From Quercus robur (lineage: Eukaryota > Streptophyta > Magnoliopsida > Fagales > Fagaceae): a stretch of DNA of 64,000 bases. The translations under genes and the position numbers were made by a program. The stretch lies in NCBI RefSeq assembly GCF_932294415.1, contig NC_065535.1, forward strand, positions 69,619,362-69,683,361. Reading direction: 5' to 3'. The notes below the pieces were generated by a model that worked only from the letters and a program-made list of their open reading frames with translations, was not told the DNA's origin and did not search any database. Of the stretch, positions 1 to 64,000 are shown one piece after another; positions within the stretch are counted from its first letter, which is position 1, and each line of letters opens with the position of its first letter.

Positions 1-461
1 ACAACAACAACAATAAAAATAAAATAAAATAAAATAACCCAAAAGAATCAAGGTATTATTGGAGCTGGTTTGACTTTTGAAGAACAAACACAAACACAAA
101 AAGAGGCTTACAGTAACAGAAAGGAATTGACGAAAAAGAAAACCTAGAGAGAAGGGAAAGAAATGGGTTATATGGAAATTAATTAGTACGCGAAGATTGT
201 ACCTTTGCTTATTTTTGAGGATTGTGAAGACGAGCGTAGCGATCTCAGTGTGACGGTGGAGTAGTTGATCTGAGCCTTTTCGCTTTCACGTGGTTTCTAT
301 ACGATCACACGAAAGCCCACAGTAGTTTTTGTTTTTGTTTTGTTTTTTTGTTTTCAGGTTGTTGTTGTGTTGGACTATGAATATGATTATGAGAGTCACC
401 GGTAACGGAGATATATTGGGCCTCCGAGCCCAATTGATTTTATGTGAATGAGCGATTTGGT
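1..461. other. Left flank of the giant MULE; possible gene-proximal DNA
   Basis: No convincing coding region. The stretch has a (T/G)-rich tract near 325-370, a CACGTG G-box core near 289 and GGGCC/GGCCC motifs near 418-432, which are common in plant promoters and 5' regions. On the minus strand 180-290 looks like a 5'-UTR with a possible GT donor. The right-hand flank beyond 20924 continues with similar GT-rich text, as expected if both were one locus before the MULE inserted. Pack-MULEs are known to favour gene 5' regions, so this may be the edge of a host gene lying off the left side. That is inference. Confidence 0.3.
452..461. repeat. Target-site duplication, left copy
   Basis: GCGATTTGGT lies directly outside the left terminal inverted repeat. 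The identical 10 bases lie directly outside the right one at 20915-20924. MULEs make 8-11 bp duplications, so this pair marks a single insertion event for everything between. Confidence 0.93.
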
Positions 462-625
462 GGCCAAAATGGCCCATTAGCATTAATTTTTGAAATATTT
501 AGGCCCGAAACACTGTTTGGAAAATATATAGGAAACTATCACTTTTTGTGGTACTCGAGCTTGGTGAGCTCGAGTACCCCATTTTTCTGTTCCAGCGTGG
601 CACCTGACGTGGGCATCTGAATTTA
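462..625 (+). repeat. Left terminal inverted repeat of the MULE
   Basis: It begins GGCCAAAATGGCCCATTAG and runs to about 625. It matches the reverse complement of 20751-20914 with 7 mismatches in 164 positions by eye. It contains a 29-bp quasi-palindrome at 550-578 (arms GGTACTCGAGC and GCTCGAGTACC). A second, looser copy of the module follows just inside, near 640-666. Confidence 0.93.
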
Positions 626-1403
626 AAAAATAAACTTGGTACCTGAGCTCATGAAGCTCGAGTACTGCTCAGCCATGTCTGCCTATTACCCCACACTTAA
701 ACCATCTGTTACCCACAATATCCAACCCAGAACAGAGCAAAACATACCCATAAACACGAAACCTCTCAATCTCGCTATCTCCCTCTCTCAATCTAAAGCT
801 ATTTCCACACAAATACTCTCATTCTTCCTCTCAATCTCGCAAATTCTCTCATTCTCCCTCTCAATCTCGCGATCTGCCTCATTCTCCGTCGCTGTCTCGC
901 TCTTGGTCTCCCTCTCGCGCTGATGCTCACGCTCTCGGTCTCCCTCTCACAAGGTATGTCTCGCTCAGCTTGCATGTTCAGCTTGTGGGTATTTTTGTTT
1001 GTAAATTTGTGATTTTTATGCATAGTTTGATTCTGGGTTTTGATCAATTTAGTTAGTTAGTTAATATATATATTTTCGGTGATTACTAGAATGTTGGTCT
1101 GGTTGTGCTTGTCTTTTAGGTTTTTTATTTTCTATTAAGGGAAAGACTTTCAGTGTTCTACATGAGTGTACTACATGAATATAAGCACACTTTCAGCTTT
1201 GTTTAGTTTACTATGCCCAGGTTTAAGCCAATCCCTTAGGCTGATCCCATCATTGAACCGTTCAGGACCAGACCTATCAATTCTATGTGTGCAAGACTGA
1301 CCATTGTTGGCACTTAATTTTATAATGAGAAATATATAATACAAATGCATAAAACATGTTTTGTAGTATTGCTGGTTCCAACTTCCAAACATTTTTTTTT
1401 TTT

Positions 1404-1640
1404 TCAAAAATTCTTGTAGTTGGATTTGAAGTTTAGACTTAAAATATGGGTTTCTTCAAGTTTCTGTAAGACTTCTTCCATGTTTGGTCTTTCTTGTTCA
1501 TTTGGAGTAGTACGTTGAACAGCTATCGATAATACATTTTGAAATTCAGTTACAATATAAGCCCCACTTAAGCATGGATCTGCCATGGCACTTATGCTTC
1601 CTCCTTTCATTATTGCATTCCTCGCTTGTATCAGTGACAA
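1404..1640 (-). pseudogene. Receptor-like protein kinase, C-terminal fragment
   Basis: The minus-strand reading frame contains SGAYIVTEFQNVLSIAVQ followed by NEQERPNMEEVLQKLEE. This matches the last kinase subdomain (XI) of plant receptor-like kinases, where the invariant Arg of RPxMxEV sits. Only about 60 residues of kinase-like text are present, with no ATP-binding or catalytic loop, so it cannot be an active kinase. Further minus-strand text at 1171-1330 could be adjoining gene sequence, but I do not recognise it. It lies just inside the left TIR and reads toward it. The simplest view is a host gene fragment captured by the MULE. The exact source kinase family cannot be told from this short piece. 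Confidence 0.5.
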
Positions 1641-1986
1641 TTGACAATAGAAATATATTCAGCTAATCTGCTGGAATTTACCATCTTAGGTGAAAAAACT
1701 ACTTATAAAATAGTAACATGCTAAACTATATGGGAGACAACATGTTAAATAGAGCATACCTCTTTAACTTTCTCCTGCCCCCTTAACCAAATGACATCTC
1801 CTGCCCCCTTAACTTTCTGAGTCTCCCTCTCACTTTCTGAGTCTCCCTCTCACTTTCTCAAGTTTAATTCAAATTTTTTTATTGAAATCAGTGAAGGCTA
1901 TATTAGATATATATTATTGCCATTTTCAGAAAAATTTGTTTATAATTAAAAATAAATAAATAAGACTGTCTTGCTGTTGTCTCCAA
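1641..1986. other. Non-coding stretch before the PMD gene
   Basis: AT-rich, with a small tandem repeat of the phrase CTCCCTCTCACTTTCTGAGT around 1800-1860. No open frame or RNA gene is evident. It presumably holds the promoter and 5' leader of the downstream PMD gene. Confidence 0.4.
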
Positions 1987-4815
1987 ATGCCAGATATGGA
2001 CCCACATGGAGCAGGACCCGCTATACAGACTTTGTTGACGAGGCAGGATGAGCATCGTTCAAGTTTGCTTTGGGATGCGCATTTGGAAGGCGAGGTATGC
2101 ACTTGTTCAATATATGAAGTCGAAAGATTTTTGGAATTTAACTTTGAAGCGTAATTATTATGTGGTACTGTAATTATTATTAATATTACGCTGCTCTATT
2201 TGCAGGAAGTGCCAGATGTATTGACTTGTCGTCACCGAGATAAAGGTCTGCTTGAAGGTAGGGTAGATGGGTTAGATCCACGAATTGTCGCTTATATCAC
2301 TGATGCGGGGTTAGATGGGCTACTTCAGGTCCCACATATGGACATTGACCATGCATTGATCATAGCGTTGGTGGAGAGATGGCGGCCGGAGACGCACTCA
2401 TTTCACTTGCCCCACGGTGAGATGACCATCACACTACAAGATATGGAGGTTATAATGGGGGTACCTGTAGATGGCTTGCCGTTGGTGGAATGTATACCCT
2501 CGACAGGCAGTTGGCGTGACGTCTGCCGTAGATTGCTAGGGCATATACCGCCAGATAGAGAACTTGGTCATAATAAGAACACTGGAGTGCTGGAAGGGGC
2601 GAGCATAAAAGCCAAATGGCTTGGGGATCGGTTTAGTAACCCTCTCCCGGTTGACGCCCCTGAGGCGCTTGTGTAGAAGTATGCTTGTTTTTACATAGTG
2701 GAGTTGTTAGGTAGTACGCTATTTATGTACAAGTCTGGAGAACGGATCTCAATTAGGTATCTGCAATTTTTGGATCTAATCAGCAACGGAAAGAAGTATA
2801 GTTGGGGTAGTGCAGCACTAAGTTGGCTCTATAGACACCTTTGTAAGGCATCAGAGAAGACAACCAAGCAGATCGACGGTGCACTGCTATTGGTGCAGTT
2901 GTGGGTGTGGGCGAGGTTTCCCCACATATGTCCTGTGATGAGGCATCCACACCAGGCATTGCCTCCAGGTCCACTTGCTGTCAGGTATGTAGCATCTTAG
3001 ATAGTTACCGTTTTACATTTCCTCATCAACTTTGTTTGCATGGGAATTATGTAAGTAACTAATATGAAGGTAATGTCTGTGTTGTTTGCTAGATGGAAAG
3101 GGGCTAAGATAACAACTGAACATTCAATGCACGTTCTACGTGCCTATCGTGTGTCGCTTACTTCACTACGGCCAAATTAGGTATCATGTCTTACAAGTGG
3201 GAACCGTTTTGGCATGTAGTTTTTGTACTGACAATTCACTTTGGAATGAATAAACATTTTTTATTTCAGAGTTACATGTATTGTTCACATTCGTTACACA
3301 TTTTTTCTAATTATATTGTTAATATGGTTGTTTGCATCTGTTGAATCATTGCAGATTGTTTGGGAGCCGTACAGAAATTATTCGCGTTCTCTACCCGCAT
3401 ATTGTACGACAGGCCAACACATATGGAGGTCTATTGTGCTGCTCATACATTTTTGGGTGGTTGAAAGTCATCATCCTGAACATGTTCTCCGACAATTTGG
3501 GATGAAGCAAGGCATACCAGTCGATATTGATACTTCAATTGAATTGCACAAGATCACCCTCCAGGGCAAGCATCATGAAGATTGGGCCAAAGTACATGCC
3601 CCGCATATTGCTAAATGGGCTGCGCACGCTAGAATTGTCGATGCACCGGCCTTTCATGGGGAGATGAGCTACAATGACGAGTATATGGTGTGGTTTCGTC
3701 CCTGCACTGTTCGCCATATTACAAAAGAGACTTCGTACTGGGACACTTTGGTAAATTTATAAAGACTGTTGTTTCGTTATAAATGTACCTTGCTTCGCAT
3801 AGTTTAGTTCAACCTACTAACACTACTCTTGTATATTTGTGACAGGTTCAATTGCAGTTGAGCATTATAGCGAAGTGCGAACCAAGGTCTGAGATCTACA
3901 CCGACTCTATTAATGCCTTGCAAGCTGTTGAAGAGATTGGTCGGTTAATCTTGGACCATGCACATGATGTGGGCAACACAAGTGAACCGGTTGTACGGCG
4001 TGGTCGGCAAGCAGGTGGACGTCAAGGGCATGGAGGTCGTCAATCTAGTCAGCGTCATTCATCTAGTCGGCCTCCCACATCTAGTCAGCGTCACACACCC
4101 GTGCCCACATCTAGTCGACGTCCCACATCTGCTCAGCGTCCTACATCTGGTTCGTGTCACACACCCGTGCCCACATCTAGTCGGCGTCACACACCCGTGC
4201 CCACATCTACTCGGCGCCACAGACCCGTGCATGACCACACCATGGAGGAAGCAAGTCAGACAACAGATGAGATGTGTTTGGACACTACTTATGACATAGG
4301 CTCTATGGCACACGATGATGCGGGTCCATCCTATACGTTTGCCCATAGAGACACATCTGGGTCCCCATCCATGAGGAGCAATGGTACTTGCCCACCCACA
4401 TCCCCTAGTACATCTCTGTTGCCCACCACCCGTACGTCTCCCCCACTGACTGCCGGCCCTGCCCCCGCAGTTGTAGATGGTAGAGATGAGATGAGGTTCA
4501 TGCCCACTCCTGGGCGACCCACCCCTGTTTCTGTCCCCCCTGAGTTTGTGCATACCGAGTTCATCCAGACACAGATACCCACCCCCCCAGCAGAGCCTTC
4601 GCACATCGAGGATCGGCCACAAAGGCCGCAATGCACACGGACACATCGTCCTGACTGTGGGACTGGACATGGTACTATAGTTTGATTCGATACCAATTAC
4701 ATATACATCGCTTTATAGTTAAATCATTTGCATGTTAATATTTGCTTGTGTTGTGTTCTTTTCAGGCAAGGTGAGACCAGTCAAGGAACTGGTGAGGAGA
4801 AGAAAACGAGAATGA
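1987..4815 (+). pseudogene. Plant mobile domain (PMD, MAIN-like) gene carried by the MULE, broken by two stops
   Basis: Six exons can be traced by reading-frame continuity and GT-AG sites: 1987-2094, 2206-2984, 3093-3180, 3355-3750, 3846-4671 and 4766-4815. Together they would code for about 748 residues. The text RIVAYITDAGLDGLLQVPHM, HDWAKVHAPHIAKWAAHAR-like text in exon 4 and the WRPETHSFHLPHGEMTITLQ stretch are hallmarks of the plant mobile domain, the family of MAIN and MAIL1. That family acts in nuclear gene silencing and genome stability and is often found inside transposons. Exon 5 adds a Ser/Thr/Pro/Arg-rich low-complexity tail with repeated PTSSRR/HTPVPTS units (about 4020-4230), and exon 6 ends in a basic KELVRRRKRE. 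TAG stops at 2674 and at 3178-3180 interrupt the frame; each could have come from CAG by one C-to-T change. All splice phases still fit, so decay looks recent. The initiator could also be the next in-frame ATG at 1996. Confidence 0.82.
4020..4230 (+). repeat. Degenerate short tandem repeat in PMD exon 5
   Basis: Repeats of CACACCCGTGCCCACATCTAG and shorter variants encode alternating HTPVPTSSRR and PTS/RPTS units. It is a coding minisatellite and probably length-variable. It explains the misleading open frames on both strands here. Confidence 0.7.
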
Positions 4816-6579
4816 TTCAAGAATGGGCAAGAATTTGTGCTACTTTGGGTTTGTAATGGTATAGGATCTTCTTGTCCTTTGGTCATATATTTTTTGTAGC
4901 ACATATCTTTTGACAATGAACTTGAAGATTTGGGCTTACAAGCTAATATAGTTTTTTGTTCGTAACTTGCAAAATTCTGGCAATGAACTTCAGAAATTTC
5001 CATTTCAGACCTATAGAATAACTTATGTCCATTATTTTTCAGTTGCACAACTGTTTTTTTGCTAATAAATTTAGGAAAATGTGGTATTTGGCCATTTTGG
5101 CTGGTAGTCAGGTCTATAATAAAAATTGACATACACTTCAGCTCAAGAAAAACATCCCTTCATATAACATTGTTTTTGGATTGGTTCATTTGCTTTATTA
5201 ATTTTTTAAATTTTGACATCGATTTTAGCCTAAATTTTGAGGGGGTAGGACTTGTTATTAGTAATTGGGAATTGAGTTTAGAAAGTTTGGTGGTGGATAA
5301 GTTTCCTTAGAAAGGTGAATTCCCATAAATTATTTGCTCTATAGGTTCACAATTGTTCTATGGTGTGGGAATAGAAGTATTTAAACAATTAGGGGTGGAG
5401 ATGATAGCTTAGAAAGTGGCTGGTGGTATAAGAAAGAAGCTGCATTTACACAGATTCCGTCCCTTCAACCTGAACACTCATTGATTGGAGGACTTACGCT
5501 TCTCAAGAGTAGTATTGATGCAACAATATTGAAAGTCAAAAGGTCCTAACATATGGCAACAATTATCTCATAAGTACAAAGGTTAGTGTCTTGCACTTGT
5601 CATTGATACATTTTACTTGTGATAACTAGGAATGTATGGAAAGGTTATTTCGGTACTTGGGATAAAACAACTCATTGTTCTCTTGCATTCCTCTTAATTG
5701 TTGTTTTATTTTTGCTTTTGCTTTGCTTTAGGTGTATTCCACATCAATGGCAATGCCACTGACGACAGTTCTGTCTCTATTCCTCTTTGATTTTAGGCCA
5801 ACGTTGCAGGTAAGATTCCATGCCTATGAAGTTTATAGGCATCAATAAATATTCCCTTGTATCCTATGTTTTGCGAGTGCTGCACATTCAATTTATTATT
5901 ATTATTATTATTACATGTTTTTGTATTGTACCATATTCTTTTGTAGCAATTGCACTGTAAGATTTTGTATCAACTGTTCTCTTGTAGTCCTTTAGTAGGC
6001 TATATATATGAAGGGTTACTAAAGCCTGATTTGAAATTTCTACTTTCCCCCTTGGGGCTAAAACAATTTTTGTTTTTTAAATAAAAAGAACAGAAAATCC
6101 TTAATCTGGTTTGGAGGTGTGGGAAAGCTTAGCCTGAGGAAGTGATAAAAGTAGAAGATTGGGTTAGAACAGGATTTGTTATGCTGCAACTTATAATCTT
6201 AATTTCTCAAGCTCCTTTTTGTTTGTTTCTTTTGTATACTTCCTTTCTATTTGAAATGGATTGCATTTAGCACTTCACATTCGGAATTTACTATCTTGAA
6301 ATTAATGGTATAAGTTTTATATGTTGCCTGTTACATGTGGAGCATTCATTCATCTTGTGGAAAATTCATGATCTTGTAGGAATAGCTTTATATGTGCCAT
6401 ATTATATGACATTGTTATCTTCCTATCAGGGTTGGTTCTAACACAATAAATTAGTGTATATGTTATGTGTTTTTGTAATATATGTTGGGTAAAGTTTTCT
6501 TTATGATGCCATCTTTGATATCAACTTCAATGCTATATTTTTGCATGAGCGTTGGTTTGACAAACTTTGTGTTTCACAG
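4816..6579. other. Region between PMD gene and PBA1 fragment
   Basis: AT-rich, no confident gene. At about 5080-5100 the phrase TATTTGGCCATTTTGGC resembles the reverse complement of the MULE terminus and recurs at about 13662. A possible exon lies at about 5733-5812: a (T)n-TTTAG acceptor, open text, then TTGCAG/GTAAG. It does not match the PBA1 protein and I cannot name it. The PBA1-derived part may begin as intron shortly before 6580. Confidence 0.4.
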
Positions 6580-7026
6580 GATCTGGTTCTAGTTACTTGT
6601 ACGGGTTTTTCGATCAAGCATGGAAAGAAGGAATGACCAAAGATGAAGCTGAGGTATGTAGGTCTTGATCTTTGTAAAGGCAAAATTAGTTAATGCCTTT
6701 TGAGGTGATGATAAAATACTTTCAAGTTTCTGTGAACCTGTGACCTCATTATTATGCTTGCATTAGTAAACAACTGAAGGTTACAATCAGGGAGAAGTAA
6801 TAAACATGACAACCTATTTTTTTTATATTTGCCTTATTATTTCCCCCTTGGCTGTATCTGAAAAGGTCAACTGCGATTTAAAAAAAAATTAGTATAGGAA
6901 GAGTCATGATGACAGTTATTTCTTTTCTTTTCACTTGTCATTACTTATTACAAAAGGAGGAATATGTGTGTAATGATGGAGTACGAGGGCAAAACATTTC
7001 TTCTAACTCATACTCTCTCATTGCTC

Positions 7027-7064
<38 letters not shown>

Positions 7065-7432
7065 TATAAAACTGTTGTTTTTTGCCGTACTTTTTAGGCT
7101 CTTAATTATTTTTTGGTGTTTTACTGCAGCAATTAGTGGTTAAGGCAGTTTCCCTTGCCATTGCGCGTGATGGTGCTAGTGGTGGTGTTGTTCGTACTGT
7201 CATTGTAAGATTTCTGCTAAGCATTTCCAAGTAGATTCTTTTTTACCATTCAGTTGCTCACAAATTGACTAAAACCCCTTGGTCTTTGATGTTCTTGCAG
7301 ATAAATTCCGAGGGAGTGACAAGAAATTTCTACGCTGGTGACAAACTTCCCTTGTGGCATGAGGAATTGGAGCCACATAACTCACTTTTGGACATACTGA
7401 ACTCAACCAGTCCTGAGCCAATGAACATATGA
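6580..7432 (+). pseudogene. 20S proteasome subunit beta-1 (PBA1 / PSMB6-type), last three exons captured by the MULE
   Basis: Exons 6580-6653, 7130-7204 and 7301-7432 are bounded by clean AG/GT sites and read without interruption to the TGA at 7430. The text [20 protein letters not shown], then LVVKAVSLAIARDGASGGVV, then [15 protein letters not shown] and a terminal NSLLDIL is unmistakably the C-terminal 40 per cent of the caspase-like beta-1 subunit of the 20S core. The N-terminal part, including the catalytic Thr1 exposed after propeptide removal, is absent. It therefore cannot form a protease site even if translated. Introns are retained, so the capture was from genomic DNA rather than from mRNA. 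The fragment lies in the same orientation as the upstream PMD gene and could be spliced into a read-through transcript. Lack of stops suggests recent capture or some constraint. Confidence 0.88.
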
Positions 7433-7790
7433 AGTGGAGGAATCATAATGTTGATAGGCTTCTAGCCTCACTTTAGTTATTTTCTCAAACCTGCTACATC
7501 TGTTTTCCAAACAGGAATGAGATTTTAATCACTTTATATTTGAGAATGGTTCATGTACCATATCTTGCTGGATATATTTCTTATTGGTGTCATCATTATC
7601 TCTTCTCTGGGCTAATTAGAGGTTTGTGGAAACTGGAAATAGATATATTTGCACCTCATCGAGGGTGACGTTTTTGATTCATATATTCCTGCTCATTGGC
7701 CAATGTTTGGATTTTAGATTTTAATACTTATATTTTAGTAAGGTGATAAGCAAGTAAATTCTTATTTCTTGTGATTCCTTTTTATTGAAA

Positions 7791-8060
7791 AGAGGCTGCT
7801 GATTTGTATCAGCCTCTTTTCAATTTATATCCAGATTGGTACCCGAGCTTGGTGGGCTCGGGTACTTTGTGAAGTACCCGAGTCCACCAAGCTCAGGTAC
7901 CAAGCTGGATATTGAAAAGAGGCTGCTAATTTGTATCAGCCTCTTTTCAATTTATATCCAGATTGGTACCCGAGCCCACCAAGCTCGAGTACTAATCTGC
8001 CTATTTCAAAACTTACGCAGAATGTACCCGAGCTTGGTGGGCTCAGGTACTTCACAAAGA
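7791..8060. repeat. Hairpin-module cluster 1
   Basis: Palindromic modules of the form GGTACCCGAGC...GCTCGGGTAC are repeated. Two modules form a larger inverted repeat: arms 7836-7865 and 7874-7903 around the 8-base loop TTTGTGAA. A further module lies at about 7965-7992 and another at about 8023-8050. A longer unit with AGCCTCTTTTCAATTTATAT is directly repeated at 7811 and about 7938. The modules resemble the quasi-palindrome within each TIR. Confidence 0.85.
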
Positions 8061-8420
8061 CCGCCACCAAGTACCGTAGAACTTGGTTGGCGTAAATTAT
8101 TATTATTATTATTATTATTTTTTTTTGATTGACGAAAAAGTAATGTACAATGAAGCCAACGTTTTTTTTTTTCTTTATTTTTGACATGAGAATAAATAAA
8201 ATCCAATTATATCAGGACACGTAAGTTCCCACAGTTTTTATAAAGTGTTTGTAGTAAAATTATAAATGCCATGTCACTTTTTCGTTAGCCACATAAGTAT
8301 TATTTTTATATTGTACACACAAACTTCCACACACATTATTATTTACACAAATAACATTATAACAAAAAATAATGCACACAATCAATATTACATACACTCT
8401 CATACACATATAATATAAAG

Positions 8421-8601
8421 AATAATGCTAGAGATACAAACTAGTTTTCAAATTTTTTTACAAACTGCTGTTGTGGTGAGTGATTAAGCTATTATGAAAA
8501 AATGCATATTAATGGTAGGCCTAAATAAAAACCAATAACAAGTTGGCCACATCAACATTTTGTACAAATTGTAAAATAGTTTATGGTTGTAACATTACTC
8601 T
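8421..8601. mobile_element. Small MITE, about 180 bp
   Basis: It starts AATAATGCTAGAGATACAAA and ends with the approximate inverted copy (reverse complement AGTAATGTTACAACCATAAA). No coding capacity. A more diverged relative may lie at about 37676-37805. It is nested inside the MULE. Confidence 0.55.
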
Positions 8602-9131
8602 AATATAAATTTATGACAGAGTGACACTTACAATCTACAAACACTTATTCTAATCTTCAAACAAAAATGAAAAAAAAAAAAAAGATAATAAAAAATAGCT
8701 ATAAATGAGCAATTAATCTTCGAAATTTAAGTGAAATTCACCTTTTTTCCTGCCCACTTGTCTGACGCCAACCACTAACTTAAAGCAAATGGTACCTTCT
8801 GAGTCTCCCTCACCAGCTTACTTGTAGAATTTATGACCATAATGACTCTTGCACTAACATCACAAGTCCATGTGAAGAGTGAGTTGTTGCCATGTGAAAG
8901 ATTACTGAAGCTATTTACAATTGTTGGGTCACCATCTGCAGATGAACTGTGTCAGTTTTTTCCATTGAAGGCAAACCATTTAACCTTTGGGTCCTGACTA
9001 TTGTATACATAGAGGTAAGTTAAATGTTTTGTCTGATTGTGTGTGCATGTGTGGTTCGTATGACATTATTTTTGCATGACCATAGTTCATGAGTTGAGTT
9101 TTTTGCAAGACCCTGCGTCCATGTACAACTG

Positions 9132-9162
<31 letters not shown>

Positions 9163-10266
9163 GACTTACAAGTTATCTAAACAAATGGAGCAGAACTATA
9201 TTGTAACAAAATATTGTAAAGAAACAATTGCAATTAGAAGCATATTTTTTTTTTACCTGAAAAGAAAGAAAAAAAAAACCATTTCATAATTACTAATAGT
9301 TGAAAGAGAGATAGTAAATCCATAAATTATTATATGCTTTAGAAGAATAATACATATAGTTTAGACATGTACTTTGATTCCTTTTCCTTCAAATAAATTA
9401 AGAAAAAAGAAATCATGTATAAGTTTTTATTTAATTTTGTGAAATCTAAAAATATTAAAAATATAGCAAATACTTGTAAAGTTGTGTATATATCTTGCTG
9501 TCTGATTGCTTCTTAAAATATGCCCCATTCAGCATTTACTTCTCTATCCTTCTAAATATTTAAAATTGAAGTTTATAACAAAAATTCAGAATTTAAAATT
9601 GTAAAAAAATTTATAGATAACTGTATTGTTCACATTCATTTATGGGTTAAGCTATGTATGAGATAAGCAAGAAAGGCAAGTGCTGTGAATAGTGATATTG
9701 GTAAAGAAAATGAACGTGTATACAATATCAAAATTCATTTGGGGGGGGGGGGGGGCACAATTAACATAAACTATATCTAAATAACAAAAAACTCAAGAAG
9801 AAGAAAGAAATTCGTATCATTAAAACTTATATTTGCCTATGCTTTGGGGAATTCATTTTATATTTTATGTTTCTATGTATTTAGTTATTTAGATGTAAAA
9901 GAATTCGTATCATTGTCATTATATTTGCCTATGCTTTGAATCTTAAATTTTATATTTTATGTTTCTATGTATTTATTTATTTAGATGTAAAAGAATACTA
10001 TGTCATTGTATATTGTTTATTCTATAATTTATAAGTTATCTAAATATTAAATAAAACACAGTTTTTGTTAACAATTTGCTGGCAGCCAAGTATTGTAATT
10101 AAATCTATTATAAATTATAGATATGTGGTTAAAACGATTGAAAATTATTTATATCTCTATATAGAAAGTTTAGGAGGTTGAGTTTGAATATAAATTGTTT
10201 TTATCATATGTCATCTTTTATTTAAGTGGTTATAGATGATGACACCTTTTATATTGTTAATAACAG
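8602..10266. other. AT-rich non-coding stretch upstream of the transposase
   Basis: It holds (TA)n at about 9137-9162, a run of 15 G at 9741-9755, and a directly repeated phrase ATATTTGCCTATGCTTTG at about 9828 and 9925. No gene is seen. Just before 10267 a TTAATAACAG acceptor suggests an upstream non-coding exon for the transposase gene. Confidence 0.5.
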
Positions 10267-13207
10267 GTCTGTGATGGATTTTCACTTTTTCTATCTGTAC
10301 TACGACGGGGAGATGTATTATCATGAGTTGCATGGGTTGTCATACCAAGGCTCGAACCAAAAGCAAAAATACGTTAAGGTGAAACGTGGGATAGGGCTTA
10401 CGAACTTGCAATGAAGAATATTGAAGGCGATGGGGTTAGACCACTCTAGGCATAAGATTTCCATCGTGTATCGAGCACCTCAACGGGTTGTAGACACGCA
10501 GGTTTTCTACAATTCACTACAATTATCGGGTGGCACCGAAGTGAAGATGATGTGGGAAATGGTTGCACAAATGGTGGCTTGAGGATTCATTGCTTCGGAT
10601 CTCTATGTCATTGTTGAGCCCGCCACAGTAGAGGCTGGAGAGGGTTCAGAACATACTGTTTTGGATGGAAGAGTAGATGAGCACATCGACTCAATACCAG
10701 AAAGATCTTACCAAGGGTGTGTAGAGAACACAGGAGATGGGTATGGCAGTGAACCGTGGCAGACATTTGCCCATGTGAACTCGATTGAGGATGAAGAAAG
10801 GCCCCAGCAAGTGCATGAAGGAGAGCATTTAGTTGATGATGAGCTCCATAAGAGCACATCCGACAATAACCATAATGATCACGGACTTGGTGATGATGCA
10901 ACCCATATCGATGTTACTAGGGATGACTTCGAGGAGCTCCTAGATACCATGGGAGGATGTTGATCATATCGAAGATGTGGTTGTAGAAGAAAATAGAGAA
11001 ACATGCCCCGGTCTCGATCCTACGCCGGAATGGTTCACCCAAAACACTTGGGATAATATGTTTAATCCATCACCGGTTATGCAAGCAGAAGTATTACCAT
11101 GGACGCTTGGGGAGCAGCCAGTTAAAGGGATGGTATTCGCGACTAAATTGGCAGTGCGACGTGCGTTGACTTGGTACGCAGTGCGAGAGAATTTTAGCTT
11201 CAAAACTAAGCATTCAGATTCAGAGAGGCTTATGGTGAGTTGCGAGGATGATTCCTGTCTATGGTCAGTCCGTGCGATATGTTGCAAGGGAGACAATGTC
11301 TGGAAGATCGCAAAATGCAAGGGCCCCCACACGTGCGACAAAATTCAGAATGCTCATGATGGTCGGATGATTGATTCGGTGTTCTTAGCATATGTACTTG
11401 AGCGCTATATACGAGAAGACCCTGCGTATAAGATAAAGAACTTACGCCACGTTGCTTTGGTAGACTTAAAACACAAAGTATCTCATTACAAGGTATTCTA
11501 TTCTTTAACTTGCATTATATTTTCAATACAATGTAGAGACATCAGTCTTTTGGGAAGTATAATCATGATATTTTTTTTCCCAAAACCCATGAATACTTTA
11601 TATTATGAAAATTGAAATTGAAAAAAGAAAAGAAAAAAAGGAATGCAGAGTGAAGAAATATTATAGTCTTACAAGTCTTGATTTGTTTTCTTCAAGTTTT
11701 TTTATTTAACTTGTATTCATTTCTAACGTAATCATTATGGTTCACATACAAGGTATGGGATGCCAAACAAAAGGCCGTTGCATCTATATACGGGGATTTT
11801 AAGGAGTCTTATGCGGAGTTGCCGCGTTTTTTGGCAGGACTGAAGGACGCAAGTTCGGGTACAGAGTATAAGTTAATAGTGGACGATAATTATGAACAGG
11901 GAACCTGTACATTCAAGTTCGTATTTTGGGCGTTTCGTCCATGTATTGTTGGGTTCAAGAAGTGTAGGCCTGTGATTAGCATTGATGCAACCCACCTCTA
12001 TGGAAAATATAAAGGGAAATTGATGATTGCAATGGCGACAGATGCTAATAATAAAATTTATCCAGTAGCCTTCGCCGTTGTCGAGAGCGAGAGCACAGAG
12101 ACTTGGGGTTGGTTCTTGGCTTGTATAAGAACGTATGTTACCGACCGGAGACACCTGTGTGTCATATCTGACAGACACCCTGGGATACAAGCTATATTTA
12201 GAGACAATAATCGAGACTTTTCCCTGCGGCCTCCCATGACAGAACATCGTTACTGCCTTCGTCATCTATGTAGTAACGTCAACACTAGATGGAACAATGA
12301 AACTTTAAAGAATCTAGTATGGAGGGCAGCAAGTGCTACCCAGGAGCGAAAGTTCAATGCCACCTTCGAGTTAATTGAGAATGTCAACCGGGATGCGCAC
12401 CAATATCTAAAGGATGTGCCCAAAGAGAAATGGGCTCTAAGTTTTGACAAGGGTTATCGTTATGGGGCAATGACGACAAACGTCTCTGAGTGCTTCAATG
12501 GTGTTCTAAAGGGTGCTCGTAGCTTGCCCATTACGGCAATGGTGAAATACGCATGGTTCAAATTGAATTCTTACTTCGATGATCGTCGCAATAAGAGCAT
12601 AGCACAGTTAAATTCGGGACAAAAATGGACTAAATATGCCTTGGATATCTTCATGAGAAATAAGGCGAAGGCGAAGCATCACAGGGTGACAAGATTGAGC
12701 GCGCAACAACAATCATATCAAGTAGATACACCGCATAATCCAGAGAGTGCTGGACATGGGGATCACACACATGGAGTTAATTTGTTGCAAAGAAGTTGCA
12801 TATGTCAAAAATGGAAGCTGTACAAGATACCATGTTCACATGTCAATGTAGTTTGTATTAGGTATCGACATGATGCAGAGCAATACATTGACCCATGCTA
12901 TAGCGTGGATGCACTATTTCGGAGCTATGCTCTCGTTTTCCCTGCGTTGAAAGATAGATTATCATGGTTGGATCCTGAAGAAACTCGAAGGGTCCTCCCT
13001 AACCCCTGATTGATTCGAGAGAAAGGCCGCCCTGTCTCAACACGAATCAGGAATGAGATGGACGAGGGTGGGAAATGGCCGAGAACCACACCGTGGAAGG
13101 AGGGGGGGAGGAAGGTGCAATGCGGGTTGTGTGACCAAGAGGGGCATAACCGAAGAACATGCCCTAAGCGGAATGAGGTACCGACAAGTGGTGGTGTCAC
13201 AGACTAG
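10267..13207 (+). pseudogene. MuDR-family (MULE) transposase, decayed
   Basis: Exon A runs from an ATG at 10274 to 11492, and exon B from 11753 to 13207. They are separated by a phase-0 GT-AG intron (11493-11752). An N-terminal MDFHFFYLYYDGE segment is followed by an acidic linker, then the Mutator DNA-binding region (about 11100-11340). Next comes the MULE transposase core with the DDE triad: Asp in IDATHLYGKYKG (11984), Asp in ISDRHPG (12170) and Glu in VSECFNG (12488). A SWIM zinc finger (CICQKWKLYKIPCSH, 12797-12846) and a CCHC knuckle (CGLCDQEGHNRRTC, about 13120-13165) follow. The enzyme would cut and rejoin the element at its TIRs in the nucleus. In-frame TGA codons at 10412, 10580 and 13007 and a one-base frameshift near 10955 kill it; all three TGAs fit CGA (Arg) after C-to-T change. 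The catalytic core itself reads through. Confidence 0.88.
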
Positions 13208-14497
13208 GTACGCTAATTTTGAACCGTGGCATTCTTCTAAATGCAACTTGAAACAAAATGCATGCTATATGCCATTCAATTATGTATTTTTATAACTTAA
13301 GAAATATTGGAAAAAATTTTAAGGACCAAATATGACATATATCGTTAAAATATCATCGTTGCTTGTGTACATGTGGTTCATTCCAATTAGTCTCTTGAGG
13401 ATGCATACCCAATTCCAAAGTTTTGGGACTAAGACTTTGTCTTCTTATGCTTGGTGTTGATGACTGCATTATTTCTAGTGTTGATTTTGTATGTGTTGGA
13501 TCATTATGTGTAAAATGCTAATGCCCATTTCTTACAAGTGTTTTTCAATCGTATCTTCCATTGGATTGAAACAAAAAATAGGATTTGATGTGAATGAAGT
13601 GATAAGTATTCAAATTCAGCATGGTGAAGTCCTTATTTTTGCAAAATATTTAAAGAATTGATGGTATTTGGCCATTTTGGCCTATACCTTACTATGATTC
13701 ATTGTAATATGCATAGTTCTAATATCAAAGATGTAGCCATCAAAGACTTTAAATTGTAGAGGTAAGTCGACAAACCAAACTACGTAACCCCCTTGTGTTC
13801 TCTCTTTTTTTTTTTCTGCATTCTCCTTACAGTATTTTCTATTTCATTTTAAAACTTACTAGGAAATGAAAGAGCTATCTGTTGTTGGCATTTAAGGGCC
13901 CTGACAGACCTCTTTAACTTATAGCTTTTTTTTTTTTGCTAAATGTTTTCTAACTGCAGATTTTTTTATTTTATTTTAATTTTTATAGGATCTAACCGTA
14001 GATTGGTCATGAATAATATGTGCCATTTTATTGGGTCTGGGCTGATATATAATAGATTGGTCATGAATAATAAATTGGTTCAATTATTGCTCATGAATAA
14101 TATGTGCCAGTTTTAACATGTTAGGGAAATGTTTGCCCTCATGGAGTGATTATTTAGGATTCTTTTTGCTTTTCTTAATAATCCAAATGTCAAAATTTTT
14201 GGTTTTAAAATATGGGGGATAAAAGCTTTTATGTGAGCTTTAGGTATGTGGGTGATACCAAATTGCTATAGCAAGAACAAGCTTCAAAATCTACTTTCTA
14301 ATCAACTGATTTTCCCATTTATCTTCCCTGTCATTTATCTACCACATTGTTTAAAAAAAAAAGTAGGACTAGTTTTGATTTTGTGTAATTATTAGCATGA
14401 ACTTCCAGATACTAATACTATAGTCTATTTGTTAGATATTACTTCATGAGCATGACTACTACCTTGCTGATTTATCTGTTTCTGTTGTTTTCCAAAG
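13208..14497. other. Region between transposase and unidentified exon
   Basis: AT-rich and intron-like. It contains the TATTTGGCCATTTTGGC motif at about 13662, shared with about 5080, and several poly-T tracts. No reading frame of note. Confidence 0.4.
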
Positions 14498-14688
14498 GAT
14501 GCTTCTTCACATCGTCTGGAGGCTTGAGGAGTTATGAACACCCCCTCAATGAGGTGAAGCCTGTGCCAAGGGTGGACAGTTCTGGTCAGGTGTGTGGTGT
14601 AACTTTCACCGTGGATGAAGAGTCGAAGAGGGAAACTGTCGGCATGCCAAGAGTTGGAAGTGCTGCCAACTGGTCATCTAACTACTGA
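14498..14688 (+). pseudogene. Unidentified terminal exon, probably captured
   Basis: A clear polypyrimidine-AAAG acceptor at 14497 is followed by an open frame of about 63 codons ending TGA at 14686. It includes SYEHPLNEVKPVPRVDSS, VTFTVDEESKRETVGMP and the C-terminal RVGSAANWSSNY. Codon use and the exon-like start suggest a true host 3' exon, but I do not recognise the family. It lacks a start and has no partner exons I can find upstream. It sits inside the MULE downstream of the transposase in the same orientation. It may be a fourth captured gene, or an accessory transposon exon. Confidence 0.4.
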
Positions 14689-15290
14689 TATTGTTATAGT
14701 TTCCTTTTACGGCATGGCTGTCATTATTAGTGGGCCTTGCCTTTGATGTCCTTTTTCTTATCATACTACTCTAATCTTGAATGGCTTGAAAGCATTTTAA
14801 TTGGTGATTGGATTTATATCCTTTTTAGTACTACCAAAACAAAGACATGATTTTATGCTGCTGTACAATGTTGCGTAATGTCAAACTAAGCCAGGATCTC
14901 AAGTTTCATACAAGAAATAATATGATTGCTCTTTAAGACTGATATTGTGGTAGATTTGTATTTGATATATTTCTCTATTTTTATCGCTTATTGAATCAAG
15001 CTGTGATGATGATAATAATTACGGTCACATTCGTAATAACAAATAAAATCCATTTCTAAATAGTTGCCTGTTCACACAATAACCATTGCTAAGAAACAAT
15101 GAAGTCCATTGATTTTTAATATGGCTACTATATTCACCAAAGAAGTTAAAGATGTACATCTAGAGCATAGTTCAGGGCATACTCTTGCTCGATTGAAATT
15201 CTCAGCTATTTGTGAAGAAATCCTTGGCAGGAAAGGGACCTATCTGTGGAGCCCCAGAGTACAAAATCTGACAGTTTTCAAAATTAGGCA
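14689..15290. other. Non-coding stretch, probably 3'-UTR and spacer
   Basis: AT-rich with no open frame worth naming. The first part could be the 3'-UTR of the gene that donated the exon at 14498. It leads into the second hairpin cluster. Confidence 0.35.
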
Positions 15291-15550
15291 GATTGGTACC
15301 CGAGTTTGGTTGACTCGGGTACCTTGTGAAGTACCCGAGTCCACCAAACTCGGGTACCAATCTTGACAATTTTGAAAATAGGCAGATTGGTACCCGAGCT
15401 TGGTGGACTCAGGTACCTTGTGGCAGATTGGTACCCGAGCTTGGTGGACTCGGGTACTTCACAAGGTACCTGAGTCCACCAAGCTCGGGTACCAACCTGC
15501 CAATTTTCAAAATAGGCAGATTGGTACCCCGAGCTTGGTACTAATCTGCC
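15291..15550. repeat. Hairpin-module cluster 2
   Basis: Six copies of the GGTACCCGAGC...GGTACC quasi-palindrome. They form one large inverted repeat at 15293-15360, a single module at 15387-15417, a second large inverted repeat at 15428-15494 and a truncated module near 15521-15540. They are joined by the connector AAAATAGGCAGATTGG, also found (inverted) near 7998-8010 in cluster 1. Confidence 0.87.
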
Positions 15551-16138
15551 TACTTTTTTCAGAATATCTATTCTGAATTATCTCTACAAAGTTCATCTTT
15601 TAACCTAAAAAAAGATTATTAAAAAAAAATTGCTAGCAAGCAGTCATAAATAAAGATGCCTTCATTATTGCAATGTCAATATTTGACGTTATATAAAGAT
15701 GCACCCCACAAATGTGGGCACCAAATTAATAAAGATGTTTTTTTTCGAAGCATTACTCAAGTCTCAAAGACACACCCACCTAGTGGCACTAGTTACTAAC
15801 CAAAAAAATCTTAAACACTATATTAGCATAAAAAGACAAGTCTTAAACATAATAATATTATTTAGTAGCAATACAAGCTAGCAGAAAGAGAGGTAGGGAT
15901 GTAATGCAGTCCATTCATAGCACCATCAATGTGGCAACACTTGAAACTAATATAGGCCTCCATGACTCGTGGACACTCGGGACATTTCATATGCTCTGGG
16001 ATCTTTCCAGTAGTAATGGGGATATATACCCTACCAGGAAAACAAGATAAAACAATTAAATATTTGCATTCAACACAAAAAAAACCCAATACCACCACCT
16101 TGACAACCATCAACAAAATAAACATAGCTTATGAGAAC
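15551..16138. other. Non-coding stretch
   Basis: No supported gene. A minus-strand frame at 15862-16125 contains a short Cys-rich stretch (KCPECPRVME, then KCCHIDG), but it has no recognised family and no splice context. Confidence 0.35.
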
Positions 16139-16855
16139 TACAAATTCAAAAAATTCTAAACCATTCTCGTTATCATTTACCCTCATGCAAGAAATCATAG
16201 TCTTAGTCACATTGCTAAATGGCCACAGCTATAAAAACCATGTATTTACAACATACAATAAGTACAATAAAGTAAAACCATGTTAGAATCATAACATATA
16301 GAATAAACTTGTTTGAAATGTCTCAGAACATGTAATCAACACAATAAAAGTCAATACCGACTACCCAACAAAATAAAAAAGTTTACGTGAACTACAAATT
16401 CAACAAATTCTAACCCATTCCCATTATCATTGACCCTCATGCAAGAAAAGCAAACACTCTCAACCACATTGCTAATGGCCACAGCTACAAAAACCATGTA
16501 TTTAAAACATAGTATCAGTACAATAAAACTATGTTCAAATCATATTGTATAATATAAACTAGTTCAAAATGCCTTAGAACAAGTAAATTTCATGACTAAA
16601 AGCAACAGGATTTTTTTTTTCCTAGTCCAAGATAGAGAAACTTCAATTAAACTTAGCTACACTAAGTTCCAAAATCACCAACACAACCTCACAAGTCACA
16701 GCACCCACACAATCAAACTAGTTAAGTTCTTCACAACACATTATTCACCAAAAACTAAAACCCAAATAAAAAACTTACAAGAACCACAAATTCAATGAAT
16801 TCTAACCCATTCCCATTATCATTGACCCTCATGCAAGAAAAGAAAACAGTCTTAT
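16139..16855. repeat. Diverged tandem direct repeats, unit about 250 bp
   Basis: A unit that includes TCATGCAAGAAA and CACATTGCTAA...GGCCACAGCTA starts at about 16139 and again at about 16391. A third, partial copy starts at about 16785. The copies differ at many positions. They lie in the right arm of the MULE. Confidence 0.75.
16661..16779. repeat. Direct repeat, copy 1 (partner at 20063-20180)
   Basis: About 118 bp beginning ACACTAAGTTCCAAAATCAC is nearly identical to 20063-20180. The copies are about 3.4 kb apart in the MULE right arm and bracket the EngA fragment. Confidence 0.8.
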
Positions 16856-16859
16856 CCTG

Positions 16860-18210
16860 CCCTGCCTTGCCCTTATTATCCACATCATTTCCAAATTCCA
16901 ATTCTTCGAAAACTAAGCTGTAATCCCGAGGAATTGAGATTGGCTACATAAATCCTTTTATGCCTTCTAATTCTATGTATGACCATGTTGTCAGTTTCCT
17001 CTTTAATTGTCATTAATTTTTTATTTTTTTTACCTTCATTTTTTCCTTGTCTTTTTCCAGATTAATATTATACACTTGTATTAGTTCATTCCTACGCCTT
17101 CATTGCACATATCTAACCATCTCAGACAATTCTCCTCCATATTCTATCTTCAACTGATGCCACCCTCACATTCTCACATAGCTACAGCTAGGAATTTTTT
17201 CACATGGGTCTTAAATAAAATAAGTAAATAAATACATGGATTTGATAATATTCAGCTTAAAAGAAAAACAAAAAGGTGTTTGTTAACTATACTACAACCA
17301 ATTTCCATACTCATCAAACCAAGCACTATTGAATATCAATGAAAAAAAAATCCAATTTTCCTTCGTGGAAAGTTGCAGTCATGAGGTTAATAAGGACCCT
17401 TTTGTAAATATGCCCTTTTAACTTCATCACAATAATTTGGATGGCATTCTAAAATTTTAGCCTATAGCCCAAGATATACAAGAAGATTTTCCAAGTCAAC
17501 TTTAAGATGGATGGTTTTACTTTGAACAATTTTGTTCAGTTAATGTGACTACTACTTTCTTGGGCAAGTAGCATTTGTTTTGATATTGGTTTTCTCTTGA
17601 GAAGTTTATCCATAAATAATTCAAAAATAGCAACTTCAACACTTTTAAGAATTTAATTTCAATTTTTTAAATTAACAACCCAACATAAACTTTGCACTAA
17701 ACTAATAAAAAATGTAACTAAACCTGCCAATACTTAAATGAGTTTTATCTTTTAGGACCACTTTTAGAATTGCAATAGGATCTAATATTTTTTCAGAGGT
17801 TCTCACAATTGACCCCACAAAATAATAATAATAATTCAGTGGGTGCAATTGGACCCACTCAAAAATATGTGTCTCCGCCACTGCTTTCTCACAATCCTAG
17901 TGTTGCCACAAATCCAACTTAACATCCTCATTGTTACTACTCCTTTCATGGACATATTCAAAGAGGGAGTGGGTCCCTAAAATTTCAACATCTTTAGATC
18001 CAGTAAAACTCGAACTAAAACCGCATACTTTTGGCCAATATTGTATGTTATAAATACTGCAGCTCTATCTAACATAATAACATAATGAATTTGTTCTAAA
18101 TTGAATCTTTTCTCAAAAACTATGATAATGCATCACTGACAAAATGCATCAAAACACCCATGGTACACAGACTACCACCAATATGTATATATATATATAT
18201 ATTGTATTAC
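16860..18210. other. Non-coding stretch in MULE right arm
   Basis: AT-rich. It may include 3'-flanking or intron sequence of the captured EngA gene next to 18211, with (TA)n at about 18183-18201 just inside the intron. No other gene is visible. Confidence 0.35.
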
Positions 18211-18789
<579 letters not shown>

Positions 18790-20062
18790 ATTATTCACAC
18801 ACTTATTCACATATAAAGCATTCTAAGCCCCTTTGAAACTGATTACTACTTACTTTAATTGTTATGATTAACTTGATTAGTTTAAAAATTCTGTGAAAAT
18901 TTGATATATTAATCTACTTGATTCCGTATGTTACTACTAAGTCACAGGCCAAAAGAGAAAAAACTCAAATTTGTTAGAGACACTCTTTTCCTGTTTTGGT
19001 CAATGGAACTGGTTTGCAATCAATGGCCAGGACTGCTAAAAGAAGCGAGGGTGCGATCCACCACATGCACACGCACTTGAAACTGTGGTAGACTTTGTTT
19101 ATGATTTATATCGAGGAGCCAGAAACTCTGTGGCAGGCCCTCTTTATTTGAAAAAATATTTCAAGAGGGATTTTTGAGAAGTTGGTGGTTGGAAAAGCAA
19201 TCCTCAATTCCATATTTTCTCTCTTTTTTTTTTTTCAATTCCAAAACATGGTAGCTTTTGCATATCTTCAGTCTTATGTTTGAATCTTAGGAAACCCCTG
19301 TTCTGGTAATTTCATCTATTTCGCATGCTTACAGCACTAAGGTCTACACTAATATCAAGGTTGTTGGATGGGATTATACATGATGGGGGATGTTAGTGTG
19401 TTTTAAGCTTGGAAGAGGTGGCAGCCCACTTATTAGGGAGCTTACATAAAAAGACAGGAAACATGAAAAATATGGATTTTAGGGTGAGATGGGCAGGGGA
19501 TGCGCACCCTCAAAACCTTTTTCTTTTTCCCAGAGAATACACACCCCACAACCTTAATTATGGACTAACCTTTTTTTTCCTGTGAGGTGTACTTATTCTA
19601 GTAATGATCTCCTTTTCAATAATCAAATCCTAAACTGAATTTATACATTAAGAGAATCATGAAGCACATGCAGGAAACACAATTCTTGTGTCACCCCAAA
19701 GACAATGCATAAGACCATAATTCACAGTAATTTAACATTTAACTTGGTCCACATAAACACAATTATGTGGTCCATCTTATCTTAATTTGGTCCGTACTAA
19801 CAATGCCCCCCTTCTTTCTTTCTTTTTTTTAGTGGAAATCGCCATTTTGTTAAATGATAGATTTGTAGTAGTATCTCTTTTCATTTACAATGAATGCTGG
19901 GGGTTTAATAATGTGGATTTGTTTGTCTATAACGTAAGTTTACATTATTAGTGCAATTTAAAGCTATAAAAGTCTTCTATCACTTCTGTCAAAAAAAAAA
20001 AATAGCTATAAAAGTCCAAGATTTATACCTTCAGCCTTCAGTGCTTCCAATTTTTCATTCAA
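18790..20062. other. Non-coding stretch in MULE right arm
   Basis: AT-rich with poly-T tracts; nothing recognisable. It separates the EngA fragment from the duplicated segment at 20063. Confidence 0.35.
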
Positions 20063-20180
20063 ACACACTAAGTTCCAAAATCACCAACACAACCTCACAG
20101 CATCCACACAATCAAACTAGCTAAATTCTTCACAACACATTATTCACCAAAAACTAAAACCCAGATAAAAAAATTATAAC
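20063..20180. repeat. Direct repeat, copy 2 (partner at 16661-16779)
   Basis: The same roughly 118-bp segment as at 16661. Part of it (AAGTTCTTCACAACACATTA) repeats a third time at about 20204. Confidence 0.8.
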
Positions 20181-20245
20181 TTTTTTCAAAAAAATCAACA
20201 TGCTAAGTTCTTCACAACACATTATGCACCAAAATTCAAAAAAGT

Positions 20246-20750
20246 ATGAAATTTCTTGAAAATTTAAAACAAAAACCAAGACATGGAATTGCAGCGCCAA
20301 AACCAGTTGGATTAGTGAAAATTAAGAGAAAAAGAACTCAAATTTTTCGGAGAGAGAGAGCTTACAAAGCGCCATTGAAGGGGAAATGGTTCGTGTGGCG
20401 ACTCTGTGAAATGAAATTGAAAACCCTAATTGGTCGGAGACAGGGAGAAGTAAGGGCGAAGAAGAAGATGAGGACGAAGACGACGTCGCACCACTGTCAT
20501 CCAACGGAAAGTCCATTACCATCGCTCCTCCAACAACCACCACTTTCCCTTCTCCTATTCCCTCAGGCGTGACGGCGACGGAGACCACGATTCCACTCCC
20601 CCGGCCATCATCGATACGCGAAAGCGATCACAACGACGTTTTTTATTTCTGCTGCCAATGGTGTGAGGGTGTGAGGGTTTGAACGTTTAGGTGTAAGTGA
20701 GAGTGAGAGTGAGACTGTGTTCTGGTAAGGGTGAGGGTGAAGAGAGACCT
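20246..20750 (-). other. GC-richer segment, possible captured 5' gene end
   Basis: Base composition changes sharply from the AT-rich surroundings. On the minus strand, reading away from the right TIR, there are CT-rich leader-like tracts (about 20690-20730), several ATGs, a Ser-rich coding-like run and a (CT)n stretch near 20350. This is how a captured promoter/5'-UTR/first exon often looks in Pack-MULEs, and it would lie upstream of the minus-strand EngA exons. I cannot identify the protein. The plus-strand frame 20246-20572 is probably a shadow. Confidence 0.4.
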
Positions 20751-20914
20751 TAAATTCATATGCCAACGTCAGGTGCCACGCTGGAACAGAAAAATAGGGT
20801 ACTCGAGCTCACCAAGCTCGAGTACCACAAAAAGTGGTACTTTCCTATATATTTCCCAAACAGTGTTTCGGGCCTAAATATTTCAAAAATTAATGCTAAT
20901 GGGCCATTTTGCCC
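20751..20914 (-). repeat. Right terminal inverted repeat of the MULE
   Basis: Inverted copy of 462-625, ending GGGCCATTTTGCCC at 20914. The internal quasi-palindrome is at 20798-20826. Confidence 0.93.
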
Positions 20915-20924
20915 GCGATTTGGT
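20915..20924. repeat. Target-site duplication, right copy
   Basis: GCGATTTGGT, identical to 452-461. Confidence 0.93.
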
Positions 20925-21516
20925 AGGGTTGAAGTTGTTTGTGTTGGACACTATTGGGCTTTGTGTTTTTGGAAGAGAAAACATGTTTTGTCTTTTGGAT
21001 TTTTTTAGAACCTTTTTAATATATTAAAAAACTTCAAAAACTATATATAATTTGCAATGGTATTATACTTTTTAAGTCTTTTTGTTGTTGAAGTTTTTTA
21101 TAAATAGGATCTATTCTAGATCTAATTCCTCTATTGGTCTTATGAGTGTGACCATTATATCTTTGTCATTACGTTCTGGTATTGCTTTTAAAACATATAT
21201 ATGAAACATTTGTTTCAAGTTTTGATTGATCTTCTTTTTTAGGAAATAGTTCTTATGCAAGTCATTTAAGGGAATGTTTGGTACACTAAATTAGAATTAC
21301 GATATGAATGGTAATCTTTATTACTGGGAATAAAAAGTGTTATAATAGAATAATTAAACATATTCATAAGTTTGGTTGTGAGATGTAACATTAAAATAAA
21401 AGTTATGATATATTTTAGGAAATATTTTACTCATATAATTATATTTCCTAAAAAATAATATTTTTTAAATTTGAGAGAGAGAATAGTTATTTGAGAAGTG
21501 ATATGACTATAATATT
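20925..21516. other. Right flank of the MULE
   Basis: No gene. From about 21272 the text GGGAATGTTTGGTACACTAA looks like one end of a TIR element whose other end (…CCAACTAAATATGCCCT) may lie at about 25420-25441. If so, later insertions split it. Confidence 0.35.
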
Positions 21517-21600
21517 TTCACAACAAATCATAGGTGATTAGTTGTTATTGGTTCTTTTTTTTCTTTTTCTTTTTTTGTTTGATAAAAAACTGAAATTCCA

Positions 21601-23199
21601 TTAACATAAACTAGAAACGAGTACATCAGTTGAGAGAGTATGTTCTAAGAAACAAGGGCTCTCCTTAATCCATGCAACATATTGCTCAACACCCTGAACA
21701 TGTTTTGCTAACAAGTGGGCTACTTGATTACCTTTCCTACCAACATGTGAAATAGAAAATCTACGAAAAGCACTTAACAAAGAACTAATTCCATACACAA
21801 CTGATGCAATCAAAGATGGAGGAGGAGAAATGCCAGCAATATCATTTGAAACCATAACAGAATCTCCCTCAAGAACAATCTCATGAAATCCCATATCTTT
21901 AGCAAATGTAATGCCCAATTCATAAGCTTTTGCTTCGACTTCCAAGGATCCCAGATGTTGATTTAGCTTCATTGACAAAGCTCCCATGAACAAACCTTCA
22001 CTATTGCGTATTACCACTCCTACCCCAGACTTTCGTTGTTCTGCGAAGACAGCCCCATCAACATTTACTTTAAAAACAGAAGCATTAGGAGGTGACCAAA
22101 CCTGTCTGCATTGTTTTGCCGAGCCTAATGCAGTACTTCCAGAAATTGCAGATGTTGCAGCATATAAAGAAGTTGCATTTGCAGAAACTGCAGTTGCAGA
22201 AACTGCATTTGCAGCAACTGTAGTTGCAGAAACTGCATTTGCAGAATTAGATACTGCATTTGATAAATCGCTAGAACTTGATGAAGTTGAAGAATTTGCA
22301 GCCTTGAATGATTCAATATATGTTCCACACCACTTGACTAGTTCAAATCCTGTCATAAACTGTTTTCCATTTCTTTTCTCATTTTGCCTAGTCCACAAAG
22401 CCCAAGCAATGGTCACAGCTAATGAGAGTACTTCCTCACCACTTTTCTGAACATGCACTAGGAACCAAAACAACTCCATAAAATCATTAAAAAATAGATG
22501 TTGCTGCCTGCAGAAAATAGAAGTAAGAGCCCAGGTACCCGAAGCACATAAGTAGCTCCAAAACACATGACCAAAGGATTCATAGCCCATTTTACACTCT
22601 TCACATAAATCATTGTCAACAATTCCTCTCTTTTTAAGGTTAGACAATGTTGGTAGAATGTTTTTACACGCTCTCCACCCAAAGTGTTTAACCTTATTTG
22701 GAATTTTCAAACCCCATAGCACCTTCCAAAGTGTCTTCATATCACTATTGTTTGAACAGGAACCAAAATCAGATTGTACTCTAGTCTCCATAGCAATTTT
22801 GTAAGCACTCCTCACTGAGAATTTCCCATTTGGGGTTGTACTCCATATCAAGGTATCTGCAGGTAGAGTTGAGCTAAGTGGCAAACCAAAAATGATGTCA
22901 GCCTCATGTGGTACAAAAATCTGATGAACCAAATCATATTTCCACTTCGCGGTATCACTATTAATAAGATCAAAGACCAATGCTTGACTGCCCAGCACTG
23001 TTGGTGGTGATATTACTTTAAAGGTAGATGGAATTGGCAACCATTTATCAGACCAAATCCTAATCTTCTGACCATTCCCAACCCGCCATCTTTCTCCACT
23101 CCTAACAATATTTTGTGCAGCCATTATACTCTGCCACAAATAAGATGGTTCAAATTTGAACCTACCACTGAGATTATTTTTTTGCCTTAACAATAACAA
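21601..23199 (-). CDS. LINE ORF2 C-terminal part: zf-RVT zinc domain and RNase H
   Basis: An uninterrupted frame of 532 residues. The first half has the post-RT region (SYLWQSIMAAQNIVRSGERW, then IRIWSDKWLP) and the zf-RVT domain (WKVLWGLKIPNKVKHFGWRA, then CEECKMGYESFGHVFW). The second half is an RNase H of the plant LINE type: Asp in FKVNVDGAVF, Glu in SLEVEAKAYEL, Asp in VLEGDSVMVS and the final GNQVAHLLAKH. RNase H removes the RNA strand during target-primed reverse transcription. Between them is an odd Ala/Ser/Val/Asn-rich spacer of about 60 residues made by a short tandem DNA repeat (22140-22270). The frame is open, but RT and endonuclease are missing, so it is a truncated relic and not a host gene. 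Confidence 0.8.
   Translation of the reverse strand: MLLLRQKNNLSGRFKFEPSYLWQSIMAAQNIVRSGERWRVGNGQKIRIWSDKWLPIPSTFKVISPPTVLGSQALVFDLINSDTAKWKYDLVHQIFVPHEADIIFGLPLSSTLPADTLIWSTTPNGKFSVRSAYKIAMETRVQSDFGSCSNNSDMKTLWKVLWGLKIPNKVKHFGWRACKNILPTLSNLKKRGIVDNDLCEECKMGYESFGHVFWSYLCASGTWALTSIFCRQQHLFFNDFMELFWFLVHVQKSGEEVLSLAVTIAWALWTRQNEKRNGKQFMTGFELVKWCGTYIESFKAANSSTSSSSSDLSNAVSNSANAVSATTVAANAVSATAVSANATSLYAATSAISGSTALGSAKQCRQVWSPPNASVFKVNVDGAVFAEQRKSGVGVVIRNSEGLFMGALSMKLNQHLGSLEVEAKAYELGITFAKDMGFHEIVLEGDSVMVSNDIAGISPPPSLIASVVYGISSLLSAFRRFSISHVGRKGNQVAHLLAKHVQGVEQYVAWIKESPCFLEHTLSTDVLVSSLC
22140..22270. repeat. Coding microsatellite in the LINE ORF
   Basis: Imperfect tandem copies of a unit resembling ACTGCATTTGCAGAA (15-18 bp). 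In the minus-strand protein they give repeated NAVSAT-like units between zf-RVT and RNase H. Confidence 0.8.
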
Positions 23200-23385
23200 C
23201 CAGCATTTCTCATTGTGAGATGTGTTACTTCTGCAACATTTTTCACAATAAATTATAGGTATTTAGTTGTTATTGGTTCAAATTTGAACCTACCGTTGAG
23301 ATTACTTTTTAGCTCCAATTTTGATGATTTTTTTTATTGTTATAATTATTATGTGCATATGGAAAGTTTGTTTATTTGGAAATAT

Positions 23386-23635
23386 AGGGTCTGTTTGGAT
23401 AGAACTTATTTTACTGAAACTGAAAACTGAAAACTGAAAACACTGTAGCAAAATAATTTTTAAATGTATGAATAGTGCTGTGGGACCCATTTTTAATGAA
23501 AAAATTGATAAAAAATGAAATTTGTGGATCCGTGAACAGTGCACGGATGCACTATTCACCGAAGACCGGTCAAAAGTTGCGGCTACTGTTCATGTACCGT
23601 ACATGAACAGTACCGCTTGTTGGGGAAAAGGCGTG

Positions 23636-23675
<40 letters not shown>

Positions 23676-23727
23676 GGAAAACGCAGAAACTTAAAATGCA
23701 GCAAACGTGGATCCAAACTCAGCCATA
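23386..23727 (-). mobile_element. MITE family M1, copy A
   Basis: The ends GGGTCTGTTTGGATA and ATCCAAACTCAGCC are approximate inverted repeats. The interior carries the family's GTGGGACCC and GAATAGTGC phrases, short palindromes (for example CATGTACCGTACATG) and a poly-A run (23635-23669). Related copies are at 35395, 39013 and 40400. It is inverted relative to those three. Confidence 0.7.
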
Positions 23728-23804
23728 GTATTAATTTAAGAAATTATTACACTTACTAAGAAATAATTATTATAACTCTTTTAGAGATGAATATGTATTT
23801 CTCA

Positions 23805-25313
23805 TCTATATATATATATATAACCGAAGCCTTTGAAACTCTCATAATTTTCCACGTCAGCACAATATTTAAATAAAATTATTTGACTTTTTAAAAATAA
23901 ATAACACACGTTCCTTTTTCAAAACAAAAACTTGACTAGCCACGCTTCTTCTTCTTGAGCTAGGGTTTCAGCCATTCATAATTTTCTCCTTTAGCACTCC
24001 CTCTCCAGTTGCTACATCTGAAAAATCAAATCAAGGTTAGGATTTTTCTATTTGCTAAATTTTTTATATTGATTTCTAGGGTTTAGTTCAATAAACATTA
24101 GCAATTTACAAATCTGTGCAACCGACAATACATATTTATAAGTGGTGCAGGTGTTGAATAATACTTGATTGTTGATTTTTACAAATCTGTGCAACCGACA
24201 ATACATGTTTATGAGTGGTGCAAGCGTTGAATAATACTTGATTGCTGATTTTTCAACCTTCAATGATAGCGTACAGTTCTAAATCTTGCAATCAAGTTTA
24301 GATATTTATTTACCATGACCTGATTGTATTAATATCGTTACATGATGAAAATTTTTGTGATTATAAATCAATAATTCATTTTTTTTAATCATTGATTTGT
24401 GCCCTTTGTTATAGATTCAGTTTTGCAAATCTCTATGGATTTCACCAATGACTTTTTTACTATGGATTTTCGTTTGCTGAGTGAAGGCTTAGTTATTGGT
24501 AGCGTGGGGGTGGGAATCAATCTTATGAGGTGATGTCAACAATTATAACATACTGTATGAATTTTGGTACAACTACACCTCCATAGCAACTTTCTTAATA
24601 ATTTTTAATTTCTGTTAATAATTGTTAATTGAAATTCTACTTTAATGGAGTAACTATGGTTCTCTTGCTTATTTATAAAATTGTTTTTGTTTTTGCAATT
24701 GGAATTTACAAGTACTTCTGTGGATTTGTGGATTACATCGATTGGCAGAAGCTTTCAGCACCTTCAAAACCCACACATGTGATCATAGCTGCCTCACCTA
24801 ATGGTCTTCTTATTTATAATTTGTGTTGATATTATTCTTAGTTGAGAAAGGAAAAAAAAGTTACCCAACATAGGTAATCACGTTAAATTTAATTTTACTA
24901 TATAGCTGAAATAGGTTTGCATTTTATTTGTTTTTTTTTCACTTGTAGTTATTTTCGTCAATGTTGAATACTTTCTTGAATTCCAAATGCATTAGGTTTG
25001 TGATTGTCTCAAGTGAAGAGAGACATTTTTTAAAATTTTCATTCAACCACCCCCTGTTGGTGCATCTTCATATTTTGAATTTATATTGATCTAATTGTTA
25101 TTCCTATCTTGCATGCTTTCTTTGCAACATAATTTCTAATAATGATAAGTTTGCATCTGTAATATGTGGTCTTATTAATAGTTAAATATATATGGGGAAG
25201 TATATATCTTAACTTACATTTTAGTTTAATTTTCGTTTTTATGAATTTAGAACAGTTATTGATACTGCATATTTTATATAACTATTCCGTGCATCGCATG
25301 GGTTAGCTACTAG
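23805..25313 (+). mobile_element. Non-autonomous Helitron, about 1.5 kb
   Basis: The 5' end is TCTATATATATATAT, preceded by A (23804). The 3' end has the stem CCGTGCATCGCATGGG followed by GCTACTAG at 25313 and then T. These are the canonical plant Helitron features: 5'-TC, 3' hairpin plus CTAR, and insertion between A and T without target duplication. No Rep/helicase is present. A 73-bp tandem duplication lies inside. Confidence 0.78.
24107..24252. repeat. 73-bp tandem duplication inside the Helitron
   Basis: Two consecutive copies beginning TACAAATCTGTGCAACCGAC differ at a few positions. Confidence 0.85.
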
Positions 25314-25616
25314 TTTTAAAAAATAGCTATTCCTAAAAAATAACTATTTCCTATAATAAAAATATAATCAAACTACCGAATATTTAAACTATATGAATAA
25401 CTATTATATTACAGTACCTATTACAGCCAACTAAATATGCCCTAAATCTCTTTTGAATTGTTTTATCAATTCGGATTTTTTTGTCCAAATAAATTAGATA
25501 TTTTTAAGTTTTTCTGAAAAAAAAAAAAGATAGAGGGATTTCTTTTGTAGAGAGATTCTTTTAAAAAAAAAAAAAAATCCCTCCATAGTTAAGAATTTCT
25601 ATAAAAAATAAGTTTA

Positions 25617-26020
25617 TAATTGTTTATTATCTTCAATTTTTTCAAGAAATTTCTCATTTTAGAAATTAAATGTTCTTGTAGTTTTAAATCTAATTGATTT
25701 AAAACTAAGCCTATAAATTCTATAGATTCCTTTTAAGACGTCTTCTATTGTTTTAGAGAACATAAGGATATCATCAATAAACTATACAAAAATCATCAAG
25801 GTCTTCAAAGATGTTGTCCATCAATCTTTGAAAAACTTGAGGAACTATATGTCTATATTAAGTCTATATTAATGTCCTCTAGGAGTGCTAAATGTTGTAA
25901 AAGTTCTAGACTCCTTTTGTTAATTGTTTTTACTAGAATCCTAACTTACCGTCAAACTTGCTAAAAAAATTTGATCCTTTGGTTTGGTTAACCAAGACAT
26001 CAAATTATAATCGGTCATTA
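25617..26020 (-). pseudogene. Endogenous caulimovirid-like (or gypsy-like) reverse transcriptase remnant
   Basis: The minus strand shows, in order, FFSKFDGKLGF (about 25930-25973), then TTFSTPRGH (about 25870-25898), then QVFQRLMDNIFEDL and an IDDIL motif (about 25765-25840). Next comes LDLKLQEHLISKM with KIEDNKQL (about 25617-25710). The spacing and wording (MDNIF, LQEH...KK.EDNKQL) are those of plant pararetrovirus reverse transcriptases; a Ty3/gypsy source is less likely but possible. Stops and frameshifts break it repeatedly, one of them right at the catalytic motif, so it is dead. No capsid, movement or protease text was found next to it. It is a fossil fragment in an AT-rich stretch. 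Confidence 0.55.
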
Positions 26021-27240
26021 TGCCTCTTGTGGTTGATTTTTATTCAGATTTTTCCTATTTTAATTTCACTATGGTTTCTTACTAGTTACCATAAAAAGGG
26101 GTCTAAAGTGAGGGCTTTTTGTCTCTTCTATCATTTTTTTTTTAATGAAAATGTTCTTTAATTCAAATATCAAACTCATCTACAACATTTTTTAGTATAG
26201 ATCATGAAAAAGACTCTTAACAATTATCTTTTAATTTTAAGCTACATAAACGAGGGTTTCTGGACCATGGTTTCTAAGAGTCTCCACTAAAAAAATTTCA
26301 AGAATTTTATAGACCCAATGAGATGAATCTAAAACATTAATTGTTTGAAAATGATGACCAAAATGACAACAAAATACAAACTATCATATTGCTAAAAGAT
26401 AAAAGTCATGAAGGGTTGCAACTTGCAACAAATTTTGAGTGGCATTCCAGTCACTCAAAACAAAAAAACATAGTACAGATCTATTAATAATTACAATCAC
26501 AAACATACAATACTACTACTAATAATAATAATAGTTACCATAATTATCAAATTTTATATTTAGACAAAAAGTAAAAGAAAAAAAAATTATATTCGGTTAA
26601 AGCACAAGCTATTAACTAATAATTTAAAAGGTACATTGCATCAAGAGACTTGTAATTTAACTAGAACTTTATGATATTTTCTAATTAAAAACATTTATGG
26701 TTCAAATTCTTCATTTCCCATTAACTATCAAATCATAAAAAATAAAATGAAAAAAACCAAGAGGTACATTGCTTAATTTCATTTCATAGTGTAAAAATGG
26801 ATATTGCAACTGCAGTACTGCACTATATTCTTACTGGTCTCCATGCTTCTCTCCCTATGATCTTTAAGAGGCTTTTTTGATGTAAAAGGCAGACAAACAT
26901 ATTGGGTCAGGGACTGCATATCTAAACCCAAAACTTTAGCTAATAGGCTCAGAACACCCCAATTCAAATGCACACAACCAAGCATACTCATGCTCTCATG
27001 CATACCCAAAAAACAAAAAGGGTGGTGTGACAAAACGGACCGCGGCCTATTGTTTCATGAAATGGATGAAGCAAAGGGGTGGTGTCACATGAGGCCCTAA
27101 GTCCAAGAATTAGATCAAGGGAGATGTAACATGAGGCCCATACAACTCTTGGGGTTCACTTTCTATCCCATAAGAAAAGAAAACTTCCACTTACAATCTC
27201 CACGAATGGATCTAAATAGTGCAAAACCAGAAACATTGGC
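26021..27240. other. Non-coding stretch
   Basis: AT-rich, no gene recognised. The end (about 26990-27240) is less AT-rich and leads into a LINE RNase H fragment. It may be further decayed LINE sequence. Confidence 0.35.
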
Positions 27241-27384
27241 CTAACTCACTCTATGGCGGCTGAGCTCTTGGGCCTACGGGATGGTCTTATTTTAGCAAAT
27301 AACCTCAATATTAGAAAGTTGTACATTGAGATAGATGCAAAAGCTGTGATCACAATTCTTACTTCCCATGATATATTAACTAAT
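27241..27384 (+). pseudogene. LINE RNase H fragment, first part
   Basis: The plus strand reads SMAAELLGLRDGLILANNLN and then IEIDAKAVI. It parallels AELWGIRDGLTLCCNLNI and VKLDAKSIV in the larger LINE at 56040-57233. These are the Glu and Asp active-site regions of RNase H. The frame stops where a second LINE tail is inserted. Confidence 0.65.
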
Positions 27385-27414
27385 ATAAGTATATAACTCA
27401 TCCATGTAATGCCT

Positions 27415-27418
<4 letters not shown>

Positions 27419-27451
<33 letters not shown>

Positions 27452-27600
27452 AGAGACCATAGCTTTCTTAAATTAAAAATTACTGGAAGATCAAACGAAA
27501 TAAAAACAGAAATATCTTGGGAAACATCCTTCATCCAGACTAATAAAGGAAAAGAACTTCTTGCTCTCCTAGCTAAATAGAAATATTTGATATTTGATTG
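27419..27600 (-). mobile_element. LINE 3' tail inserted in another LINE
   Basis: A 27-T run at 27419-27446 is the poly-A tail of a minus-strand insertion. Upstream on that strand the text LARRARSSFPLLVWMKDVSQ and DISVFISFDLP matches the extreme C-terminus of plant LINE RNase H. Confidence 0.55.
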
Positions 27601-27604
27601 CAAG

Positions 27605-27786
27605 TACCTCCTCAAGCTTTCTTAGGAAACCATATTCACCACACCTACCGTGAAAAGAATCATTGCACAAATCTTTTGGCCAAGGAAGAACACTCTACTA
27701 GTGATAGTTTTATGTTGTACTTGCAACCTCCTTCCCTTATTTTGTACCTGTTATTAACTAATGCTTTGAAGTGTTTCTTACCTTAA
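27605..27786 (+). pseudogene. LINE RNase H fragment, C-terminal part
   Basis: HTYREKNHCTNLLAKEE followed by FMLYLQPPSLIL matches the last RNase H motif (YREANxCAdLLAK). It continues the fragment at 27241-27384, now split by the inserted LINE tail. Confidence 0.6.
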
Positions 27787-28474
27787 ACTTTGTACTTCTT
27801 AATTATGTTTAATTTAAGTTCCCTTTCACCAAAAAAGAAAAAAAGAAGTGGGCTGCTCTATATGCAATTGAACTAGATTCAATAAATGGCTAGATTAGAA
27901 TCTAGACCAGGTCAAGATTAGAAGCCCGTATTGTTTGGCCCAAAAGGGCATCTCAAATTAGTCCATCGTAAAAATCGTCCATCTAAATTCTTAAAGAAAA
28001 AGAAAAAGAAAAGCTCTACTTTTAAAAGAAAAGTCTATTAAAGCTAAAAGCTAGGCCAGAAATTATCAAACCAAAACCGTATGGACTGCGTCAGTAGAAG
28101 CAAACTATGTCTATGGTACATATTAATACGATCATGACCTGTTCCTCAGTCTTCAGTCTTCAGTCTTCAGTCGTCCCTTTCCTTCTCAGTACTATCCCCT
28201 TGCCCATGGAAGGGGTCGTAAGAAGGGTCAACCACCTTGACTTCAACAAAAGCCCACTAGCCATGACTTTGTAATTTTTGTACCATTTTTCTTTCCCTCA
28301 CGCAAAGAAGATATTTTGTGCTTCTTTTTTCTTTTTTTTTTCTTTTTTTTAAATCAAGGGCTCCAAAGTCCAAACAAACGCCATTGATTTTAATTTCTCA
28401 GAAAAAAAATAAATTATTGTCCTCTACTTTTACTCCCAACCAATGTAGTTTGCCAATAGAGTTGTCCTCTTCTC

Positions 28475-28512
<38 letters not shown>

Positions 28513-28870
28513 AGAATCTGTCCTCCTCTCACTTTGGTCCATTGATAACGACAACAAAACAAACCAAACCAAACCAAAAAGGGTACAAAATAATAATAAT
28601 AATCAAGGGTTGTGGTAGAAATACTATTTAAATTTCAAAGTTTTTTTTTTTAATAAATTTTTTACTGTTGGTTTAAAACAAAGTAGAGTTTTTGAAGAAT
28701 AGTGCTAAATAGGCCTTTGATTTCATCTTTACGAAGAACTGAAGTAGTCTAGTCTTTCCAACACGGTTTAGACCATGACTTCAAGTAGCAATATTACTAT
28801 TTCTTGGAGTCTGTATGTAAGACTGATTCTATTCAAACAATTAGAGATAAGTTTTGTTGCATTAATTAAA
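27787..28870. other. Non-coding stretch with simple repeats
   Basis: It contains four copies of CAGTCTT around 28145-28170, a long poly-T (28479-28512) and an AAACC run near 28556. No gene. Confidence 0.4.
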
Positions 28871-28871
28871 A

Positions 28872-29038
28872 CTAGTATATAACTCATGCAAACGTATGAA
28901 TTCATTTAAAATTAAACATAATTTTTATTATGAAAATATAGATAATTAGTCAAATTATTTTTTAAAAAAGCATGTAACACATCGTACGTATAAATACATT
29001 TAAAATTAAACATAATTTTTATTATAAAAAATATAAAT
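28872..29038 (-). mobile_element. Possible Helitron 3' end, interrupted by a solo LTR
   Basis: On the minus strand the sequence ends ATATACTAG next to T, with a weak hairpin (CATACGTTTGCATGAG) just before. Two similar roughly 53-bp units are seen at 28887 and 28979. The other end was not found. Confidence 0.3.
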
Positions 29039-29716
29039 TGTAAGGACTCAATTTGTAATGACCCAAAATGATACTGGATCCGCACGTAAAAAAGGCCCAA
29101 ACAATATCATTTGTAGAGCGTGGGTTTGAAAGGCTAGGCCTTGGTCACCGGACGGTGGTTAGTCGTGGTATCCATACAGAATTAAACCGTGTTCGCTCGA
29201 GGAGTCTTTCTCCTTGAGGCGGTCTGGGAGACTCTGGTTCTTGGCCTTTTTTCCCTGTCCCTTTTTTCCGGATTGCTTGCTTCTCCTTTTATATTAGCCT
29301 GTATCCCTTATCCTATGTCCACGTGTAGGATCGACTTTCCAGGACTGATACTTGTCCTATCAGCCCATACCCAAAGTGGTGGGGGTGGTTGTAAAAACTG
29401 CAGAGTATAGCTCTGTCAGGTGCAGAGTATTCAATGGCAGTAATGACAGCTTTCCCTTTGTCCTTGGTCGTTATACTATTCAGCGTCCCCTTCTCTATTG
29501 ACATAGATATTTTAGATTTTTTCCAAAACTGTTCCTATACCGTTCTTGTCCTTTCTTTCAGGGGGACCTCGGATATGCCGAGGACAGAATTATCCTCGAC
29601 TATGTCTTAAGACTATTTGGACTTTTATTACACGTCCTCGGCTATACCCCTTCTCGGCTCGGGTCTTGGGCCTCAATGTAAAAATGGGCCAGGACCACAA
29701 ATTCTTGGGCCCCACA
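29039..29716 (-). mobile_element. Solo LTR, 678 bp, TSD TAAAT
   Basis: It runs TG...CA with the exact 5-bp duplication TAAAT at 29034-29038 and 29717-29721. On the minus strand it starts TGTGGGGCCC, as does the gypsy LTR at 61239, and is nearly the same length (675 bp there). A TATAAAAG box on the minus strand at 29286-29293 supports that orientation. Its two small open frames are LTR noise. Confidence 0.85.
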
Positions 29717-29721
29717 TAAAT

Positions 29722-30211
29722 AATTAGTTAATTTTTTTTTAAAGTAAACATAATTAGTCACATATTAAAATTCTTACCTAAATTTAATACTACTTTTGAT
29801 TTTTTTTTCTTCTAATTTTTAATAAGATAGAATATGTGGTGATTTTTATTGAGTATATGTGATTGGTTTATTTATTTATTTATAAATTATTAATATTAGA
29901 TTCTTAGTATTTTGCACTCATTAACTCACTTGGTACAAAAATTAAAAAACTTAAGTGGACACATAGCACAAACTTAAGTGGATAATTATAATGTAGTTCC
30001 CACGTAAATTTAGACACATGAGGCAAAATTGGATTCTAATTTTAAATTCTAATTGAATTTTCTTTAAGTTTTACTTATTAATATATATAGAGCAGCTTAC
30101 AAGTATAACAAGTCATTTTATAATGTTGGTCAAATTTTAGATATATATTTGAAGAAATCGTACCGTTATTTGTAAGTTTTAACATTAAATGTTTAAAAAA
30201 CTGTCGTTTTC

Positions 30212-30243
<32 letters not shown>

Positions 30244-30394
30244 TTAAGAGATAGTTTCAACTATGACGTCCACTTTTGATAATTATTACATCATGACACC
30301 AATGGGAGCTAAGTGGAACATATTGCACTTTCCTATACTTCCTTTTATATCTACAAAAGTGAAATTAGCATTAACTTAGGATCAAAATTGATAG
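29722..30394. other. Non-coding stretch
   Basis: AT-rich, poly-T/poly-A tract near 30210-30243. Nothing recognised. Confidence 0.4.
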
Positions 30395-30673
30395 TGTTAG
30401 GGATATATTTGACATATTAGCCCAATACAATAGGCTCAAACCCACTTACTTTATGTGCAATATAAGTCTCCTACTTGTAATAGTGGTTTAGGGTTTAGTC
30501 TCTTATATATACTTATATTATGATTCATTATAACACAGAATTTGTACAATAAAAATGTAGCTCTTAAGGGTTTAAGTAACCTTCTTATTCTTGTGTTCTT
30601 ATTCTATACTTCTACTTCCACGTCTACTATATCATATTCAACATGGTATACACGTCAATACAAATATTTAACA
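30395..30673 (+). mobile_element. Probable copia-type LTR remnant
   Basis: Starts TGTTAGGGATATATTTGAC and ends ATTTAACA. It is followed by TGATATGATAGC, which resembles the initiator-tRNA-Met binding site TGGTATCAGAGC (three differences). Internal sequence was not identified afterwards. Confidence 0.45.
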
Positions 30674-30684
30674 TGATATGATAG

Positions 30685-31216
30685 CAAAATTTCATTCTTG
30701 GCACTAAGCAAAATATCTCTATAAAGTAAAGAAGATTCCCACGTTACAACTTTCAATATATGAGGAGTATGAAATCGGAAGAGCCTTATACGTTTAAAGT
30801 CTTAAACTACTGATTTAACACGTGACACACGCACCCCTAGTCCAGTGCAGTTCCCACCGGCTAAGGACTGAAATCAGCACTTGATGTAATTGGCACTTTA
30901 TTAAAGCCTTAAAGGGGCCATTTTCAAAATGAAATCACCTTTTGAGATGACTCGAAAAGGTTGTGTAGAAAAAAATTAATAATAAAAAAAAAGGTTAAAA
31001 ACATATAAGTGAAAAACCCTGAAAAGAATTAATAATAACAAATGAAAAGTACAAGTGAAAAAGAGAGGAGAATAAAAGTTGTCCTGACGAAGAATTTAAC
31101 CAAGTCGTTCTTTTTTATCTTAGGTTTGTGAGAAAATTCTTAAGTATCTTTGTAGTATAATGAAATAATTTTTTTTTTTAATTTCCTCTAATATTTATGG
31201 TAGATTCTTAAATAAA
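30685..31216. other. Non-coding stretch
   Basis: AT-rich; may contain decayed LTR-element interior. No coding signal. Confidence 0.35.
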
Positions 31217-31809
31217 TTTAATAAATAGACCCCACTATAAATTTGAAAGAAAAAAAAAAAAAAAACTTTCTTGTACTCTGATAATACCTAAGAATTACTC
31301 GTGTTTGTGTACGATGTTTTTTTTTTTTGGTACTAGGCTAATAAGCCCACTTGACAACATGCTATGCACCTCTCTATTATGTGATCATTATTAGTCATAC
31401 TCATATAGTCATCTATATATATATATATATATAATCAGGCGTGTAACGTTACCGACTTAGCAAAGTTTGATTTGTGGGCCATTCAATACACACAATGTAC
31501 ACAACTAGACCGGTAATTTAGATTGTTTAATTATAAGTAGCAAAGATTAAGAATTTTGGTTTTAAAAAATAGCAAAACTAGCAGATTAAGATATTTAATA
31601 AATAGATCCCATTATAAATTTGAAAGAAAAAAAAAAAAAAAAAAAAACTTTCTTGTACTCTGAGAGTACCTAAGAATTACTCGTGTTTGAGTATGCACAA
31701 ACAATTTTTTTTTTTTTTTTTTTTTTTTGGGTACTAGGCTAATAAGCCCACTTGACAACATGCTATGTACCTCTCTATTATGTGATCATTATTAGTCATA
31801 CTCATATAG

Positions 31810-31846
<37 letters not shown>

Positions 31847-32001
31847 CCGGCGTGTAATGTTACCGACTTAGCAAAGTTTGATTTGTGTGCCATTCAATAC
31901 ACACAATGTACATAACTAGACCGGTAATTTAGATTGTTTAATTATAAGTAGCAAAGATTAAGAATTTTGGTTTTAAAAAATAGCAAAACTAGCAGATTAA
32001 G
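31217..32001. repeat. Tandem duplication, period 377 bp
   Basis: Copy 1 is 31217-31593 and copy 2 is 31594 to about 32001. They are nearly identical (for example both carry GGCTAATAAGCCCACTTGAC) except for longer poly-A, poly-T and (TA)n tracts in copy 2. It looks like a young local duplication. Confidence 0.9.
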
Positions 32002-32474
32002 AAATGAAGAAATTGTTTAATAACATGACGAGGGATTCGTGGCCGTGTAGTTTGACACTCTTGTCTTCTGCTTCATTGTTTTCATATTTATTTATTGTCA
32101 TTATTATTTTTATATATTTCTTAAATCTTAACACAATTGCGTAGAAGCTTAGAGACAATATATGTCCGTAGCAGTGGTGAGAGGACGATGTTATCCAAGT
32201 CAACCTTTTGGTGTATCCAAATATCTACCTTTAGCTTATTTTAAACATAAAATAAGTTGTTGCTTTACCTATGATATATATAATATAGTATAATAGAATA
32301 GGGTCGATTATATTTTTGGTCCCGGGGTTTGATTTTGATTTTCTAAATTTAAAATTTTCGGATTTAATCTCTACAATTTCTAAAATTGAATAATTTCATC
32401 CTTATGTTTATGGGGTCGATTCGACGTCTTTGATCTCTTTGTTCACATAATTTTGTGGTTGGTTCAATTCGGAC
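32002..32474. other. Non-coding stretch
   Basis: AT-rich, no gene seen. Confidence 0.4.
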
Positions 32475-33573
32475 GGTAAGGTTGAATTTATTTAACCATC
32501 TGTTGGCTTTATTCCGTGCCAAATTTGCTTGTAATTCAGCAATTAGAAACTCTGTATTTATGTGAGAATTATGTAAGGGTTGTGTGTGTGTGAGTGTGAA
32601 GATTTTATCAAGTGTGTGCAATCAAAAAGCATCTCGCAATTGGAACTCGCGACTGACTCGCGAGTGATGACTCACCAGAAATGTCACACATGTGGAGCAT
32701 GTAGGAAGTTGAAGGGTCATGACAACTGGATTATTACAAGACAAAAAGTACAGTTTGGCCTTTCTATTAGTTGGCGACTGGAACTCGTGACTCATCACAA
32801 TCGTGAGTCACTCGCCAAAGCCCCCTGTTTTGCAGAAAAATGACTTTTTACATTCCTTCTCATACCCTACTATAAATACATTTATACCTACGCAATGTAG
32901 AGCTTCTAAAGAGAATTTTGACAGATAAACCCTAAAGAACAAGAAGATTGATTCATCCACAATCTTATACCTTCGATTCTCAAATTTCTTTACTCTCACC
33001 CTCTCCATCCATTGTCATACCCTTGAGAGGATCTTTAGCCAAATCCTTACCTCACCATATTCATATTAGTGAGGATGTTATTTGGTGCTTGAGAAGCAGT
33101 TCAAAGAAGACCAATTCATTTGATTGATGCAATGGGCTTATTGTAGGATCTGGAAAGTTAGAGAAGATACAGTTAGACTTAACTTTGTTGGAGTAAGAAG
33201 TTTGGAGAGCTTAGGTGCATCAAGTGGATTAGGCTTGGAGGGTCTATTGCTATTCATATATCCCAACTGATTTTCTAGTAGATCATTTTACTGCTTGGAG
33301 GGCGGCAGAGAGGTTTTTAGCCGAGTTCTTTGGGTTCTTCTTCGATAACACGTGCCGGTGTTATCTTGCGTTTGCTTCTCTCTATCCTTTACTCTTTGCA
33401 TTTAATTACTACTATGTTGTGATTAAATTATGGCTTAGAGTAGTTTGTTTGTTTAGGTATATCTTTTATTTATCATTCCGCACATACATTGTTTGAATAT
33501 AAGCTTGTGTTGGTAATTTTCGAAATTGAGGGTCTAAATATTCACTAGTGTTTTACATACCAAGTGACTTTCA
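32475..33573 (+). mobile_element. Diverged copia solo LTR, about 1.1 kb
   Basis: It aligns along its whole length with the reverse complement of the 1106-bp LTRs at 46024 and 54253. Shared phrases include AAGGTTGAATTTA near the start, the ACTCGCGA block, TATAAATAC (about 32872) and CTTGGAGGGCGGC (about 33295). It ends GACTTTCA. Flanking pentamers (CGGAC / CGGTT) no longer match fully and the initial TG is lost. It is older than the full copy. Confidence 0.75.
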
Positions 33574-35394
33574 CGGTTCTTAATTAAAAAATGGTCATCT
33601 AAAGTCTCAACATCATGATCACTTAAATAAATATATAAATAAATAAAATAGATGAAGATTTTAGATGGTTTTTCTTTTCTTTTCTTTTCTTTTTAATAAA
33701 AAATACAAGCTCCATTGGCCCTCCTCAAAGCTTAGATAGTATCATTAAAGCTTAGATAGTACTAAGTACGTACTAACCCATATGGCCGTCCTTAATTAGC
33801 TCACACACAATACAAGTTACAATTTTTTTTTTTTTTTTTTTTGAGAAGAATGCAAGTTACAAGCATGCAAATGGGCATCTATTCGAATTGACAAATGAGA
33901 TATTCCTTTGTCCATTAATAGTTTCTGCGTGTCATAATCGTGCAGCGCTCATAAGCCTCATATTGCATTCAATGACGCTATTATGGTTAATCAGCCATTC
34001 TCAATTTATGATTATGAGAGAAAAAAGGCAACGAGTTTTTCCTACGGAATAAGTATACAACAAAAATTTACTAAAATTTCAAAGCATTTTCACATTAGTT
34101 TACTACTCACACAATTAAGATGGCACATGTAAAACCTCACATGTCTCGTCGATAGTTAACCATTGTAATTTATTATGGCTTTTGAGTGAAATTTATAGTA
34201 TAATTTTTATGTTGGAATTATATTTTCTCTCGCTTGTATGTGTGTGTTTATTCATTGTTTCTTAAAAAAAAAAAAAATCATTGTAATCTCTCTTTCGTTT
34301 TGTTTTCACATAATTATACTTTCAAGCAAAATGAAATAGAAAGAAAAATAATTATCTCTTATGAGAGTGACTTCAAATTGCCATTGGGCAACACTTATGA
34401 AGTTATAGCGATAAGGACCAAATTAATGTCCTGCACTCCTGCGATCAAGCCAAGAAACTTATTCCGAATATTCCGATTGAGCCACTCATTTATTTATAAG
34501 TCTTCAAAAATCCCATAAAGAAAACAAAATAAATAAGAAAATAGAATATATTTTACAGGTTTAGATGTCCTTTTTATTTATTTATTTATTTATTGATAGA
34601 ATTTGTTAATACATGGAGGTTGATTTTAATTATTTTGTATTGATATTTCAAAGTTGTGTGAATTTTTTTTTATATCTATATGAAAATATCGGAAAACCTA
34701 ATTTTTAAAATATTAAAAAAAAAAAAAAAACAATCACCAGAATATAAATAGATTTTTTTACACTGTTTTTTTGGATAAGTTTTTTATTTTATTTTTTTAC
34801 ACTGTTTTTAGTCCAACAGACAAACACTTATGCATCGCAATAAATGCACCTAAGATAACACAAATTCACAATGTAGTTTACTATATACATAGAATCATAG
34901 ATAACCAGGCCCCACTGAAAAATGTCTGCTTTAAGAATTTTCAAAAAAAAAGTAGAGACAGACTATGGTGCAAGTAGACATATAAGACCTTCCAATATGG
35001 TAGGCGAGAGGAAAAATATTTTAATAATAGCATAAGAAAGATTGATAAGAACAGGAGTAAAGATTTCAGTAATTTGACGAACAAACGTATCCATTTTTTT
35101 TTTGTTGAGCAAAAGGAACATCATCACTATGATTTTTAAGTGATGTGTACTGTCGATAAAGATGCTTCTTTATTTATTTAATTATTTATTTTTAATTTAC
35201 AAAACGATGGCATATGTAGTCTTCTTGTCCCATACATATCAGGTTATTATAGGGAAGAATTTTATAAGGTGACCCCACGATTTGCTAGCAAGAGACTTCG
35301 ACTTTTGAACTTAGAATTTCATAAATATCTTGAGATCTTAGGAACAACTAAATCAACTTCGTGGAGTTAAAAGATGCCTCATATCACTTATAGT
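33574..35394. other. Non-coding stretch
   Basis: AT-rich with poly-A/T tracts and (TTTA)n near 34575-34595. No gene, RNA gene or clear transposon ends found. Confidence 0.4.
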
Positions 35395-35629
35395 ATATGT
35401 TTGGATTCAGCTTATCAGAGTCTGTGTTTTTTTTTTTTTAAGCGCGTTTTTTTGGCTTTGGGCACTGTTCAGTGGGTCCCGTACACTGTCCACGGGACCC
35501 ACAAACCTCTTTTTTTAACAAAACTTTCATTAAAAATGGGTCCCACGGCACTATTCACACATTTAAAAATTATTTTGCTATAATGTTTTTAATTTTTAGC
35601 AAAAATAAACTGTATCCAAATATACCCAT
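35395..35629 (+). mobile_element. MITE family M1, copy B
   Basis: It begins GTTTGGATTCAGC and ends CTGTATCCAAATATACCC. It has the family core GTGGGTCCCGTAC...GGGACCCAC and ATGGGTCCCACGGCACTATT. Confidence 0.75.
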
Positions 35630-36163
35630 AGTTGGTTGAGATTATTAATGCTTTGGTGAGTTCCGCAATCTTGAGTTCTTGACTATATTACATATATGCA
35701 CCTTGATATTTTGCCTTGAGCCCTTGACCAACTTGGCCTTGACTTATTATATTTATAAGGATGTGGCGTAAAGTTGGTTCTTTTAGTGATGTTAATAATA
35801 CAAAGCATAAAGCAGCTTTATTTTATCATAAAAGTCAACTAATATAATTGCATTTTTCAAGTGAAGTAAAAGTGGTGGAAATGTAAAAAGGTTTAAAAAG
35901 AAAAAAGAAATATAAAGGCATTTTCTGTTTTCTAGTTTCTTTGAAGCATATTGTGGGCATCAATCATGCAATCTTTCGTTCTGTTTTGCTTCTTAAAGAT
36001 AAACCTAGAGTCATGACAAACTATAGCTAGAGAAGAAGGTTAATATAGTGAGACATTTATATGGTTTTACTTGTAAAGGATATCATGCTAAATTTGAGCA
36101 TGTTTCTAGTTTATGCATGTTATATGTACACAAATGTTGAATAATGAATTAAATTAAGGGAAA
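35630..36163. other. Non-coding stretch
   Basis: Nothing recognised. Confidence 0.4.
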
Positions 36164-36333
36164 TGTTAACAGATGCCCTAAGGACATTAATTTATATAAT
36201 ATTTTTAGAAACTTTTTATGGGAAAATAAAAAAAGAATTGATTTTTTTATGTTTTTTATATTTCCCATAAAAATTGTATAAAAACTTACCTAAAATTGTC
36301 TATTAACAGATGCCCTAAGGACATCTGTTAACT
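36164..36333. mobile_element. Short foldback MITE
   Basis: The phrase TTAACAGATGCCCTAAGGAC occurs near each end (36170, 36304). An inner inverted repeat is TTTTATGGGAAAAT / ATTTCCCATAAAA. A related element with AAATGCCCTTAGGATATCGG lies at about 38690-38850. Confidence 0.5.
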
Positions 36334-36352
36334 AAACTCAAAAATCAATTAA

Positions 36353-36689
36353 TCAATATATATATAGATAAAAATTACAATATTCCTAAGTTGTCTTTAC
36401 TTTAAGTGAAAAATTGTAATAGACATGTATGTGCAATTTTTAATTTTCACTTTTCATGATGAATTCATTACTTCAACTAATTGCTATGACATACTCTATT
36501 TCTTTATCCTCTTGAGATTAAAAAAAATAGTTATCCCCTTAATTTCATATTAATTCAATTTAATAAAACCCTATTCAAGTTTTCGCGACATTATTTCATG
36601 TTATTTCTTTAATATATTTTGAAAATTTTATATAATCTTTCACATGGTAATTTAAAGCATTATACGTGCAATGCACGGCTCTTTGCTAG
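36353..36689 (+). mobile_element. Short non-autonomous Helitron, about 337 bp
   Basis: 5' A/TCAATATATATATAG and 3' hairpin-like CGTGCAATGCACGG followed by CTTTGCTAG/T. It has the same end architecture as the 1.5-kb Helitron at 23805. Confidence 0.65.
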
Positions 36690-37675
36690 TTAATAATATA
36701 AGGCTGAACAACCACAGTGTGCTTAGATTTTAGCATTCATAGTTTGCAACCAACTATATATATTCACATCACATGACATGATTAATTTGTCAATGACTAA
36801 ACTTAGTGCATTTGGTTAGGTAGAGAAGTGATAAAAATAGAAATAGAATAAAGGAAAAAAAAAATTTGAAGATGGATCAATATCTTCTCTCATTTGATAA
36901 AATAGAAAGTGGAAAGGAAGGATAAAAGGAGAGCAATAGGAGCAAAATATAAGAAAAAAAATGCCTTACATCTTGTCTCACTAGATTATTAAAAACAATT
37001 TAATACAAAAACTATAATAAGAATTTAAAATAAAATACTTAGGTTTCTCTCCACTTTCCTCTCCATCGTACTAAAAGTAAAAGTTTGTAATGAAAAACAT
37101 AAAACCTTCTTTTCTTTTCTTTTTTCACCATCCTCTACTTTCTCTTACTTTTTCCTTTTGGTCCTAGCTACTTTGTCAAAACAAAGCCAGTGGTCCAAAC
37201 ATAATTCTTTATTACCGTCACCAAACAAGAAAGAGTAGGAACAAAATTAATGTGGGGAACCATAGATATCCCTATCATAATCATATTCAGAAGTACCGCC
37301 AAACCAAACAGTAGGGTATGGCAATATTATTCATTCTAAACAAATTAAGAATATGCCTTCTGGATTTCCGTCTCAACCTTAAAATCCAACAAACTATGCA
37401 TATATATGTTTTGCAAAGCGAACTTTCTTGGAAGCTGCATATGAATAATAAAACCCGTCTCTCTCTCTCTCTCTCTCTCTCTCATGCTCTACCAATGTTT
37501 ATGTAGAGACATGTTTGCAGTAGCAGTAGCAGTGGCAGTAGGCATGAGCCCACAGCATTAACATTTTTGGAGAATATTCTCTCTCTTTGGAACGTTTGGC
37601 CAATTTTCACCTACTAACTGCATGCCACCTGGATAATTTCATAATGCTGTCTCTTTAAAAGTCTAAAAATAATAA
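36690..37675. other. Non-coding stretch with (TC)n
   Basis: AT-rich, with a (TC)n microsatellite at about 37458-37482. No gene. Confidence 0.4.
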
Positions 37676-37805
37676 AATAATACTACATCCACAAACTATT
37701 TTAATACATTTTTACAAACAGTTAATATGACAAATTTTTACTGGTTTTCATATAGATCCACAATTAATATCAACTGTTTGCAAAATCATGTAGTTTTAGC
37801 ATTTT
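37676..37805. mobile_element. Small MITE-like repeat
   Basis: TACTACATCCACAAACTATT at the left and an approximate inverted copy (CAAAATCATGTAGTTTTAGC) at the right. It loosely resembles the MITE at 8421. Confidence 0.4.
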
Positions 37806-39012
37806 CTGAAATAATAATAAGATAGTGTATAATAAAAATAATGTCATATACAAGTATTATGCCAATTAATTTATCAACTTAACAAGTTGTGAAAAAAATT
37901 TGCATGTTTACTCATGTGGTTGAGTTGTGATCATTAAATGAAATGAGTATTAGTGATATATATATATATATATATCCCAAAAAGAGAGAGAAGAAATAAG
38001 CCATTCTCAAAACGTTTTGTTAAATGCATGAAGAGTCTCGGGATAAATCAAAATTAAACATTGTTATAATTGCAAGATTTTTGTTAAGTAGCTCAATTGC
38101 CACCTCATTCTAATTTTTAAGAAAACGTTTAAGGTTTAAACTCTTCAATTATCTTGATATTCGACAAGTATGACGAGCGTATGGAGGTCATATGTCATGT
38201 GTAATTTCAAAAATATCTCATAATAATATGTTTTAAGATAACAAGTAAAAATGACATAATGATCAAGTGACATGTATCGTTCAAAAATATAATTAAAACT
38301 ATATGACATCAATAGGATGATCAAAGTTGACTAGAGGTGGAGTGTCATATTGAAAGCTGTATATTACAATTTGTATGACGTATATAGGTTTCATGAATTA
38401 TGCATTTACATGGTACATGCACATGATGAATATTCCTAGTTGCTATTATAAAACAAACAACTCTTGTTATATATGTATACTTAATGATTAATTTTCTTCT
38501 TAACTAAAAAAAGTTGTAATATGAATATATTTGAAAAAAATTAAGAATCTTGAAGGCTTGTAACTAGTAAACTGAATAAAAATGAAAATTTAATAGAAAT
38601 TATTCTACTTTCTTCCATAATTATTGTGGCTGTGAGTTCAAAATGATGTATGTATTATTTATCAATAATTTTTATATGTGTCATGTTAATGGGTGTTTTT
38701 AGAGTAATTGTTAACAAACCATTTTAGAAAAGTTTTGACATCATTTTTATGAGAAAAAAAAAAAAAAAAACTATCAAAACATTTTCTTTTTCATTTTTCT
38801 TAAAATGGTTTACTAACAAATGCCCTTAGGATATCGGTTAACATTTTTCATTTTATATTTATGATTTTTTATTAAATCAATAAAAATATTAAGCTAAGAG
38901 AAGAAGTGAGGATTCCTAGAAAAATCTAGAGTAAGCCATCAAAGGGATTCGATAAGTTAAATATAAAACAAAGAGGGAAGCATGCCTGAGTAGGAAATAT
39001 GCGTGTACGTGG
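37806..39012. other. Non-coding stretch
   Basis: It contains (TA)n near 37957-37976 and a foldback repeat at about 38690-38850 related to 36164-36333 (arms AACCATTTTA / AAAATGGTTT). No gene. Confidence 0.4.
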
Positions 39013-39232
39013 CGTGAGTTTGGATAGCGGTCAGTGTGCGTTTTAAGTATTTGTGTTTTTGGCTGGGTCCCATAACACTGTTCATGACCCAGCCAAAAAC
39101 ACAAAAACGCGTATACTAATATATTTTTGGGTTCCATGACATTATTCATATCTTTAAAAATTATTTTTCTACAGTATTTTTAGTAATAAATTTTCAATTT
39201 TCAACAAATAAGTGGTATCCAAATACACCCTT
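39013..39232 (+). mobile_element. MITE family M1, copy C
   Basis: GAGTTTGGATAGCGG to GTGGTATCCAAATACACCC, with the inner palindrome around GGGTCCCATAACACTGTTCATGACCC (arms TGGCTGGGTC / GACCCAGCCA). Confidence 0.72.
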
Positions 39233-39748
39233 ATCCTCTTTTTTGGTTTTTTGAGAGAAACGAATCTGAGTTAGAATAATACCTTGCTGTCCAAATACCA
39301 ATCACCTCATCAATTAAACTGAGGCCATGTGATTGACGATAAGATTGAGATTTATATATGTCACATCCTGACCTGATTTTTTCTATGATTTATTTTTGGA
39401 CAAATTGTTGTATATTTTACATTATATAATTAAGTGATAATTGTAAATTAAATATCATTTTATTTTATAGTTTCAGCGAATTAAATTCTTTACTCAATTT
39501 GGAATTAACATTTTTGGGGAGAGGCAATAGGGAATTATCAAAGAAAAACATCAAGTTTTCATGTGAAGATTGAATATAAATTTCCCTTATAATTTACGGT
39601 AAACCCAATAATTTATTTTCTACGTTTTTTATACATGTATTATATATATACACACACCATGGCATATGCAATTTTTTTGTTTTTAATGTTCTCTTGTTTT
39701 TCTTGGAAACAAGTAAAATAAAAAATATATGAGAGAAGTTTAAGGGGG
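39233..39748. other. Non-coding stretch
   Basis: AT-rich; nothing recognised. Confidence 0.4.
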
Positions 39749-41010
39749 CATAGCTTTCTTATAGATGAAATTTACATTTACTTCTATATATTTTGTATGT
39801 ATTACAATTTACAAAACATAAAAATTGTCTTGTAAAACTTAACGTAATAAGGCGTATATTTTCTCATTGTCTTTATATGTTGTTCACTTCTTTTGATCAA
39901 TTAATTCTTGACTAGTGATGCATTATCCCTTCATCGAGTAAAAACAAGAAAGGTTTCTTATAGACTAAATCTACATATACTTCTATATATTTAATTTGCA
40001 TGTATTACAAAACACAAAATATTGTCCGGAAAAACTTTATATAATAAGGTATATACAAGACTAGTATACATTATTTGCATAAATTTTATTCACTCTTTCT
40101 TATAGATTAAATCTACATATACTTCTATATATTTTCCATGTATTACAAAACACAATTGTCCGGAAAAAAACTTTATATAATATGATATATACTTACTATA
40201 CTAGTACATTATTTGCATAAATGTTATTCACTTTTTCGAGTTATTTACAATTCACTCTTGGCCTGCAGTGATGACATTATCTCTATTTTGGATCAATTCA
40301 CTTTTGTCAAGTGATGCATTTTACATTTTTTGTTTGATTCTTCGAATCAATTCACTCTTTGCCTGTGATTTTCACTTTTGATTGAGGCAATTCACTCGTA
40401 GTATCCATTTGGATAGTGCTGAAAAGCACTGCATCTGCGTTTGCATTTTTTTTTTTTTTTTTGGAGAAGCGCATTTCAGCAAAATTTGTGTTTTTTTAGT
40501 GGGTCTCAGGTACTATTCACGGGACCCACAAATCTCATTTTTAGCAAAAATTTCATTAAAAATGGGTCTTATGGTACTATTCACACATTTAAAAATTATT
40601 TTGCTACAATATTTTTCAGTTTTTAGTTTTCAGCAATAAGCAGTATCCAAACACACCCTTAATTAGCAAGTTGGCCAACGATGCAAAATATTATATATCG
40701 CTTTTTCGAGTCAGATCACTCATGGTATGTGACACACATTATACATTTATTGTTTGCTTCTTTAAATCAATTCATTCTTGGTATTTTTTTTATAGTTTTT
40801 TTATTATATGGAATTTTAACCTATAACGTTTACTTCTAATGATTTTTTTATCAAAAACTTTACTAGTTGAGCTGATTGGAATCCACTATTTTTAGTCAAT
40901 ATTAATGCATATAGCTTCTTCAACTCAATTCAGTCTCAGTGATGTATTATACATTTTTTGTTCACTTCCTTGCTTCTTTTTGTTGTTCACTTCTTCGAGT
41001 CATCAATTCA
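39749..41010. repeat. Diverged tandem array, interrupted by a MITE
   Basis: Units containing TTCTTATAGA...AAATCTACATATACTTCTAT start at about 39761, 39956 and 40097. A companion phrase (GTGATGCATTATACATTTTT, CGAATCAATTCACTC and variants) recurs at about 39900, 40310, 40720 and 40945. Copies are diverged and of unequal length. MITE copy D (40400-40660) sits within the array. Confidence 0.65.
40400..40660 (+). mobile_element. MITE family M1, copy D
   Basis: ATCCATTTGGATAGTGCTGA to CAGTATCCAAACACACCC. The best-preserved right end of the four copies. Confidence 0.75.
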
Positions 41011-41680
41011 CCTTTGGCTAAATAATATATTATTCTTGGCTCTAGTTTTTTGCTTACAAGAAGGGGCAAGAGATTTGAATTTTCTTTACGAGAGAGACTA
41101 GATAATACTAGCTACTTGACCACAAGGTTATTTGATATACGATGCACCGCCTCTAGGATGTGATCTCTTAATCTTGTATTGATAGAATAGACTGAAGCAG
41201 TTAAAGAAATATCCTCTCAATTATTTATCAAGTCATTGAAATAGACAATGAAACTTTGACTACAAACACGAAACATGCCAAAATTCTATGAGAAATCGGA
41301 CCAAATTGTACATTTCTCGAGAATATTTCAAGATTACTTCTTAAATTTGCTTGTATCAATTGTCTAGCTAATGGAGTTGTCCAATGGATTGCTGCTATGC
41401 TCAGGCTAATTAGTTTGGCTTACTCACTTAATTGGCTTGCTTAATTTGTTGCATCAAGAACTAAAAAATCTGTTTACTTCAAGATGGTCTTGCAACAAAT
41501 AACATTGTGTTCTCTTGTTTTTACTGTTATTTATTTAAAAGGTATGATAAGATTTGAAACTATGACATTTGGTTTATGATGTTTGTCCTTTAGTATTACA
41601 TCAAGACACCAATTTCTCCTTTCATTAGTGTGTAGGAAGGATTTAAAACTAAGTTTAGCAACAACAAAAAAAGACAAAAA
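41011..41680. other. Non-coding stretch
   Basis: No gene recognised. Confidence 0.4.
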
Positions 41681-42016
41681 AAATACTTCACTTATTGAGC
41701 TAACTAGAATCTATAATTGTTCTAAGTTGGGTGCTAACTAATATCACTTTCTAGTATATATGCTTTAAAAATAAAAGGAAGTATCAAAGTACTAGCTTGC
41801 ATGAAACAGCCAACATTGAAGAGCCAAGAGATTTATTTCTCTCCTTCCCTTCCTTTCCCGCCTCTCTTTCCCAACATTTTACTTGAATTATAAGTGAGAT
41901 ATCAAAAAGCCTTTGGTGTGGGAACAATTGGAAAAAGAAGCTCTCCCATGCTCCCCATTTTCTATGTCGTACGATTGCGATAGGGCAAGTAACTAAAAAT
42001 TCCTAATTTTCTTCTG

Positions 42017-42018
<2 letters not shown>

Positions 42019-42073
<55 letters not shown>
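42019..42073. repeat. (TC)n microsatellite
   Basis: An uninterrupted CT dinucleotide run of roughly 55 bp. Confidence 0.95.
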
Positions 42074-42077
<4 letters not shown>

Positions 42078-42519
42078 TGGGAGCAGTTGGGATTTAACTC
42101 ATTTGAGAGAATAAGTCGGAAATAAAATCTGGCAAGAGATTAGTGGGGGAGAAAACAAAAATACAAAATAGAAAACAAAAAGACAAAAAAGCCCAACACA
42201 ATAAAAATTCATATCATCTTTTGTTTCAGTTCACTAGTTTCATGTCGAACATAACAAAGCCTCAACTCTCATTTTTATATTTATATTTAGAAATTTCACT
42301 AATTGAGCTAACTAGGATCTATAATTAGTTCTAAGTTACGTGCCAACTAAAATCACTTTCTATTATATATGCTTAAACAGGAAAAGGAAGTAACAAAAAC
42401 ACTAGTTTGCACGAAACAACTAACATCGTAAAGCCAAGAGACTTATTTCTCTTATTCCTCTACTCCCCTTGTATCTCTTTCCTGATTTTTACATAAATTA
42501 TAAGTGAGAAATAAAAAAT

Positions 42520-43043
42520 GTTTGGTTTTTTTTCATCACTCATCACTCCTTACTTAATTTTTGTCACTCGTCACTTATCACTTATCACTCCTCACCTAAA
42601 ATACCCCAACTCCCTGCTCCCCACCCATTTGGCACTATCACTCAGTTATGCTTTCAACCAAAAAACTAAAAAAAATGGGACCCACACAGTGACCCAATGT
42701 CATTTCCTTTTCTCTCCTTTTTTTTTTCTTTTTCCCCTGACTCTCATCTTTCTCTGCCACTCATCTCTCTTCTCTCTGCCTCTTGCCCAACGTTTCTTTC
42801 ATCTCTCTGTGCTCTCCTCTCTCCCATCTCTTAGTGGCAATGGCAACGGTGAAGGTGGCAACACAGCCACAACCACCAAAGCCACGGCGACCACAACCAC
42901 AGCTACAAAACCACCATTTCAACCGCAACCCACAGTCATAACCAAACTCACAAACAAACAAAAAAAACCAAACCACCACCATAGCCACCATCCCACCACC
43001 ACAACCACCATCACCACCACCACCACAGCCACCAAACCCACAG

Positions 43044-43084
<41 letters not shown>

Positions 43085-43948
43085 AAACACCAAAGCACCA
43101 CAATGAGAAGGCAACATCAAGATTAGCAATCTAAGGTTTTCCACGAGCTATCAGCTTTGGTTCTTAATATTCTACAATCTCCACCAACGCCAATCCCGTT
43201 CTCTAATGAATCTCCGGCACCGATGACCACGACTAGGTCGGCCACGGCGTTGGCGTCTAGATGGTCGTCGATGGAGGTGGTGGTTGTGCAAATAACGCTG
43301 ATGGGGTTCGCGTCTTTGATGTTGGGGATTTTGTTGGCTCTGATGCTTTGTGGATTGGTGACTTTCTTCATTGGGTTTTTGTTGATGTCGTAGGTTCTAG
43401 GCTTAAAGGTTGATGTTGCATTTTCGGATGAAGGTATGATGTTGGTTTTGGATATGAAGTCGTGTGAAAAGGAAAGAAAAGAAGAAGAAAAAAAAAGGAA
43501 AAAAAAAAAAAAAAAGAAGGGAAGATGAAGAAGACCAGACCAGATCCAGCGTGAAAGGGAAAAGAAAAAGAAGAAGAAGAAGAAGATCAGTGTGAAAGGA
43601 AAAAGAAAAGAAGAAGAAGAAGAAGAAGACCCAAACTCATCGAACCTAGTGAGAAATTTAAAAAAAAAAAAAAAAGGTCAAAAGTTGTGGCTGACCTCTG
43701 ATTAGTGGGTCCCTTAGTGTGTGTTTAATTACCAAAATGTCATTGGAAACTGAGTTTTGGAAACTAAAAACATTTAAAATGTGTTTTAAGTTTCCATAAC
43801 TCATCACTCAAAAATCAGACAATTGAGTGATGGAAACAAAAACTGAAAACAAAAACCAAACACACTTCTCAGCCGTGGGTCCCACAATTTTTGAGTTATG
43901 GGTGATGGAAATAAAATTATGAGTGATGGAAACACGAAAACCAAACAA
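42520..43948. mobile_element. Non-coding TIR element with low-complexity cargo
   Basis: Left end GTTTGGTTTTTTTTCATC followed by repeated CATCACTC. The right end reads inverted (GTTTGGTTTTCG, then CCATCACTC). The interior holds a (CCA/ACC)n block (about 42860-43040), a poly-A run (43043-43081) and an (AAG)n block (about 43560-43630). Reading frames here, including the proline/threonine-rich one at 42518-43126, are low-complexity artefacts. No transposase is present. Confidence 0.5.
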
Positions 43949-44180
43949 CCCCTTATTTCTCTTATTCCTTTACTCCCTTGTATCTCTTTCCTAATTTTTA
44001 CATAAATTATAAGTGAGATATTAAAAATGTTTTGGTGTGGGAGAAGAAGCTCTCTCATGCTCCTTTCTTTTTTTTTAATCTAATTCTACCCATGTCGTGC
44101 AAAAGGACAAACAGCCCCAGTAACTCTTAGCCTAACATAATAAAGTTTAATATTATTTTTTATTTAAGTTTTCCAGTTAC

Positions 44181-44301
44181 ATGTTGTTTAATGCATCTAA
44201 GATCATTTTATCAAACAAAACCGTACTTTGGGTTAAGTAATGTGTTTAAGTTTGATGAGAGAGTATAATTAAGTGTGTGTATGTAGTTAGTAGTTAGTTT
44301 G
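44181..44301. other. Short spacer before the solo LTR
   Basis: AT-rich; ends in the target pentamer GTTTG. Confidence 0.5.
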
Positions 44302-45579
44302 TGTTGAGGTCTAAAAAGGATCATAGTGAAGGAGGCCCAAAAGAATGAGTCAGGCCTAAAAGGAAAAATCAAGCTAAGCCCAAAGTAGCAGATGCAGGAG
44401 ACCCATGAAGGAATAAAAAGGCCTAGGGGATCTTGAAGCCCAGACGAAGAAGCATCCAAAAAAAAAAGAGAACCACGGCAAGGGATAAGAAGTCAGGATC
44501 CTCAGGAACCATCAAGAGGCGCGGATCCTTTCAGGCACAAAGACAAAGGAAGACTAGGACAGCTCGAAAGAAAAAGACAGAAGAAGAAAATAAGAAACAA
44601 AAGCAAAAGAACACAAGCGCCAGTAGAACCCAGCGACCTCTCATGGCACAGACAGAAAAAACCTCGGGGAACCGGAACAGGGAAGCAAGAAAAAAAAGAA
44701 TGATAACAAGTGGCTTTCAAGTTGGCAGAACAGGATTCCGCCCAGATGAGAAAGAAAAGGGAAAAGTGGAAACTGCCAAAAACGGGGATGCCGAGAAGGG
44801 CATACCTCAGCACATCCCAAAGGAGATGGCCAACCAGGAACTTTCAAAAGAATCAGAGCTGAAAGAAGGAAAGAATGAGAAAAACGGAAATGGACTTACC
44901 GCGTGATAGGTACAGGACGTGCTTTGTTTGCAAAAAGGTAAAACAAGGGAACCAACGGTTCCCCGGGAAGACCAAAACTCCATTATAAAAGGAAGGGATG
45001 GGTTGCGAAGAAAGGGCAGCGAAAAAAAAGAGAGAAGCGCAAAAAAGAAGAGATTTTCTAGATAAAAAAACTATCAGTAAATCTGTGGTGAAGAGAAAGA
45101 AAAATACTAAGGGAAAACGAACATTGCTTCCCGGTATCCTGTAAAAGCTACTATTGCACATACTCGGATTCAAAGAGTATCAAACTTTGCAAGTTTTGAA
45201 GGCTGAAATAGCCACTCAAGACTGTAATTTTTGAGCTTGATTGAACCTTGTATCACGTCCTAGTGAGCTTTCTGTAACTTAACAGACAATGTATTAATGA
45301 AATATGCCCCATTAATCCCAGGATCCCCTTAGCATTAATTTTGTATCACTTTGCTAATCCTGATTCTTTCCTTTTGAATTTACCTTGTTGTTTTTTTGGC
45401 ATTCTTCAATACGAATATCCTTGCTTGTCATTTTTTTTTATTGTCAGGAGCATCCTCTGTATATCACTTGATTCTTAAACAGCTTGTTAGCTGCAGTGAG
45501 TCAAGGCCTGGTTCACCAAACCTTTTATTTAGGCCCGGGATCCTTGGGCCTGAGTGTCACAAAAAAAGGCACTCTCACA
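44302..45579 (+). mobile_element. Solo LTR, 1278 bp, TSD GTTTG
   Basis: Begins TGTTGAGGTC and ends CTCTCACA, with an exact GTTTG pentamer at 44297-44301 and 45580-45584. A TATAAAA box is at 44984-44990. The long Lys/Arg-rich frame at 44433-44906 lies in the A/G-rich part of the LTR and is not a gene. The length suggests a Ty3/gypsy family. Confidence 0.87.
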
Positions 45580-45584
45580 GTTTG

Positions 45585-46018
45585 TTTCTATTAAAAAAAA
45601 AAAAAAAAAAGTAAGATCCCAAAAGCTGCCTAACTTGATAAAATATTTTGGTGTAGTACTATCCTTTTGGATCAAATTCACCATCATCCAAAATTTTAGA
45701 GAAAAAAAGAGAACTACTTTCTTAAGAAAAATGAGCTTACTAATATTGCATAAAATAAAGAATATTGAAACCTGCATCTACAAGATTTGTTCTCATCAAT
45801 AAAAAAATAAAAAATTATCAATGCTTTATTTGTCTATTGAATAGTTTTCAAGAATATTGTATAGTATTTAACTCAAAAAAATTGTGAATGCTATATTTTT
45901 TCTAGTATAGTATTTGTTATAGCATAGTTTTTAAAAAATTGTCAATGCTTTATTTGTCTAGTGAAGTTAAATATTGTATTTGTTATAGTTTTATAGAAAA
46001 CATTACATAGTTAAAAAA
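45585..46018. other. Non-coding stretch
   Basis: Poly-A at 45593-45610 and AT-rich repeats of the phrase TCAATGCTTTATTTGTCTA. No gene. Confidence 0.4.
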
Positions 46019-46023
46019 ATTAT

Positions 46024-47129
46024 TGAAAGTTCAAATATGTGTATAAACACCCTTGAACGTTTAGACCCCCAATTTACAAATTAACCAATTTAAGCTTTAT
46101 GTCAAACAACTAGTGTGCAGAAAATGAACATAAGCTATAATATAGAATTGGAAAAACTATCTAAGCCAAAATAAAATCACAACCCACAACAGATAATAAA
46201 AGGCAAAGATAAAGGGAAGGAAGATGCAAACACAAAGACAACACGCGATGTGTTATCAAAGAGGAAACCGAAGTCCTCGGCGTAAAACCTCTCCGCCGCC
46301 CTCCAAGCGGTAAACAATCCACTAGAAAATGTAGTTGGGATACATGGACAGCAATAGATCCTCCAAGCCTAATCTACCCAGTGCACCTAAGCCCTCCAAG
46401 CTTCTTGCTCCAACGAGGTTGCGCCGAACCTTTTTCTTTTCTAGCTTCCCAGATTCCGCTACTAGACCATAGCATCAACCAATGTAGATTGGTTCCTTCC
46501 TAACTGCTTCCCAGTACACCAAACAGTCCTCTCACAGTGATGAATATGGTGAGAACAAGGTTTTGGTAAAATGCCTTTCAAGGGTTTGACAATGGAGAGG
46601 AAGAGAGTTGAGAAATTTGAAGAGACTCTAATGTATAGATTGTAGGTGAATCAATCTTGTTTTACTCTAGGGTTTCTCTCTCAAAATTCTCTCTGGAAGC
46701 TCTCTTTCATTTGTGGGTATAAGGGGTATTTATACTGGGGTGAGAGGAGAATGTGAAATGTCAGGTTTTTCAAAATAGGGGTGGCTCGCGGCTTGGCCTC
46801 GCGACTTGACTAAGTCGCGAGACCCAGTCGCAAGATAACCGTATGGCCAGTTGTCCTGTTTTATCCTGTAATGCTCCAGCTAGCATGACTGTTCACCTTC
46901 TGGCATGCTTGGCACGTGTGCTGCATCTGGCGGCTTGCAGCCGCGAGTCACCCGCGAGATCAAGCCGCGAGTCTCTGTTTTCTTGCACACTCTTGAGCAA
47001 TCAACACTCTATCTCACTCACTACCCTTACAACAAACCCACCTAAATACAGGGTTACTAAATGCTGAAATACAAGCAAATTTGACACGGAATAAAGCTAA
47101 TAAGATGGTTGATTAAATTCAACCTTACA
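46024..47129 (-). repeat. 3' LTR of the copia element
   Basis: TGAAAGTTC...CCTTACA on the plus strand. A TATA motif on the minus strand lies at 46727-46735. It carries a cluster of TCGCGA-type motifs at about 46790-46970. Confidence 0.92.
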
Positions 47130-47145
47130 ATCTCCTCCTTTAGCT
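47130..47145 (-). other. Polypurine tract of the copia element
   Basis: On the minus strand CTAAAGGAGGAGAT lies directly before the 3' LTR, the expected plus-strand primer position. Confidence 0.7.
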
Positions 47146-47831
47146 ATTCCGTGACAAAACCCTAAAACAGACTCTAGACTTGACATGTGAGTTGGGAACA
47201 GTTGAGCAAAACTCACTCACACCTAACTCTAGAAGCTGTGAAGCACTTGAATCATAAGAACACGAAACTCCTGAAACACAACAATACACCATGATCATTG
47301 TATGCATAAAAGTATGAAATGCATATGAAACAGGTTTAAGGTGATCAAGCAAAGATGAAGTGAGGTATCAAATCATGGCTTGATCAACCAAGTAATCACC
47401 ACAAGGTAGTGATCACAGTGTTCATTCACACTTGGAATGAACACTTGAACATACAAGTTAACAAGAACAAAGCAAGTTACTTGTATGCCTAACACTCAAC
47501 CAATGCATAATACACTAAGTATATGCATCTAGGAACAATTCTACAAGGGCACAAGAGTGACAGTACTTAAAACAAAATGCAAGACATTTAGATAGAAGTA
47601 CTGATTTAAACAAAGCATAAAAGGCTGCATAAAGCATGGTACAAACCATAAAACCTACAACCATGCATAAAACGTAACCCTAAAAGCTTACATAAGCAAC
47701 ATGGGTACAAATCACAATATAACAACTTAAACAGAAGAAAATATAACAACTTAAACTGAAGAAGAATGCAGAAACACTCCCCCTTAGGTAATATCCTCCC
47801 CCTCTGATCAGGCTATCACTCCCCCTTTTTG
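47146..47831. other. Copia interior, no gene
   Basis: AT-rich sequence between the extra ORF and the polypurine tract. It contains a CCCCCT-rich patch near 47778-47827. Confidence 0.5.
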
Positions 47832-48936
47832 TCATGGAATAGGCCATACATTCTCTTCTAGCCTTCTCTGAATCTGATCCAATTGAGTTTGAAGTGAGGT
47901 AAACTTCATATCCCATCGAGTGCTGTGATGGTGTAGAGTAGATGTGAGTCCAAACATCTTTGTATTCAACTCGTGTACAGAGGATACAATGTGATCAAGT
48001 TTTTCATCAAGGGAGAGAGTGCTGAAATGAGAGCCACTGTGAGGTGCGGAAGTTTCCGGTTTGGCTCTCTTCCGACTATGTCCAATGCTTGCGTTGAATG
48101 TACGCATGTTGATTGGACTCGGTTTTGAGTGAGGAGATTCATCTGCCGTTGGATAAATTCCCTTGAGCTTCAAGATCCTTGAAATGAGACAGCAGAAAGG
48201 AATGCACATTCGGGACTCAGTTCGTAGAACCGTTTTGCGCAGAACATGAAAGATATGGGCATAGATGTCAATTTCTACATCAGAGATTAGATCATGAAGA
48301 AACAAAGCACGTCCGAGGTTCATATACCCAGTGCTTGATAAGGGTACAAATTGTGAAACATCACAATTGTAAGCACTCTCAGTTTTGGAGGAAGAGAGGA
48401 AACACTGACGGAGTTTCCATTGGATGAGAATTCCAAGTCTTGTCCAAGACCCTCCTTGAGAAGTTCCTCATCAGGACAAAGATCATCATAAACCGGTGAG
48501 TGTCGAAGCATTGGTCGGTTGATGTGAAGGATCTCTGCCAAATATGCAGGAGAGACTGAAAAACTCTTTTTCCTAACCCAGCACTTAAGTTCATCTTCTT
48601 CCACAATCGCGTTGGCATAAAATTCCTTTACCAAATCTTCATACGCGTCATCCAGATCAGAGAGAAGGTAATTCCAATCCTTGTGAGCAAACTATTTTGG
48701 AATGTCAGTGTCATGAAGTGATGATTGATCAACAGGTCTTTCTAGTAATGGTGTAGCATTTCGGAAATAATTCTCATGAGACTGATAGGCAGCATAGGAC
48801 TGAACTTGTTGGGATCGAATCTTTTTGATGAAGAACAAGTCCCTTTTGTTTGAGGTGAGTAGTCATCAACATCAATGACACGTTCCTTCCCTTTGGAACT
48901 GCCTCCTTTCACAGCTGCTTTCTTGAATGGTGACAT
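47832..48936 (-). pseudogene. Additional ORF: 'putative plant transposon protein' type, between pol and 3' LTR
   Basis: On the minus strand the frame starts MSPFKKAAVKGGSSKGKERV (48936). It continues after a frameshift near 48800 with text ending EDLVKEFYANAIVEEDELKC (about 48580), then PVYDDLCPDEELLKEGLGQD. After a second one-base shift near 48350 it continues TGYMNLGRALFLHDLISDVE and ends with a coiled-coil-like tail (DEKLDHIVSSVHELNTKMF) at 47832. A TAG near 48690 also interrupts it. This domain is known from many plant repeat-borne proteins annotated as putative plant transposon protein; its function is unknown. Its position after pol is that of an envelope-like or accessory ORF in some plant retrotransposons, but I see no signal peptide or membrane segment. 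It is oriented like pol. Confidence 0.68.
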
Positions 48937-50740
48937 TTCCAGTCTGAATCATGAATAGAGGAAAAGAAAGAACACAATCCAATAGACATTATTAGCAGTG
49001 GGTTAGTGTCAATTTAGGGATAATGAAGAAACTCTAAAAGCTAGATGGAAATGTCTAGAAAATAGCAATGAGGGACAAAAATGACCCAAATGTAGCTACA
49101 CAATAGAGTGGGTCAAATTAAAACCACACAAAAATGAGAACATCATACACTCAAGAGATCAAACACAGGTAAGAGAAATATGAACACCAAGGAGAACACA
49201 AAAACATGAGGAAAAGGCAAAACAAAGAGTAGAGAACAAAACCCATACCTTTCCTTGAAGATAGATTGAATGGTAACAAGTTGTTGAAAGAATTTGAAGA
49301 TTACCACAGTGATGATGCATAAGTGAAAGTAAGATCAGAAAATGAACAGACCCAGAGTTCAAGACAGGCAAATGAGAACCCCTTTTTGAGAAAAGTGTTG
49401 AAAATGAGCTCATTTTGTAGAACACGCGATTTTCGCGACTGAAGTGAGTCGCCAACAAGTCACCAGGTCAAGTCGTCAAAACACTCAAAGACAAAATTTT
49501 GAAAAATTTTCTAAGTGTTTTTCGTGACTGGAAGGTCTACCCTCGAGGGAGTCGCGAGCTGAGCCGCGAAAATCTCTGACTAACCCTCGCGACTGGACCT
49601 TCCACTCGCGAACAAGTCGCCAAAAATGACCCGCGAACTCGCGACTGAGGCCTGCGACTTGACTTACCCGCGACTGAGTCGCCAAAACAAAGCAAAAAAG
49701 AATTTTTGAAATTTTCAGATTTTAAGAACAAAATACTTTCCAAAAACACCTAAAACACTCAAAAATCTTTTTGTGCTTGAATCAACATAGATTGAGCATG
49801 TGAAAACACATTTCAATAAGTACAATCACACAAATGAATATGGCATTTATTGAACATAAACTTGTGTGTTGTGTGTGGATATCAACAATGAGATAGTCCT
49901 TAGTTTAATGTGAAGTTTCAATGATCAATTCAACCAAGGCATACACAATTAGCACTATATCAAGTGACCCATCTCAATTATAGAAATATGTATATATGAC
50001 CTCCCACAAAACTTGATAACATATCTTGGAGCTTTACATTTGACTCCACTTTCAATCATAACAATTGATCTTTTTGATTCTTTTGAGACAATCACCTCTC
50101 ATTGTGAGAGTGATATTTGATATTTCACTTTAATGAACAAGCCTTTGGCTGTTTTTTGAATAAACATTCACCTTAATTTTCGGTCGCTTTCCCTTTTTCC
50201 TAGTCGAATATTAGTATGTGCGACAGGCTTTTACGGCTCAATATCTCTTTTCATTTGGAGATTTACATTTGGTGAACTCTTTTTAGCAAAAACAAAAAAT
50301 AAAGAGTGGGAAGATATATAACACAATTCTATGCATGTCTCAAGATCATCATAACCATTCACTAATCATTCATGACAAGTTTGAAGATCTAATTACAACA
50401 ATCACATAGATTTCAAGATTTCTCCCACAGTGATAAGAGTGCAAAGAAACAAGCTATGCTCGAAAATGCACAAAGCCATGAGCACAAAGGTACAAGGCAA
50501 AACAAGTATTGAGACAAAACTCAACTATGTCAATCAAACTTTTTGATTTCTAATTTTTATGTGATTTTTTGGATTTTTGACATAAAAGAAGAAAAAGATT
50601 GATAAAAATGAACAAAAGTATGCACAAATAGACAAACAATCAAAATCATGCTACACAAAAAGCCAACAAAGTAGTGTGTGCCCCAACACAAACAAACTTA
50701 TCATATTATAAATATGTGAAGCACACAACACACAAGAGAG
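48937..50740. other. Copia interior between pol and the extra ORF
   Basis: No reading frame of note. Around 49425-49685 lies a dense cluster of CGCGA / TCGCG motifs (TCGCGACTG, GTCGCGAGCT, CTCGCGAAC and others), similar to those in the LTR. Confidence 0.6.
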
Positions 50741-51604
50741 TCAAGGAATTGTACCAACACCAATGGTCTTACGGAGTGATTCAAACTGTGGACCATCGAG
50801 AGGCTTGGTGAAGATGTCCGCCTTTTGATTGTCGGTGTGTATGAACTCAAGACATACAACTCTTTCCTCTACCAGATCTCGAATGAAATGGTAACGTATC
50901 TCTATGTGTTTAGATTTTGAATGCTGGATAGGATTCTTGGAAAGATTGATGGCACTGGTGTTGTCACAAAAGACACACATCGTCTCTTGAGGAATTCCAT
51001 AATTATGAAGTAATTTCTTCATCCAAAGAAGCTGAGTGCAGCAACTTCCAGCGGCGATGTATTCTGCTTCAGCAGTAGATAGAGACACGGAATTTTGTTT
51101 CTTGCTCATCCACGAGACAAGATTGTTACCAAGGTAGAAGCAGCCTCCTGAAGTACTCTTCCGATCGTCTACACTACCAGCCCAATTAGCATCTGAATAC
51201 CCGGCAAGACAAGCATTTAAGTCTTTTGAATACCATAGACCATAGTTTGAAGTTCCATTAACATATCGAATGATTCGCTTAACTGCAGTCAGGTGAGATT
51301 CCTTTGGATTAGCTTGATATCTGGCATAAACACCAACACTGAATGCAATGTCCAGTCTACTAGCTGTAAGATAGAGTAAACTCCCAATGATACTCCTATA
51401 TAAGGTAGGACTTACTTCTACTCCAAAAGAATCAACATTCAGTTTAGTAGATGAGCTCATGGGAGAGAAGGCATGTTTTTTTGAGTCTAGTCCAAATTTC
51501 TTGACAATGTTTCTAGCATACTTCTCTTGTGAAACAAATATACCCTCCTTCTGTTGTTTGACTTGAAGACCCAAGAAAAATGTGAGTTCCCCCACCATAC
51601 TCAT
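50741..51604 (-). pseudogene. Copia pol: end of RT and RNase H
   Basis: It reads MSMVGELTFFLGLQVKQ, the connection region (LYRSIIGSLLYLTASRLDIA) and RNase H with Asp in YSDANWAGS, Glu in STAEAEYIAA and Asp in CDNTSAI. It ends HTDNQKADIFTKPLD...LRKTIGV, typical of the copia pol C-terminus. The frame is open but is joined to the preceding RT part by a deletion (see 51601-52845). Confidence 0.9.
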
Positions 51605-52845
51605 CTCAAAACTTGTGCCACAAGGAGATAATCTTCATCATTTTTGACAAACAAAGTTCGGTCGGCATATCCTCTTTTGAATCCTCTATCTAGGAGGTAA
51701 TGTGTAAGCCGATCATACCAAACTCTAGGTGCTTGTTTTAAGCCATAAAGGGCTTTCTTCAATCTCAACACATGATTAGGAAAGTGAGAATCCTTAAATC
51801 CTTTTGGTTGCTCAACAAACACTTCTTCATTTAGGTATCCATTCAAAAATGCACATTTTACATCCATTTGATAGAGTTTGAAGTTCATAGTGCATGCAAT
51901 GGACATGAGAATTCAAATGGATTCAAGTCTTGCCACAGGAGCGAAGGATTCATCAAAGTCTTCTCCTTCTACTTGAGTGTATCCTTGAGCTACTAACCGA
52001 GATTTGTTTCGAATTATCTCTCCATCTTCATCGGTTTTGTTTTTGAAAATCCATTTTGTGCCTATGACATGAACATTTTCAGGCCTTGGAGCAAGTTCCC
52101 ACACATCATTCCTCACAAACTGATTCTGCTCTTCATGCATTGACTCAACCCAATTCTCATCTTGAAGGGCCTCTTCTACCTTTTTTGGCTCAAATTGAGC
52201 AAGGTAGCAATGATATGTTACATGATTCGCCAACAGGATGTTTCCTTTTCTGAGGCGAAGACCTTCATCTAGAGACCCTATGATGTTGCTTTCCGGATGG
52301 TTCTTAATTACTCTTGAAGATGGCTTCTTTGATGTGGAAACTTCATCATTTCGAGAGATGGGAGGATGGACTTCCGGAGGAGTAAGAGGACTTGATGTTC
52401 TAGACATCGATCTCGTTTCCATTCTTGGGTTGATGGGAGTCGATTCTTCTTCTGGTGTAGGTTCTTCAACATCTATATCAAGAGCTTCGACCTCAACATC
52501 AGGTTCTTTGGTGCTCGGCCCTTCTCCATCATCAATCATCTCCACCTTAGATAAGGCATCATCAATCTTGACATTGATGGACTCCATCACTGTCTTAGTT
52601 CTCTTGTTAAAAACTCTATATGCCCGACTCGTAGTAGAGTACCCAAGAAAAATACCCTCATCACTTCTCGCATCAAACTTCCCAAGATTCTCCCGATCGT
52701 TTAGGATATAACATTTGCTTCCAAACACTCGGAAATACTTTACTCTAGGCTTCTTTCCATTCCAAATCTCATAGGCGGTCTTCTTTGTTCCTACTCGGAA
52801 AAATATTCTATTGCCAATGTGACACGAGGTGTTGACAGTTTCTCC
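51601..52845 (-). pseudogene. Copia pol: integrase C-terminus and RT, catalytic motif deleted
   Basis: It includes VFGSKCYILNDRENLGKFDA and GIFLGYS (integrase tail). An acidic/Ser-Thr linker follows, then RT with WELAPRPENVHVIGTKWIFK, LVAQGYTQVEGEDFDESFAP, MDVKCAFLNGYLNEEVFVEQ and KKALYGLKQAPRVWYDRL. TGA at 51913 interrupts after ARLESI. At about 51610 the text jumps from DYLLVAQV straight to the region that normally follows the YVDD active site by some 25 residues. The catalytic YVDD motif is therefore gone and RT cannot work. Confidence 0.9.
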
Positions 52846-53894
52846 CTAAAACTTTTGAGGTATTTGCTTGTTAAGCAACATGACTCTCGCCATTTCCTGA
52901 ATCACCCGATTTTTTCTCTCTACCACTCCATTTTGTTGTGGAGTTTTGGGGGCTGAAAATTCCCTTTTGATTCCATTCTTTTCACAGAAAGACTCGAATC
53001 TTGCATTCTCAAATTCCCTCCCATGATCACTTCTTATTTTGGCAATAGGGACCCCTCTCTCGTTTTGTAGTTTCTTGCACAGAATTTCCAACCTCTCACA
53101 TGTTCTGATTTTTCTCTAAGAAATTCAACCCAAGTGTATCTTGAGTAATCATCCACAATGACCATAATGTATCTCTTTCCTCCTAGACTTTTAGTTCTGG
53201 TAGGCCCCATTAGATCAACATGAAGTAACTCCAAACACTGAGAAGTAGCAATCACATTCACCTTGTAATGACTTGCCTTTGTTTGCTTTCTCATTTGGCA
53301 TGCACTACAAATGGTCTTCTTCACCTTTCCAAACTTAGGAAGTCCCTTAACGGCTTCAAGTTTGGACACTTTAGCTACTTGTTTGAAATTAGCATGCCCA
53401 AATCTGTGATGCCAAAGTTCCAACATATCAACACGAGCACTTCTACACGAAATGGGTGCCGTGGGAACTACTCCATAACAGTTTTCTGTAGTCCGATTTC
53501 CCTCCAAGACCTGAATCCCTTCTTCATTGATGATCAAGCATCCCTTCTTAGAGAATTGTACCAGGAAATCATCATCACAAATTTGAGTGATGCTCAGTAG
53601 ATTTGCCTTCAGCCCTTTTATGTATAACACATCTTTCAACAGCGGTAATCCAGGTATCTCGATAGTCCTTTTGCCTAGGACTTGAGCATGACTTCCATCA
53701 CCAAAAGTCACATAGTCACCAACATTTTCTTTGAGTGTCTTAAACAGTGACTTATCCCCTGTCATATGGCGAGAACAACCGCTGTCAAGATACCATAAGC
53801 ATGCATTAAACACCTTCAATGAGGTATGCACAAATAAGCTCACATGAGACAAACATTCTTGACCTTCAAACAAAAACTCATCATCAGTTTTCAT
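52846..53894 (-). pseudogene. Copia pol: protease, GAG-pre-integrase and integrase core
   Basis: Protease active site LDSGCSRHMTG (about 53780); zinc-binding HHRFGH...CSACQMRK; integrase core with Asp in LLHVDLMGP, Asp in VIVDDYSRYTWV, Asp in KIRSDHGREFEN and Glu in NGVVERKNR. A frameshift near 53090 divides the core, and a TAG at 52846 (Trp in relatives) ends it. Integrase inserts the cDNA into the genome. Confidence 0.9.
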
Positions 53895-53906
53895 GCTTCT
53901 GTCAGA

Positions 53907-54252
53907 TTAACCTTTCATTTTCAGACTCTCAATCATCTCACACAACATTCTATTCTTTGTTTTATATTTCTTAATCAACGATTTAGATTCAGATATACTA
54001 CTGTGTAAGATATGATTCTGATTTTCAAAATATTCCAGCTTGTGAACAAATATCCTAGCATGTTTCTTAGTTTTTAACAACTCTACAAGTTCATTGGTAA
54101 GACACCCTTCAAACATATGCATAGAGTCATTTTCACAAACACTTAAACTACAATTCAGCATGGTATTTTTCATAACAGCTACCACAATACAGAGGTCTAG
54201 GATCGCACTTAGGTAATAAAACCACAACAAGTGCACCCGCTCTGATACCAAT
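53907..54252 (-). pseudogene. Copia gag remnant
   Basis: Only about 115 residues remain, with LVELLKTKKHARIFVHKLEY and a Lys-rich coiled stretch reminiscent of the gag-pol linker. The capsid domain and CCHC knuckle are missing, although the primer site is directly adjacent. So about 1 kb or more has been deleted between leader and protease. Confidence 0.6.
54240..54251 (-). other. Primer binding site (initiator tRNA-Met)
   Basis: Minus-strand TGGTATCAGAGC, one base inside the 5' LTR; the standard copia primer site. Confidence 0.9.
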
Positions 54253-55358
54253 TGAAAGTTCAAATATGTGTATAAACACCCTTGAACGTTTAGACCCCCA
54301 ATTTACAAATTAACCAATTCAAACTTTATGTCAAACAACTAGTGTGCGGAAAATGAACATAAGTTATAATATAGAATTGGAAAAACTATCTAAGCCAAAA
54401 TAAAATCACAACCCACAGCAGATAATAAAAGGCAAAGATAAAGGGAAGGAAGATGCAAACACAAAGACAACACGCGATGTGTTATCGAAGAGGAAACCGA
54501 AGCCCTTGGCGTAAAACCTCTCCGCCGCCCTCCAAGCGGTAAACAATCCACTAGAAAATGTAGTTGTGATACATGGACAGCAATAGACCCTCCAAGCCTA
54601 ATCTACCCAGTGCACCTAAGCCCTCCAAGCTTCTTGCTCTAACGAGGTTGCGCCGAACTTTTTTCTTTTCTAGCTTCCCGGATTCTGCTACTAGACCGTA
54701 GCATCAACCAATGTAGATTGGTTCCTTTCTAACTGCTTCCTAGTACACCAAACAGTCCTCTCACAGTGATGAATATGGTGAGAACAAGGTTTTGGTAAAA
54801 TGCTTCTCAAGGGTTTGACAATGGAGAGGAAGAGAGTTGAGGAATTTGAAGAGACTCTAATGTATAGATTGTAGGTGAATCAATCTTGTTTTACTCTAGG
54901 GTTTCTCTCTCAAAATTCTCTCTGGAAGCTCTCTTTCATTTGTGGGTATAAGGAGTATTTATACTGGGGTGAGAGGAGAATGTGAAACGTCAGGTTTTTT
55001 AAAACAGGGGTGGCTCGCGGCTTGGCCTCACGACTTGACTAAGTCGCGAGACCTAGTCGCGAGATAACCGTATGGCCAGTTGTCCTGTTTTGTCCTGTAG
55101 TGCTCTAGCTGGCATGACTGTTCACCTTCTGGCATACTTGGCACGTGTGCTGCATCTGGCGGCTTGCAGCCGCAAGTCACCCGCGAGATCAAGCCGCGAG
55201 TCTCTGTTTTCTTGCACACTCTTGAGCAATCAACACTCTATCTCACTCACTACCCTTACAACAAACCTACCTAAATACAGAGTTACTAAATGCTGAAATA
55301 CAAGCAAATTTGGCACGGAATAAAGCCAATAAGATGGTTGATTAAATTCAACCTTACA
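54253..55358 (-). repeat. 5' LTR of the copia element
   Basis: Partner of 46024-47129. Minus-strand TATA motif at 54956-54964. Confidence 0.92.
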
Positions 55359-55363
55359 ATTAT

Positions 55364-56007
55364 ATTAAAGAATTAAAAAAAAAAAAAAAAAAACTCTACA
55401 AAATTCTTTAAAAAAAAAAGAGAGAACTAAATGTAAAATTATCTCCATTAGGAGACATATTGTGGCCCACATACATTTTATTTTAATTATTCAATTATTA
55501 TTTATCTAGAATTTTTATTTATTTGATAATAAGAATGACAGATAAAGATCCTTTCTATTAGGATTCTTTTTATGGACAAACATTTATAACGTCGTTTGGT
55601 AAAATAGACGTATTTTGGTGAACAAACATATTCTTTGATGGGAGGAGTATAAATAGAGAATCCACGTTAAATTGAAGGGATCCCTAGTCTAGTGTGTAAA
55701 AGCCTGTACTCTCCATCAAAATAGTTTCTAAGGAGAAGGTCATAGACTAAAAGATTCTCTTCTAATTATTTGCTTTACATTGTTTTTTTTTTAATGAATC
55801 ATTTGAACAACAAAGACTAGAGACATGTTTTATTTTCTTCCGCCGCTTTAGATTTCTTATTTACACTAAACAGTATATTATAAATAATAAAAAAGTTTAT
55901 ATAATTGGACATGATTTGATGTTCGTACCATACTGAAATAGAATCATTTAAGTGGGCAATGGCCAAAAAGGTTTTAAGGGTACACAATATTTGCCACTAG
56001 TAGTTCT
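55364..56007. other. Non-coding stretch between copia and LINE
   Basis: AT-rich with poly-A tracts; no gene seen. Confidence 0.4.
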
Positions 56008-56039
56008 TTTTTTTGGTAAACAGACGATTCATTAAAAGG

Positions 56040-57233
56040 CTAAGAAACTACATCAAGAATAGAACAAATTCTGTCAACAAAAAAACCATTACAATCCTCA
56101 TCTAAAATAGTCCTAATGATCTCAGGTGGGCAATCAAAATGCACCAAGCAAGAACTCTGATCCAACCCCACCTTAGCCAACATGTTCGCACAACGATTTG
56201 CCTCCCAGTAGCAGTGTTTAAACTGAATTTGTTGGAATTGCATCATTAACTGCTTACAATCATCCAAAATGGGCGAAATAATATATCCCTCATAGTTTGG
56301 GTTCCTAAATACATCAACAATTGATTTGGCGTCAAGCTTAACAATAATGGAGTGTATATTCAAATTGCAGCAAAGAGTTAGTCCATCCCTGATACCCCAC
56401 AATTCAGCCGCATAATTGGTAGTTGACCCAATATTCCTAGAGAATCCAGCAAGCCAAGCACCATTTTCATCCCTGACTAGCCCCCCACACCTTGCTAGAC
56501 CCGAGCTTCCAACAACATCCCCGCCCGTGTTAAGCTTAGCCCAACCAGGTGGTGGTTTTTCCCAACACACCCTCTTGATAATGCGGCGTGACAATTCTCT
56601 CGGGTGTGAGACACAATACATAAACTCCATTGCTTTATTTTGAATATCAACCACCAAGTTTAGATTCTGCATTTTCCTATTGAAGACAAAATCATTCCTA
56701 TACTTCCATATGCTCCAAATAGCAAAAGGAAAAAGAATTTTCCAAGGGGGTTGTCTAGTAGGTTGGTTGGTGTTCAATCTACCATTTAAGTTTAACCAAT
56801 TTGTCAGGTTGGAATTCCAGAGCCTGTGGTTGCTCATCTGCACACCAATCTGCCTCCACACGAATTGAACCCAAGGGCAATCCCTTAAGGCATGCAAGAT
56901 AGTTTCAACTTCCCTATTGCAAATGGGACAATTTCCATTTTCTACCACTCCTCTTCTTGTGAGACATTCTTTGACAGCAATGCTATTGTGAGCACATTGC
57001 CAAAAAAAGGATTTGATGCGAGGAAGAGTCAGAGCTTTCCAAATCCAACTCACTGTAAATGTTGCAGCTTCCTCTCTATCTATAGCAAGATTATATGCAC
57101 TCTTTAAATCAAAGCTACCCTTCGGGTTTGCAGCCCATACAAGCTTATCACCACTTTTACCTGTTAGTGACAGCGGAGTGGCTTGGAGCACATGCTTAAT
57201 TTCTTGAGGAAAACAAAAGGCACACGATTCCAA
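56040..57233 (-). pseudogene. LINE ORF2: zf-RVT and RNase H
   Basis: zf-RVT with CPICNREVETILHALRDCP preceded by FFWQCAHNSIAVKECLTRRG. RNase H with the Asp position changed (KLNTGGDVVG instead of the usual KLNxDGA), Glu in TNYAAELWGIRDGL, Asp in VKLDAKSIVDVF and the terminal YWEANRCANMLAKVG. This 397-residue stretch is open. The loss of the first catalytic Asp would inactivate RNase H. Confidence 0.85.
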
Positions 57234-57727
57234 TCAATTCCAGAGTCCACCATGATGTCTTTGACAGCCCAATTGGAAGCCCCTCTAGTTAAGGGGCCCT
57301 GAATAAGGTTCCTTAGAGGGCCTGGTTTCATCCACTTCCCATGCCAGAAGCTTAGCATGCTATCCCTTCCTGCCATCCACATACTCCCTTATGTAAAAAC
57401 TTCTCTTCCTTTCTTGATTGCTTTCCAAATCCGTGAGCAAGGCAGCTTGTTAGCATTGGCTGCATTTAACCTCCTGTTATTACAGTATTTTGCTTGAAGG
57501 ACTTTGGCCCATGGTGCCTCCTTTTCAGTGTTGAGCCTCCAATTGAGCTTGGCAAGCATGACTATATTTCTTCCCCTAGCTGTTTGCAATCCTTGATCCC
57601 CATCTTCTTTAGGTTTGGTCACCTTATGCCACCCAACCCAATGCATGTTCCTCATTGACTCTGTTGTACCCCAAAGAAAATTCTGGTTCACTCTATCTAT
57701 ACCATCCAAAATTCTCCTTGGCAACAA
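57164..57727 (-). pseudogene. LINE ORF2: post-RT region
   Basis: LDGIDRVNQNFLWGTTESMR, MHWVGWHKVTKPKEDGD and, after a stop at about 57389, DSMLSFWHGKWM. These are typical of the segment between RT and zf-RVT. Split by one stop and one frameshift. Confidence 0.8.
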
Positions 57728-57733
57728 ATTACA

Positions 57734-59077
57734 TTACATGACATAGGAGGGGATTGCAGCTGTGGAAGCTTGAATAAGCACATTTTGCCCTGCTAAGGAC
57801 AGTAAATTGGCCTTCCAACTTGTAAGTTTCTGCTTCACTCTATCCAAAATGAAATTAAACTCGTTGGAAGAGTCTCCCGGAACCTTCAAAGGAATCCCCA
57901 AATATTTTCCAATGTTTGGAGTGAAGCTAAAACCGAGAATGTCACTAAGAGATTCTCTAGTGTCAATGTCAACATTGGGTGAAAAGTAGACTCTAGATTT
58001 TGCTTCACTCACAAATTGGCTCGACAAGCTACAAAACACATCTGAAACATCTTTGATAGCTATACAATTGGTAAGGTTCGCTTTAGCAAAGAAGACGATG
58101 TCATCTGCAAATATCAAGTGGGAGAAAGTCGGTCTGCTTTAAGAGACTTTAACAGGCTGCCACAAATTCTCCCTACATTTCTCCTCAACTAGTTGCCCAA
58201 GGAACTCCATACAGAGAATGAAAAGATATGGGGATAGCAGATCCCCTTGCCTTATCCCTCTTGAAGGGTAGATTGGGTCTAGAGCATCCCCATTGACCAA
58301 AATTGAGGTAGAGACCGTTGAGACACAGCTTATAATAATGTCAATGAGATTCATAGGGAGGTTAATTCTATAAAGCATGTCTCTTATAAAACTCCATTCC
58401 AATTTGTCATACACCTTCTCCAAATCAATCTTCAACACCATATATCCCTCTTTACCTCTCTTCTTGCTAATGGAATGAATAACTTCTTAGGCTATGATAG
58501 CATTAGCAATGCCCCTTCTTCTAGGAACAAACGCAGCTTGGAGGGGGGAGACTAGAGTGTCAAGAAAAGGTCTCAATCTAGCCGCTAAGATCTTTATGAC
58601 TTTCTTATAGACTGTATTACATAAACTTATAGGTCTATAGTTCCCTAGGGTCTTCGGTCCTTGAATTTTTGGGATGAGAGCAACATGGGTCTTGTTCAGG
58701 TATTCCGACACTCTTCTCTCTTCAAAAATCCTCTTCACTTCATCCAAAATTGATTTACCCACTAGGAGCCAGAATTTTTAGAAGAAGCCCGCATGTAAAC
58801 CATCTGGGTCTGGGGCTTTAAAGGCTTTCAAAGACCATAAGGCTACCTTAATTTCATCTTCCGTTACCGCTCCACTGATGCTAACCTTTTCCTCATCCAA
58901 AAGCATGGCTTGCCATTGGGAAGGCACTGAAGCTAGCCGGGGTACACTGGTGAAGGAAGAAGTGAAAGTATCCATAAATCCCGCCCTAATGAACTCCTTG
59001 ATTCCATTCTCCTCATATATCCAATCCCCAACAGAATTTTTAATAGCCAAAATCTTATTCCTTTTCCTTCTCACCAA
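57734..59077 (-). pseudogene. LINE ORF2: reverse transcriptase
   Basis: KAPDPDGLHAGFF, VALIPKIQGPKTLGNYRPIS, ALQAAFVPRRR, LKIDLEKVYDKLEWSFI, YPSRGIRQGDLLSPYLFILC and FADDIVFFAKAN (the FADD catalytic box, about 58095) follow in order. Stops or shifts at about 58778, 58487 and 58139 and near 58118 break it into four pieces. All RT signature blocks remain recognisable. Confidence 0.88.
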
Positions 59078-59671
59078 AGTCGAAACATGATAGAAATTGG
59101 TGTTTTCTATCCCTTTGTATCATCCAATTAACCCAAGACTTAAGAGCCCATAATTCCTCCTCTTGACTAAGAATAGTATCAAACTCCTTTACCAACTCTT
59201 TTTCAAGGTTTAGGAGGAAGGTTGATGGCTTTATGGAGACTTTTCGTTGGATGCCTTTCAACCTCGCTAGGATATTCTTTTTCTTGACAAAAATGTTACC
59301 AAAATGACGCCTGTTCCAAGAGTTAGCCTCCTTGGTAAAGATCTCAGTTGCTTCTTTCAGATTGCAGGGCTGTCTCCAAGACTGCGTAACAATACTCGAA
59401 AAGGTGGGGTCAGTCAACCAGCAGATCTAGAACTTGAAAGGCCTTTCTCTCTCCCTGGTTGCTCTAGGAAGCAAATCAATCATAACCGGACAGTGATCTG
59501 AGTGACACCTTGCAAGATGCATAACTCTTGCTTCAAGATAAAGTAGGAACCAGCTGGGATTAACAAAAACTTGTCTAGTCTTACTTGGATGAGAGCTTGG
59601 ACTTCCCTTTTATTAGTCCAAATGAAGCGCGGCCCAAAAAACCCAATATCAATCATATTGCAATTATCCAA
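59055..59671 (-). pseudogene. LINE ORF2: endonuclease C-terminus and EN-RT linker
   Basis: CNMIDIGFFGPRFIWTNKRE and the SDHCPVMI region belong to the endonuclease end. The linker has SWNRRHFGNIFVKKKNILAR and EEELWALKSWVNWMIQ. Two frame changes occur. Confidence 0.78.
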
Positions 59672-59697
59672 ACACTCTTTGAATCGAAGAGAGCTAT

Positions 59698-60297
59698 TTA
59701 CCCCAACAGCCCTCCCCCCAAACTTATCCTTAGCTGTAAGGGTTTCATTAAATCACCCGCAATAACCCAAGGCATATCATGAAGCTCGGCTACTTTATTT
59801 AAGTTATTCCATAATATATGCCTTTCGGCACTCCTAGGACTAGCATAAATTGCAGTAAATAACCAACTGAAGTTAGAGTTCAGTACCTTAACCATGGCAT
59901 GGATCTCTTGTTCAATACTTGACAACGGTTTAACCTCCACTCTATCAGAATTCCAGAGCATCCATAGCCCACCAGCATATCTGATAGTATCCGTATGGAT
60001 CACACCATCAAATGGGAGACGATCAATGATCTCTTTAGCCCGTTCACCACCAACTTTAGTTTCCATCAGAACTAGTATAGCCGGATTGTGGATACGAATT
60101 AATTTTCTAACATGACCTTGGAAGGTGGGCTTTAAAGCTCCCCTACAATTCCATATGATGACATTCATGAGGATAAAAAATTTGGAGGTGAGGCACTCGT
60201 CAAAAGGAGGCATCAGCTTGACCTCCTTTCTCAAATTCCATTTGAACCGCTCCCGCATCTCATTTGTCTGCTCCAACCACTCATAGTTCAAAAGCAT
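59698..60297 (-). pseudogene. LINE ORF2: AP-type endonuclease
   Basis: MNVIIWNCRGALKPTFQGHV carries the catalytic Asn. ILVLMETKVGG carries the metal-binding Glu, and IYASPRSAERHILWNNLNKV and WVIAGDLMKPL follow. The usual GDFNE motif is altered (GDLMKP) next to a frameshift. It nicks target DNA for priming. Confidence 0.85.
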
Positions 60298-60300
60298 ACA

Positions 60301-60758
60301 AATAAAGCATTAGTATCAGCGATTCTAAAAATATCACATTTTAACACATCAAAAAATTACTTTATTATTTTAGCACACCATTTTACAATACACAATACAC
60401 CATATCTTCTATTCTTTAATTCAATACATTAAAAAAAACATTTAAAAAAACTCCAACAATAAAAAAAATATACAGAATACAAAACACTATATCACCCACT
60501 ACCACCACCACCCATAGCCCACCCCCACCACAACCCACCACTATTACAAACCCACCACCACCGGCCACTAGAAACACAACCACCAAAATCAACTCACAGA
60601 ACAACCTGAAAAACACTACCACACGCCAAGAGAGATGTTTCTCTCTTCGAATCACTCCTGATTTGGTTTAAAATCACGTAAAGTGGGTAGCATCCAAAAA
60701 GCTTTTTTGGCGTGAGTGGTTGCGTCAAGAAATTAAGTGGAAAAACAACCATGAAAAT

Positions 60759-60809
<51 letters not shown>

Positions 60810-61238
60810 AGGGAATAAATGAATTGTTGGACTTTCACTAGCTCTTTAGTGATATTAAGGTAAAGTTTTTTTATTATAATTAATCAGTTTTTCAGGTGCA
60901 ACTATATATTAGTCAGTTAAAGAAATATTTTTGTTTATAGATATAGTTAACGAGTGTCTCGAGGTAATAGCTAAGGTTGAGTTTTTTTTTTTTTTTTTTT
61001 TTTTTAATTTGCATTAACAGTTAAAGAAGTATTTACTTATTTGCTTTTGTTGATACTCGTTTACAAAAGGTTTTATTTATTTGTTTTTGTTGTTTCCCAA
61101 CGTAGTGTGGCTTACTAAATTTCTTCTTATGGAATATGCAAATGCATCTGTTATCAAAAGCCATTCTTAAAATATGACAACTCATAATTTGTGAAGTTTA
61201 GAATTAATAAATGCTCAAAAATAAATTATAATGTACAT
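60301..61238. other. Non-coding stretch
   Basis: (CCA)n-rich block at about 60500-60580, (TA)n at about 60764-60806, poly-T at about 60980-61004. No gene. The last five bases (TACAT) precede the gypsy LTR. Confidence 0.5.
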
Positions 61239-61913
61239 TGTGGGGCCCGACCCAAAATAATGGGCTAGTTAAATACGGGCCCGTCCGAAAAGTATCGTGT
61301 CCGAGGAGAAGTCATAGCCAAAACATTATTCAAGCCCAACTGCGGTAAAAGAAACCTGTCCGAGGAGTAACACCTCCTCGGACACTACGAAGTCCAGGCC
61401 AAGAGCTCGCCCCAACCACTGCAGCTCATCCTCCAAGCATATAAAAAAGAATAAAACCCAAAATATCTCATGGAAAGCTGCTACCACCACATTAAATGTG
61501 TCACAACCACCCTCTTGGCCGTATTAATGAGGAAAAGACCCCTGAACAATACTACCTTGGCCACTGCAACTCACAAGGAAGTGATAAAGGTGTCTGATAG
61601 AACAGGTGCTCAAGTGGGGGCATAGATGATCAACAAGTGTAAGGTTCATATAAGAATGAGAGAGCTATATAATGTAATGGAGTCCCTCAAAGAGAGGGAC
61701 GAAGAAGGTATTCGGCACTCAGGAAATAGAATCTTCTGTTGAATATCCATTCTTGTGTTTTTATTCCTGCAATAATATTCTCCATGCATCAAACCGACTA
61801 TGCTCACTGAGGCTAAGTTCTTTGACCCATCCTCTACAAGTATTTATTGTGTGTTGCGCCTTGGGCCAAGGCCTGATCAATAGGGTTCGGGCCAGGAAAA
61901 TCGTGCAACTGCA
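61239..61913 (+). repeat. 5' LTR of the gypsy element, 675 bp
   Basis: Starts TGTGGGGCCCGACCC and ends GCAACTGCA two bases before TTGGCGCC. It has TCCGAGGAG motifs. It shares its first ten bases and near-identical length with the solo LTR at 29039-29716. Confidence 0.85.
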
Positions 61914-61915
61914 AT

Positions 61916-61933
61916 TGGCGCCGTCTGTGGGAA
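61916..61933 (+). other. Primer binding site of the gypsy element
   Basis: TTGGCGCCGTCTGTGGGA just inside the LTR, the usual start of the primer site in this plant gypsy group. Confidence 0.75.
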
Positions 61934-61966
61934 GAACTAGGGCATCAGCTAGCACAACGGTCGAGT

Positions 61967-63571
61967 ATGGCAAAACTAGGCCCACACCAAGAGAATCCTC
62001 ACCAGGTTAACTCCCAACAGACACAACCCGCCGAGTCCCAGAGGCAAAATAACCCCACCAACCCAGGCGGCAAGGGGAATCGTGAGGGAAGTGTGCATAC
62101 TATCCGGACGAGCCAGAGTCACATTCAGACAGGTAGTCACGTGTCCTAGAGGCGAAATAGTCATCAGGCCATGCAGCGAGAGATAGATGACTTGAAAAGG
62201 GAGTTACGACGTGTGTGGCGAAAACGATTTCCCTCTGACTCAGACGAGTCTTCTAATGCGGAGGATGCGAGTTACCGACGGAGGTCAAGGACCCCCCCAA
62301 GTGAAACCTTTTCCTATGAAAGGGAACCACGCCCTATACGGAAGTATGAGAACCCATCCAGCAAGGGTTCGGGGAACGATGTTATGAAGAAGGCATTGGA
62401 CCAGGTTTCAAGGTCACCCTTCATGTATAGAATTGAAGGGGCTAAGCTGCCTCGATGCTTCAACCAACCGGCGTTCGCCATCTATAACGGCCGAGCAGAC
62501 CCGGTAGAGCATGTGAGCCAGTTTAACCAGAAAATGGCAATCTACTCGCAAAATGAAGTCCTAATGTGCAAAATCTTCCCATCTAGCTTGGGATCAATGG
62601 TGATGAGGTGGTTCAACAGCCTGAAGACAAATTCCATAGGCTTCTACAAGCAGCTTACTCAGGCTTTCTGCTCCCGTTTTATCACAAACACCAGAGTCCC
62701 TCGACCCCTTAGTTCACTATTGTCCTTATCCATGCACGAAAGAGAGACCCTGAAAGCATACTCGGATAGATATTGGGAGGTGTATAACGACTTAGATGAC
62801 AACCATGATGATGTTGCTATCAGCACGTTCAAAAGTGGCCTTCCCACCGAACATGGCTTAAGGAAATCCCTCACTGGTAAACCAGTTGCCGACGTTCATC
62901 AGTTGATGGATAGGATCGACAAGTACAAAAGGGTGGAGGAAGATCAGCTGCAAGGAAAGGGAAAGGAGAAGGTCATCCCCCCCAAAGCAAATGACTTTAG
63001 GTCGGAACGGTATAATCCTAGCCAACCGAGGAGAGATTTTTTGCGACAGGCTGGATAGAGCCACCCACAAACAGTGAATGCCGTGTTCAGAGAGCCAATG
63101 CAACAGGTGCTGGAGAAAGTAAGGAACGAGCCCTATTTTAGATGGCCAGGAAAGATGGCCGGAGACCCTTCCAAACGTAACCAGGACCTGTACTGTCACT
63201 ACCATCAGGACCATGAGCATACCACTGAGGATTGCAGGAATCTATGGAATCACCTAGATCAGTTGGTCCGAGAAGGGAAGTTACGTCACCTTCTGCACCC
63301 CTCAAGCGGCCATCCAGGTCAAGCAATACAAGAGTCTCGAAAGGATGTGTCCTTAAGACCCCCCACCGGAACGATACATGTCATCCTCGCTGCACCAGGA
63401 AGAACTGGGCCACCCATCCCCAGGGTACTGGCTGTCGATCGGCTCCCCTCCGAGGACAGGCATAGGAACCCAAAAGGTCAAAAAAGCGAAGCTCTTTGTT
63501 ACTGGGATTCTCGGACGAGGATAAGAGAGGAACTATTCAACCTCACGACGATGCCTTGGTGGTTACGTTAA
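61967..63571 (+). pseudogene. Gypsy gag polyprotein, broken
   Basis: The same frame runs from MAKLGPHQENPHQ (61967) through a TAG at 62147. It continues with a basic, Ser/Arg-rich N-terminal part and the retrotransposon gag domain (FAIYNGRADPVEHVSQFNQK, FPSSLGSMVMRWFNSL, YKQLTQAFCSRFI). After a TAG at 63056 come EPYFRWPGKMAGDPSKRNQD and a Cys/His cluster, CHYHQDHEHTTEDC. Gag would form the virus-like particle that packages element RNA. The frame should pass into protease near 63500, but a frameshift there separates them. Confidence 0.85.
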
Positions 63572-64000
63572 GAATTGGAGGCTTCGATGTGAGAAGGGTG
63601 TTAGTAAACTCGGGAAGTGCGGTAGAGATAATGTACCCTGATCTATACAAGGGGCTGAACCTGAAGTCGGAAGATTTGGCAGCTTATGATTCCCCCCTTC
63701 TCAGCTTCGAAGGGAGGATTGTTACACCAAAAGGGTAGATCCGACTACCCGTGCAGATTGGGTCGGAGGTGGTGGAGGTAAATTTTATCGTGGTCGACGC
63801 TTACTCACCCTACACCGCAATAGTTGCCAGGCCATGGATCCACGCCCTAGAAGCCGTATCCTCCACACTCCACCAAAAAGTAAAATACCCATCCAGAGGA
63901 CAAGTAGAAGAGATCCGAGGAGATCAGACCGTAGCCAGGAAGTGTATGGTTGCCGCCATCTTACATCGGCCCGCTGCTGAGTCCTCTGCCCCACAGAGCT
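63496..64000 (+). pseudogene. Gypsy aspartic protease region, active-site Asp changed
   Basis: VTLRIGGFDVRRVLVNSGSA occupies the protease active site, but the expected Asp of the D(S/N)G triad reads Asn (AAC, about 63607). After YPDLYKGLNLKSEDLAAYDS a TAG at 63736 interrupts. The frame then continues IRLPVQIG...FIVVDAYSPYTAIVARPWI to the window end. RT lies beyond the window. Confidence 0.82.

Follow-up and report, generated by a model that had tools for sequence, protein, structure and literature searches.

Host-gene capture by MULEs is already known, and so are families of the hAT and PIF superfamilies in which a constant core surrounds a variable interior (PMC2528002, as far as the excerpts of that paper extend). 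Pack-MULEs, in rice and others, enclose pieces of several host genes between MULE TIRs and a TSD in the available text of PMC8903248, PMC3310237 and PMC13317346, and the oak element described here does likewise; however, Pack-MULEs are devoid of transposase, whereas the oak family has both a transposase and a PMD (plant mobile domain) gene inside, and 9 of 14 copies compared are at least 20 kb long (20-29 kb). The PMD-bearing MULEs of plants, which are widespread, share with the oak family a MuDR-type transposase with SWIM, a PMD gene and a TSD of 9-10 bp, but neither copy-specific host cargo nor a comparable size is described in the portions of PMC6446971 and PMC5418596 at hand. The transposase-bearing grapevine families Hatvine-6 and Pifvine-3 also combine a constant core with a variable, host-derived interior; unlike the oak MULE, they belong to the hAT and PIF superfamilies, and the excerpted text of PMC2528002 reports no palindrome arrays in them. 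According to the fusion model for Pack-TYPE elements, in the sections of PMC8903248 available, neighbouring elements are mobilised as one and the inner TIRs are lost by deletion or mutation. Joint mobilisation is also part of the model that we propose for oak, but that paper illustrates it with elements that are short and non-autonomous. For Ssk-FB4 of flies, the accessible part of PMC8277862 proposes fork stalling and template switching (FoSTeST) to a host gene and cites the repetitive TIR in its favour; the oak family differs in that Ssk-FB4 is a Foldback element of an animal and involves a single gene. Enlarged CACTA elements of Chondrus, class II elements with 4-5 ORFs, are of similar size (16-20 kb), but they represent another superfamily and have extra ORFs rather than host-gene fragments, as excerpted from PMC6431247. 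Searches of the open-licence literature, to the extent that its text was available, revealed no MULE family this large that keeps transposase and PMD while host cargo changes between copies, and no arrays of a TIR palindrome around the transposase block.

The window is a stretch of 64,000 nucleotides on contig C2 of the 786-Mb Quercus robur assembly, and it contains an element of 20.45 kb between TIRs (Table 1). An initial annotation of this DNA had described TIRs of 164 bp with 7 mismatches and a perfect 10-bp TSD; the TIRs proved to be 165 nt each, 95.8% identical with 7 mismatches, and the TSD sequence, GCGATTTGGT, occurs in the 64 kb only twice, as the two TSDs, against 0.08 occurrences expected, with none of 100 shuffles reaching two. 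A chance pairing of TIRs and TSDs is ruled out by this rarity together with the perfect TSDs of 13 of 14 copies (see below), and the claim of a single unit bounded by TIR and TSD holds. Membership in the Mutator superfamily (MULE) is indicated by the TSD, which falls within the 8-11 bp of that superfamily, by the long TIRs (165 bp here, and 624-663 bp with 98.2-99.8% identity in the four copies C40, C2b, C3b and C1) and by the Pfam domains PF10551 (MULE), PF03108 (MuDR N-terminal) and PF04434 (SWIM). Host-gene pieces lie between the MULE TIRs, as in a Pack-MULE, but the label "Pack-MULE" given by the initial annotation misfits the element because Pack-MULEs lack transposase by definition, and a transposase gene, though broken, is inside. 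The presence of PMD and a MULE transposase in a single TIR-bounded unit is what distinguishes PMD-bearing MULEs, and the element contains both. KI-MULE and VANDAL elements are recognised by a ULP1 protease domain and the lack of TIRs; here TIRs are present, and Pfam detected no ULP1 in 1000-10500 and 13701-20700.

Elsewhere in the window, a 553-codon open frame lies just beyond the element (21604-23262, minus strand), the end of which, by eye, resembles a LINE-type RNase H region. A 1.1-kb sequence is present as two direct copies (46022-47131 and 54251-55360, 96.7%) and a third, inverted copy (32476-33557, about 75%), and two adjacent direct repeats of about 0.4 kb (31216-31591 and 31593-32002) are 88.5% identical.

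Table 1. Features of the oak element and its borders, in window coordinates, with the evidence for each
Feature	Position	Strand	Evidence
Left TSD, GCGATTTGGT	452..461		Sequence match
Left TIR, 165 bp	462..626	+	95.8% to right TIR
Block common to C40, C2b, C4a, C38L, C2c (about 97-98%) and C38s (96%); holds weak receptor-kinase piece	1176..1767	-	Copy comparison, PDB
PMD (plant mobile domain) gene, several exons; stop codon 2674-2676 in window copy	2155..4682	+	Pfam, copy comparison
Possible remnant of an inner TIR tip, oriented as a right end, PWM 2.6	5058..5102	-	PWM
Piece matching C4:35156092 (94%) and C39:6022709 (91%)	5587..5833		Genome search
Captured segment with PBA1 exon; candidate donor C41:16400153-16402115, 92% over 1.94 kb	5840..7780	+	Pfam, PDB, genome search
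Palindrome array A, 4 copies of 29-bp motif	7783..8057		Repeat and motif search
MuDR-type transposase gene; in window copy, frame shift (exon 1) and premature stop (exon 2)	10583..13006	+	Pfam, ORFs
Vestigial inner TIR tip, right-end orientation, PWM 26.8	13644..13682	-	Alignment, PWM
Dispersed repeat (MITE-like) within element	13851..14053		Genome search
Captured segment with aluminium-induced/DUF3700 exon; candidate donor C6:54001019-54002071, 92%	14110..15179	+	Pfam, genome search
Palindrome array B, 5 motif copies	15265..15539		Repeat and motif search
Captured segment with SEO C-terminus; candidate donors lie in the C6 tandem cluster (40.29-40.52 Mb)	15578..16025	-	Pfam, genome search
Internal repeats, matched at C3:63.82 Mb (92%) and in part common to the other large copies	16028..16857		Self-comparison, genome search
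Block with EngA/Der KH piece; collinear in pieces with C40:18241142-18244074, 85-95%	16860..19142	-	Pfam, PDB, NCBIfam, genome search
3' region common, whole or in part, to 12 of 13 other copies (about 93-99% by sub-block)	19444..20622		Copy comparison
Right TIR	20750..20914	-	Pairs with left TIR
Right TSD, GCGATTTGGT	20915..20924		Sequence match

The search of the assembly for further copies with matching ends, which the initial annotation had proposed, was carried out with the TIRs. The best 40 of 1157 first-look candidates were scored and gave at least 40 matches; by position, 17 facing TIR pairs and 6 single ends were among the matches listed. Fourteen of the 17 pairs, window copy included, were compared, and pairs of 2.1 kb (C41), 48 kb (C35) and 56 kb (C35) were left out of the comparison. 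The copies range from 2.7 to 29.4 kb, and the large ones lie at unrelated sites with different TSDs of 9-10 bp: perfect and mutually different TSDs flank 13 of the 14 copies, C40 alone having an imperfect one, and the sequence beyond the TIRs is not common to the copies in a comparison of nine. When set against the other 13, the window copy has 11-63% of its length in common with 12 and 4% with the smallest. TIR, PMD gene, MuDR-type transposase, DUF3700 block and 3' region form a collinear family core; the parts that a copy has always follow the full order RLK block, PMD, slot A, transposase, DUF3700 block, slot B, m1, slot C and 3' region. What had been presented as a lone composite is one decayed member of a multi-copy family.

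The MuDR-type transposase reported inside the element is there, with DBD_Tnp_Mut, MULE and SWIM domains detected by Pfam at 10944-13006. Pfam also recognised PMD in three open stretches (2155-2673, 2677-2997 and 3250-3759), the first two of which are one exon interrupted by a stop codon. Of 11 copies that have the PMD exon tested, the window copy alone has a stop, and C4b has a one-base gap. The last PMD exon contains a tandem repeat (4043-4213, PTSSRRHTPV type), the copy number of which differs between elements. In four of the seven copies listed, C1, C3b, C2b and C40, which are 23.4-24.0 kb long, the PMD exons are open and so are both transposase exons, with ORFs of 465 and 491 codons; C3a is truncated, and C39 carries a stop in exon 2. 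The window copy is broken in both transposase and PMD, and is therefore a dependent, decaying member of the family. PMD is a gene separate from the transposase in the oak family. The initial annotation was right about its presence but had counted it among the captured host genes; a recent capture from the host is not supported, since PMD is listed as an additional ORF for several clades of plant MULEs (PMC6446971; PMC5418596, in the excerpts available) and occupies the identical place in 11 of the 14 copies compared. For transposase exon 2 of the window copy, dN/dS is 0.45-0.67 against six of seven copies. Purifying selection on the family genes is weakly supported by these sequence comparisons, because dN/dS is 1.28 against C39 and exceeds 1 in some PMD pairs.

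Host-gene pieces in the window copy were sought in all six frames of 1000-10500 and 13701-20700 with Pfam, and by PDB and NCBIfam comparisons. Pfam detected an aluminium-induced/DUF3700 exon (14485-14613, E 2.7e-15) and the C-terminus of a sieve-element-occlusion (SEO) protein (15931-16032, minus strand, E 2.8e-6); these, along with the two inner TIR tips and two palindrome arrays, had been overlooked or left as an "unknown exon". Because the beta-1 proteasome exon (6567-6653, Pfam E 0.017) and the EngA/Der KH piece (18208-18318, minus strand, Pfam E 1.8e-4) score below the Pfam cut-offs, their matches rest also on other libraries: a plant beta subunit in PDB (E 8e-10) for the former, and for the latter GTPase Der in PDB (E 0.006) and TIGR03594 (E 1.3e-4, far under that model's whole-protein cut-off). 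The PBA1 and EngA/Der fragments named in the initial annotation are thus retained. Its receptor kinase stands in part, as a weak C-terminal piece (1407-1658, minus strand) that matches SYMRK in PDB (E 0.0013) but has no Pfam or NCBIfam match. One minus frame of 1000-10500 had no PDB match. The interval 16028-16560 was rejected as a captured gene, for it is continuous with an internal tandem repeat that is also present at C3:63.8 Mb.

Candidate donors with 86-92% identity were located for three window segments (SEO, DUF3700 and proteasome), although these loci might in part be copies themselves. Slot A of the window copy is made up of three abutting pieces, 5000-5598, 5587-5833 and 5840-7780. 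The first (for which the query started at 5000) recurs elsewhere in the genome, including C35 and C38, and the match of the proteasome segment extends to the final query base, 7780, with the repeat of array A beginning at 7783. The C6 match of the DUF3700 segment covers that segment without the adjoining MULE part of the query. A member of the SEO cluster on C6 (one read, 86.5%) has no other match in window positions 1-22000, and two loci on C35 and one on C37 also have the SEO segment next to array sequence. The Der block and its C40 counterpart are collinear in four main pieces; the donor is unsettled, because C1:5.50 Mb and C6:0.42 Mb also match the block in part and the three loci compete.

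Several of the stretches that separate the core genes have matches in host-gene families and at other places in the genome, and they vary from copy to copy. Slot A of C39 holds SEC61 alpha with the exons spaced as though introns were retained; its candidate donor is C5:51387794-51390518 (98%), C37:0.60 Mb being 93% identical, and the right edge of this cargo is placed where sharing with other copies resumes. C38s carries ATE1 and C39s a zinc alcohol dehydrogenase (Zn-ADH). Since other copies carry SEC61 alpha, ATE1 and Zn-ADH, a constant core with changing cargo is seen directly. Positions 280-8200 of the first piece of C40 (both strands) gave one sub-threshold Pfam match, NDUFB7 (E 0.03), and the part of the C39 insert examined in the plus frames gave no Pfam match. 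The TIR pairs 48 and 56 kb apart on C35 (C35:38876159-38924395 and C35:45356922-45413463) also contain SEO and DUF3700 segments and are possibly larger or nested elements. Annotated host-like proteins of other Fagaceae, P0009 (Castanea), P0011, P0118, P0125 and P0153 (Quercus suber) and P0031 (Fagus), match the family transposase or PMD; by name or Pfam they are lipase, endoglucanase, mutase, elongator and others, which suggests that similar cargo-bearing copies, or annotation fusions, may occur in those genomes.

Divergence is unequal along the element. Mismatch between the window copy and C40 amounts to 7.0% for PMD1 and 2.1% for TP2 (Fisher 8e-12), and the synonymous distance between the two copies is about 0.10 for PMD versus 0.025 for transposase. 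In the DUF3700 block, the window copy is 1.8% different from C39 and both are 6-8% from the remaining copies, and the C39 transposase is 2.2% from that of C40 and 2.9% from that of the window copy. This pattern points to exchange or conversion of modules between copies. Part of the PMD/transposase contrast could reflect differing constraint, and the mosaic may also owe something to unequal constraint or to the DUF3700 segment having been captured a second time.

A PWM built from all 28 TIR ends was used to look for TIR tips inside the element; its top background score was -15.5 in 43 kb of flank and -6.6 in 10 Markov shuffles. The tip ending at 13682 lies directly behind the transposase and is 84.6% identical to the outer TIR over 39 bp in right-end orientation. 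A tip of this type is also present in C39 (PWM 21.0). The tip ending at 5102, the score of which is modest, shares an exact 20-mer with that at 13682, and the inner tips match the outer TIR over 39-45 bp only. A comparison of the deletion junction in the window copy, C39 and six further copies revealed that in C40, C3b, C38L, C4a, C3a and C4b one common deletion joins window 13668 to 14296, the outer tip being gone. Fused Pack-TYPE elements are recognised by remnant inner TIRs at the joint; here two right-facing tips were found, while neither PWM nor alignment search detected a left-facing inner tip above the shuffle range, so that half of the remnants expected from fusion are absent. The tip at 13682 and, more weakly, that at 5102 support a putative fusion of MULE units.

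With up to 6 mismatches allowed, the window contains 12 occurrences of a 29-bp palindrome, all of them within the element: three in or adjoining the TIRs (550, 638 and 20798), four at 7838-8051 and five at 15295-15493. Among the 14 copies compared, two internal clusters bracket the transposase block in all eight copies that keep the full block, one cluster is present in three copies with a truncated or lost transposase, and three short copies have none. Two paired palindrome units fold as predicted DNA hairpins (-38 kcal/mol, z about -13). Similarity between arrays and TIR is confined to about 29 bp, and a full second TIR at the arrays was rejected because no more than that motif is common to both. 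The slot A cargo and the slot B cargo (SEO) of the window copy directly adjoin an array. One could envisage the arrays as docks for cargo, where hairpins of the TIR motif flanking the transposase block would break or stall forks and take up adjacent host DNA, so that the core remains constant while cargo is exchanged in an integron-like manner; the PMD protein or the transposase may bind the motif at TIRs and docks. We regard this proposal as speculative and rather improbable. The ATE1 and ADH cargo of C38s and C39s is in short copies without internal arrays; therefore, arrays are not needed for every capture.

Taken together, the 20.45-kb element in the window is probably a decayed copy, flanked by TSDs, of a giant MULE family with multiple members in pedunculate oak, the core of which would have arisen by fusion and the host segments been added by serial capture. 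The initial annotation had offered serial capture or fusion of MULE units, and there is evidence for both in the candidate donors and the inner TIR tips. Were the element instead an ordinary transposase-bearing MULE enlarged in place by nested insertions and in-situ gap filling, its cargo would never have moved. Such a history would accommodate the dispersed repeat nested at 13851-14053 and the blocks 4920-7783 and 16858-19142, which may have travelled with the element but are absent from the other 13 copies compared (no second copy with this set was found), although 5000-5598 recurs elsewhere in the genome. It is nonetheless unlikely, because the copies of 23.4-24.0 kb fall into two pairs, C40/C2b and C3b/C1, whose members lie at different sites and have 99-100% of their length in common, three of the four with their own perfect TSDs, and the large size and interior are therefore themselves mobile; furthermore, DUF3700 and SEO segments recur in several copies. 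An origin of the TIRs and TSD in some larger, unrelated duplication or in an assembly artefact is barely credible in view of the perfect, differing TSDs of 13 of 14 copies and of flanks that, in the nine copies compared, are not common beyond the TIRs.

Serial capture without any fusion deserves more attention, the inner TIR-like tips and the arrays then being terminal sequence copied inwards. The missing left-facing tip and the resemblance of the arrays to just the 29-bp TIR palindrome are in agreement with it, and extra or internal TIRs have been described in MULEs (PMC3310237, in the passages available). The tip at 13682, however, is directly downstream of the transposase in right-end orientation, and six other copies share one deletion at that tip, as the fusion model expects (PMC8903248, in its accessible text). 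We consider serial capture alone doubtful, though a possibility of some weight.

In the preferred model of fusion followed by capture, neighbouring MULE units would have been mobilised jointly to give the core, leaving inner TIR tips that later deletions are presumably erasing. Host segments would then have been added one by one, often beside the palindromic arrays that bear the TIR's own motif; most simply, the capture step may have been a break or fork stalling at hairpins with template switching, followed by transposition. Having lost its own genes, the window copy would now depend for movement on transposase supplied by intact copies.

The packFinder counting rules set aside transposase-bearing elements (PMC8903248, in the sections available), and rules of that type would miss the oak family. 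How MULEs pick up genes is still argued, with gap filling, fork switching and fusion of neighbours as the mechanisms under discussion. The oak family has a constant core, cargo specific to each copy, numerous large copies of graded age and, for one segment, a candidate donor at 98% identity, so that junctions can be read there before they decay, which makes it a natural experiment on gene pick-up by transposons.
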